From a virus: a DNA stretch of 27,929 nt. Under the pieces are notes generated by a model. It searched no databases. It saw only the letters and a program-made list of their open reading frames with translations, and was not told where the DNA came from. The position numbers were made by a program, and so were the translations under genes. This document shows positions 1-27,929 of the stretch, piece by piece. The stretch is from the IMG/VR virus record IMGVR_UViG_3300003690_000096, positions 1 to 27,929 of that record; one strand, given 5' to 3'. Within the stretch, counting starts at the first letter, position 1. Each line of letters begins with the position of its first letter.

Positions 1-200
1 ACGCCGCCTGAGTTTGAGGTGGCGTTATTCAACGCGAAGGTCAGCGTGCCGGTTTCAGCCACGCGGTCGAGCGGACCCGCACCTCTGATGCCGTAGGAAC
101 AATGCAGCGGCTGCACGCCCAGCAGCACGTCGGCGGTGATGTCTGTCGAGACACCGCCGAGCTTGGCATAGAGCGTTGCGGTTGGCGTAACTGTCGGCAT
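1..200 (-). CDS. Distal/minor tail protein, N-terminal part (runs off window)
   Basis: An ATG at 200 opens a minus-strand frame that is still open at the window edge, giving about 66 residues beginning MPTVTPTATLYAKLGG. The segment with YGIRGAGPLDRVAETGTL followed by an NNATSNSGG stretch resembles the N-terminal region of phage minor or distal tail proteins encoded just after the tape measure. Its position, two small steps downstream of the tape measure on the same strand, supports this. Only the N-terminus is visible, so receptor-binding or carbohydrate-binding domains cannot be assessed. The start lies 4 nt after the stop of the small upstream ORF, consistent with translational coupling. 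Confidence 0.7.
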   Translation of the reverse strand, partial: MPTVTPTATLYAKLGGVSTDITADVLLGVQPLHCSYGIRGAGPLDRVAETGTLTFALNNATSNSGG

Positions 201-204
201 AGTA

Positions 205-414
205 CTAGCTGATACTGTCTGTGATGGCCGTCAAGGACTGCCGAATCGTGGTGAGGTGTTGTACTATGGCAGCGTCGTCAGATGCAACCAGCAGCGTCTC
301 CAGGCTCGTCACAGCCGTGCGCGCATTCTGCACGGCGACATTCACAGTGGCAACCTGCGTCACTGACGCGAGATCGAGAAGGGCTTGCTCTCCGCGTGTG
401 AGTTTGGTTTGCAT
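205..414 (-). CDS. Small hypothetical protein after tape measure
   Basis: This 69-residue ORF begins 1 nt after the tape-measure stop (TAA then G then ATG) and ends 4 nt before the next tail gene, so it fits the tail operon exactly. The protein is Ala/Thr/Val/Leu-rich with no Cys or Trp and looks mostly helical, possibly a short coiled coil (heptad-like Leu/Val spacing around residues 30-65). No family was recognised. It may be a small tail-assembly or structural factor, but this rests on position only. The overlapping plus-strand frame is poorer and lies against the operon direction. Confidence 0.6.
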   Translation of the reverse strand: MQTKLTRGEQALLDLASVTQVATVNVAVQNARTAVTSLETLLVASDDAAIVQHLTTIRQSLTAITDSIS

Positions 415-415
415 C

Positions 416-3400
416 TTACTGACTCAGCAGGATCGCGTCACGCAAGTGCAACGGCAGTAGTTCAATCTGCTCGCGCAACGCGCGCATTTCTTTCAGCATC
501 TCGCCGTCGTCACCCCCAGTCAACCCACCACCAGGGCCAAGTGGAATGATGGCTTCCTTGCCGTGTAGCATTACGGGCGTGCCGCTTCCGAAGTCGCCCA
601 CCAGACCATGCCTGCCCGACTCCATATCAAGTTCGTCGCCGATGTCACCGCCGCCCGTTGTCGTGATCTTGCGCTGGACATTGACCGTGACATCAACATC
701 CTTGGGGATGTTTTGCAGCCCGGTGTTGATCCCAAGGATGGCGTTGATCATTTCCTCCAGCTTCGTGACCACTTTACCAATTGCCGTTTCGACCGCTGAC
801 CAACCGGTCTTTTGCTTGCCTTCTAGTGCCCCGGCTTCGCGTGCTTGGTCGATGAGTTTCTGCGTGTTCTCGTCGATGGGGATGCCTAATTTCTTGTGCG
901 CTTCGATCATCAGTTTGATCGAGTCGCCCATCATGAGAAACGCCTGTTGTTCAGTAAATCCTGCATCGGTCAGCTTCTCAAACATCCGCAGCCCCTGCCG
1001 CTCCATCGCGGCGAGGGTGTCAGCGTTCAAACTCCCGGTGCGTGACAACGCGAGAATGGTGTCATCCAGCGCCTCGGTTGCTTGAACCAATGTTTCGTTT
1101 TGGCTGATGCGTTCTTGGAAGTTCGATAGCTCCTGAATCGCCACGTTCTCTGACGTGATACCGAGGTCTTTCTGCGCCTGTATCAATGCTAGGATAGCGG
1201 GACGCGTTTGCTTTACGGCTTCGGTGAAACTTGTTCCAGCCTGAAGTGACGCTTCAAACGCAGCGACAGCCACCAACCCCAGGTCTTCCAGTTCGTCTTT
1301 GCTTTTCTTGCCGAGTTCCTGCTGCTCTTGGAGCAATACGTTAAGACGCTCCTCAGCCGCCGCGAACTCGTCGGTCCCGACAGTTAGCTCGGCGAGCTTC
1401 TCGCGCTGTTCATCGATTAGACCATTCAGGATTGCCGCTTCTTCAAGCGTCGGTCCGAATAGTGCAGCCAGTCCAACCGAGGCGAGCTTTGTTTGCTCGG
1501 CCACGAACTGCATCATCTCGCCGGACACAACTCCGAATCTGTTGGCGAGTTCTATCATTTCGAGGAACGACTCACCGGCAATTTCCCTCGTCTCTAAGAT
1601 CGCATCAGAGATCATCTTGAAGGCTGAATCAAACTCCGTTGACACTTGCTGCGCCGTAAGCTGACCGGTGTCGATCATAACGAACAGGTCACGGACCTTC
1701 GCAATGGTTTTTTCCAACCCAAACGTCATCACGCCACCGGCTTCGGCGATGATCTCCGTGACGTGCATCATCATTGCCGCGATGTCTGACGACACGGTTT
1801 CGCGGGTCTTGGCTATCGCGTTGGCTAACCCTTCAGACATTGACACGCCCCACCGCTCCGCTGTCTTCGTCACTTCTTCCTGTACCGATGGCCCACTGAA
1901 CAATCCACCGATCCAACCGATCAATGGTCCAGCTAACGCGCCGATGGCTGCACCGATAGGACCGGCCATACTTGCGATCCCACCCATGATCTTACCGGTG
2001 CCTTCATCGCTAAGGAGAGTCTTTCCCCACGCCTCCCCTAATGAGCCGCCCATCATTGAACCAGCCTGTGTGCCTAGCGCCTGCATTGCACCGAAGATGC
2101 CGCCGCCACCCTTGAAAGCATCAATGACAGTTCCAGGCAATCCTTTAATAATGTCCTTGAATCCTTCTGTGATATTTCTTCCGAACTCTAGACCAAACGT
2201 AGTGAACGTCCCGACCGTCCATGTTGGAAGTTTGGGTTGGTCGATCTTGGGTGTAACAAGCCACATGTCACCAGCCCTGAACCAATCGTCTGGAGGCGTT
2301 GGCATCGTTAATTGCATACCGGCGAGATGAGCAGAAAATAAATCCACCTCGTCTATGGACGCATTAAAGAGGAAGGAAACCTCGCCCAACGCATCACTGA
2401 CTGTCTCGCCTAACCGTGGAGTGAGTTGTTCATACGCGCGAACCACGTCCCCAATGACAGCCTTGTTCGCCCTTTCCTCAACACTTAAACCGGCCCATTT
2501 TTGTTCGAGGAATTCCAAGTCCTCCATCGCTTGTCCAAAACCCAGGTTCTTGATAGCCGTCTCTAATTCTTCATTAACTGTCACCAGTTCAGCGAGTTCG
2601 TCATTCGTTCCGCGGAGCATTTCTGGCAACGTCTCCAGTGTTTCAGCAAGAGCGTCCTCAGCCGAGGTGACATCACGGATGCTTAACGAGGCTATTTCAT
2701 TTGCTGAGTCTAAGTTATAAATCGACACAGCATTCATGTCCATGCGATCTGTCACGCGATCAACCTTAGCCGCTACTTCGTCAAACATGGTGGGGAGTTC
2801 TTCACCATAGTCAGAGTACGCCAGCAACGCCCGTGTCGCGGAGTTTTCTTGCCTGTCTGCGCTATCCTCTGAGTCGTCAGCAAACGCATTGATGGCGTCC
2901 TGGGCCTTTTTTATTTCATCCCTGTAATGCTTTGAAACTCCACCGGCTGTATCACCCATCTCCTCTAGTGCTGTTTGCACATCGGCCATTGTGTCTATGT
3001 TTGTTCGTTCCTCATCGTCCAAATCCATCCACATCTGCTCAAACACGGATACTGTGGCACGCGCCGTCAGGACGCCATCACGTAATTCTTCTACACTCTT
3101 ATCAAAACCATATATGGCATCGTCATGTTTTTTCATCAAACGGCCCATCCAAATAATGGCCGCACCAATCGCTACAGTAATCCCAATGGGACCGGTGATA
3201 GCTTTCCAAGCGGTTTTTGCGGACACCGACACCGCCTTGAGTGAGAGAGCGAATCTCGATGCGCCCGTCGTGCCCTTACCGAAGACAAATGCCAACGCAC
3301 CAATGGAAATCGTTAACTGACCGGCTATCATAAGGAAAGGACCAGCCGCTGCCAACAAAGCAATAAAGGCGAGCGCACTCCCTTGTACGGACTTCGGTAG

Positions 3401-4582
3401 TGAAGTAAATGCAGGGACCACGGTGTTCGATATGAAGTTCGCCACCTTCGTCAGTTTCGTGATGAACGTCGTGAGAACCGGAGCAAGTTGCTCACCGATA
3501 GTGATCCACATTCCTTCGGCGGCGGATTGCAATTTGATGAAAGCACCCTTCAACCCTTCCATCTGGATCTTGGCAATCCGCTTGGCGGTCCCGCCTGAGT
3601 TTCTTAATTCCTCCGTGAGATGGGTAATCGCATCGGCTCCACGTTCCACCAACGCAGCCATTGCCGGACCAGCACGCAGCCCGAACAACTCCATCATCTT
3701 GCCGGTTTGCTCGGCGTGTGGTTCCAGTTGGCGAACGATATCATCCAGAGGCAACAATCGACCAGCCGAGTCAGTCGCAACAACACCAAACTCCTCCATG
3801 ATCTTCGCGCCTGCTGCGGTAGGCGAGAGAAGTTTGACAATGGCTCCACGTAACGCGGTGCCGCCCATCGTTCCCTGGAACCCGGCGTCGGCCATCAATG
3901 ACATCGCGGCGGTGGCTTCCTCAAACTCCACGCCTGCCGACTTAGCCACCGGCCCCGCGTAGCGCATGGCGTTTCCCAACTGGGTGAGATCGGTATTCGC
4001 CATCGTGAAAGCCTTCGCCATCACGTCCGACACGCGACCAATATCAGTAGCCTCGAAACCGTACCCACGTAATGTCTTCGCCGCAATATCTGCCGCCGCT
4101 CCCACGTCCATCATCCCCGCCGCTGCGAGGTCGAGGGTGCCCGGCATAGCATCAATGATTTCTTTGGTGTTGAATCCAGCGAGGGCGAAGAACCCCATCG
4201 CCTCGGCTGCTTGCGACGCCGAGAACATGGTGGTCGAACCCAACTCTCTCGCGATGCCTTCTAAGGCTTGGAGATCCTTACCAGCCGCGCCACTAATGGC
4301 GCGCACCCGGTTCATGTTGGATTCAAATGAGGCGAATGACGTAGCGGCTTTGATGCCGAACGCCACAATCGGGAGAGTTAGTCCTGCGGTGAGATTGACA
4401 CCGGCGTTTCTGGCGCTGCCGCCAGCCGCCATCATTTTCTTGCCAGCGGTTTGTACTTTCGCGCCAGCGGCTTGTGACTTCTTCGCAAAGTTATCGAACT
4501 GTTTTCCGGCAGCGGTCAACTTCGCGCTCATCTTGTCGCGAAGTGCGATGGTGGCTTCAACAACTCCAACGCTGACGGCCAT
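416..4582 (-). CDS. Tail tape measure protein (TP901-type)
   Basis: At 1388 residues this is the longest gene in the window and sits directly after the tail assembly chaperone frameshift pair. It sets tail length and is normally ejected during DNA delivery. The N-terminal about 60 residues are Ala/Lys/Gly-rich and helical. Residues of about 75-400 resemble the PhageMin_Tail/TP901 core, with motifs such as FASFESNMNRVRAISG, GSTTMFSASQAAEAMGF and GGTALRGAIVKLLSP. Hydrophobic segments lie near 395-445 and 460-480, and a Gly/Ala-rich one (SMAGPIGAAIGALAGPLIGW) lies further on. The C-terminal part holds helical, Glu/Gln-rich stretches and ends in a region with GLVGDFGSGTPVMLHGKEAIIPL. The start ATG at 4582 lies 11 nt after the stop of the frameshifted chaperone. 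The long length and lack of sheath genes suggest a long non-contractile tail. Confidence 0.95.
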   Translation of the reverse strand: MAVSVGVVEATIALRDKMSAKLTAAGKQFDNFAKKSQAAGAKVQTAGKKMMAAGGSARNAGVNLTAGLTLPIVAFGIKAATSFASFESNMNRVRAISGAAGKDLQALEGIARELGSTTMFSASQAAEAMGFFALAGFNTKEIIDAMPGTLDLAAAGMMDVGAAADIAAKTLRGYGFEATDIGRVSDVMAKAFTMANTDLTQLGNAMRYAGPVAKSAGVEFEEATAAMSLMADAGFQGTMGGTALRGAIVKLLSPTAAGAKIMEEFGVVATDSAGRLLPLDDIVRQLEPHAEQTGKMMELFGLRAGPAMAALVERGADAITHLTEELRNSGGTAKRIAKIQMEGLKGAFIKLQSAAEGMWITIGEQLAPVLTTFITKLTKVANFISNTVVPAFTSLPKSVQGSALAFIALLAAAGPFLMIAGQLTISIGALAFVFGKGTTGASRFALSLKAVSVSAKTAWKAITGPIGITVAIGAAIIWMGRLMKKHDDAIYGFDKSVEELRDGVLTARATVSVFEQMWMDLDDEERTNIDTMADVQTALEEMGDTAGGVSKHYRDEIKKAQDAINAFADDSEDSADRQENSATRALLAYSDYGEELPTMFDEVAAKVDRVTDRMDMNAVSIYNLDSANEIASLSIRDVTSAEDALAETLETLPEMLRGTNDELAELVTVNEELETAIKNLGFGQAMEDLEFLEQKWAGLSVEERANKAVIGDVVRAYEQLTPRLGETVSDALGEVSFLFNASIDEVDLFSAHLAGMQLTMPTPPDDWFRAGDMWLVTPKIDQPKLPTWTVGTFTTFGLEFGRNITEGFKDIIKGLPGTVIDAFKGGGGIFGAMQALGTQAGSMMGGSLGEAWGKTLLSDEGTGKIMGGIASMAGPIGAAIGALAGPLIGWIGGLFSGPSVQEEVTKTAERWGVSMSEGLANAIAKTRETVSSDIAAMMMHVTEIIAEAGGVMTFGLEKTIAKVRDLFVMIDTGQLTAQQVSTEFDSAFKMISDAILETREIAGESFLEMIELANRFGVVSGEMMQFVAEQTKLASVGLAALFGPTLEEAAILNGLIDEQREKLAELTVGTDEFAAAEERLNVLLQEQQELGKKSKDELEDLGLVAVAAFEASLQAGTSFTEAVKQTRPAILALIQAQKDLGITSENVAIQELSNFQERISQNETLVQATEALDDTILALSRTGSLNADTLAAMERQGLRMFEKLTDAGFTEQQAFLMMGDSIKLMIEAHKKLGIPIDENTQKLIDQAREAGALEGKQKTGWSAVETAIGKVVTKLEEMINAILGINTGLQNIPKDVDVTVNVQRKITTTGGGDIGDELDMESGRHGLVGDFGSGTPVMLHGKEAIIPLGPGGGLTGGDDGEMLKEMRALREQIELLPLHLRDAILLSQ

Positions 4583-4593
4583 GATGGTCTTCT

Positions 4594-5150
4594 TTATCGG
4601 CGTCTAGCACGCCGTTTCGATGCCCGATCCTCCTCGCGTAATGACTTCAGAAGCGGGTCAACGTAATGCGCCGGGAATGCCATATACTCAGCCCATGACC
4701 AACGCATTCGCCTCATGAGGGCGAGATCGTTTTGGATTTCTTTTTGGTACGCTTTGCTTTTTTTTTCTCCACTAATGCGCTTTCGTGGTCATCAATGGCG
4801 CTGTCAATGATATCGAATAATTCGCTATGGAATGATTCCAGCGTGGCACGCGTCACCGGGAGCTTCTTGTCATTCTCGTCAGCGAGTGACCAATCCAGTA
4901 GGTAGGCGCGACACCGCGCAAACGAATACTCGGTCCATTCTAGCTTCGCTTCAGGCGGCGCACTCGGTTCGGAATCCTTGGTTCGCACCGGTGCCGTGAC
5001 AATGCTAATGTCTTTCATCATGCGCCGTTGCTCGCCCACACTGAGGTACTTCTTGACGCGAATCCAAAACGGATGCGTCTCGTCCTCGTTGGTTGTCCAC
5101 TCCAGTTCAATCTTGACATCTTCCGGTTCCACCACCCACGGATTACTCAT
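4594..5150 (-). CDS. Tail assembly chaperone, -1 frameshift product (GT-like)
   Basis: Translation starts at 5150, follows the short chaperone frame to the A9 tract (4766-4758 on the minus strand), then moves to the -1 frame and runs to a TAA at 4596-4594. The extension reads about 53 residues including YQKEIQNDLALMRRMRWSW and AEYMAFPAHYVDPLL. A conserved-looking Trp/Tyr-rich segment like this is typical of the T domain of lambda gpG-T-like chaperones, which bridge the tape measure and tail tube subunits. The frame has no good start of its own and fills the otherwise unexplained gap between the short product and the tape measure. The total is about 185 residues. Frameshifting is inferred from sequence and position; its efficiency is unknown. 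Confidence 0.85.
4713..5150 (-). CDS. Tail assembly chaperone, short product (G-like)
   Basis: This 145-residue acidic protein is placed immediately before the tape measure, where siphophages encode the G-type tail assembly chaperone. It starts MSNPWVVEPEDVKIELEW and has a Lys-rich tail (EKKKAKRTKKKSKTISPS) encoded by and after the A9 slippery tract. The ATG at 5150 overlaps the stop of the upstream small gene by 4 nt (ATGA), so translation is probably coupled. The short form is made when ribosomes do not shift. In lambda-like systems excess G coats the tape measure while GT recruits tube protein. Function is assigned from synteny, length and the frameshift arrangement rather than strong sequence recognition. 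Confidence 0.85.
   Translation of the reverse strand: MSNPWVVEPEDVKIELEWTTNEDETHPFWIRVKKYLSVGEQRRMMKDISIVTAPVRTKDSEPSAPPEAKLEWTEYSFARCRAYLLDWSLADENDKKLPVTRATLESFHSELFDIIDSAIDDHESALVEKKKAKRTKKKSKTISPS
4758..4766 (-). other. Programmed -1 ribosomal frameshift site (A9)
   Basis: On the minus strand the zero frame reads GAG AAA AAA AAA GCA, so a tRNA-Lys pair can slip back by one base anywhere on the nine-A tract. The -1 frame continues open to 4594 and encodes a T-domain-like segment. No clear downstream stem-loop was seen within the next 40 nt. Confidence 0.85.
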
Positions 5151-5470
5151 CGCTGCTCCCCCTTAATGATTGTCGGAATGTGACCCGCCTCAAAGTCTAG
5201 GCGATCATCGTTCTCCGGTGCGCGCCATGTTACAACACCTTCCCAGATCCATGTATTGCCGCTGATGTAAAAATACAGATCAAGCGGCACCCGCGATACC
5301 CACGGCTCGGATGTAGATACCACGGAAGCTGTGACGTGGAAACGAGAAGGTGCGGCACACTCCACCACCCACGATCCAAGAGTGACGGCGGTGCGGTACT
5401 TGTACCGCAACACGCCGCCACGCCCCGATATGCGGACGTTAGGTTGCCGCTGTCGCTCTGCTGAGATCAC
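5147..5470 (-). CDS. Small conserved tail-region protein
   Basis: This 107-residue protein begins at a GTG (5470) and overlaps the end of the upstream tail-tube gene by 32 nt in the +1 frame. It ends in an ATGA overlap with the chaperone gene. The segment VLRYKYRTAVTLGSWVVE followed by a beta-rich stretch and a Trp-rich end (GNTWIWEGVVTW) resembles small uncharacterised proteins encoded between tail tube and chaperone genes in other siphophages. No catalytic motif is visible. A fusion to the preceding gene by +1 shifting at its stop (ACC TAA C) is possible, but the upstream protein already looks complete, so a separate coupled gene is preferred. Confidence 0.75.
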   Translation of the reverse strand: MISAERQRQPNVRISGRGGVLRYKYRTAVTLGSWVVECAAPSRFHVTASVVSTSEPWVSRVPLDLYFYISGNTWIWEGVVTWRAPENDDRLDFEAGHIPTIIKGEQR

Positions 5471-5852
5471 CGGCAGGCTGAATCGTCAACGGTGCATCCA
5501 GTAGATCCCCAACCGATCCACCCTGTGGATTGTACGACTCGATGACGCCAATCCCTGAGTAGATCGGGTTGATGGCCGTCGAACAGATGTTCTGCGGCCT
5601 GATCTCAACACACACCGTTGTGCCAACCAACGAGAACAGCGTGGCATCTACGGCAGCAGCCGCATAGTCCTGGTGGAACGTAACATCCACGGACCAATTC
5701 TTCAGGCCACCTTTGTTGATGCGCGTGCTGTCACCCATCGCTGTCTCGTCTTGCATTTCCGAGGCATAGTTCAAGCTGACCTCGGACGCGAAAGAGGACA
5801 TATTCACGGCATTGATTTGGAGAAACGCGTTCGTGTATACCAGAGTCGCCAT
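5439..5852 (-). CDS. Major tail tube protein (paralogue B)
   Basis: This 137-residue protein shares an N-terminal pattern with the gene just upstream: YTNA near the start, then a Y-A-x-E-M-Q-D segment, then GDSTR-x-N-x-GGL, then D-x-TLF-x-LVG. The C-terminal GGSVGDLLDAPLTIQPAGDLSRAT segment is typical of compact one-domain tube proteins of the gpV/HK97 gp6-like beta-sandwich type, which stack as hexamers around the tape measure. The length suits a complete tube subunit, so this is probably the true major tail protein. ATG 5852 lies 11 nt after the stop of the preceding ORF. Confidence 0.85.
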   Translation of the reverse strand: MATLVYTNAFLQINAVNMSSFASEVSLNYASEMQDETAMGDSTRINKGGLKNWSVDVTFHQDYAAAAVDATLFSLVGTTVCVEIRPQNICSTAINPIYSGIGVIESYNPQGGSVGDLLDAPLTIQPAGDLSRATAAT

Positions 5853-5863
5853 CGCTTACCTCG

Positions 5864-6187
5864 CTATTCAATACTCATCCACGGAAGCATAAGGTATGAT
5901 TCGCCGCTTGTCGTCATGCCCCATTCTGCGCGCCAGAACTGTTGGAATGTTGATGTCACGTTGCCGGTGGTCAGCGGCGTTGCCCATTGCCCACCTCGAC
6001 AGCTTTGGGATGTGAACGTCACGTGACTGGTGAACTTCCCCACGCCAAAATCACTTGACGATGATCCCTGCAATCGCACCGTCAGCGCCCCGGTTGACGA
6101 TGACAGAACATGCAACCCGCCATATAACGATTCACCAGCCGCCAACCCGCCAAGGTCGAACGGGGTCCCCGTTCCGCAACTCGTCAA
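5864..6187 (-). CDS. C-terminal part of split tail-tube-like protein (paralogue A)
   Basis: This 107-residue frame overlaps the end of the preceding ORF and lies in its +1 frame. The first residues (SCGTGTPFDLGGLAAGESLYGGLHVL) and the later segment with TSHVTFTSQ and GGQWATPLTTGNVT strongly resemble the C-terminal beta domain found attached to tail-tube-like N-domains in other phages. There is no convincing ribosome binding site for the internal ATG at 6187. The natural product is therefore likely the continuation of the 6506-start gene, about 213 residues if one base is skipped. Either a +1 frameshift, a real mutation or a sequence error explains the split. Confidence 0.75.
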   Translation of the reverse strand: MTSCGTGTPFDLGGLAAGESLYGGLHVLSSSTGALTVRLQGSSSSDFGVGKFTSHVTFTSQSCRGGQWATPLTTGNVTSTFQQFWRAEWGMTTSGESYLMLPWMSIE

Positions 6188-6506
6188 GCTCGATGACGGC
6201 CTTCATGGAGTAGCCGCCCGTTTCAGACCCCTCGGTGATCCCATTCCCGAACACGGTCAACGGCTCCAAGTTGTCTCCAACCAAATCGAACAACGTCTCG
6301 TCAGCGTTGTTCGTGCCACCGTTCCAGAACCCAGACGCAGATACTGATGCGGTGGTCAAGCCTCCGGTATTGGTGCGCGTGGAATCACCGAACGCGGTCA
6401 CGTCCTGCATCTCGGCGGCGTAATCTAATCCAAGTTCATTATGATCGCCGCTGAAATTGTGACCCCCATAAAACACCTTCGCATTCGTGTAAACAATCGT
6501 CCCCAT
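6132..6506 (-). CDS. N-terminal part of split tail-tube-like protein (paralogue A)
   Basis: This 124-residue frame begins MGTIVYTNAKVFYGG and is clearly paralogous to the tube protein encoded at 5439-5852 (shared EMQD-x-TA-x-GDSTR and LF-x-LVG patterns). The last residues in this frame (DPVRPWRVGGW) look like out-of-frame reading. If one base of the GGGG run complementary to 6167-6170 is skipped, the reading becomes ELDELRNGTPFDLGGLAAG and continues smoothly into the 5864-6187 frame. The local sequence CGGGGACCCCG is a short palindrome. The intact two-domain protein would be a tail tube or tail-completion subunit with an extra surface beta domain. Confidence 0.75.
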   Translation of the reverse strand: MGTIVYTNAKVFYGGHNFSGDHNELGLDYAAEMQDVTAFGDSTRTNTGGLTTASVSASGFWNGGTNNADETLFDLVGDNLEPLTVFGNGITEGSETGGYSMKAVIELDELRNGDPVRPWRVGGW

Positions 6507-6509
6507 GTA

Positions 6510-6905
6510 TCACCCCGTGGACAGGTCTTTGTAGGCGAGGAAGTTGACCGCCAACAGTGACCGCTCAGACACATCGCGCTCAAGAAAAAACGGAACCTGC
6601 GTTGCCGAAACCCAGGAATAACGCGTCGAGTTGATCGTGCGTTCGCTTAACCCATCCAGCAAATTCATCACCGTCTGCATCCCCAGTCGTGCCGTTGCGT
6701 AACTGGCCGACCGCCGAATCACCTGGACCCCAGCCACCTCCAGCGTGGCGGTTCCCGGCCCACTGGACATCGCATGGATGGGTCCAAGACCAGCCGTCTC
6801 GGTCAGCAGGAACGCGTCATCCGGCTGCTCGGGAAGCTTCGCTTTGTAGATCGTGGTGGTCACCGACCCGGTGGTCAGCAGATCCTTGATATCGTCCAGA
6901 ATCAT
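6510..6905 (-). CDS. Tail terminator-like / minor capsid protein
   Basis: A 131-residue protein, between the HK97 gp10-like gene and the tail-tube genes. This is where siphophages place the tail terminator, which caps the tube after the tape measure sets its length. It begins MILDDIKDLLTTGSVTTTIY and contains a VQVIRRSASYATARLGMQTV helix-rich stretch followed by beta strands ending FFLERDVSERSLLAVNFLAY. That alternation fits the alpha/beta fold of terminator proteins (Gp17/minor capsid family). The start overlaps the upstream stop by 4 nt (ATGA). Assignment rests on synteny and general fold pattern. Confidence 0.75.
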   Translation of the reverse strand: MILDDIKDLLTTGSVTTTIYKAKLPEQPDDAFLLTETAGLGPIHAMSSGPGTATLEVAGVQVIRRSASYATARLGMQTVMNLLDGLSERTINSTRYSWVSATQVPFFLERDVSERSLLAVNFLAYKDLSTG

Positions 6906-7315
6906 AGGCTCTTCGCCTTCAACTCTCGGGCTATACTCTTCGCTATGGCTTCCGCGAATTTCTTACTGCGGCGGTTTATGGGCGTCTCAAGATACTTCCA
7001 CTGACCACCTCTCCCATACGGCGGCTGATGTCTCGCTGACGGACTCGCAGGCGGTGGTGGCGTCTCATGTACGACCAACGCGTACGGCGTGTCATAGGAC
7101 AGCGTAGCCTGAAGGCGCTTCGGCGTGGCGTGTGTCACTCTCGCGCTTTGCCTCAGTCGCCCGGTGTCAATCGGGGTCATCTTGACAGCAGCGGTCATCG
7201 TCAATTCGGCAAACTCGTTCAACGCCTTCGCTGCAATCTCAGGATACCAGCGCGCCATGCGAGTCACCTTTTCACGCACCTTCTCCGCACCGGTCACGGT
7301 CAATGACATCGTCAT
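6902..7315 (-). CDS. HK97 gp10-like head-tail joining protein
   Basis: A 137-residue basic protein beginning MTMSLTVTGAEKVREKVTRM. The pattern of an N-terminal amphipathic helix, then TAAVKMTPIDTGRLRQSARV, then YDTPYALVVHE and a C-terminal Lys-rich helix, is diagnostic of the HK97 gp10-type family. The P-x-D-T-G-R-L-R/K-x-S motif and Y-A-x-V-V-H are its hallmarks. These small neck-region proteins take part in head-tail joining or tail completion. It overlaps its neighbours by 4 nt on both sides, as in a tightly coupled structural operon. Confidence 0.88.
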   Translation of the reverse strand: MTMSLTVTGAEKVREKVTRMARWYPEIAAKALNEFAELTMTAAVKMTPIDTGRLRQSARVTHATPKRLQATLSYDTPYALVVHETPPPPASPSARHQPPYGRGGQWKYLETPINRRSKKFAEAIAKSIARELKAKSL

Positions 7316-7659
7316 TTCAAATACACCACGGTGATCCCGGCGTTGGTTCCAAACGGAAACAATCCAACGGACAAGATGGTCGGGTTGATGGCGTAGCCTT
7401 CGGTCGATCCCACATCGCCGGTGGACAGCGTGATGCGATCCTCGGGACGCACCAGCACGTTAGACTTGAGATACACAGTCTGACGGGATGGCACTTCCTG
7501 ACCTTGAACCGTCACCACCCGTTTGATCTCTCCAATCACCGCACACTCGTACGCCACATCCGCACCATAGCTCGCTGACCCATAGCCGTCATAAGATTGG
7601 AATGGTGCAAGGCTCACACTTTGCTTCATCAACGGCGAGAACACATTGACATTGAACAT
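7312..7659 (-). CDS. Head closure / head-tail adaptor protein
   Basis: A 115-residue beta-rich protein, between the connector (start abutting its stop at 7660) and the gp10-like gene (4-nt overlap). Motifs such as VVTVQGQEVPSRQTVYLKS and LVRPEDRITL are typical of stopper proteins of the SPP1 gp16/HK97 gp7-like family, which close the portal channel after packaging. Length and operon position match that role. No catalytic residues are expected. Confidence 0.75.
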   Translation of the reverse strand: MFNVNVFSPLMKQSVSLAPFQSYDGYGSASYGADVAYECAVIGEIKRVVTVQGQEVPSRQTVYLKSNVLVRPEDRITLSTGDVGSTEGYAINPTILSVGLFPFGTNAGITVVYLK

Positions 7660-8319
7660 CTACTTGATCCGTTGGAACGGTAACAACATCCGCTCTGGCG
7701 AATCCTGACTCTCGCTTTTATAACTTACGGACACCGGCCCGACTTTCATGGCTGACACCCCGGCGCTGCCCTGATACATCTCGGCGGCTCGCAGTAACAC
7801 CGCCCGTTCGATCATCGGCGGCAACGAGTTCGCCGTCGTGGTGGTAGCCCACTTGTCATCGGTGCTGCTTGTTTCTCCTATTTGGTACCCGGCCTCGTAC
7901 ACGAGAAGCCACGGTTTGAGTTCGCTTCCTGGCTTCACGTAGCTGCCAAGATTCCACACTTCCTGCGCGGTCCACCGATACCCCTGATCGCGCTCGATAA
8001 ATCCAGCCTCTGGGTCCGCAACTCGATATTCGCTCGACTGAAATTCCGTGGCATCGTCCGTCGTGGTGCTGCTGAAGAATCTCTGCACCGCCATGATCGG
8101 GGTGCGGGACAACATCAACCGCTGCGTCCCGTAGCTTGCGACCGTCTCCTCGTAGACCTGACGTTGGAGTGGGTACCGCACATAAATCGACGCCCAGTTT
8201 GACGCCTGGGTTAACGCGAGATCCATCCCTGATGACGATGCCGTCGCGGCGAGCATCGTCATGAGATCGCCCAACGCCGCCAGTTGTGAATTCGTGCTGC
8301 TGGTGCATACCGAGATCAT
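7660..8319 (-). CDS. Head-tail connector (gp6/Ad1-like)
   Basis: A 219-residue protein, first of the connector series. The N-terminal part contains a helix (ALTQASNWASIYVRYPLQRQ). It is followed by beta-rich segments (YGTQRLMLSRTPIMAVQRFF) and a C-terminal helical stretch (PPMIERAVLLRAAEMYQGS) reminiscent of gp6/gp15-type adaptors that form a ring below the portal. It directly precedes the head-closure gene with no gap. It is longer than the short HK97 gp6 form but within the range of connector proteins with a central beta insert. Confidence 0.7.
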   Translation of the reverse strand: MISVCTSSTNSQLAALGDLMTMLAATASSSGMDLALTQASNWASIYVRYPLQRQVYEETVASYGTQRLMLSRTPIMAVQRFFSSTTTDDATEFQSSEYRVADPEAGFIERDQGYRWTAQEVWNLGSYVKPGSELKPWLLVYEAGYQIGETSSTDDKWATTTTANSLPPMIERAVLLRAAEMYQGSAGVSAMKVGPVSVSYKSESQDSPERMLLPFQRIK

Positions 8320-8332
8320 GGTTCACCGGGCA

Positions 8333-9280
8333 CTACATCATCGAATTGACAGCCGCCCCGCGCCCTCGCAAAGTAAAGAGATCCCGCCAATAGGTTGTCT
8401 CCTGTATGGCTCCGTCAATCGTGGCGAGAGACGCCATCGCTTCACCGCGTTGCGTGATGAGATTTTTCATGCGCTCCTCGGGCGTCATGTCATCGATCTT
8501 CTTCACATACCACCGCTCGTCCTCAGCTATCGCCCCGTCCAACGCGTTGATCAGCGCCATCCGTTGGTTGCGTTCGGTGCTGAGTAATTCAATCCGCCGC
8601 GTGACCTCGGTCATTTGAAGCGGACCCCAATCCGGCTCACGCTGATACCCATAGCGGTATGCTTGTTTCAAAAGCGCGGATGCGCTTGGGATTCGCACGT
8701 TGATACCGCGCGCGTGCGCCATCCCCAACCAGAACTCCAAGTTAGCTTTCTGCACCGAATATTCGGTTCCGACAATCAGGTCAATACCGAATAGGGCAAT
8801 CTCGCTGAACCCTTCCAGCATTGCCAACCCAACCTCAAACGCCACCGTGCTGGTAAAGTAATCAATCCCAGCATCCTCAATGACCCGCTCAATGGGATAG
8901 CGCACCGAGTTCGGCAGCGTCGAATCGGCGTTCATCATGTAGGTGGGGATAGGCGCATCATGAATCCACCCACGATGATCCGTCCCATCCACGTTGTCTT
9001 CTTCCCAGTTGCAATGGATATCGAAGTGGCGCGTCGCGCGCGGGACGTGCCGATAGATTTGGTTCAGCGTCCACACCTCATAGGTGGGATCATCAAACGG
9101 CGCAAGGTCACGGCTCGATGTGGCGAAGCCCACAATGGCAACCTTGTCACGTTTCGGTTCGGACACCACGATACCCTTCTCCGCATCCACGATGCGAAGC
9201 TCATACCCTTTCTCGGCGGCATGATCAAAGCGCACGCCCGAACCCGGTTCAGCTTCCTTGGCTGTTAGGTGGCTGCTCAT
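8333..9280 (-). CDS. Phage Rossmann-like protein (DUF115/Maf-like core), long form
   Basis: A 315-residue protein. The core from about residue 45 (KVAIVGFATSSRDLAPFDD, then YEVWTLNQIY) looks like a Rossmann-type nucleotide-binding fold. Later segments are YFTSTVAFEVGLAMLEGFSE, IALFGIDLIVGTEY and a C-terminal helical Glu/Arg-rich region (about 235-315). Similar proteins are common beside phage head genes, and the fold is reminiscent of the DUF115 group that includes Maf flagellin glycosyltransferases and MptE. Activity is not known. A shorter paralogue is encoded at 22833-23438. The ATG at 9280 has a good GGAG ribosome binding site. It lies just downstream of the capsid-operon terminator, so it probably has its own promoter. 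Confidence 0.75.
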   Translation of the reverse strand: MSSHLTAKEAEPGSGVRFDHAAEKGYELRIVDAEKGIVVSEPKRDKVAIVGFATSSRDLAPFDDPTYEVWTLNQIYRHVPRATRHFDIHCNWEEDNVDGTDHRGWIHDAPIPTYMMNADSTLPNSVRYPIERVIEDAGIDYFTSTVAFEVGLAMLEGFSEIALFGIDLIVGTEYSVQKANLEFWLGMAHARGINVRIPSASALLKQAYRYGYQREPDWGPLQMTEVTRRIELLSTERNQRMALINALDGAIAEDERWYVKKIDDMTPEERMKNLITQRGEAMASLATIDGAIQETTYWRDLFTLRGRGAAVNSMM

Positions 9281-9350
9281 GGTTTTACTTTCTCCGAGTG
9301 TGACTTCGGCGCATCATCTTATCACGGGGTGGGCGTTCGGGTGCCGCTAC

Positions 9351-9399
9351 AAAAAGATCCGGCGCAGGCGGGACCGCATTCGCCCACCCACGCCGGATC
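9351..9399 (-). terminator. Rho-independent terminator of capsid operon
   Basis: On the minus strand a perfect 9-bp stem GATCCGGCG/CGCCGGATC (9399-9391 with 9364-9356) is followed at once by TTTTT (9355-9351). The interior can form further GC pairs. It lies between the capsid-associated gene ending at 9472 and the next leftward gene at 9280. Confidence 0.85.
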
Positions 9400-9471
9400 A
9401 TGTTTCTTAGTCCCCGGCGCGCCGACACTAGCCGCCCGATGACCCCACCCGTGACCCGTGACACGTTTTAC

Positions 9472-10092
9472 TTACGCGTCATTGCAGGTCGTGACATAGA
9501 CCGCACCGGTGGACGTTGTCTGATGCGGGACTACATCCACTTCACCGAAGCCAAGATCAACTCCAGCTTGAAGCACGGACCCGCCAGAACTTGACGCGTT
9601 CGTTCCCCACAACAGCGCGGCCTGGATGAATCGCTGCGCCCCAGTGATGTCATAGAACCCAAACGCATCACCGGCAGCACTTCCAGTTGCCGTGGCCGTG
9701 AAGACCCCAAACGTGCCCACGCTTGTCGAGGTAGCCATGAAGCCGCTCGCCAACGTGCTGGTGGTGTTGCCCGTCAAGAACAGCGTCTGATTGCTCGGAC
9801 GGTTCTCGGTGGTCAACTCATCGAAGTCATCGGCACACGTGGTGCTGCTATGTAGCAACCTTGCGCCTACCTCCATGTAGGTCGTGCCGCTGGCCGTGCT
9901 GGTGCCGATGTCACCCCACCCGTAGGCGTGAAGCAACGCTGACACATAGGAGCGTCCAAGGCCGATGCGATCAATGATCCGACCCTTGACCTCGTTGCTG
10001 GTGGTGCCGTCATTACTGCCACAACTCGCATCATACGTCTCCACATCGACGGCGTGGATCGGTCTGATTTGCGCCACATCTCTTGTGATCAT
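9472..10092 (-). CDS. Ser/Thr/Gly-rich putative virion protein
   Basis: A 206-residue protein, encoded 46 nt after the major capsid gene and before the operon terminator. It begins MITRDVAQIRPIHAVDVETY and is rich in Thr, Ser, Gly and Ala, with several beta-prone segments such as LASGFMATSTSVGTFGVFTA. Two Cys are visible (DASCGSNDG and SSTTCADDF) and a third lies near the C-terminus. A GAGGG ribosome binding site precedes the ATG at 10092. Position and composition suggest a capsid decoration or head fibre protein produced at high level with the capsid, but no family was recognised. Confidence 0.7.
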   Translation of the reverse strand: MITRDVAQIRPIHAVDVETYDASCGSNDGTTSNEVKGRIIDRIGLGRSYVSALLHAYGWGDIGTSTASGTTYMEVGARLLHSSTTCADDFDELTTENRPSNQTLFLTGNTTSTLASGFMATSTSVGTFGVFTATATGSAAGDAFGFYDITGAQRFIQAALLWGTNASSSGGSVLQAGVDLGFGEVDVVPHQTTSTGAVYVTTCNDA

Positions 10093-10138
10093 GTCGTTAT
10101 CCCTCGTCAGTAAAAATGCCTTCCCTCCCGTGGCGCGA

Positions 10139-11401
10139 TTACGGTGACCACGTCACGCCGGTCAGCATCGATACTGACTTGTCGTGACGCAACCCTAGGT
10201 CATGCTCAGTGATGGCACGCACAACCGTCTGGTCAAGACTGAATGCCGCCTGCACGCTGGACCCATCGTGGTAGGCCGCTTCCTGTGACGAGTCCACCAA
10301 CAGTCCCATCGACTCGCCGATGAGTACCTGCGCGAAGTCCACCAAATACACCTCGGACTCGTCGTTGTTGCCGCTGCCCGTGGTGTCCAGCGTGATCGGC
10401 ACGTTCGTCGTAACGCCAATCGGCCAACCCCACAACGTGCCACGGATGATCTCATCGCGGAACGAGAAGTAGCCGTTCGCGTTCTGGATGGTGGCGAGCT
10501 TCTGCTCGGTGCGCGGTGCCATGATCCAGCCCGGTGTGATCATCGGGATGTTCGCGCTCTTGAGCTTGACCACCAACTGACCCAAGTCATCCGTGATGTT
10601 CGCCAAGTTGACCGTGGTGTTGCTGGCGATCTTCTGGTCAGCCACGCACCAGTTCAGCAACCCCTTGGGCGTGGCATCGGTGCCTGCGCCTCGGATGAAC
10701 GACTCGTCTTCCTTGGTTGCCATTGATGCCACAAGGTCATCCCGCACAATGGCGTCGGCTGACGGGCTACTGTAGCGCAGCAAGTCATTGGAGATCGGCG
10801 TCAACACAGCCAACTTCTTAAACGTCAGGGTGAGTTGACCAAACGACTCCTCCGACTTACCTACGTTGACATTCTCTCCGATGTATGACGCCGATGCCCC
10901 GGTTGCGATCTTCGGGTACTTCAGCGTGCCGGTCGGCATCTGCACCGTTCGCGCACCCAACCGCCTGACAACAGACTGCGCGCGCAGCAGTTCGATGACC
11001 TCGTTGGAGAACTCGGTTGGCACCAGGAAACCACCAGCCGTCGCATCCCCAGCCGCGAGCGCCTTCTGATGCTGACTCGCCACCGCCGTGGCGAGATCCT
11101 CATCGCCCCATCCCCGCAAGATGTCCACGATTCCGTCTTGGCCCATCTTGTTGAACTTGGCCGCAGCCATCGCGCGCACAACGCGCCCGAACGCGATCCC
11201 CGGTGCCCGTTTCGCCCTCGGCGGCTCACTGGCAGTCGTCTCCAGCAATCGCTTGGCCCACGGTCCATTCGGATCGGATGCGACCTTCTCGATGTTCTCG
11301 CGGACGATCTTAGCTACGTCCGCTCCGACCTGATCTTTGATCAGGGGAAGGGCCGTCTCCTTCACAAAGTCAGCGAGTTGGTCCTTGGTCATGTTGCCCA
11401 T
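10139..11401 (-). CDS. Major capsid protein, HK97 fold
   Basis: A 420-residue protein with a helical N-terminal delta-like region (about 1-125, many Lys/Glu/Ala) followed by TAGGFLVPTEFSNEVIELLR. This is the characteristic start of the mature HK97-fold shell domain. Downstream hallmarks are MPTGTLKYPKIATG, YIGEN, the LAVLTPISNDLLRYSS stretch (E-loop/P-domain region) and a SFIRGAGTDATPKGLLNW motif. The preceding gene encodes the maturation protease, and the N-terminal region is the likely scaffold removed during maturation. The start has a strong AGGAGG ribosome binding site. The protein should be abundant in virions. Confidence 0.95.
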   Translation of the reverse strand: MGNMTKDQLADFVKETALPLIKDQVGADVAKIVRENIEKVASDPNGPWAKRLLETTASEPPRAKRAPGIAFGRVVRAMAAAKFNKMGQDGIVDILRGWGDEDLATAVASQHQKALAAGDATAGGFLVPTEFSNEVIELLRAQSVVRRLGARTVQMPTGTLKYPKIATGASASYIGENVNVGKSEESFGQLTLTFKKLAVLTPISNDLLRYSSPSADAIVRDDLVASMATKEDESFIRGAGTDATPKGLLNWCVADQKIASNTTVNLANITDDLGQLVVKLKSANIPMITPGWIMAPRTEQKLATIQNANGYFSFRDEIIRGTLWGWPIGVTTNVPITLDTTGSGNNDESEVYLVDFAQVLIGESMGLLVDSSQEAAYHDGSSVQAAFSLDQTVVRAITEHDLGLRHDKSVSMLTGVTWSP

Positions 11402-11419
11402 TTCCTGCTTCCTCCTGGC

Positions 11420-13273
11420 TTAGTCAATACGCCCACGCATGGAATTGATCGCGGCACGCACCTGCGAACCCACTACCTCGCCGATGGTGTCATTCAACCC
11501 AAGACGCAATGCCGTCATCACGTCTTCCTCGTTAAACTCCCCGATTGTTTCCGCGTCATCGAACTGGAAAAACACCGCGTCGGTTGGAGCCGGGTTCTCA
11601 GCCTGTTCACCGGTCAACGCGTCCAGCTTCGATCCGAGACGGTCGAGTGCGTCCAATACCGGAACCATGACATCATGAACCGGGTCACCAGGAGAGGGAG
11701 AGGGAGCAACCACCACCCCGCCCGGTTCTGACTCGGTTGCCATTGCCGATACGGTAACGAGTGCGACAGCCTCGTCCTCGAAACCAAAATCGTCAAGTAG
11801 ATGTGCAAGGTGATCCGATGTCAAACTGCCCTCGATCTTCGCCATCAGCTTGGCGCGCGCTTTACAGTACGCAGACCACCCGGCTCCATCTCGCTCCCAC
11901 GGCGCTTCGCGGTCGAACTGCCGGTAGTGGCTTGCGAGATGCCGCTTCACCGCGCCGACATCCGCGCTCGGGAGTTGGGTTGCATCCAGAAATGCCGCCG
12001 CTGATGCCACCCCACGCCACACCACATCACCGCTGGCTTTGTGGTGGGGCAATTTCATTTCGCCGAAGTTCTCAGGCTCACGTGATTCGGCCCAGGCGAA
12101 ATGCGTGGCGATGGCTCGGCGTTCGGCAGCGGACAGATCACCCCAAGTGTCAGATGTGAAATCTCCAAGGGTCGGCTTCTCCCACGCCTCACTCACCGGC
12201 GCTTCGCCGAAGCCGCTTGGATTCGGTGGCGTGACACCCTTCGAGATCGCGTCATCGTCCACGCTCTTGTTGTCCCCATTCACAGCGGTGTACTGGAACG
12301 TGTTCTGGAATTCGTCCACGTTCCTGATCGTCTCTTTCACCGCGACCTTGATGTCATTCATCGCCTTCCGAATGACATCCAGAAAATCATCAAGCTGATC
12401 CCTGACTGGTTGCTTGGCGACCGGCTCGGTTGCCGGTTTGATCACAGACTCGTCGGGTGGACCGCTGACGGGCTTCTCAGGCACGCTCACGTCGTCCGTA
12501 AGCGCACCGAACCCGGCCAGGGTGTCCTTGGCCCACTTGGTGATCAACTCCACGTCAGCGGCCTTCACGCCAGCCGACATCAGCGCGCCGGGATTCGCTG
12601 GAACCGGCACCACGCTGAACTCAAGCAATTCCTGCTTCTCGAAGTCCACGCCACCGCGCTCCTCGTTGAACTCGTAGGTCAACGGTCTGAACCCGACAGA
12701 TGCCCCACGCAGGAATCCCTGCTTCAGCATCTGGTACACCTGCTCGGCTACGGGATTCAATCCGGCGTCAGCGAACTGCGCCTCGGCGACCAGCGTGTCA
12801 CCCACTTGCGTCAAGCTCGTTGTGCGCGCCACCGGCAGCGAATCGTAATCGTGCGCGAACAGCACCACCGGATTCTTGAGGTAGTTGGTTGTGTCCCATC
12901 CGCTCGCGTTGATCACGTCCTTCTCACGGTCAGCCGATCCGGTCGTGATGACGAACTTGATCGTGCGATCTTCACCGGGCTGGATCTCGGTCACGAACTC
13001 CTTGCGGAGCAACACATCAGTCGGCGCTTGGCCGGTTGCCACGAACGAGGTACGCCAATCGTCTAGAGGAAACAAGCCGGGTTCCTTCTCGCTCATCCCA
13101 TCCTCCCGGTACTCACAGAATCCCTGATGCTCATCGGCCATGATTGCAGCCTCGGCACGGCGACACGCACCCAGCGAATCGAACTGACATCTGCCGCGTA
13201 AGCCGTACTTCCATTTCCCATTAGCGCATCGGTAACACGGCATAAAAAAAACGCGCGCACGGCTCATCGCCAT
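11420..13273 (-). CDS. Prohead maturation protease with extra C-terminal domains
   Basis: A 617-residue protein. The HK97/U35-type protease domain spans about residues 85-245: KFVITTGSADREKDVINASG, NPVVLFAHDYDSLPVA with the likely catalytic His141, and FLRGASVGFRP with the likely Ser192. The N-terminus has a Cys cluster (Cys13, Cys16, Cys29, Cys37) that may bind zinc. Residues of about 360-470 form a second conserved-looking domain (ENFGEMKLPHH, VWRGVASAAAF, VKRHLASHYRQF) often attached to phage proteases. The C-terminus is acidic and could act as scaffold. Start choice is open: 13273 is the longest, the family-like N-terminus MPCYRC begins at 13243 right after a T8 tract, and an ATG at 13096 has a strong GGGAGG site. 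At 617 residues it is much longer than a simple protease. Confidence 0.88.
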   Translation of the reverse strand: MAMSRARVFFMPCYRCANGKWKYGLRGRCQFDSLGACRRAEAAIMADEHQGFCEYREDGMSEKEPGLFPLDDWRTSFVATGQAPTDVLLRKEFVTEIQPGEDRTIKFVITTGSADREKDVINASGWDTTNYLKNPVVLFAHDYDSLPVARTTSLTQVGDTLVAEAQFADAGLNPVAEQVYQMLKQGFLRGASVGFRPLTYEFNEERGGVDFEKQELLEFSVVPVPANPGALMSAGVKAADVELITKWAKDTLAGFGALTDDVSVPEKPVSGPPDESVIKPATEPVAKQPVRDQLDDFLDVIRKAMNDIKVAVKETIRNVDEFQNTFQYTAVNGDNKSVDDDAISKGVTPPNPSGFGEAPVSEAWEKPTLGDFTSDTWGDLSAAERRAIATHFAWAESREPENFGEMKLPHHKASGDVVWRGVASAAAFLDATQLPSADVGAVKRHLASHYRQFDREAPWERDGAGWSAYCKARAKLMAKIEGSLTSDHLAHLLDDFGFEDEAVALVTVSAMATESEPGGVVVAPSPSPGDPVHDVMVPVLDALDRLGSKLDALTGEQAENPAPTDAVFFQFDDAETIGEFNEEDVMTALRLGLNDTIGEVVGSQVRAAINSMRGRID

Positions 13274-13338
13274 GCTGCGCGTTCAAAACTCCCGCAGCGG
13301 GAACGTCAGATTGTCGTCAGCCCAGTGCCAACGCTGGG

Positions 13339-13367
13339 ACTATGACGATCAATTAACAACTTGTCAA
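13339..13367 (-). promoter_or_regulatory. Leftward sigma70-like promoter for capsid operon
   Basis: On the minus strand TTGACA (13367-13362) is separated by 17 nt from CATAGT (13344-13339), a perfect -35 with a 4/6 -10 box. Predicted transcription would start near 13332, about 60 nt before the protease start. A C9 tract lies just upstream of the -35 on the plus strand (13368-13376). Confidence 0.55.
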
Positions 13368-13379
13368 CCCCCCCCCATG

Positions 13380-13413
13380 AAAAAAAAGTTTACGCAAGCC
13401 TATGGCCTGCGTA
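13380..13413 (-). terminator. Leftward terminator upstream of capsid promoter
   Basis: On the minus strand TACGCAGGCC-ATA-GGCTTGCGTA forms a 10-bp stem (one G-U pair) at 13413-13391, followed after three bases by TTTTTTTT (13387-13380). It would stop leftward transcripts arriving from the 13.4-14.1 kb region, insulating the capsid operon promoter just downstream. Confidence 0.6.
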
Positions 13414-13442
13414 CAACCAACAACGTACCATCAGCAAAACAT

Positions 13443-13470
13443 CAACCCGTCACAACCCGTCAACCCGTCA
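13443..13470. repeat. Three CAACCCGTCA direct repeats (iteron/operator-like)
   Basis: The decamer CAACCCGTCA occurs exactly at 13443, 13453 and 13461 (the last two overlap by 2 nt), followed by a degenerate GCGCGTCAA. Such close direct repeats are typical of protein-binding arrays. Confidence 0.65.
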
Positions 13471-13659
13471 GCGCGTCAATGGAACCGGGTCGCAATTAAC
13501 GTATGACCAATGCAAATTGACAACGGAATATCCAGACATGTACCAAATAAGGCAGGCCGACCGGAGACACTCCAGGCGGAGAACTTGAGTCTGCGCGTCG
13601 TGTTGTTCTTAAAAATCATACAATTTTCTCTCGCTGGTTTCATTGGTTCAAGTTGGCAA

Positions 13660-13677
13660 ATTGAACCTAGGTTCAAT
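13660..13677. repeat. 18-bp perfect palindrome, operator-like
   Basis: ATTGAACCTAGGTTCAAT is a perfect palindrome centred on CCTAGG. A further half-site GGTTCAA lies at 13645-13651, so three copies of the TTGAACC heptamer sit within 32 bp. This is typical of a repressor operator, though it could also be the first hairpin of the downstream array. Confidence 0.6.
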
Positions 13678-13714
13678 CCCGAACACAACGCTCCTGCGTA
13701 ACCTGCTGGGCATC

Positions 13715-13763
13715 GGTTCCAACTCGGAACGGTATGGGTACCTAAGCACGCCGAGTTGGAACC
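13715..13763. repeat. Inverted repeat, 13-bp arms
   Basis: GGTTCCAACTCGG (13715-13727) and CCGAGTTGGAACC (13751-13763) are exact inverted copies around a 23-nt loop containing GGTACC. No U-tract follows, so it is not a simple terminator. Confidence 0.8.
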
Positions 13764-13790
13764 ACCATCCACACGTACGGGTAACACGGC

Positions 13791-13842
13791 TTCCGTACAA
13801 CCTTTCCTCGCGTACGCGCACAGGGAAAAAGGTTGTACGGAA
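13791..13842. repeat. Inverted repeat, 15-bp arms
   Basis: TTCCGTACAACCTTT (13791-13805) and AAAGGTTGTACGGAA (13828-13842) are exact inverted copies around a 22-nt loop containing CGCGTACGCG. This is the longest stem of the array. Confidence 0.8.
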
Positions 13843-13885
13843 CCCATGCGTCCCGTACACGGTGGCTCCAGGCACGATGAAATGC

Positions 13886-13922
13886 TTTCTGCCCAAACCT
13901 CAACCCCATAGGTGGGCAGAAA
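13886..13922. repeat. Inverted repeat, 10-bp arms
   Basis: TTTCTGCCCA (13886-13895) and TGGGCAGAAA (13913-13922) pair exactly around a 17-nt loop. Confidence 0.75.
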
Positions 13923-13960
13923 CAGAAACCCGGCACCCCGACGACACTCCTGCGTAGGAC

Positions 13961-13989
13961 GTTGAGCGTGTGCAGGGCAACCGCTCAAC
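13961..13989. repeat. Inverted repeat, 8-bp arms
   Basis: GTTGAGCG (13961-13968) and CGCTCAAC (13982-13989) pair exactly. This is the last stem of the array. A direct repeat CTCCTGCGTA (13691-13700 and 13947-13956) brackets the stems between 13715 and 13922. Confidence 0.65.
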
Positions 13990-14062
13990 TGTCGGACGCA
14001 GCACGCAGCGCCATCTCGATCTTGGCCGCAACTTGCTTGTGTCCAACCTGGACATCAAAACA

Positions 14063-14117
14063 CCCAATGAATACGGGGTTAAAATAATCTTATTTATTTT
14101 ACGAATATTCTTGACAT
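14063..14117 (+). repeat. 55-bp direct repeat, left copy (promoter UP region)
   Basis: This block matches 22281-22335 without gaps at 50 of 55 positions (differences at 14068, 14078, 14079, 14101 and 14109). It consists of GAATACGGG, an AT-rich run (AAAATAATCTTATTTATTTT) and GAATAT, and ends in the -35 box TTGACAT. The AT-rich part sits where an UP element would. The two copies flank the plus-strand accessory operon. Confidence 0.85.
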
Positions 14118-14139
14118 CAGTGTATGTAGGACGTAATAT
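14111..14139 (+). promoter_or_regulatory. Promoter P1 of rightward operon
   Basis: TTGACA (14111-14116), 17-nt spacer, TAATAT (14134-14139). The spacer holds the octamer TGTAGGAC (14125-14132) shared with three other promoters in this window. An AT-rich UP-like element lies upstream. Transcription would start near 14146. Confidence 0.8.
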
Positions 14140-14193
14140 ACATGCATGACACGGGCACTGAAGACGGCACGGCGCAACCAGGAGACGAACTAA

Positions 14194-14313
14194 ATGGCTA
14201 TCGTATTTATGGCAATCGGCGAGTTGGTTCTTGGTTTGGGATTTGTGGTTGCATCGTTGGCGCTTCCGGCCTTCTTGCTAAAGGCGGCTGTTCCGTTTTT
14301 GATGGGCCGATAA
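14194..14313 (+). CDS. 39-residue hydrophobic membrane peptide
   Basis: ATG at 14194 follows a GGAGA ribosome binding site (14181-14185) and encodes a 39-residue peptide beginning MAIVFMAIGELVLGLGFVV. Residues of about 3-35 are almost entirely hydrophobic, interrupted by Glu10 and Lys30, so a single membrane span is likely. It is the first gene after promoter P1 and is followed by promoter P2. Choosing this frame over an overlapping one that begins at 14142 rests on the ribosome binding site and the coherent membrane-protein composition. A role as a small inner-membrane effector is possible, but no family is recognised. Confidence 0.6.
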   Translation: MAIVFMAIGELVLGLGFVVASLALPAFLLKAAVPFLMGR

Positions 14314-14323
14314 CACTACCTGC

Positions 14324-14351
14324 TTGACATCGCGTCCTACATTATGATAAT
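14324..14351 (+). promoter_or_regulatory. Promoter P2 of accessory operon
   Basis: TTGACA (14324-14329), 16-nt spacer, GATAAT (14346-14351). The spacer holds GTCCTACA (14334-14341), the reverse complement of the TGTAGGAC octamer. The predicted start near 14358 leaves only about 9 nt before the first ATG at 14367. Confidence 0.7.
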
Positions 14352-14366
14352 ACTTTAATTCATAAA

Positions 14367-14621
14367 ATGCTGAACAGCCCGAACGCCAACGTCAACCGGT
14401 GGAGCAACGGGTTCGTCCTCTACGCGACACATTCCGATGGACGGGCTGCGTACATCCGCGAGTACCGCGCGCCCGGTTGGGACACGCGTCGGCGGACGGT
14501 CTACCAGACGAAGCTATCCACGGACACCCATCCGTGGCCGAATCCTCGTCACCCGCGCGCCATCGGCGTGACCAAAAAGAACGGATGGATCGTGGAGAAC
14601 AATAATGCCAAATCTGCGTGA
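14367..14621 (+). CDS. Hypothetical protein, first gene of accessory operon
   Basis: An 84-residue protein beginning MLNSPNANVNRWSNGFVLYA, rich in Arg, Asn, Thr and aromatic residues, with a YIREYRAPGWDTRRRTVY segment. It starts about 9 nt after the predicted P2 transcription start with no ribosome binding site, so initiation would be near-leaderless. It overlaps the following acetyltransferase gene by 17 nt. The composition suggests a small beta-rich basic protein. No family was recognised. Confidence 0.6.
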   Translation: MLNSPNANVNRWSNGFVLYATHSDGRAAYIREYRAPGWDTRRRTVYQTKLSTDTHPWPNPRHPRAIGVTKKNGWIVENNNAKSA

Positions 14622-15072
14622 AGCCACGATGGGCGACATGGCGATGATGTTTGACTGGTGCAACGATCCAGGGATGCGAAAATATTCGCACAACTCTAGT
14701 CCGGTGCCTTGGCTCGATCATGAAAAGTGGTACGTCGCCAAGATGGACGAGAACCCGAAGCGTGTCTGGATCGCGTGCGAGGATGATCACGCGATTGGGT
14801 ACGGGCGCGCCGACGCCAAGGTCAACTACCGCGCACTTGTCAGCGTGGGACTAGACGAGGTGTGGCGTGGTCTGGGTGTGGGGACATGGCTAATCCGGCA
14901 AGTCACCGACCGACTGGTGGCCCAAGGACTCACGCCTGTAGCTCACATCTATCCGGCGAACAGCGCGTCGATCCACGCGTTCGTTGCCGCCGGGTATGTG
15001 CATCACGGATTGATTGGAGACAAGTACCATGAGTACAGATACGCATCAGACGATGCACGAGTACTGGGCTAA
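14605..15072 (+). CDS. GNAT-family N-acetyltransferase
   Basis: A 155-residue protein with the GNAT layout: N-terminal REATMGDMAMMFDW helix, the central beta strands VWIACEDDHAIGYGRAD, and the acetyl-CoA binding loop RGLGVG (residues 88-93, R/Q-x-x-G-x-G pattern). A C-terminal NSASIHAFVAAGYV segment (119-132) is typical of the last helix and strand. The N-terminal half (RKYSHNSSPVPWLDHEKWY) resembles acetyltransferases of amino-sugar pathways such as PseH-like enzymes, which fits the neighbouring cytidylyltransferase and aminotransferase genes. The likely reaction is acetyl transfer from acetyl-CoA to an amine, possibly on a sugar nucleotide; the substrate is unproven. Confidence 0.88.
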   Translation: MPNLREATMGDMAMMFDWCNDPGMRKYSHNSSPVPWLDHEKWYVAKMDENPKRVWIACEDDHAIGYGRADAKVNYRALVSVGLDEVWRGLGVGTWLIRQVTDRLVAQGLTPVAHIYPANSASIHAFVAAGYVHHGLIGDKYHEYRYASDDARVLG

Positions 15073-15202
15073 GGAGTTCACTCGACGCGCAGACCTGAAG
15101 CGCACCTTGCCCGATCCCAAGGCCGAGGCGTACTGGCGCGCGCGAGCCGAGCGAGAGATGAGGTGGAATGATGGTGCATCTACAAAAAGAATGGGAGGGT
15201 GA
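15029..15202 (+). CDS. Small hypothetical protein
   Basis: A 57-residue charged protein starting at ATG 15029 with GGAGA (15016-15020) upstream. It overlaps the end of the acetyltransferase gene by 44 nt and the next gene by 35 nt. It is helical and rich in Arg, Lys and Glu, with Trp residues (HEYWAKEFTRRADLKRTL and AYWRARAEREMRW). A slightly longer start exists at 15014. The Trp/Arg repeat pattern H/A-Y-W-x-x resembles part of the hypothetical protein encoded at 16181 (KYWNDMADKLARDG), which may point to a shared small helical module. No function is recognised. Confidence 0.6.
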   Translation: MSTDTHQTMHEYWAKEFTRRADLKRTLPDPKAEAYWRARAEREMRWNDGASTKRMGG

Positions 15203-16178
15203 GCGCAGACCGTTTCACGCTGTTCAGCGTGAGCAACTTGTTCTTGGGCACTGGGACGAATACGTTGACAGCCATCCTGATGGGTGGTGGTTTCATCGAT
15301 CCGAATGGTTGGCGTATTCACTGGAGTATTCCCCTGGTTCCATCGACCGGTCGGTGGCATTGGTGGATACGGGGTACGGGAACGTCATTGGGATCTGTCC
15401 TGCCATTTCCGAGAACGGCTGGATATCAATGGGCGGGGAACCGTGTGCTGGGCCATTGCTGAATGCGGCTGTAGATTACGCGGACGCGCTGGACAGTTTC
15501 ACCGAATACGGATTATTCAAAGATGGCAAAGTTGCATGGCGCTGGCCCGATAGATTATTGAATAATAACGTGACGGGGGACGGCTTCGCGCGTGTTCTCA
15601 GCAACGCTCCAGACTGGTTCGTTGGAGATTGGTCAACCGTTGTGGTGGACCTAGAGAAGCCCCAGGACACGCTCTGGCACGACTTGAGGAAAAGCTACCG
15701 CTCCACGATTAAAGCGGCTCACTGGACGTGTGAGGCAGTCACAGGGGGCATCGAGCGATGGGACGAATATGAAGCGTGTCACAAGGCGGCTGCGAAACGA
15801 CCGCGCTCCCAGGCTACCTACAACCACATGCGCGACTGGGTGAAGTCAGGACACGGGCGGATCGCGGTGGTGCTGGATCAGAATCAGGCGTGTGTCGCCG
15901 CGACGTTGGCGCTGACCTACAAGAATCACGCGTACTACGCAAGCGGTCCATCGGTGGTGCGCGGAATGCAGCACGCGTGTCAATGGGCCATGATCAAGGA
16001 CTTACAGGATCAAGGGATGCGGTGGTACGAAATCGGCTGGACTGGACAGCCCGGTGCCAACGCGAACATCGAGTTCTTCAAGCGTGGGTTCGGTGGAGAT
16101 ATGCGTGGTATTATCGTGGCGATGTTCAGACCCGACCTCCCTGTTCAGGGGGATGAGCCTTCAGTAATGGATTACTGA
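15168..16178 (+). CDS. BioF2/FemAB-like GNAT acyltransferase
   Basis: A 336-residue protein of the two-lobed GNAT_6/BioF2-like (FemAB-related) type. The N-terminal lobe has HWDEYVDSHPDGWWFHRSEW. The C-terminal lobe includes LRKSYRSTIKAA, RIAVVLDQNQACVAATLAL, YYASGPSVVRGMQHACQWAM and the end signature YEIGWTGQPGANANIEFFKR followed by GFGG. That ending matches the typical pattern in which an Asn-x-x-x-x-FK-x-x-FG segment closes the acyl-CoA fold. Such enzymes transfer acyl or aminoacyl groups to sugars, peptides or polysaccharides. ATG codons at 15168 and 15171 both fit; a GAGGTGG site lies upstream. It is the second acyltransferase in the operon. Confidence 0.82.
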   Translation: MMVHLQKEWEGERRPFHAVQREQLVLGHWDEYVDSHPDGWWFHRSEWLAYSLEYSPGSIDRSVALVDTGYGNVIGICPAISENGWISMGGEPCAGPLLNAAVDYADALDSFTEYGLFKDGKVAWRWPDRLLNNNVTGDGFARVLSNAPDWFVGDWSTVVVDLEKPQDTLWHDLRKSYRSTIKAAHWTCEAVTGGIERWDEYEACHKAAAKRPRSQATYNHMRDWVKSGHGRIAVVLDQNQACVAATLALTYKNHAYYASGPSVVRGMQHACQWAMIKDLQDQGMRWYEIGWTGQPGANANIEFFKRGFGGDMRGIIVAMFRPDLPVQGDEPSVMDY

Positions 16179-16180
16179 CG

Positions 16181-16660
16181 ATGCGTATTGATTCCGTACG
16201 ATATCCCAACGTCTTTCCCCGCACCGTCAAGAAGAAGCCGGGTGAATGGGCCGGACGGTACCAGGAATGGCGCGCGCGCGTCCCCTGGTCAGATAGTGAA
16301 ATCATTTACGCGATGCGACGGCTAGCCGAGACTCACCCGGCACCGCACGTCAAGAAGTACTGGAACGACATGGCGGACAAGCTAGCAAGAGATGGCCGCT
16401 TGAGCGGGAAGGTTCTCAGCGGCGTGTTACCTGATCTGGTGCTGCTCTGCGATGAGTGCGGGAAGAAGGCGTTGTACCGCGTGGGGTTCAAGGGGTATTG
16501 CCGAGAACACAAACGCACGGATACCAGTGGGCGACAGGACCGGCTGAATGCGTGGTCTATCCTGAAAGCCAACGCCTACTATGAACATGATCGCCGAATA
16601 ACAAAAAGGCAAAACCATCACCTCGCGCGCGGACTACGGAGAACAGGCCCACGTGACTAA
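16181..16660 (+). CDS. Zinc-finger-like hypothetical protein
   Basis: A 159-residue basic protein starting 2 nt after the previous gene. The second half has CDECGKKALYRVGFKGYCREH, with Cys90, Cys93, Cys107 and His110 in a C-x2-C-x13-C-x2-H pattern that probably binds zinc. The N-terminal half is helical with Trp/Arg-rich segments (GRYQEWRARVPWSDSE and KYWNDMADKLARDG). The C-terminus is Arg/His-rich. It overlaps the cytidylyltransferase start by 8 nt. It could be a nucleic-acid-binding accessory protein; no named family was recognised. Confidence 0.7.
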   Translation: MRIDSVRYPNVFPRTVKKKPGEWAGRYQEWRARVPWSDSEIIYAMRRLAETHPAPHVKKYWNDMADKLARDGRLSGKVLSGVLPDLVLLCDECGKKALYRVGFKGYCREHKRTDTSGRQDRLNAWSILKANAYYEHDRRITKRQNHHLARGLRRTGPRD

Positions 16661-17393
16661 GCGTGTGGTGGTCATCGTGCAGGCGCGCCTTGGAAGTGAT
16701 CGGCTTCCGCGCAAGGTACTGGCCGACATCACCGGCAAGCCGATGATCGCGCATGTCATCGAGCGCGCCAGTGCGATACGCGGCGTGACCTGTGTGATCG
16801 GCGCGGTTCCGACCGACGACACTGACCTGATCGATGTGCTGCGTGATCTGTACGTGGATACCGTCATGGGGTCTGAGGATGACGTGTTGTCCCGGTTCGT
16901 GTTGGGTGCAACTCTGCATCAGGCTGACATCGTCTTGCGTGTCACGGGCGACTGTCCGCTGTTGGCACCCGAGGCGGGTGATGAAGTGGTTGATCGGATC
17001 TCAGGCGAGTGGCCTGACCTGGAGTATTGCAGCAATGACACGCTCGTGTCGGGGTGGCCGGATGGTACCGATGTGGAGGGGTTTACGCGTGGGCTGCTCG
17101 ACCGATCACAGGGCGTGAGTCTGACTGCTTATGATCGTGAGCATGTGACGCCGTGGATGCGACGGAACGCTGCGCGGGTGTCCACTGTGGATTGGACTGC
17201 TGACCCGCGTGACACGTTCGCTGCTGGTGTAGCGTCCTTGAAGTTGAGCGTGGATACCGCTGACGACTTGCAGCAAGTGCGCGACATCCACGGGAACCTC
17301 ATGGACCTTGGAGGCTCCGGTTCGTTTTCGTTGCCTGCGACTGTCGCTGCTGCGTCTCTCACACAGAACGGCTCGTTGATTTGCGCGCCATGA
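16653..17393 (+). CDS. SpsF-like CTP-dependent sugar cytidylyltransferase
   Basis: A 246-residue protein starting at GTG 16653. The N-terminal signature VQARLGSDRLPRKVL (residues 9-23) is the nucleotide-binding loop of the CTP_transf_3 (SpsF/NeuA/KdsB) superfamily. RVTGDCPLL (96-104) provides the metal-binding Asp, and WPDGTDVEGF (135-144) and YDREHVTPW (160-168) are SpsF-subfamily hallmarks. KLSVDTADDL near the C-terminus completes the fold. The family activates sugar acids or other sugars as CMP conjugates for spore-coat, capsular or O-antigen glycans. It overlaps the aminotransferase start by 4 nt (ATGA), a pairing frequent in bacterial glycan loci. The sugar substrate is unknown. Confidence 0.9.
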   Translation: MTKRVVVIVQARLGSDRLPRKVLADITGKPMIAHVIERASAIRGVTCVIGAVPTDDTDLIDVLRDLYVDTVMGSEDDVLSRFVLGATLHQADIVLRVTGDCPLLAPEAGDEVVDRISGEWPDLEYCSNDTLVSGWPDGTDVEGFTRGLLDRSQGVSLTAYDREHVTPWMRRNAARVSTVDWTADPRDTFAAGVASLKLSVDTADDLQQVRDIHGNLMDLGGSGSFSLPATVAAASLTQNGSLICAP

Positions 17394-18673
17394 CCAAGGC
17401 ACTTCGGCGCAGCCCACTCGGTGCGTTCAGTCTGCGAGAGGTGGTGTCCGACGAGGATCTGTACAAGCGCGCCATCGAGGTGACGCCGAAGGGCACACAG
17501 ACGTTCAGCCGAATGCGCGGGGCGGTTGGCACGTCCGAGTATCCGATCTTCGCCGAGAGCGCGGACGGCGCATATCTCCAGTGTCGTGACGGCACCAGAT
17601 ACATCGATCTCGCTGGTGCTAACGCGTCGGCCCCTCTGGGCTTCAACGATGAGGCTGTCTGCGAAGCGGTGTGGGAACACGTTGGGACAGGTGGCACCTT
17701 GTCGCTCCCGACCGAGCTTGAGGTGGAAACGTCTGAGGCGTTGGTGGCGGCGGTGCCTGCCGCTGAACAGGTGCGGTGGGTTCGCACCGGCAGCGAGGCT
17801 GTCAGCGCGGCGGTGCTGACAGCGCGACAAGCCACCGGGCGACATGCTGTCCTAGCCATCACTGGGAACTACCACGGGTGGCATCCCTGGACGCGTGACG
17901 ACCGGTCAATCTATCGGGTGTCTCCGTGGGTGGAGAACCTGGATGGTGTGTCGATACTGATGACTGGCGCGCAACTCGAATCCGGCCCATTCACCGGAGA
18001 CGCCACGGACATGCGACAGGTCGCGGCGGTGATCGTGGAACCACCCAGGATGGAACCCATCACCCCGGCGTATCGAGCGTGGTTGCAAACGGTTCGTGAT
18101 CAGTGTTCAAGTTTCGGGACGCTGCTCGTCTATGACGACGTGGTGTTCGCCTTCCGGTTCGTCACTGGAGGGTTGCAGCAAGCGACGGACATCTATCCAG
18201 ACATCGCATGTTTCTCGAAAGCGTTGGGGAATGGTGTGCCGGTTGGATGTATCGCAGGCACGCGCGCGGTCATGAGCGGCACGCCTGTGAGTTCCACGTT
18301 CGGAGGTGAGACGGTCGGACTGGCTGCGGCACAGGCGGTGCTGGCTATTCATGCCGAGCGGGACGTATGCGCGGAACTGCATGAGGTTGGCACTCTACTG
18401 CGCGCGACGCTGGAGAAGGCGCTGGACGGCACCCCGATAGAAGTGTATGGGACGCCCGTGCATTTCCGATTTCAAGTGAAGCAGCAGGTCGATGAGGAAG
18501 AGAGGCCGGACATCATGGATGCGTTCCTGAACGGGTGCCTGGAGAAGAACGTCCTGGTGCATCGCAGCGCGAACAACGCATCCTTGGCGATGACCAAAGC
18601 CGTCCGAGCTAAGATTGGGTTCGCGGTCGAGGCGGCAGCGCATGGCTTGGATTGGGGGGGGAATGGCGAATAA
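17390..18673 (+). CDS. GSA-type PLP aminotransferase/aminomutase-like enzyme
   Basis: A 427-residue class III PLP enzyme of the glutamate-1-semialdehyde 2,1-aminomutase-like family. Visible motifs are DGTRYIDLAGANASAPLGF (substrate-proximal region), RTGSEAVSAAV (132-142), NYHGWHPW, EPPRMEPI, LLVYDDVVFAFR (Asp249 for the pyridine nitrogen), FSKALGNG with the Schiff-base Lys277, and STFGGE. The canonical D-E-V-x-x-G-F-R is altered to D-D-V-V-F-A-F-R here. Next to an SpsF-like gene it more likely aminates a sugar or keto precursor than makes haem. ATG 17390 is chosen because it gives the ATGA overlap; an upstream TTG at 17381 is possible. Confidence 0.9.
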   Translation: MTKALRRSPLGAFSLREVVSDEDLYKRAIEVTPKGTQTFSRMRGAVGTSEYPIFAESADGAYLQCRDGTRYIDLAGANASAPLGFNDEAVCEAVWEHVGTGGTLSLPTELEVETSEALVAAVPAAEQVRWVRTGSEAVSAAVLTARQATGRHAVLAITGNYHGWHPWTRDDRSIYRVSPWVENLDGVSILMTGAQLESGPFTGDATDMRQVAAVIVEPPRMEPITPAYRAWLQTVRDQCSSFGTLLVYDDVVFAFRFVTGGLQQATDIYPDIACFSKALGNGVPVGCIAGTRAVMSGTPVSSTFGGETVGLAAAQAVLAIHAERDVCAELHEVGTLLRATLEKALDGTPIEVYGTPVHFRFQVKQQVDEEERPDIMDAFLNGCLEKNVLVHRSANNASLAMTKAVRAKIGFAVEAAAHGLDWGGNGE

Positions 18674-19292
18674 GAAAACCGAGTTGGCCGAACTGGAAAA
18701 ACTGGTAAGTCTGAAACCTGACACGGTCAACGCGAACACCGGCACGGTGCGTGGCACGGCGATGCTGGAGCGATCCCTTCAAGATTATGGGGCTGGGCGT
18801 TCTATCCTGGTGGACAAGCACAAGAACGTCATTGCGGGAAACAAGACCCTGGAAGCAGCGGTTGGGATTGGGGTTGAGGACGCCCTTGTGGTGCATACCA
18901 CCGGGGAACAACTGGTGGTCGTCGTGCGCGATGACCTTGATCTCAACACAGACGCGCGCGCGCGGGAACTAGCAGTTGCCGACAATCGGGTGAGCGAAGT
19001 CAACCTGACGTGGGCGGTGGACATGCTGCAAAAGATCGAGGGTCAGGGCGCAATGTTAGACAAGTTCTTCACGCCCAAGGAAACAGAGATCCTCCTGCAA
19101 CAATCCCTCGCGTTTGTACCTGAGACGAACCCAGAGTTCTCCAACAAGGAAGTCACTGACGGCGAGATCAGTAGCGTGAAGGACCGCCTTGGTTCTAAGT
19201 TTTCGGACGTAGCTAGCGAGTCGGCGCGCGCGGGGCGCGAGGTGGTATGTCCTGGGTGCGGGAAGGCGTTCGTTGTGTCAGGTGGAGACTGA
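18663..19292 (+). CDS. ParB/sulfiredoxin-fold protein with C-terminal CxxC
   Basis: A 209-residue protein starting at ATG 18663 after a G9 tract that acts as ribosome binding site. It overlaps the aminotransferase by 11 nt. The N-terminal half (ANTGTVRGTAMLERSLQDYG, then AGRSILVDKHKNVIAGNKTLEAA) is the ParB-like nuclease/Srx fold seen in phage proteins that accompany methyltransferases. LAVADNRVSEVNLTW is another hallmark. The C-terminus ends in CPGCGKAFVVSGGD, a single C-x2-C knuckle that would need a partner to bind zinc. These phage ParB-like proteins are not partition proteins; they may use nucleotides or nick DNA. Confidence 0.85.
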   Translation: MANKKTELAELEKLVSLKPDTVNANTGTVRGTAMLERSLQDYGAGRSILVDKHKNVIAGNKTLEAAVGIGVEDALVVHTTGEQLVVVVRDDLDLNTDARARELAVADNRVSEVNLTWAVDMLQKIEGQGAMLDKFFTPKETEILLQQSLAFVPETNPEFSNKEVTDGEISSVKDRLGSKFSDVASESARAGREVVCPGCGKAFVVSGGD

Positions 19293-20159
19293 GTGACTTT
19301 TGAATCCCTGGATCGATTCGCGTCCTTGATGCGGGAGTTGCCGTTCAAGTTCGTGAAGTCGATGCCGCGTTCACCGCACTTCTACACCCTGCGGAAGTGG
19401 TTGCCAGACGGTTCGGTGTTCGACTGGTGCGTGGAGTTTATCAAGACCGAAGGGCACACCGAGCAGTTCATGAACCTGCCCTACACGAAGGTGCATGTGA
19501 ACGGGCATCACTACTGGGTCACTGACTCGCTGTACGAGGATGGTTCTGTCCTGATCAATCGAGCCTTGGCTAATTACCACACGGATTTTTGTGCGTTGGC
19601 CGAGCGGTATGACACGCTCTTCTGTGATCGCACCAGCCTGGATGAGAACACGACCGTGATGGAAAGCATCCGTGGTGAGAATCAGCATGAGGATGTGCGC
19701 GAGTTTGGTGGCGTACGTGACCAGCGGGTTCTTGACATTGGCGCAGGGACTGGTTTGCTCTTGGATTATTTCGGGTCCGAGATCGCGGTGGAAGACTACG
19801 TCGCCGTGGAGCCATCCAAGCCGATGGGGAAACAGTTCTGCATCAAGCATCCGTTGTATGTGGGGTGTCTGATTCCGACCATGTTTGAGAACTTCGCGCA
19901 TGGCAAGTTCGATCTCGTGGTGTCCACTTTTGGGGCGATCAGCTACGTGCGCCCAGAGTACGTGTCCCGCGTGGTGGAGATGCTGAATCCTGGTGGCCGG
20001 TATTTCCTGATGTTCTACCTGGAGGGATACGATCCCGTGTCATGCGTGACGACCGGCATGGCGTCTCACCATTTCACTGGTGGGGAGCAGCGCCTGCTTG
20101 ATGGCGGCGACTGTCGCACATACAGCAATTTCATGATCTGCGAAGGCAGCATCCCGTGA
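19293..20159 (+). CDS. Class I SAM-dependent methyltransferase with N-terminal accessory domain
   Basis: A 288-residue protein starting at GTG 19293, immediately after the previous stop, with a GGTGGAG ribosome binding site. Residues of about 20-125 form a domain (KSMPRSPHFYTLRKWLPDGS, HHYWVTDSLYEDGSVLINRA) of a kind I recall beside IbrA/IbrB-like genes. The methyltransferase core follows: motif I RVLDIGAGTGLLL (145-157), AVEPSKPM as the acidic motif II, FDLVVSTFGAISYV as motif IV, and LNPGGRYFLMFYLEGYD as the motif V region. No DPPY-type or PCQ-type DNA methylase motif is visible, so the target could be a small molecule, RNA or modified base. Confidence 0.82.
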   Translation: MTFESLDRFASLMRELPFKFVKSMPRSPHFYTLRKWLPDGSVFDWCVEFIKTEGHTEQFMNLPYTKVHVNGHHYWVTDSLYEDGSVLINRALANYHTDFCALAERYDTLFCDRTSLDENTTVMESIRGENQHEDVREFGGVRDQRVLDIGAGTGLLLDYFGSEIAVEDYVAVEPSKPMGKQFCIKHPLYVGCLIPTMFENFAHGKFDLVVSTFGAISYVRPEYVSRVVEMLNPGGRYFLMFYLEGYDPVSCVTTGMASHHFTGGEQRLLDGGDCRTYSNFMICEGSIP

Positions 20160-21301
20160 AAATCTTCCTTGAACACAACGTGTACGAAGGCGCACTGGCG
20201 CGGATTCGATATCTGTTTAACGAGTTCGAGAATCTGTATGTGAACTTCTCTGGAGGGAAAGACAGCACGGTGCTGTTGAACTTGACGATCCAGGTCGCCA
20301 CGGAGATGGGGCGTCTTCCGGTCAAGGCGATGTTCCTCGACCAAGAGTGCGAGTGGGAATGTGTGATCGAGTTCATGCGTCGCACCGCGAAACGTGACGA
20401 GGTGGAGTTCAGTTGGTTGCAGGTTCCCACCAATATGTTCAACGCCAGTTCTGAGATCATGGCGTGGAATCGAGCCTGGGAAGAAGATGCCGAAGACAAG
20501 TGGGTGCGCCCAAAGGAACCGGACTCCATCCATGAAAATGTCTACAAGGAGTACCGCTTCGACGATCTATTTGAAGGGCATCGGCGGTATCACCATCCGA
20601 ACGAACCCTGCGTGTCGCTGGCCGGTGTGCGCGTCGAGGAAAGCCCAGCCAGGAAGATGGGGCTGACTTCCTATCCCACGTACAAGCATCTGACGTGGGG
20701 CGCGAAAAAGGATGTGAAGCGCGGACACTACGTGATGTATCCGCTGTACGACTGGTCATACACGGACATCTGGAAAGCAATCCATGACGGCGGCTGGGAC
20801 TATTGCCGGTTGTACGATCTGGAATACAAGTACGGGCAGAACGCGCGCGACATGCGCGTGTCCAATGTGCATCATGAGACGGCCCTTCAGAACGTCATGT
20901 TCTTGCAGGAGTTTGAACCCAAGACCTTCAACCGGATCACGAAACGTCTGTCGGGGTTGCACGCCGCTGCGACTATCGGGATGCGGTACATCCGGCCACC
21001 GCGTGAGTTGCCGTTCATGTTCAGTGACTGGCGCGAGTATCGAGATCACTTGCTGCACAATTTAATTCAGGACGAAGACATTCGTGAACGGATGCGAACA
21101 CAATTTGAAAAACACGATCACATCTTCGATGAAGAAATCCATGACGAGTTGCGGAAAAAACAAATCGCCTGCATCTTGAGCAACGACTATCACGGCAGCG
21201 CGATGAATACGTTCAGGGCGGGACACGGGAAATACTTGAAGGCGGGGAAGTTCGCGGGTGGGAAGTTCAAGGGTGGCAAGCTGCGGAGCAAACATGCCTG
21301 A
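20156..21301 (+). CDS. ibrA: IbrA-like PAPS-reductase-family (PP-loop) protein
   Basis: A 381-residue protein starting at GTG 20156 with a 4-nt overlap. NFSGGKDSTVLLNL has the PP-loop SGGKDS (residues 32-37) that binds and cleaves ATP to adenylate. The following MFLDQECEWECVIEFMR and the C-terminal VSNVHHETALQNVMFLQEFEPKTFNRI match the DUF3440 IbrA-type branch of the PAPS reductase family. The family also resembles DndC, which works in DNA phosphorothioation, but true PAPS-reductase catalytic Cys motifs were not recognised. The C-terminus is Gly/Lys-rich (GKFAGGKFKGGKLRSKHA). It is paired with an IbrB-like gene 0.26 kb downstream. The gene symbol is by resemblance. Confidence 0.85.
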   Translation: MKIFLEHNVYEGALARIRYLFNEFENLYVNFSGGKDSTVLLNLTIQVATEMGRLPVKAMFLDQECEWECVIEFMRRTAKRDEVEFSWLQVPTNMFNASSEIMAWNRAWEEDAEDKWVRPKEPDSIHENVYKEYRFDDLFEGHRRYHHPNEPCVSLAGVRVEESPARKMGLTSYPTYKHLTWGAKKDVKRGHYVMYPLYDWSYTDIWKAIHDGGWDYCRLYDLEYKYGQNARDMRVSNVHHETALQNVMFLQEFEPKTFNRITKRLSGLHAAATIGMRYIRPPRELPFMFSDWREYRDHLLHNLIQDEDIRERMRTQFEKHDHIFDEEIHDELRKKQIACILSNDYHGSAMNTFRAGHGKYLKAGKFAGGKFKGGKLRSKHA

Positions 21302-21566
21302 CGGAATTTTGCTTGCGGACGGATTAGGGGAGGCGTTGATCGGCCTGGGCCGTCGTTGTGGTCAGCCGGACGTGGCGGTCTACTCCATCCCGAAAGCCAT
21401 CGCGCTGCTCGTACGTCGTGACGAGATGAGCGAGGACGACGCGCGGGAGTATCTGGAGGTCAACAGCATCGGCGCGTGGGTGGGTCCGGCGACGCCGATC
21501 TGGGTGGAAGCGATGACGCTGGATGAGATACACGCCTACGCAGACAAGGAGTGGCGCGAGCGATGA
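21294..21566 (+). CDS. Small conserved protein between ibrA- and ibrB-like genes
   Basis: A 90-residue acidic protein starting at ATG 21294, overlapping the IbrA-like gene by 8 nt. The pattern LLADGLGEALIGLGRRCGQP, then VAVYSIPKAIALLVRR, then DEMSEDDAREYLEVNSIGAW and VGPATPIWVEAM resembles small proteins of unknown function seen in many phage genomes. It is probably an alpha/beta protein. The ATG is preferred over the longer upstream start at 21258, which would lie deep in the previous gene. It may assist the IbrA/IbrB-like pair; this is inferred only from position. Confidence 0.8.
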   Translation: MPDGILLADGLGEALIGLGRRCGQPDVAVYSIPKAIALLVRRDEMSEDDAREYLEVNSIGAWVGPATPIWVEAMTLDEIHAYADKEWRER

Positions 21567-22258
21567 AAATGGAGTTCATCCAATTCCAAGATGCCCTGGA
21601 GAAAATCGAGGAAGCCTTTGAACGTATTGATGATGATGAGTTTAGAATTGACGCGCTGAACTTTCTTCAAAGTCAGATCCGTAATCTCACGCCGCTCCAC
21701 GATCAACCCGTGAGTGGTGTGATGTGGGTGCCGCTTGAAAAAGTGGAAGCCAATGACTACAACCCCAACACGGTCGGCGCGCGCGAGATGCAACTGCTTC
21801 AGGTGTCCATCGATCACGATGGGTACACGCAGCCGGTGGTGACGATCCACGATGAGGAACGGGACGTGTATGTGATCGTGGACGGGTTCCATCGGTACTT
21901 CGTGATGAAGTCATACGAGGCACTCCGCACACGGACGCACGGCAGGTTGCCGGTGGTGGTGATTGACAAGTCCATCAATGATCGCATGGCGTCAACCATT
22001 CGGCATAACCGCGCGCGTGGCAAGCATTCGATAGATGGCATGTCCAGGTTGGTGTTCAAGATGCTCGACAACGGATGGGCTGACGCAGCGATCTGCAACG
22101 AACTCGGGATGGAAGCGGAAGAATTGATCCGACTGAAACACATCACCGGATTCTCCAAGCTGTTTGCGAACGTGGAGTACCGCAAGGCGTGGGTGGCACG
22201 TACCCAGATCAAACTGGCACACGACGCCGGTGTGAAGAATGTAGATTTCTTGCCGTAA
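21563..22258 (+). CDS. ibrB: IbrB-like ParB/Srx-fold protein
   Basis: A 231-residue protein starting at ATG 21563 in an ATGA overlap (alternative GTG at 21551). After a helical acidic N-terminus, the core reads DQPVSGVMWVPLEKVEANDY, then NPNTVGAREMQLLQVSI, YTQPVVTI, IVDGFHRYFVMKS and RMASTIRHNRARGKHSID. These are signatures of the IbrB/ParB-like family, with VDGFHR (106-111) in the nucleotide-binding loop. The C-terminal helical part (LGMEAEELIRLKHITGFS) is a helix-turn-helix-like spacer. IbrB works with IbrA in enterobacteria as a regulator of immunoglobulin-binding protein expression. In phages the role of the pair is not known. It is the last gene of the operon. Confidence 0.88.
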   Translation: MKMEFIQFQDALEKIEEAFERIDDDEFRIDALNFLQSQIRNLTPLHDQPVSGVMWVPLEKVEANDYNPNTVGAREMQLLQVSIDHDGYTQPVVTIHDEERDVYVIVDGFHRYFVMKSYEALRTRTHGRLPVVVIDKSINDRMASTIRHNRARGKHSIDGMSRLVFKMLDNGWADAAICNELGMEAEELIRLKHITGFSKLFANVEYRKAWVARTQIKLAHDAGVKNVDFLP

Positions 22259-22280
22259 AGTCTCGGCGCGCGCCAAAAAC

Positions 22281-22335
22281 CCCAACGAATACGGGCCTAA
22301 AATAATCTTATTTATTTTGCGAATATCCTTGACAT
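22281..22335 (+). repeat. 55-bp direct repeat, right copy
   Basis: Matches 14063-14117 at 50 of 55 positions with no gaps. Like the left copy it ends in a TTGACAT -35 box. The 8218-bp spacing exactly brackets the accessory operon. Confidence 0.85.
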
Positions 22336-22357
22336 TGTAGGACGCTGGACGTACAAT
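22329..22357 (+). promoter_or_regulatory. Promoter P3
   Basis: TTGACA (22329-22334), 17-nt spacer, TACAAT (22352-22357). The spacer begins with TTGTAGGACG, holding TGTAGGAC at 22336-22343, and has a second GGAC further on (CTGGACG). The AT-rich UP-like run precedes it. It drives the small gene at 22394. Confidence 0.8.
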
Positions 22358-22393
22358 CAGTTTAGGAATTGACGAGAACTGAGGAGAAACAAA

Positions 22394-22609
22394 ATGCTAA
22401 CCATGACACAGACGATGACCCGCGACGAAGCAGAGCATTTCTACACGTGGCTGGAGAACACGGTGGACATGGAAGATCAGCATGAGATCGAGCAACGCGT
22501 CCATCAGTTGATGCGCGCGAAGGGATTCCTGCGTGGGCTGGATTTATCGCGAGCGATCAAGGTTGCACACGACGAGTTGCGCTACACACTTTTACTGAGA
22601 GGGCGCTAG
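22394..22609 (+). CDS. Small hypothetical acidic/helical protein
   Basis: A 71-residue protein starting at ATG 22394 with a GAGGAG ribosome binding site, about 30 nt after the predicted P3 transcription start. It is helical with EHFYTWLENTVDMEDQHEIE and a C-terminal basic part (RAIKVAHDELRYTLLLRGR). It is the only gene between P3 and the convergent leftward block and is probably expressed early or strongly. Its stop codon overlaps the stop of the opposing gene. No family was recognised; it could be a small regulator or host-takeover protein. Confidence 0.7.
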   Translation: MLTMTQTMTRDEAEHFYTWLENTVDMEDQHEIEQRVHQLMRAKGFLRGLDLSRAIKVAHDELRYTLLLRGR

Positions 22610-22836
22610 GTGCGACGGTAGCCGCCTGCGTCAATACTGGAGAACACGCCGCGCACGGTGCCGGTGCCGGGATCGAACTTGACCGTGATCTGCACACCGC
22701 GCAAATCAGGCAAGCTGTCGAGGACAGCAGACCGCAGGTGCAACTCGTTCACAACCGCGCGCGCGATCAGATGCGAGGTGGTTGCCGTAGGCGTTGGCAC
22801 AGGTTCGGAGTCAAGCCCGCAAGATCGGAGATTCAT
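22606..22836 (-). CDS. Small hypothetical protein, last gene of the right-hand leftward block
   Basis: A 76-residue protein with an ATGA overlap to the upstream Rossmann-like gene, so translational coupling is likely. The C-terminal half (SLPDLRGVQITVKFDPGTGT) looks beta-rich. It ends tail-to-tail with the plus-strand gene at 22394-22609, with the two stop codons overlapping. No family is recognised. There is no intergenic terminator at this convergent junction, so transcripts from both sides would read into each other. Confidence 0.65.
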   Translation of the reverse strand: MNLRSCGLDSEPVPTPTATTSHLIARAVVNELHLRSAVLDSLPDLRGVQITVKFDPGTGTVRGVFSSIDAGGYRRT

Positions 22837-23438
22837 TCCGCGACTACGCGACCGATCAGGGAACCCACGTAATCCTTCACCACGTTGGCTTCGGACCAGT
22901 AGTCAAAACCGTACCGCGCCCAATGTGACGCCACGTGATCACCATGCGGGATGGTGACCGTCATCCCGCGCCCCTCAACGTAGCCCAGCCACCACTCCAC
23001 GCAGGCGCGCTCGACCGTCGCTTCGCGTTGGGTGCCGTAGACAAGTTCCAACCCATGCACCGCGATCTCGTCAAAGCCTTCGTCAAGCGCCAGCGCAATT
23101 TGGTACGCGAAGGTACAAGAAAAATAATCACGGTAGCGTTCCGCTAACTCGTCCACCGGAAACACCACCGCCTGCGGATTTTCTGGGAACGGCTCCGTCG
23201 TGTAGATCGGCAACGGACACTCACGCAACCAGATCATGTCCTGCGGATCTTGGATGTCTGTCGTCGGCGGGTGGAGTTCAAACCACCGGTCAGCGCGCAG
23301 CCGGTCCTGGGAATCGCGCATGGCGTTCCAGAAATTGTTGATGCCCCAAATCTCCCACGCCTCGTCGTCCCACGGCAACAACCTCAGTGACTTCCCAGCC
23401 CCACAGATTGCCACCTTCCTGCGACGTGGTGACGCCAT
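22833..23438 (-). CDS. Phage Rossmann-like protein (DUF115/Maf-like core), short form
   Basis: A 201-residue protein paralogous to the one at 8333-9280. The shared pattern is KVAI-x-G-x, then a WDDEAWEIWGINNFW segment, then a YFSCTFAYQIALALDEGFDE stretch and IAVHGLELVYGTQREA. The longer protein reads VWTLNQIY, YFTSTVAFEVGLAMLEGF and IALFGIDLIVGTEYS at these places. It lacks the extended C-terminal helices. ATG 23438 is chosen because GGGGGAAAGG precedes it; the frame is also open to a GTG at 23513, which would overlap the previous gene. Fold suggests nucleotide or sugar-nucleotide binding; activity is unknown. Confidence 0.75.
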   Translation of the reverse strand: MASPRRRKVAICGAGKSLRLLPWDDEAWEIWGINNFWNAMRDSQDRLRADRWFELHPPTTDIQDPQDMIWLRECPLPIYTTEPFPENPQAVVFPVDELAERYRDYFSCTFAYQIALALDEGFDEIAVHGLELVYGTQREATVERACVEWWLGYVEGRGMTVTIPHGDHVASHWARYGFDYWSEANVVKDYVGSLIGRVVAE

Positions 23439-23505
23439 GCAGACCTTTCCCCCTCGGATGGACGCGCGCGCGTTGTGAGGGCTGAGGACGAACGGGCGAA
23501 CCGGT

Positions 23506-23859
23506 TTACTCACTGGCGTGTTTCGCCTGGATGTCAGCGACGACAGCGCCGAGTTTGGCGTGAGCGTTTCGCAACGCTACTTCCAGATCGATGATTGACC
23601 CCACCGCTTCGGCCACCATCGGATTGGAAACTAAATCCTTGGCTGTGGCATCCTCGGCGACGACAAGGAGATTGCCAACGAGGTCTATCGCACGTTGGCG
23701 TTTCGCGGCACCGTGTCTGTTCAGCACGAAGTTCTCCACGATGACCACGGACGAGGATACCGCTTTGAGAATCGCAGCCACTGGACCGCCAACCAGCGGC
23801 ACGATGATCGGCGAGATGCTCGTCAACAAACCGGCAACTGCTCCCCAACTGATGCCCAT
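23506..23859 (-). CDS. Membrane-associated hypothetical protein (holin-like candidate)
   Basis: A 117-residue protein starting at ATG 23859 with GGGGAG upstream. The N-terminal about 45 residues (AVAGLLTSISPIIVPLVGGP, then VAAILKAVSSSVVIVENFVL) form one or two hydrophobic segments. The rest is helical and soluble (NLLVVAEDATAKDLV, then DLEVALRNAHAKLGAVVADI). The frame is open further upstream to 23988, but that region covers the preceding gene and lacks a ribosome binding site. Together with the membrane protein just upstream it resembles a phage lysis pair, though no endolysin is present nearby. Confidence 0.65.
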   Translation of the reverse strand: MGISWGAVAGLLTSISPIIVPLVGGPVAAILKAVSSSVVIVENFVLNRHGAAKRQRAIDLVGNLLVVAEDATAKDLVSNPMVAEAVGSIIDLEVALRNAHAKLGAVVADIQAKHASE

Positions 23860-23875
23860 AATGTTGTCTCCCCTT

Positions 23876-24100
23876 CTAGGTTGGCCGTCGGCGTTGATAC
23901 TCAGACCATCCGCCGAGAGCAAGAAACGTGAGGATGTCATGACCGGCCTCATCGTTCCAAACCAAGTCGTAGTTGTTGCTAGTAGCATAAGTCAACACCA
24001 CGATGAAGACAAGCAGGACACCTAGCCGCACAACGGTGCCAAGCATATCCCAGATGGGATGCTTCGGGTCTGCAAGCGTGGATGACAGTGAGCGGATCAT
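23876..24100 (-). CDS. Single-span membrane protein (holin-like candidate)
   Basis: A 74-residue protein starting at ATG 24100, 3 nt after the upstream stop. Residues of about 20-42 (GTVVRLGVLLVFIVVLTYAT) form a clear transmembrane helix, flanked by a charged N-terminus (DPKHPIWD) and a soluble C-terminal part ending in Arg residues (GGWSEYQRRRPT). Size and single span fit small holins or other phage membrane proteins. It is followed 16 nt later by another hydrophobic protein gene. Confidence 0.65.
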   Translation of the reverse strand: MIRSLSSTLADPKHPIWDMLGTVVRLGVLLVFIVVLTYATSNNYDLVWNDEAGHDILTFLALGGWSEYQRRRPT

Positions 24101-24103
24101 GAC

Positions 24104-24337
24104 CTACATGATCATCTTCGACTGGCTAGCAATCCAACGTCCCTGTGGCAGTTTACTCGCGGACGCCACCGCATACGCCTCAATCAGCCGGTCAAGAAAA
24201 TCAAACGCCTCGGGGGTGGTCAACCCGGTTCGACTTGCGGCCCACGCGACAGCGCGCTGATACTGCTCATAGCCCTCGGCATTCCGGCGAGACTTCTTCC
24301 AGAAGACGTTCGCCTCATTAGCCTTGAACCAGTTCAT
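24104..24337 (-). CDS. Small hypothetical helical protein
   Basis: A 77-residue protein with an AAAGG ribosome binding site ahead of ATG 24337. It is helical and aromatic-rich (MNWFKANEANVFWKKSRRNA, then EAFDFLDRLIEAYAVASASK). It is the first gene after the portal-MuF gene, about 107 nt downstream, a gap that contains two copies of CCGTGAGCC (24415-24439 region) but no clear terminator. No family was recognised. The position suggests co-transcription with the portal gene. Confidence 0.65.
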   Translation of the reverse strand: MNWFKANEANVFWKKSRRNAEGYEQYQRAVAWAASRTGLTTPEAFDFLDRLIEAYAVASASKLPQGRWIASQSKMIM

Positions 24338-24444
24338 GCGCTCAACCTTTCACCAGGAACAAGGACGACTCACGGCGCGTACCCTTTTCGGCGAGATGCG
24401 TGTCCGCGCTTCACCGTGAGCCGTGGTCCGTGAGCCGACATTGT

Positions 24445-26796
24445 TCAACCCTTCACCAGACTGACGCGGCATCGACAGTTCGGGTGCATGGGTGGGTTGC
24501 GCTTCCCGTTGGAGAAGACCGCCGTAAACTTCACCGGTGGTTGTGAAGCAATGAGAAGACAAATGGGGCACACATCAAACCCTGCCGTCACCAACGTGCG
24601 CTTCATCTGTGCCGTATTCAGCAGCCCTGACTTCTTCGCCAATCCCCACAACGCATCCTGCCCTTCGTTGGCTGCAAGGGCTAACTCGGTGCGACCAATC
24701 AGATGCGCGCGCACCCGTCGCAGCGACGCGCCATACCTGCTCATCGCACTCTCAACTCGCCGCATGGCACCAACCGTGTCTAGGATGTCCCCGCGCGCCG
24801 TCAGTCGCTCCGCGTAGTTGGCTACGGCTTTGGCCTGTGATCTGGTCAAGCCTATCGCCACCTTGATGCGGAACGCCGTCACCTTGACACTCCACCCCTC
24901 CCGAAGTGACCGGTCAATGATGGTCTGTAGACCTTCCCTAGTGGTCAGCGAAAGCCCAGCGATCAGTTCGGCGGCTCGACGCTGTGACCATGCCTGTGCC
25001 TCGGGATGCACCTGACTGAAAAGGTCGAGACTTCCTGCCTTCGCGAGATGCTTTTCAAGCGTCACGTCAATGTCATCAGCCGCAAGTTCAGCGCCTGTCA
25101 TCCACGCACGAACGTAGGGCTTCAGCATCCCGGCTTCAAGCGACTGGAACCACTCACTCAACCCCACCAACTCAGCCACCGCGTTCGCGGTTAGGCTGCG
25201 CTCAATGACACGCTCGATGTCTTCAGCCGTCGCCCTCGCATTCAACGCATCCAGTTCCTCACGCAAGTACTTGAACACGGCGGGTTCTTGTTTGGCGATC
25301 TCAACCGTGAGGTCGGGCAGCTTGTCATCAACGCTGAGGATCTTCCCGATCTCGTCAACCGCATCCTGGTCTTCGGCTTCCTCGCAAATGTCCTGCGCTT
25401 CGCCCCACGTCTCGATAGACAGCCGTTCAGGTGTCCCTGCCGGTGAACCTGGAACCGGCGCAGGCGCAACAAAGGGCGACGGCATCTCGATCAGGTTGTT
25501 CGGAATGAGGTGTGACGAACCAAGACCATCCGGCAACTGCTCCTGACCTTGCAACGTGCGCCACTCGTCCACGGACATGGCATAGGGCGCAGCCTTCGCC
25601 GCCTCCAGCATGAACACCCTGTCCTCTTGGATCGGGGACACGTAGTCAATCATCAACCGGTCATCGTATTCGGGAATCAGCCGCTCCTGTAGCTGCGACC
25701 GCAGGAACTCCAAACGCGGTGTCACCACCCACCTGGAAAACAGGAAGTCAGCCGAGTCAATCGTCGCCCTATTGCTGTTCGTCAAGATGCCCAACAACTC
25801 GGGCGGGATGCCAAACATCTGCACCACCATATCGCGCTGTTGCTTGCGTAGCTCGACCATCTGCAACTCGCGCAAGTTCTGACTCACCTCATGGACGCCG
25901 ATCTCCTTGCCCACGAAGAACGGCTTGAACGCGCGCCAGAATCCCTGGTGTCCATCCAGCCAGCGTTCCTCCAGTCGCCGCACTTGATCCTGTGCAAGTC
26001 CTGGGTCATGCGGACCTTGCTGCTTCGGCCAGATTAGTAAGTCGGGCCGCGCGCGATTGAAGAACAACTGCCGCGTGTGCTTCGCGGCATACTCGTCCGT
26101 TTCTAACTCATCGGACAACGCACGCCCCATCCCAGACCCGCGTCCATACGGGTTGGTTGGATCAGGCTCGGCCATCCACAGAATCTCGGACTCAGGAATC
26201 TGTCCTTGCCATCCACGAAACGAAACGCGATAGCTGCGGCTAGACGGCGTAGGCGTAGACAACACCCAGTTCGATGGCAACGGCCAGAACCCAATCGGTG
26301 CGCCTAATCCATTCCGCTCCTTCAGCCAGAACGCCTCGCCGACAAGATCCAAATGGATCTGCGTGACCTTGAACAACGCCTGCCCGATCATGTAGGAGTT
26401 TGCACCGCTCAACGCCGTAAGCAAAATGTGATCTTCAACCGGCTCCAGATCATTCCCAACCGCCTTCGCCAACATCCTGCTCCGCACAGCCTTATCGCTG
26501 CACCGCTGGTACTTCCGCACGTCACGTAGCTTGCGTGACACCGGCGCATACAGCCGCCAATCCGTAGCCGATGATGCTACCGCCGTGGCGACTCGCTGCG
26601 AGACAGCACGCAGCCACGGCATGGAATTGTAGGCTTCAAGAATATTTGAATCACCACGTCCAGGGGCTGGACCGGATGCACTTGGGAAGATGCCACCAAG
26701 CAGCCCATGCGTTTCCTGCAAAGACTGCTCGCTGAAAATGCCCTTGACAGCTTTCGCGGCCACAACGAATCGCTCGCGCAAGCTCATCTCAGGCAT
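24445..26796 (-). CDS. Portal protein fused to MuF-like head morphogenesis domain
   Basis: A 783-residue protein. Residues of about 40-430 form an HK97-type portal: NSMPWLRAVSQRVATAVASS, YMIGQALFKVTQIHLDLVGE, FWPLPSNWVL, SEILWMAEPDP and QMFGIPPELLGILTNSNRAT (the conserved wing-stem motif). A Pro/Ala-rich linker at about 445-475 follows. The C-terminal 300 residues carry a MuF-like region with LIGRTELALAANEGQDALWG and the end signature CPICL then NPPMHPNCRCRVSLV, typical of phage MuF_C domains that assemble inside the head. Separate portal and MuF genes are more usual, so this is a natural fusion. Start ATG 26796 (or 26787) has a weak ribosome binding site. Confidence 0.92.
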   Translation of the reverse strand: MPEMSLRERFVVAAKAVKGIFSEQSLQETHGLLGGIFPSASGPAPGRGDSNILEAYNSMPWLRAVSQRVATAVASSATDWRLYAPVSRKLRDVRKYQRCSDKAVRSRMLAKAVGNDLEPVEDHILLTALSGANSYMIGQALFKVTQIHLDLVGEAFWLKERNGLGAPIGFWPLPSNWVLSTPTPSSRSYRVSFRGWQGQIPESEILWMAEPDPTNPYGRGSGMGRALSDELETDEYAAKHTRQLFFNRARPDLLIWPKQQGPHDPGLAQDQVRRLEERWLDGHQGFWRAFKPFFVGKEIGVHEVSQNLRELQMVELRKQQRDMVVQMFGIPPELLGILTNSNRATIDSADFLFSRWVVTPRLEFLRSQLQERLIPEYDDRLMIDYVSPIQEDRVFMLEAAKAAPYAMSVDEWRTLQGQEQLPDGLGSSHLIPNNLIEMPSPFVAPAPVPGSPAGTPERLSIETWGEAQDICEEAEDQDAVDEIGKILSVDDKLPDLTVEIAKQEPAVFKYLREELDALNARATAEDIERVIERSLTANAVAELVGLSEWFQSLEAGMLKPYVRAWMTGAELAADDIDVTLEKHLAKAGSLDLFSQVHPEAQAWSQRRAAELIAGLSLTTREGLQTIIDRSLREGWSVKVTAFRIKVAIGLTRSQAKAVANYAERLTARGDILDTVGAMRRVESAMSRYGASLRRVRAHLIGRTELALAANEGQDALWGLAKKSGLLNTAQMKRTLVTAGFDVCPICLLIASQPPVKFTAVFSNGKRNPPMHPNCRCRVSLVKG

Positions 26797-26855
26797 GACG
26801 CTGCACTATGGCACGAATGAAGAAAAAAATAAAGTGCAGGATCTGAACTATTCGC

Positions 26856-26884
26856 TTGACATTGTAGGACATGTCTGATACGAT
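26856..26884 (+). promoter_or_regulatory. Promoter P4
   Basis: TTGACA (26856-26861), 17-nt spacer, TACGAT (26879-26884). TGTAGGAC occupies 26863-26870, at the same distance from the -35 as in P3. An A-rich run (AAAAAAATAAAG) lies upstream. It is divergent from the portal gene and directs a small plus-strand gene. Confidence 0.7.
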
Positions 26885-26953
26885 CCTCACATGGTCAACG
26901 GCGAAGACAATGCAGACGCGGCAATTCAGCCGCCAGTGACGCTGGAGGGCGTT

Positions 26954-27163
26954 ATGACCGAATCAACTTTTTCGCTGCGTGACCTGGACCCTGGCGTGCA
27001 ATTCCAGATCATCCAGCGCGCCGACGAACTGCTCATCGGGATGGGCGGTTTAGTCACCAAGGCCGAGGCCGTTGCACGGGCCAGGGCCGAAATCGCGCGC
27101 GGCGTTCCGCGCATGGAATCCCGCAGCATGTTCAAGCGGGTTAAGATCCAGGGAGGCGGGTAG
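26954..27163 (+). CDS. Small hypothetical protein downstream of P4
   Basis: A 69-residue protein starting at ATG 26954, chosen for the GGAGGG ribosome binding site at 26944-26949. The frame is also open to an ATG at 26891, which would coincide with the predicted transcription start and be leaderless, adding 21 residues. The protein is helical: FSLRDLDPGVQFQIIQRADE, then LVTKAEAVARARAEIARGVP, with a basic end (FKRVKIQGGG). No family is recognised. A small DNA- or protein-binding regulator is possible. Confidence 0.65.
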   Translation: MTESTFSLRDLDPGVQFQIIQRADELLIGMGGLVTKAEAVARARAEIARGVPRMESRSMFKRVKIQGGG

Positions 27164-27302
27164 AGTATGCCGTAATCAACACAGTGGCCGACCGCGAGAT
27201 GGTCACATGCCGTAGCTGGACCCCGCGCGGGGGGATGCACTGGATGGGCAGGACTCAACCAAGTTCACCTGCCCCTTCGCTAAACTTTCGCCCCCGACCG
27301 AC

Positions 27303-27366
27303 GACGAATCCGGCGCATCGGAAGATAAAACTCCGACGAATCCGGCGCATCGGAAGATAAAACTCC
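27303..27366. repeat. 32-bp perfect tandem duplication
   Basis: Two identical 32-bp units (27303-27334 and 27335-27366), each beginning GACGAATCCGGCGCATCGG and ending in AAGATAAAACTCC. No spacer separates them. Confidence 0.92.
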
Positions 27367-27488
27367 TCATGGACGCGCAGGGAGAGTCGGATCGCGCGCG
27401 TCGGTCGCGACCTGTCGTCGGCGACTTTCGCTTTTTCTTCGCCCTTGCGACGCGTCGCGCGACCGGCGACACCGGACGACTGGGACAA

Positions 27489-27617
27489 AATTCGCCGACC
27501 GCGACACGAGGCTGGCCGACGACTGACCAGTCGAGAAATGGACACCCCTATAAACATTGACGTTTCTGAAATGGGAATCGCCGACTGGCACGACCGGCGT
27601 GTCGCGTCGGGATCGCC
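27489..27617. repeat. Long degenerate direct repeat, copy 1
   Basis: Contains AATTCGCCGAC, CGACACGAGGC, the strictly conserved CTATAAACATTGACGTT core (within 27544-27564) and GACCGGCGTGTCG. The same elements appear in the same order in copy 2, 242 bp to the right. Confidence 0.75.
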
Positions 27618-27730
27618 GACTGCTCCGGGGTCCGTGCTGGCAGCGCAGAATCAGTGCAACGCATCTCGCGTCCAGTTCCAGTTTCCCCATCGCGTTGACC
27701 GCACGGCTTCATCCCCAAGTCGCACCCCGG

Positions 27731-27855
27731 AATTCGCCGACGCCGACACGAGGCCAGCCGCCGACTGGGCCGTCGGGAAACGCCAACCCCTATAAACATT
27801 GACGTTGTTGAAATCCGCGCGCGCCGACGGGCCGACCGGCGTGTCGGTCGCCGGG
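27731..27855. repeat. Long degenerate direct repeat, copy 2
   Basis: Same order of elements as copy 1: AATTCGCCGAC, CGACACGAGGC, the conserved CTATAAACATTGACGTT core (within 27786-27806) and GACCGGCGTGTCG. The sequences between the cores have diverged. Confidence 0.75.
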
Positions 27856-27929
27856 GCAGTCGCATCGGAACCCCCACTCCGTCACGTCAGTGCTAGACCG
27901 CTGACTCAACGCGAGCCTCATTGATGGGT

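Follow-up and report, generated by a model that had tools for sequence, protein, structure and literature searches.

What are five consecutive inverted repeats, each with a different stem, doing at the edge of an insertion among the head genes of a phage? The repeats lie in IMGVR_UViG_3300003690_000096, a linear virus record of which 27,929 bp were analysed here (the window, probably a fragment). The array is, we conclude, a strong and real feature that most probably represents a structured, orphan phage RNA, and we give a probability of about 0.5 to its being a leftward structured non-coding RNA of ~600-670 nt that ends near 13380.

Genomic setting of the array

The window carries a tailed-phage gene set on the minus strand, and ~9 kb of rightward-running genes separate the protease from a 76-aa gene:

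416-4582, minus strand: tape measure
10139-11401, minus strand: major capsid protein
11420-13273, minus strand: head protease
22606-22836: 76-aa gene, the far border of the ~9-kb rightward block that starts after the protease
24445-26796, minus strand: portal

This rightward cargo encodes FemAB-like and GNAT transferases, a cytidylyltransferase, a class-III aminotransferase, a methyltransferase, and PAPS reductase-like and ParB-like proteins. At 20156-22258 (plus strand), a PAPS reductase/DUF3440-like protein and a ParB_N-like protein are consecutive, the ParB-like protein lying downstream at 21551-22258; we take this pairing to resemble the IbrA/IbrB pair. The hairpin array stands at the left end of the cargo, an insertion that none of the examined relatives has. 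Most relatives have only ~120-160 bp ahead of the protease, and L004, the closest relative covering the array position (protease 70% identical), has ~0.7 kb, past the counterpart of the 76-aa gene.

The array could be the remnant of a mobile or recombining element, MITE-like or an attachment region. Its position, bordering on the left a 9-kb insertion not seen in the relatives examined, would suit this, as would a 62-bp AT-rich element that flanks the cargo genes in two directly oriented, 89% identical copies (14056-14117 and 22274-22335). We nevertheless regard such a remnant as quite unlikely: the proteins scanned included no recognisable integrase or transposase, neither the window nor the phage and plasmid collections yielded another copy of the array, and the 62-bp repeats, which lie immediately upstream of rightward TTGACA sites, resemble promoter elements.

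The inverted repeats

The array had been predicted to comprise an 18-bp palindrome and four inverted repeats with perfect arms of 13, 15, 10 and 8 bp, and all five were found where expected, with stem sequences that all differ from one another:

13645-13677, strand unassigned: palindrome plus overlapping 11-nt repeat, with three GGTTCAA/TTGAACC half-sites
13660-13677: 18-bp palindrome, 9+9 bp, no loop
13715-13727/13751-13763: 13-bp perfect arms, hairpin on the minus strand (13712-13766 fold: -26.8 kcal/mol, z -4.4)
13791-13805/13828-13842: 15-bp perfect arms
13886-13895/13913-13922, minus strand: 10-bp perfect arms (TTTCTGCCCA/TGGGCAGAAA), 17-nt loop
13961-13968/13982-13989: 8-bp perfect arms

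Five perfect repeats in 355 bp compare with a mean of 0.22 in dinucleotide shuffles (maximum 2; 0 of 500 reached five), which excludes a chance origin, and nowhere else in the window are such inverted repeats as dense. The 15-bp repeat is the core of a longer pair, 13775-13805/13828-13858, whose 31-nt arms are 84% complementary, and a second repeat (13645-13655/13657-13667) overlaps the palindrome to create the three half-sites. A parS-type centromere has little support: it needs repeated copies of one palindrome and these stems all differ, and the ORFs scanned showed no ParA.

Operator-like character is confined to the GGTTCAA half-sites at 13645-13677. The repeats might act as DNA, as regulator sites for divergent promoters, and these half-sites above all, as they directly adjoin a leftward promoter-like site (13643-13615) within a divergent control region. 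This we hold to be unlikely, because one protein could hardly bind the other stems, which differ in sequence, and because long-looped arms of 13-31 nt do not resemble operators. A scan for the 16-bp palindrome also found it in nine other viral contigs that have no common setting, mostly inside open frames rather than in control regions.

The original prediction further held that a direct repeat brackets most of the inverted repeats. Both copies of CTCCTGCGTA exist:

13691-13700, minus strand: direct repeat copy TACGCAGGAG
13947-13956, minus strand: direct repeat copy TACGCAGGAG

The core, CCTGCGTA, has a third copy at 13406, inside a terminator stem, and no further copies in the window. We place little weight on this triplication, because an 8-mer with three copies arose in a region of the same size in 87 of 1000 shuffles.

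Three tandem, iteron-like copies of AACCCGTC lie at 13442-13478, in the interval separating the array from the terminator. A replication origin built from these iterons (13444-13469) and the stem-loops would account for the three short direct repeats, for an AT-rich stretch, and for a minimum of cumulative GC skew near 14 kb. The skew, however, turns with gene orientation at both ~14 and ~22.5 kb, and the ORFs scanned, which are part of those in a window that is probably a fragment, yielded no recognisable replication protein. Together with the position of the region at the cargo edge among head genes, in an accessory insertion missing from the relatives examined, this makes an origin highly improbable.

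Coding potential

The claim that no coding frame explains the array proved right in substance. A minus-strand frame of 170 aa (13476-13988), the longest across the array, is open, but its codon use is not that of the phage (score -0.12), and it has no match in Pfam, in PHROGs, or by tblastn against phages. Frames across the array scored -0.06 to -0.18, versus +0.11 to +0.25 for the 13 yardstick genes on which the codon score was itself trained; genes outside the training set (e.g. 4713-5150, 6510-6905 and 14605-15072) scored +0.10 to +0.20. Codon use and the absence of homologues thus rule out a coding explanation.

Terminators and promoter-like sites

A leftward terminator was expected beyond the array, and a stem with a T8 tract is present there, among several promoter-like sites:

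13380-13413, minus strand: intrinsic terminator with a 10-bp stem (13391-13413) and T8; the stem holds the third TACGCAGG (13378-13420 fold: -17.7 kcal/mol, z -5.1)
13615-13643, minus strand: weak promoter-like ATGAAA-17-TATGAT (9/12) at the left edge of the array, a consensus match only
13339-13367, minus strand: promoter-like TTGACA-17-CATAGT of the head operon, downstream of the terminator
14111-14139, plus strand: promoter-like TTGACA-17-TAATAT of the cargo operon, with an AT-rich element upstream

The only leftward promoter-like sites found by the scan were those at 13643-13615 and 13367-13339, both left of the array, and none lay to its right. If the 13643-13615 promoter is real, a transcript might start there and the array would be upstream DNA, as the operator explanation has it. 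The TTGAC promoter-like sites at 14111, 14324, 22329 and 26856 (all plus strand) and at L004:2639 (plus strand) carry a GTAGGAC motif just downstream of the -35, inverted at the 14324 site; being common to the window and L004, the motif could be a shared operator.

The minus strand also has, at 13250-13290, a strong hairpin that looks like a terminator and carries a T-run; it falls within the opening codons of the protease frame and is possibly an attenuator. The hairpin is kept in L004:3255-3300, and our reading of both folds indicates one two-sided change of G-C to A-U. Upstream of the protease, L004 also has the hexamers and spacing of the 13339-13367 site, as read by eye.

These elements raise the question of whether the array acts in cis, as a 5' leader of the head operon: its folded RNA would alter RNA polymerase as it passes and let it read past the two terminator-like hairpins ahead of the protease. 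The put antiterminator RNA of phage HK022 works in this way, its stem-loops changing the polymerase so that it reads through terminators before phage genes. The array resembles put in that its stem-loops lie on a strand running into terminators before phage genes, and two strong terminator-like hairpins (13391-13413 and near 13250-13285) do stand in series on the same strand between the array and the head genes. It differs from put in being far larger, in standing before head genes, and in being missing from L004. A role in cis seems improbable to us, given that the head-operon promoter-like site at 13367-13339 sits between the first terminator and the genes, and that L004 retains both this site and the second hairpin without the array.

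RNA folding and strand preference

Folded as RNA, 13640-13995 gave z -6.5 on the plus strand and z -6.1 on the minus strand; both strands fold well because the features are inverted repeats in DNA. The minus-strand stretch 13726-13875 (z -7.6) was the strongest of the 371 stretches in the window, scanned in 150-nt steps, and the step at 13751 ranked first of 12,098 by GC-corrected energy across 57 non-redundant sequences (612 kb) from the phage and its relatives. The array thus shows the structure beyond chance that is looked for in a large structured phage non-coding RNA. The main predicted parts are as follows:

13378-14000, minus strand: proposed leftward non-coding RNA of ~600-670 nt, drawn from the fold and the 3' terminator, with an approximate 5' end (about 13995-14050)
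13772-13861, minus strand: large hairpin with 31-nt arms and a 15-bp perfect core (13770-13863 fold: -56.2 kcal/mol, z -8.1)
13938-13995, minus strand: 5' domain, a three-way junction with the 8-bp repeat hairpin and a small hairpin on a TACGCAGG copy (-24.5 kcal/mol, z -2.2)

The minus-strand fold of 13378-14000 reached -254 kcal/mol (z -5.4), although 13426-13725 within it was unremarkable in the 150-nt fold scan. Two positions of the large hairpin that mismatch on the plus strand pair as G-U on the minus strand, and the minus strand formed 128 base pairs (12 G-U) versus 117 (6 G-U) on the plus strand. Pair count, the G-U surplus and the T8 terminator would therefore favour the minus strand, if modestly.

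A structured non-coding RNA, a multi-operator switch and an origin had all been put forward in the original prediction. The first fits best, the differing stems speak against a single multi-operator switch, and the origin fares poorly. We favour a structured non-coding RNA because of the very strong fold, the minus-strand preference, the terminator at the expected 3' end and the lack of a coding signal. Such a transcript would start near 13995-14050, remain untranslated, fold into a series of strong hairpins, and end at the terminator 13391-13413 with its T-run near 13380. Its gene would then have the rightward cargo promoter on one side and the promoter of the head operon on the other. The RNA would most likely be a stable structured product of infection; we infer its transcription, strand and 5' end, as well as its action in trans as a phage RNA.

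Relatives

The array had no match by blastn in phage and plasmid collections, and neither blastn nor nhmmer found it in any fetched relative. It is missing from the ~50-kb relatives, and 12 whole records yielded a single 17-bp match that we take as chance. Scans that see near-identical copies only found no homologue of the exact 15-bp stem pair in viral contigs, and an exact-pattern scan of the same reach for one 25-mer of the array found none in species genomes. A scan for CTTGACATTGTAGGAC returned 13 viral stretches in which no similarity to the array was seen, taken as mostly chance. The portal and the cargo FemAB-like protein as queries led to no related loci, and the capsid protein to none in species genomes. 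The 5-kb fragment of L004 retains the promoter-like site of the head operon and the protease-start hairpin but has no array, which could sit elsewhere in that phage.

The protease carries an N-terminal Cys-rich module, MPCYRCANGKWKYG (13130-13243, minus strand), common to L018-L025, whose match stops soon after it; in several of these loci, the module directly follows a tRNA-like sequence, as read by eye. In L066:10676-10815, before the protease, a partly conserved GGGTCGGTGTGGTGGTG stretch is followed by sequence that appears by eye to form a hairpin, and the stretch recurs in the same gap of L005, L008, L010, L040, L045, L069, L070, L077 and L078. Six of these pre-protease gaps were scanned and had no Rfam match.

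Comparison with known phage RNAs

No Rfam family matched by cmscan, either across the window at the gathering threshold or across 13270-14200 at E up to 5, where only sub-threshold miRNA models appeared. The proposed RNA is similar in length to GOLLD and ROOL RNAs, which are phage-encoded and heavily folded, as it would be, and whose function is unknown (ROOL env-120 has 659 nt and many GOLLD exceed 800 nt; PMC12286853). It differs from them in having neither an Rfam match nor homologues that show a conserved fold. GOLLD and ROOL are often, though not obligatorily, near tRNA islands, whereas the 27,929-bp window has no tRNA genes.

In ICP1, a phage without tRNAs, RNA-seq revealed an abundant ~800-nt transcript from the ORF-less interval between gp139 and gp140 (PMC7567579). 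Here too, a long RNA is proposed from an ORF-less phage interval with no tRNAs in the window, but transcription shown by RNA-seq in ICP1 is inferred for the array, and the array region has no DNA similarity to the phage collection. Any kinship would rest on resemblance in length (GOLLD and ROOL) or in setting (the ICP1 transcript). We suggest, tentatively and at well below even odds, that the array could represent a class of large ornate phage RNA not described before, with no relation to GOLLD or ROOL and with an accessory cargo module, not tRNAs, as its setting. If transcribed, it would bring a large structured RNA that belongs to no Rfam family, and that is located in an accessory module flanked by head genes, to the small number of such phage RNAs known so far, the functions of which are still to be worked out.

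Elsewhere in the window, the fold of 5476-5625 (minus strand) ranks second (z -5.1). Immediately downstream of it, frames 5439-5852 and 5147-5470 overlap in what may be a tail-chaperone frameshift region.

Follow-up and report, generated by a model that had tools for sequence, protein, structure and literature searches.

The IbrA/IbrB gene pair is common in phages, and a few phages are known to glycosylate their virions. The viral locus studied here carries sugar-activation genes (half 1) and an IbrA/IbrB-type gene set (half 2) in one operon, and an earlier note on this DNA had proposed that the two halves together make a single undescribed modification. We asked whether the operon is one system or two, and what each half might act on. 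The window below is the whole stretch of 27.9 kb that was analysed.

Organization and coding content of the operon

ORF calling across the window showed that twelve plus-strand ORFs tile the whole span 14367-22258, with all neighbours overlapping or abutting and a widest gap of 2 nt (at 16178/16181). This agrees with the earlier description of a twelve-gene rightward overlapping operon between leftward virion modules: minus-strand genes for TMP, tail, adaptor, MCP and protease lie to its left, and the minus-strand portal gene lies to its right. The operon genes are:

14367..14621, plus: g1, 84 aa, first operon ORF (ORF call)
14605..15072, plus: GNAT N-acyltransferase (PF00583, 5e-12; TIGR03585, 2.4e-6; orthologous position in L002-L006)
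15029..15202, plus: 57-aa ORF (ORF call)
15168..16178, plus: FemAB/BioF2-like acyltransferase (TIGR04421, 7e-10; PF13480, 0.0025; both below cut-off)
16181..16660, plus: g5, 159 aa, window-specific insert between FemAB and SpsF
16653..17393, plus: SpsF-like CMP-sugar synthetase (cytidylyltransferase; CTP_transf_3, PF02348, 1.9e-24; 82 loci with the family)
17390..18673, plus: class III (glutamate-1-semialdehyde, GSA, type) PLP aminotransferase (Aminotran_3, PF00202, 2.5e-39)
18663..19292, plus: ParB/Srx-fold protein (phrog_620, 8e-17; phrog_498, 2e-14)
19293..20159, plus: class I SAM methyltransferase (PF08242, 5e-7; DIGAGTG motif)
20156..21301, plus: IbrA-like PP-loop (PAPS-reductase family) protein (phrog_2302, 9e-77; PAPS_reduct, PF01507, 1.5e-17; SGGKDS PP-loop)
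21258..21566, plus: g11, small phrog_13182 protein between IbrA and IbrB (7e-20)
21551..22258, plus: IbrB-like ParB-family protein (phrog_2159, 1e-69)

The likelier ATG starts (GSA 17390, ParB 18663, g11 21294, IbrB 21563) give overlaps of 4-11 nt at several junctions. The 57-aa ORF, the twelfth gene of the operon, is easily missed in a size-filtered ORF list. Since the codon-position GC of the operon ORFs (0.64-0.78 at third positions, mostly 0.33-0.55 at second positions) follows the same pattern as that of the virion genes, we regard these ORFs as coding. Searches of the fetched loci by tblastn returned no relatives of g1, the 57-aa ORF or g5, and g5 had no family match in Pfam or PHROG either.

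Pfam and PHROG matches upheld the GNAT, SpsF-like, GSA-type, ParB-like, methyltransferase, IbrA-like and IbrB-like assignments that had previously been made from motifs. The BioF2-like assignment stood in part: the Pfam and TIGR04421 scores were below cut-off, and we kept the call despite these weak models because homologues are consistent across related cassettes, adjoining SpsF in L002-L006, L053, L057, L062 and L105.

No convincing RNA elements or tRNAs were found in the window. Megablast returned no near-identical isolated phages, and the nearest isolated-phage MCP relatives among the matches listed were 34-45% identical.

Half 1 as a probable truncated sugar-acid cassette

The best reading of half 1 (GNAT, FemAB-like, SpsF-like and GSA-type genes), judged from sequence, is a truncated nonulosonate (sialic-acid-like) cassette. 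In relatives G001-G003, whose MCP, GT1, GT2 and 9472-type proteins (see below) are 74-92% identical to those of the window, the order GNAT-FemAB-SpsF-GSA follows a dehydratase (PF02719, 7e-72), an oxidoreductase (Gfo/Idh, PF01408) and NeuB (PF03102, 1.6e-34). These full versions support the CMP-sugar cassette suspected from the window alone. The window itself holds a CMP-sugar synthetase, with its PF02348 match and the conserved N-terminal motif QARLGSDRLPRK, as well as an aminotransferase with the PLP-lysine motif SKALGNG and an N-acyltransferase, the GNAT, whose best NCBIfam models include PseH, scoring below cut-off. Among the 82 SpsF loci, NeuB was present in 57, a dehydratase in 58, GNAT in 56 and GSA in 44. 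GSA relatives were found in 53 loci by profile search; a pattern-based scan gave none, which is a limit of that scan.

No NeuB, dehydratase or oxidoreductase gene was detected by tblastn in the 27.9-kb window, a partial record, and the window alone therefore encodes no complete pathway. The 4,6-dehydratase, oxidoreductase and NeuB would be expected on the missing part of the half-length record or from the host. The GSA-type aminotransferase, together with the GNAT and FemAB acyltransferases, would then shape an amino sugar that the SpsF-like enzyme would activate with CTP. The sugar itself would be a nonulosonate of a sialic-, pseudaminic- or legionaminic-like kind.

Head-module transferases as predicted users of the activated sugar

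Three minus-strand genes of the virion modules bear on where such a sugar might go:

22833..23513, minus: GT2, GT42/DUF115-like transferase, between the portal and protease genes in the head module (AF2 pLDDT 90.5)
8333..9280, minus: GT1, GT2 paralogue bearing a helical hairpin at its C terminus; adjoins MCP-neighbour 9472-10092 (AF2 pLDDT 86.0)
9472..10092, minus: Ser/Thr-rich virion-module protein (90-92% conserved; 24% Ser/Thr)

The paralogy of GT1 and GT2 follows from sequence alignment. Neither had a Pfam or PHROG match, and none of 48 members of the family matched Pfam GT42 (CST-I) or DUF115. When the family profile was compared with the PDB, the best nine matches were all GT42 sialyltransferases, at an E value of only 0.005. 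Foldseek searches with the AF2 models likewise placed GT42 sialyltransferases in all top nine positions, for GT2 (E 4.9e-5 to 1.9e-3) as for GT1 (E 1.3e-3 to 3.1e-2), with probabilities of 0.97-1.0. Both paralogues thus appear to share a GT42-like fold, but the likeness is distant, at a TM of about 0.4, an rmsd mostly of 6-8 Å and 10-16% identity, so another nucleotide sugar could serve as the donor. In the alignment, the invariant Asn59 of the family falls on the Asn of the FRCNQ motif in CstII, a CMP-binding residue of that enzyme; no counterpart of the catalytic His of CstII was identified.

Co-occurrence connects these transferases with the sugar genes. Of the contigs that had been found through GT only, the 14 with a length of 30 kb or more all carried NeuB and CTP_transf_3 (CMP-sugar synthetase), these 14 falling into roughly seven lineages and not being fourteen independent cases, versus 0/23 with GT or NeuB among unrelated viral contigs selected by chance matches to promoter motif TTGACATTGTAGGAC. 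This association gives a family of unknown function a concrete candidate activity. Conversely, at least 13 of 23 SpsF contigs contained GT. The GT gene lies within the sugar cluster in L057, L062 and L169, and in L099 a dehydratase-NeuB-GNAT-FemAB set occupies the slot between GT2 and protease, as the window's block does. GT1 and GT2 are therefore likely to use the CMP sugar of half 1 from outside the operon, and they would glycosylate a virion protein during assembly. A candidate acceptor, on composition and conservation, is the 9472-10092 protein, the most conserved and most Ser/Thr-rich one in the virion module; the acceptor might instead be the host envelope or a tail protein.

The sugar cassette could also serve to decorate the host envelope, for superinfection exclusion or receptor change, with the head transferases acting on host glycan or being vestigial. 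There is precedent in Acinetobacter, where phage-encoded enzymes alter a nonulosonate-containing host capsule (PMC12053666, PMC6586298); furthermore, the structurally characterised GT42 enzymes work on glycans, and the operon has its own promoters and runs opposite to the late genes. We nevertheless consider this alternative unlikely, because dozens of contigs have GT1/GT2 embedded among their head genes and GT1 is conserved like the capsid protein (79-83% versus 82-84% identity for MCP against close relatives), and because the sugar cassettes contained no recognisable flippase, polymerase or export gene.

Virion glycosylation thus remains our preferred reading of half 1. A single relative of GT2 was found in bacterial genomes, a 28%-identical protein on an Acidobacteria MAG contig that also has SpsF, ParB, portal, protease and MCP relatives; it was too remote to assign a host.

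Promoters and proposed insertion of the block

The operon and several short neighbouring units appear to have promoters of one type:

14056..14135, plus: left copy of an 80-bp direct repeat with promoter P1 (TTGACA at 14111; TGTAGGAC in the spacer)
14324..14351, plus: promoter P2 of the operon (TTGACA-16-GATAAT; inverse-orientation motif GTCCTACA in the spacer)
22274..22353, plus: right copy of the 80-bp repeat with promoter P3 (TTGACA at 22329; -10 box ends at 22357)
26856..26885, plus: promoter-like P4 (TTGACATTGTAGGAC...), beside the portal gene start

Further plus-strand units with this promoter type are 14142-14327, 22394-22609 (the 71-aa ORF preceded by P3) and 26891-27163 (preceded by P4). 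The 8-bp spacer motif TGTAGGAC has four sites in the window, all in promoters, both in the block and in the portal-side backbone. A scan with TTGACATTGTAGGAC, aimed at other parts of this phage, revealed no second regulon, its 76 single matches being about what we estimate for chance with 15 bases given the size of the collection scanned. The idea that the 71-aa and 90-aa plus-strand ORFs are paralogues was dropped, as their local alignment score was matched by 18 of 500 shuffles.

Compared with close relatives, the window's block is inverted and lies between GT2 and protease, and its proteins are 33-54% identical to theirs, versus 74-92% for most capsid-region genes. Such a pattern might come from a chimeric assembly in which the operon belongs to another phage. 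This we judge very improbable: it would need two false joins, and TGTAGGAC occurs in promoters of the block and also in the backbone promoter that adjoins the portal gene. Cassette genes also diverge faster among the relatives themselves (SpsF 56-65% versus MCP 86-97% identity), in L030 GT2 and m22606 meet at the same junction, a short gap apart, and L099 shows that the slot accepts cassette genes. We propose instead that the whole block was relocated in inverted orientation to its place between GT2 and protease, where it would be read from its own promoters.

Half 2 in a slot that relatives fill with DNA-modification genes

In half 2, the PAPS-reductase-like PP-loop protein and the IbrB-type ParB protein are encoded side by side with one small gene between them. 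The IbrB-like protein is 62-63% identical over ~180 aa to its L007/L009 counterparts (tblastn), and the N-terminal domain of the methyltransferase is common to IbrA-linked proteins of the same two loci. The operon's ParB protein is a relative of the ParB portion found in phage ParB-DNA-methyltransferases, and a homologue occupies the equivalent slot of L002, L003, L053, L103, L110 and L114.

Position is informative here. The slot downstream of the sugar cassette holds, in relatives, a C5-MTase, an N6/N4-MTase, a DpdA-type TGT with QueC/D/E and FolE, or IbrA/IbrB. Because this slot contains DNA methylases or DpdA/Que genes in relatives, we read half 2 as a module of the nucleic-acid-modification type, in line with the resemblance pointed out before. 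The ParB-MTase-IbrA-g11-IbrB set would replace the DNA-methylase or 7-deazaguanine module, and by this analogy its probable role is to protect phage nucleic acid from host nucleases by modifying it. The slot equivalence is circumstantial support for IbrA/IbrB acting on DNA; to our knowledge, no positional argument had been made before that a phage IbrA/IbrB pair modifies nucleic acid. QueC, QueD and QueE are absent from the window. Membership in Dnd or BREX type 4 phosphorothioation was not supported: IbrA had only weak similarity to DndC/BrxP (E about 1e-5) and the other operon proteins scanned gave no match to Dnd or BREX models.

A probable pair of modules travelling together

Each half recurs without the other. 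L007 and L009 carry half 2 without half 1, as do about 205 records of isolated phages that have an IbrA relative, and half 1 is followed elsewhere by at least three other kinds of module. These separate occurrences disfavour the single joint modification put forward in the earlier note. A neighbourhood survey showed the halves together again in the divergent phage L105/L074, so on co-occurrence the earlier note is not contradicted. The operon is best read as an accessory block in which two modules with separate functions are fused and travel together.

A joint action, in which ParB/IbrA/IbrB would steer or activate the attachment of an acylated amino sugar to phage DNA, would fit the continuous operon, its recurrence in L105 and the annotated glucosyltransferase, methyltransferase and N-acyltransferase genes preceding the IbrA relative of Microbacterium phage Hendrix, yet it is most improbable given those separate occurrences, the pairing of half 1 with C5-MTase, N6/N4-MTase or Que modules instead, and the place of the putative CMP-sugar transferases in the head module.

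On balance, we think it probable that the window combines a partial nonulosonate cassette, virion glycosylation by GT1/GT2 and a separate nucleic-acid-modification module in a block that moved inverted. Gene content, order and families, fold similarity, co-occurrence and slot conservation were observed; what is proposed on the exact sugar, acceptor, enzyme activities, IbrA/IbrB chemistry and regulation is inferred. More tentatively, many uncultured tailed phages may make CMP-nonulosonic acid, with a head-order GT42-like pair coating capsids with sialic-acid-like sugars. If true, a phage-made activated nine-carbon sugar acid would give the virion a negatively charged, sialic-acid-like surface, with possible consequences for adsorption, aggregation, resistance to proteases or host defences, and animal immune recognition. 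No report tying phage nonulosonate synthesis to head-gene transferases was found in the open-licence PMC literature.

Comparison with known systems

In mycobacteriophages Che8, Corndog and Myrna, phage glycosyltransferases modify capsid and tail proteins (Freeman et al. 2023, as cited in PMC12363180). The window would resemble them in its predicted phage-encoded glycosyltransferases for virion proteins, and it differs from them in the GT42-like paralogous pair inside the head gene order and in the co-occurring phage pathway of the CMP-nonulosonate type, which is not known to have been described for those phages.

Like bacterial Neu/Leg/Pse clusters, the phage cassettes contain a dehydratase, aminotransferase, GNAT, NeuB and SpsF-like CMP transferase, and an SpsF-like cytidylyltransferase also replaces NeuA in the nonulosonate cluster of Vibrio B9-25K2 (PMC7371886). 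Unlike those clusters, they have a GSA-type and not a PseC-type aminotransferase and an extra FemAB-like gene, and of the pathway only the later steps are encoded in the window. The L057 sugar cluster also has an aldo/keto-reductase-type gene.

GT1 and GT2 share with CstI/CstII (GT42) and with DUF115/MptE-like (Maf-type) proteins the predicted fold and a pair of collinear motifs near where CMP is bound, whereas the identity of 10-16% and the TM of about 0.4 set them apart, and a match for the catalytic His was not identified.

As in other IbrA/IbrB systems (DUF3440 PAPS-reductase-like plus ParB-like), phrog_2302 and phrog_2159 stand in tandem, with phrog_13182 between them; here the pair belongs to a ParB-MTase-IbrA-g11-IbrB set in the relatives' DNA-modification slot. 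That position, after the sugar cassette and before terminase, is held by phage 7-deazaguanine genes (DpdA/QueC/D/E/FolE) in L003, L106 and L114, whereas IbrA/IbrB fills it in the window and in L105. This equivalence with DpdA/Que genes and DNA methylases provides a positional argument for nucleic-acid modification by phage IbrA/IbrB.

Virion genes and accessory operon

At 27,929 bases the window is an entire IMG/VR virus record. Its relatives are about twice as long, so the record is probably partial. It comes from a phage of siphovirus type whose capsid is of the HK97 kind. On the minus strand lie the adaptor, tail and tape-measure genes, together with the genes listed below; a terminase gene was not found in the window, though the portal gene is complete.

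Head-module genes of the window
8333-9280, minus strand, GT1, between the neighbour of the major capsid protein (MCP) gene and the adaptor gene
10139-11401, minus strand, MCP
11420-13273, minus strand, protease
22833-23513, minus strand, GT2, between portal and protease
24445-26796, minus strand, portal

Two minus-strand ORFs (5864-6187 and 6132-6506) match the second and first halves, respectively, of phrog_9522, a family of major tail proteins 241 aa long. Relatives carry two separate adjacent genes; in the window the first is overlapped in another frame by the second, which lacks the start that relatives have. No clear coding signal is seen at the record end (27164-27929), where short repeated stretches occur.

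The operon of twelve ORFs that the earlier note had described on the plus strand (14367-22258) was confirmed, with tightly overlapping ORFs of coding-like codon composition. Its domain calls were upheld for GNAT, CTP_transf_3/SpsF, ParB, class I methyltransferase, IbrA (phrog_2302) and IbrB (phrog_2159); a phrog_13182 protein was also matched, the aminotransferase is class III, GSA-type, with the PLP lysine motif present, and the FemAB-like call holds but is weak. The operon is best read as a CMP-sugar-acid cassette joined to a swappable module that probably modifies nucleic acid. The earlier interpretation is partly right; the second half is a separate module that is also found without the first.

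A probable nonulosonate cassette

Judged by gene order, the first half is the predicted back half of a nonulosonate (sialic-acid-like sugar) cassette. Contigs found by scanning viral contigs with the window SpsF protein carry the order dehydratase (PF02719, 7e-72), Gfo/Idh oxidoreductase, NeuB (PF03102, 1.6e-34), GNAT, FemAB, SpsF and GSA. Three of these contigs (G001-G003, 46-51 kb) have the window's virion genes, with protein identities of 74-92% for MCP, MCP neighbour, GT1, GT2 and adaptor; portal and protease are at 53-56%. Among 82 SpsF-bearing loci, from viral contigs (some with more than one locus) and one MAG contig, SpsF was accompanied by NeuB in 57, dehydratase in 58, GNAT in 56 and GSA in 44. 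NeuB, dehydratase and Gfo/Idh were not found in the 27,929-base window. Since split layouts exist in relatives (SpsF-GSA lies away from GT-NeuB in L147, and L099 has dehydratase-NeuB-GNAT-FemAB with SpsF not nearby), the absent steps may be encoded in the portion that this record lacks.

Head-module transferases as predicted sugar users

GT1 and GT2 are paralogous genes on either side of the capsid genes, and neither matched Pfam or PHROG. When a 48-member GT alignment was compared with PDB sequences, the best hits were nine GT42 CMP-sialic-acid transferases (E 0.005-0.08), the match running through two collinear motifs. The nine best PDB matches of the AlphaFold models of GT2 (pLDDT 90.5) and GT1 (pLDDT 86.0) were likewise all GT42, and the next-best folds had weaker E-values and probabilities. 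Because this likeness is remote (TM about 0.4, identity 10-16%) and an equivalent of the GT42 catalytic His was not located, we call both GT42-like rather than GT42. GT1 and GT2 are the likely users of the window's CMP-sugar acid. At its C terminus GT1, unlike GT2, has a hairpin of two long helices (residues 223-306), which may serve to dock it on the head during assembly.

The association with the sugar pathway was also seen from the transferase side. Searching by GT similarity alone retrieved 14 contigs of at least 30 kb (including close pairs, and counted as ~7 lineages), and every one of them had NeuB and CTP_transf_3. Conversely, among 23 long contigs with SpsF from other lineages than the window's, 14 had a GT relative, one at only E 7.6e-5, these 23 being a non-exhaustive choice from a list with some already seen to have GT. 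Among 23 viral contigs (32-108 kb) whose sole selection criterion was a chance 15-mer, the same profiles found neither GT (0/23) nor NeuB (0/23); an exact test of the seven lineages against these controls gave about 5e-7. In three loci (L057, L062, L169) the sugar cluster itself includes the GT gene. Among 50,697 isolated phage records, no relative of the L002 NeuB was found at E 1e-8, and a single record had a GT relative (29.5% identity), in a phage without NeuB or SpsF. One Acidobacteria MAG contig (L178; P6-9, JANLHE010000484.1) carries SpsF, ParB, portal, protease, MCP and a GT relative; as a prophage or co-binned phage, it hints weakly at the host range of the window's lineage.

Virion or host surface

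The virion is suggested as the target of the sugar because the GT genes hold their positions among head genes in dozens of contigs and the rate of change of GT1 is about as low as that of the capsid gene (identity 79-93%, against 82-97% for MCP). The cassette enzymes, by contrast, diverge fast (SpsF 49-65%, GNAT 33-62%). The GT1 neighbour at 9472-10092 had the highest conservation (90-100%) and Ser/Thr content (24%) among the virion-module proteins compared, and our guess is that it is a glycan acceptor. Phage-encoded transferases are already known to glycosylate virions (Che8, Corndog, Myrna; PMC12363180). Decoration of the host surface remains the main rival, since phage enzymes that alter a host nonulosonate capsule are known too (PMC12053666, PMC6586298).

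A swappable, probable modification module

In cassette-bearing relatives, the stretch between sugar cassette and terminase is DNA modification wherever its function is recognisable: ParB with a C5-methylase (L002, L103), a PP-loop protein with C5-methylase and methyltransferase (L004-L006), a ParB-N6/N4-methylase fusion (L110), or a DpdA-type TGT (phrog_887) with QueC/D/E (L003 12874-15974, L106 7108-11555, L114 13174-17060) and, in L106, FolE. These last three phages would likely make a 7-deazaguanine DNA modification; the L106 interval also holds phosphoribosyltransferase genes. L036 has ParB and an ATPase-like protein there. The window and L105 have ParB-IbrA-IbrB in this stretch, L105 being a second phage with both halves. 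MTase-IbrA-IbrB, in L009 also with ParB, was found in L007 and L009, whose fetched DNA contained no sugar cassette. Given the content of this stretch in relatives and its recurrence without the cassette, the second half most likely modifies nucleic acid. Dnd and BREX-4 systems were ruled out by the tested models. An IbrA relative is encoded in 205 isolated phage records; in Microbacterium phage Hendrix (L179, 91602-97757) it ends a run annotated as glucosyltransferase, methyltransferase and N-acyltransferase, and is the sole match there to any window protein.

Arrangement and a motif common to four promoters

Relatives carry the block on the capsid strand, upstream of terminase; the window has it inverted, between GT2-m22606 and protease. 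The same gap is about 680 bp in L030 and also contains cassette genes in L099.

Features bracketing or following the operon
14056-14135 and 22274-22353, 80-bp direct repeat, 81% identical, bracketing the operon, a promoter in each copy
22394-22609, plus strand, 71-aa ORF, directly after a TGTAGGAC-type promoter, no PHROG match
26891-27163, plus strand, 90-aa ORF, directly after a TGTAGGAC-type promoter, no PHROG match

The block might be exchanged by recombination at this repeat. The window contains exactly four copies of TGTAGGAC, counting both orientations (14125, 14334, 22336, 26863), a number reached by 0/100 shuffles, and each site lies in the spacer of a plus-strand sigma-70-like promoter (14111, 14324, 22329, 26856). 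It looks like an operator common to four plus-strand transcription units, and a shared regulator may bind within these promoters. The presence of one site beside the portal gene, in the backbone, argues against a chimera in which the operon block is foreign. Paralogy of the two small ORFs was tested and unsupported. About 870 bp without coding signal (13274-14141) had no Rfam match; a 31-nt imperfect inverted repeat lies at 13775-13858.

Relation to known systems

The main interest lies in the phage-wide coupling of nonulosonate synthesis with a GT42-like family among head genes. No description of this coupling was found in the open-licence literature searched (PMC); its parts are of already known kinds.

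Follow-up and report, generated by a model that had tools for sequence, protein, structure and literature searches.

The PP-loop protein (PP) and the ParB/Srx-fold protein (ParB2) described here comprise a fixed core that, in phages, travels with a second ParB-like protein (ParB1), a domain of approximately 90 residues (the N-domain) and an exchangeable enzyme that occupies a defined slot. In the window – the whole 27,929-nucleotide stretch of virus DNA analysed (IMG/VR record IMGVR_UViG_3300003690_000096) – the slot is held by a SAM methyltransferase (MT). We give an even chance to the view that PP and ParB2 form the heart of a late-acting phage system that modifies nucleic acid (most likely phage DNA), a cassette into which different decorating enzymes plug.

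Gene order and linkage

The cassette genes form part of a run on the plus strand. ParB1 (18663..19292, from an in-frame ATG at 18663) is followed by an open reading frame (19293..20159) in which the N-domain (approximately residues 9–110; 19317..19622) is fused to the MT (Pfam Methyltransf_12/23/25/11, E ~1e-6), the window's slot enzyme. PP (20156..21301; GTG start, 381 aa) overlaps this frame by 4 nt (GTGA); then come a small 90-aa protein (21294..21566) and, after a further 4-nt overlap (ATGA), ParB2 (21563..22258, from its ATG). PP and ParB2 are thereby coupled in translation. An earlier note on this DNA had described the pair, the small gene and the methyltransferase under the range 20156–22258, just outside which the MT frame lies. 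Several of its readings hold: SGGKDS is present at residues 32–37 of PP, both VDGFHR and NRARGKH are present in ParB2 (DGFHR and HNRARGKH in our annotation), and the overlap between PP and the small gene is exactly 8 nt (ATG at 21294, PP end at 21301). The note overlooked the second ParB-like gene at 18663–19292 and the exchangeability of the MT. Its proposal that the small gene joins these components is unsupported: among the listed cassette loci the gene is found in this window only. The small protein matches phrog_13182 (9e-20; no function annotated), and homologues occur in 9 of 50,697 phage records, comprising eight Bacillus phages and one other.

Genes upstream in the run are accessory. 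A GNAT acetyltransferase (14605..15072; Pfam Acetyltransf_1, E 5e-12) stands near its start and is window-specific, no relatives having been found among the other listed cassette loci. It is followed by a FemAB/GNAT-like acyl- or aminoacyl-transferase (15168..16178), weakly recognised (NCBIfam FemAB_IMCC1989 7e-10, below cut-off; Pfam Acetyltransf_6 0.0025), by a 159-aa protein (16181..16660) that has no clear family match in Pfam, PHROGs or NCBIfam, by a CTP-dependent cytidylyltransferase of the CMP-sugar type (16653..17393; Pfam CTP_transf_3, E 1.9e-24), and by a class-III, GSA aminomutase-like aminotransferase (17381..18673; Pfam Aminotran_3, E 2.5e-39). The FemAB-like, cytidylyltransferase and aminotransferase genes were considered as cassette members and rejected, their relatives being absent from the other listed loci. 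A sigma-70-like promoter sequence (14324..14351, plus strand; TTGACA-16-GATAAT, 11/12) lies in the gap before the run, although the scan yielded just as many matches as chance would.

A critical issue is whether these genes keep company elsewhere. Among the best 80 loci listed by a PP scan, PP-anchored loci carry ParB2 in 38 of 39 cases, ParB1 in 37 and the N-domain in 33; anchored on ParB2, PP is nearby in 30/30, and anchored on the N-domain (again from the best 80 listed) PP is present in 33/35. Random assortment of the pair among phages, which the earlier note had named as grounds for abandoning its reading, is therefore not what we find, because the PP–ParB2 linkage holds in both directions. 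Loci with incomplete flanks were excluded, and redundancy was removed at 95% anchor identity for linkage and at 90% PP identity for a set of 107 non-redundant loci containing both N-domain and PP; given that the PP and N-domain scans took the best 80 loci each, the locus set is tilted toward close relatives. In 102 of the 107 listed loci ParB1 lies within 4.5 kb of PP. When ParB2-anchored loci need only 2-kb flanks the counts are lower (PP 36/40, ParB1 15/40, N-domain 7/40), since ParB2 and the N-domain are over 2 kb apart.

The core proteins

The pair is usually labelled as a sulfur-metabolism enzyme and a DNA-partitioning protein. Its likeness to IbrA/IbrB, suggested previously, is borne out over the full length of both proteins by comparison with the Escherichia coli K-12 paralogues: PP with YbdN (hhalign E 9e-69, 25% identity, 362 columns) and ParB2 with YbdM (E 1e-54, 41% identity). 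As in E. coli, where a DUF3440 PAPS-reductase-like protein and a ParB-like protein are encoded side by side, the two genes belong together; here they are members of a phage cassette, whereas in the bacterial pairs (K-12 ybdN-ybdM and loci L259, L261 and L262) neither N-domain nor slot was found in the flanks examined, and the K-12 flanks likewise lack ParB1. PP and ParB2 thus have a role without N-domain and slot, which counts against the modification cassette. Our literature search found no settled biochemical role for IbrA/IbrB. Among cultured phages, the pair is carried with differing neighbours by Microbacterium phages Leaf and Hendrix (MT, PP and ParB), Arthrobacter phage Laroye, Mycobacterium phage Gadjet and Bacillus phage 031MP003.

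PP is a full-length IbrA-type protein with SGGKDS (in 56 of 60 aligned PP proteins) and GxRxEES, and it matches phrog_2302 (9e-77) and Pfam PAPS_reduct (E 1.5e-17). It nevertheless misses the curated NCBIfam cut-offs for CysH (TIGR00434, 16.0 against 165.1 bits), CysD (TIGR02039, 35.4 against 396.6) and DndC (TIGR03183, 24.1 against 290.4). No cysteine is conserved: Cys reaches at most 35 of the 60 proteins in any alignment column, CxxC occurs in 1/60, and the catalytic C-terminal cysteine motif of CysH, ECG[LIF]H, in 0/60. We therefore rejected membership of the PAPS reductase, CysD and DndC families, and sulfur chemistry and PAPS reduction by PP are unsupported, since neither a conserved cysteine nor the CysH motif is present. 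FAD synthase (an FMN adenylyltransferase) and CysD are the nearest solved PP-loop proteins in sequence-profile searches and rank among the nearest by fold (Z 16.6 and 15.8), with TilS and NcsA/TtuA at lower Z. APS/PAPS reductases tie with the first two to within approximately one Z unit, so that fold alone is insufficient to call PP an adenylyltransferase; moreover, PP differs from FAD synthase and CysD in an extra C-terminal helical region (residues 278–364), scarcely covered by structure matches, and in its unrelated gene context. On these comparisons PP looks like an adenylylating enzyme, a predicted activity. Of the sulfur- or adenylate-dependent chemistry that the earlier note envisaged, the adenylate type is thus the nearest structural analogy and the sulfur type is left unsupported.

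ParB2 matches phrog_2159 (1e-69), and DG[FY]HR is present in 57/57 ParB2 proteins. GERR, the nucleotide-binding motif of canonical ParB, occurs in 0/57, and the Pfam ParB_N score is sub-threshold (19.0 bits, cut-off 26.3): by these measures ParB2 is not a canonical partition protein. It also scores far under the curated NCBIfam cut-off for the serine kinase SerK, which shares the ParB/Srx fold (NF053625, 14.2 against 380). ParB1 is of the ParB-like type that occurs fused to phage DNA methyltransferases. It matches phrog_620 (8.5e-17) and, at 6e-14, profile positions 37–169 of 633 in phrog_498, annotated 'DNA methyltransferase'; such fusions are recorded in phages (PMC12704722).

The N-domain and the slot enzymes

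The "unusual N-terminal domain" noted on the MT is real, and it recurs across cassette loci; of the features noted earlier it proved the most telling. The N-domain, with the pattern W.FAKTMP..PH.YT.R...YWTMG.P...T.INR, is an undescribed family whose presence is a marker of the cassette. In the 107 listed loci it is a stand-alone gene in 72, fused to an MT in 32 and to an AdoMetDC-like protein in 3; counted as open reading frames, the natural fusions number 43 and 4, respectively. Two stand-alone N-domain proteins lack any real Pfam or PHROG match, and tblastn with one stand-alone N-domain as query recovered 0 of 50,697 named phage records. The AlphaFold2 model of the domain (pLDDT 94.5) gave nothing above noise against the PDB (best E 0.52, best Z 4.2), a result that does not establish a new fold, and a single match in BFVD (A0A516LRX9, E 1.9e-8; function unnamed). 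The N-domain occurs without PP in L238, where it is fused to an AAA/SMC-like ATPase, and in L191. By HMM, a diverged N region is recognised in the Leaf MT (L005; a Microbacterium phage).

Of the 107 listed loci, 104 contain a slot enzyme; in the other three (L028, L084 and L112) none was recognised. The kinds encountered are SAM and DNA-amino methyltransferase-like, glycosyltransferase-like, GNAT, AdoMetDC-like and oxygenase-like proteins, with class MTd in 41/107. Within the N-to-ParB2 span the density of slot-class genes is 5.2 per 10 kb, against 0.24 per 10 kb outside, a 21-fold enrichment that is partly circular because some of these loci supplied the training sequences for the slot HMMs. 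In L161 the glycosyltransferase-like S3 is fused to PP itself.

Exchange was followed over a PP tree (FastTree; 31 open forks; 103 of the 107 loci kept, PP frames shorter than 330 aa being dropped). Two of the main slot classes swap almost freely, S0a changing 24 times against 26.9 in shuffles and S1 23 times against 25.5; the position of ParB1 does not (6 changes against 24.2). MTd (13 against 31.4) and S2 (13 against 20.1) are partly inherited.

The best PDB match of S0 (proteins of approximately 180–230 aa) is to DpnA-type adenine DNA methyltransferases (E 9e-9), and Pfam N6_N4_Mtase is found in 6 of 41 mixed slot proteins. The catalytic motif in which S0a and S0b differ is found in 1 of 35 S0b proteins; since a sequence motif was used to divide the two, this difference is not fully independent of the division. 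ParB1 and S0 match two separate parts of the one fused family, phrog_498, and are here separate genes. S1 is glycosyltransferase-like, weakly (phrog_854 in 7 of the 41 mixed slot proteins; heparosan synthase, E 0.011). A further class has an HxD..H motif, which we take to mark it as oxygenase-like; the label rests on the motif because a profile search of the PDB returned no match. The GNAT class shares its fold type with Mom, the adenine-modification protein of phage Mu, but shows no profile similarity to it (hhalign probability 0.2) and was rejected as Mom-like.

Proposed mechanism and rival explanations

The slot pattern turns the pair into a testable enzyme system and hints that the label 'PAPS reductase' is mistaken for many phage proteins; with the pair as cassette core, it points to an unrecognised phage route to chemical DNA marking. 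We infer the following order of events. PP, its SGGKDS loop binding ATP, would activate the substrate by adenylylation with release of PPi, and would perform neither PAPS reduction nor sulfur insertion. ParB2, as the obligate NTP-binding partner of PP, would together with ParB1 bring the enzymes to DNA, the N-domain would act as an adaptor coupling slot enzyme to core, and the slot enzyme – in the window the SAM methyltransferase – would supply or attach the final chemical group. With a variable group on a constant core, replacing one gene would give the mark a new chemical identity, as might be expected if such marks help phages to escape restriction or other defences that sense DNA. In relatives the cassette adjoins the terminase, which fits action ahead of packaging. 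The link to DNA comes from the DpnA-like S0, the N6_N4_Mtase slots and the family shared by ParB1 and S0. As counterpoints, generic methyltransferases, GNATs and glycosyltransferase-like proteins are equally able to act on RNA, protein or sugars, and the clearest DNA enzyme, S0a, is found in just 31 of the 107 listed loci and is missing from the window.

A parallel exists in phage S-B43, where CmoA-CmoX-CmoY effect carboxymethylcytosine hypermodification: cytosine is hypermodified there by a DNA methyltransferase homologue together with an AMP-forming ligase, and ParBc genes lie close by (PMC12783734). CmoY is asparagine-synthetase-like, however, and the core proteins differ from PP and ParB2; the NCBIfam CmoA model, run on the window MT only, gave no match at E 0.1.

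A target other than DNA – phage or host tRNA or RNA, a virion protein or a cell-surface glycan, adenylylated by PP and decorated by the slot enzyme – is unlikely, while still deserving serious attention. TilS and NcsA/TtuA work on tRNA, the best PHROG of the window MT is annotated 'tRNA methyltransferase', some slots are of glycosyltransferase-like and GNAT type, and the window's cytidylyltransferase, aminotransferase and FemAB-like genes resemble sugar or amino-sugar metabolism. These sugar-type genes are nonetheless specific to the window, and two ParB-fold proteins per cassette, a DpnA-like slot class and the grouping of ParB1 with DNA-methyltransferase fusions all speak for DNA. Rather improbable is a transcription regulator, with ParB2 as a DNA clamp, switched by NTP and modulated by PP, that would turn on phage or host genes. 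Phage records label the pair 'co-activator of prophage gene expression', a name whose source is an E. coli ibrA/ibrB study that reportedly found activation of prophage and host gene expression. The ParB-related VirB, described as activating genes via a CTP-dependent switch (PMC10770331), supplies a precedent. Yet regulation leaves the exchangeable group-transfer enzymes and the fusions unexplained, and ParB2 has DG[FY]HR where GERR is absent throughout. Nor do we think it at all likely that ParB2 and ParB1 degrade DNA or NTPs as an anti-defence or nucleotide-pool system: NTPase or nicking activity is reported for ParB/Srx-fold proteins (PMC5512222), but the remaining genes, as passengers, would not be expected in a defined slot or fused to N-domain and PP.

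The readings that require sulfur fare worse. DndC-like phosphorothioation, with sulfur transferred by PP and ParB2 in the part of DndB, is highly improbable. The pairing recalls DndC/DndB, and PP-loop proteins are likewise present in Dnd, Ssp and BREX type 4 systems (DndC, SspD, BrxP). A DndC HMM matches PP at E 1.5e-5, weakly and over approximately 56 residues, and PADLOC DndC/BrxP models match near 1e-5. DndC, however, is an Fe-S cluster protein with a cysteine dyad (PMC10853773), where PP lacks conserved cysteines and scores far under the DndC cut-off; the DndC-like chemistry raised in the earlier note is thus not supported. That PP is a PAPS reductase (CysH) boosting host sulfate assimilation is scarcely credible. 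The names phrog_2302 and PAPS_reduct favour it, and phage papers assign the role, as for a Psychrobacter phage protein (PMC10434257) that may belong to the PP family; the absent CysH motif, the low CysH score and the strict linkage to ParB2 tell against it.

A broader form of the DNA-modification proposal we hold only tentatively. The cassettes may constitute an undescribed, widespread class in which an adenylylating PP and its ParB/Srx partner activate a DNA position, which N-domain and ParB1 present to a plug-in enzyme; one core could then give methyl, acyl, glycosyl, aminopropyl or hydroxyl-derived groups, as new base or backbone marks. E. coli ybdNM/ibrAB would be domesticated or minimal versions, their effect on transcription a consequence of the DNA mark. 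If the DNA reading is true, the cassettes give access to new DNA chemistry in modular fashion and hold a stock of marks against restriction. PP relatives are present in 215 of 50,697 phage records and in 586 of 72,556 PLSDB plasmid records, the latter mostly from Klebsiella and Escherichia.

A conserved pair at the centre of a gene cassette

The genes in question lie within a plus-strand run (14605-22258) of the 27.9-kb virus record, in which neighbours overlap or are separated by very short gaps. Their order is GNAT, FemAB-like, unknown, cytidylyltransferase, aminotransferase, ParB1 (an upstream ParB-like protein; 18663-19292), methyltransferase (19293-20159), the PP-loop protein PP (20156-21301), a small protein (21294-21566) and the ParB/Srx-fold protein ParB2 (21563-22258). 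Structural genes detected in the window – tape measure, capsid and prohead protease – occupy the opposite strand. Sigma-70-like matches between 13.9 and 22.9 kb number three, a chance-level total, and each falls before or after the run; one near-consensus promoter (TTGACA-17-TACAAT, 22329-22357) stands just 3′ of the cassette and 5′ of an orphan ORF (22394-22609).

The earlier note's likening of PP and ParB2 to IbrA/IbrB is borne out by profile comparison with E. coli K-12: PP matches YbdN along its entire length (E 9e-69), and the match for ParB2 is YbdM (E 1e-54). Judged by sequence, the pair belongs to the IbrA/IbrB family. The K-12 genes themselves adjoin, and are annotated "putative PAPS reductase/DUF3440" and "ParB-like nuclease domain". 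Among 50,697 named phage records, searches with PP and ParB2 recovered almost the same records (215 and 218); the two tallies agree exactly for Flavobacterium (90), Mycobacterium (55), Streptococcus (21), Arthrobacter (12), Bacillus (6), Microbacterium (5) and Rhizobium (4). ParB2 lies beside PP or within about 1 kb in 14 of 15 annotated phage loci; in the fifteenth, Microbacterium phage Leaf, the linear record begins with ParB and ends with PP. Bacterial genome loci have PP followed by ParB2 in 16 of 16 cases. Leaf, in which a glycosyltransferase, acetyltransferase, methyltransferase and PP are consecutive (90181-95340), is a named, cultured phage and a convenient one for testing the cassette. 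PP relatives also occur on 586 of 72,556 PLSDB plasmid records (Klebsiella 323, Escherichia 183), and two loci (L088:3280-6543 and L089) carry a tandem PP-ParB2-PP-ParB2 duplication.

The N-domain and linkage of the cassette

The suspicion that the methyltransferase has an unusual N-terminal domain proved sound: many stand-alone ORFs of about 90 aa match its HMM, through the first ~90 positions only. These share the motifs W.FAKTMP..PH.YT.R and YWTMG.P...T.INR, with invariant P, H, Y, W and N. Two stand-alone proteins gave no match in Pfam or PHROGs beyond one chance-level Pfam hit, and the confident AlphaFold2 fold (pLDDT 94.5) has no clear match among PDB structures. This N-domain is a separate family. 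A second architecture, again with a DNA-type ATPase, is its fusion to an AAA_23/SMC-like ATPase at L238:5971-7761, a locus with no PP nearby.

Linkage was counted in loci with at least 3.5 kb of flank on each side, non-redundant at 95%. Around ParB2 we found PP in 30/30, ParB1 in 24/30 and the N-domain in 21/30; around the N-domain, PP in 33/35, ParB1 in 32/35 and ParB2 in 31/35; around PP, ParB2 in 38/39, ParB1 in 37/39, the N-domain in 33/39 and all four in 32/39. The genes are thus not randomly assorted; random assortment would have refuted the earlier note's reading. Since both patterns are rare among 2.9 million contigs – at least 583 confirmed for PP among the 600 matches listed, and 272 of 294 for the N-domain – the linkage is not due to chance. 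Members of terminase and portal families recur close by.

An exchangeable enzyme slot

Between the N-domain and PP, and sometimes between PP and ParB2, lie one to three genes from a short list of group-transfer enzyme classes. Such a slot enzyme was present in 104 of 107 non-redundant loci (105 from IMG/VR, the window and Leaf): SAM methyltransferases in 41, S0a (DPPW DNA amino-methyltransferase-like) in 31, S1 (glycosyltransferase-like; phrog_854 "glucosyltransferase", 1e-7) in 30, S2 (GNAT, E 5e-11) in 22, S0b in 14, a second glycosyltransferase-like class, S3, in nine, a second GNAT in seven, and HxD..H oxygenase-like and AdoMetDC-like (E 4e-9) proteins in four each. S0a and S0b together (S0) match the DpnA/MboIIA DNA methyltransferases (E 9e-9). 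Within the span, slot-class genes are packed some 21 times more densely than in the remainder of the same loci, a figure that is partly circular given that the HMMs were built from some of these loci. Slot enzymes are also found fused to the core: N-domain with methyltransferase in 43 ORFs, N-domain with AdoMetDC-like protein in four, and S3 with PP in L161.

Across the 103 rows of a PP tree, S0a and S1 switch nearly as frequently as they do with labels shuffled, whereas the position of ParB1 changes six times against 24.2 expected; the core is therefore co-inherited and the slot exchanged. The [DSN]PP[WYF] motif is present in 68/83 S0a and 1/35 S0b proteins, a pattern suggestive of a heterodimer with one catalytic and one degenerate subunit; both classes occur in the same locus in 8/107. 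The AdoMetDC-like proteins, N-domain-fused at L042:3399-4076, L049:3181-3840, L130:5743-6387 and L154:6327-7004, with another at L109:1914-2285, raise the possibility of decarboxylated-SAM (aminopropyl) or amine chemistry.

Chemistry and target

Invariant PP residues include S32, G34, K35, D36, S37, D62, E64, G157, E162, R166, D199, W200 and D204. Across 60 PP proteins the CysH motif is absent, CxxC occurs once, and the best Cys column holds in 35, the window having Ala there. The PDB chains that PP matches best by sequence profile are CysD (3e-10) and human FAD synthase (4e-9), with PAPS reductase next; by fold, FAD synthase (Z 16.6), CysD (15.8) and APS reductase (15.7) are tied within about one unit. 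Because thiols are absent, adenylylation is the most economical predicted activity. ParB2 keeps DG[FY]HR and NxAxGxH in 57/57 proteins, all of which lack the canonical ParB motif; among informative structures, Noc, ParB and SerK are closest to it in sequence. According to a survey (PMC12704722), ParB-fold proteins bind CTP, ATP or GTP, and the phage ones frequently carry a fused DNA methyltransferase domain.

We favour the cassette as a putative DNA-modification system because each has two ParB-fold proteins, because ParB1 and S0 each match a different part of a single family of fused phage DNA methyltransferases, because S0 is DpnA-like, and because the cassette adjoins terminase genes in relatives. 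A phage precedent of like logic (PMC12783734) combines a methyltransferase homologue with an AMP-forming ligase, and ParBc genes lie close to them. In the chief rival reading, the cassette described here works in the same way but on RNA, protein or glycans. That the pair serves regulation alone is a further alternative, but it leaves the slot unexplained. The open-licence literature consulted described neither the cassette nor the N-domain, though an earlier account may exist elsewhere; IbrA/IbrB, DUF3440 and ybdN/ybdM appear there as annotations and mentions.

This phage operon also includes a cytidylyltransferase of the CMP-sugar type and a class-III aminotransferase (window 16653-18673), relatives of which are missing from the other cassette loci; these may provide an activated sugar or amine, for cassette use or for a surface glycan.
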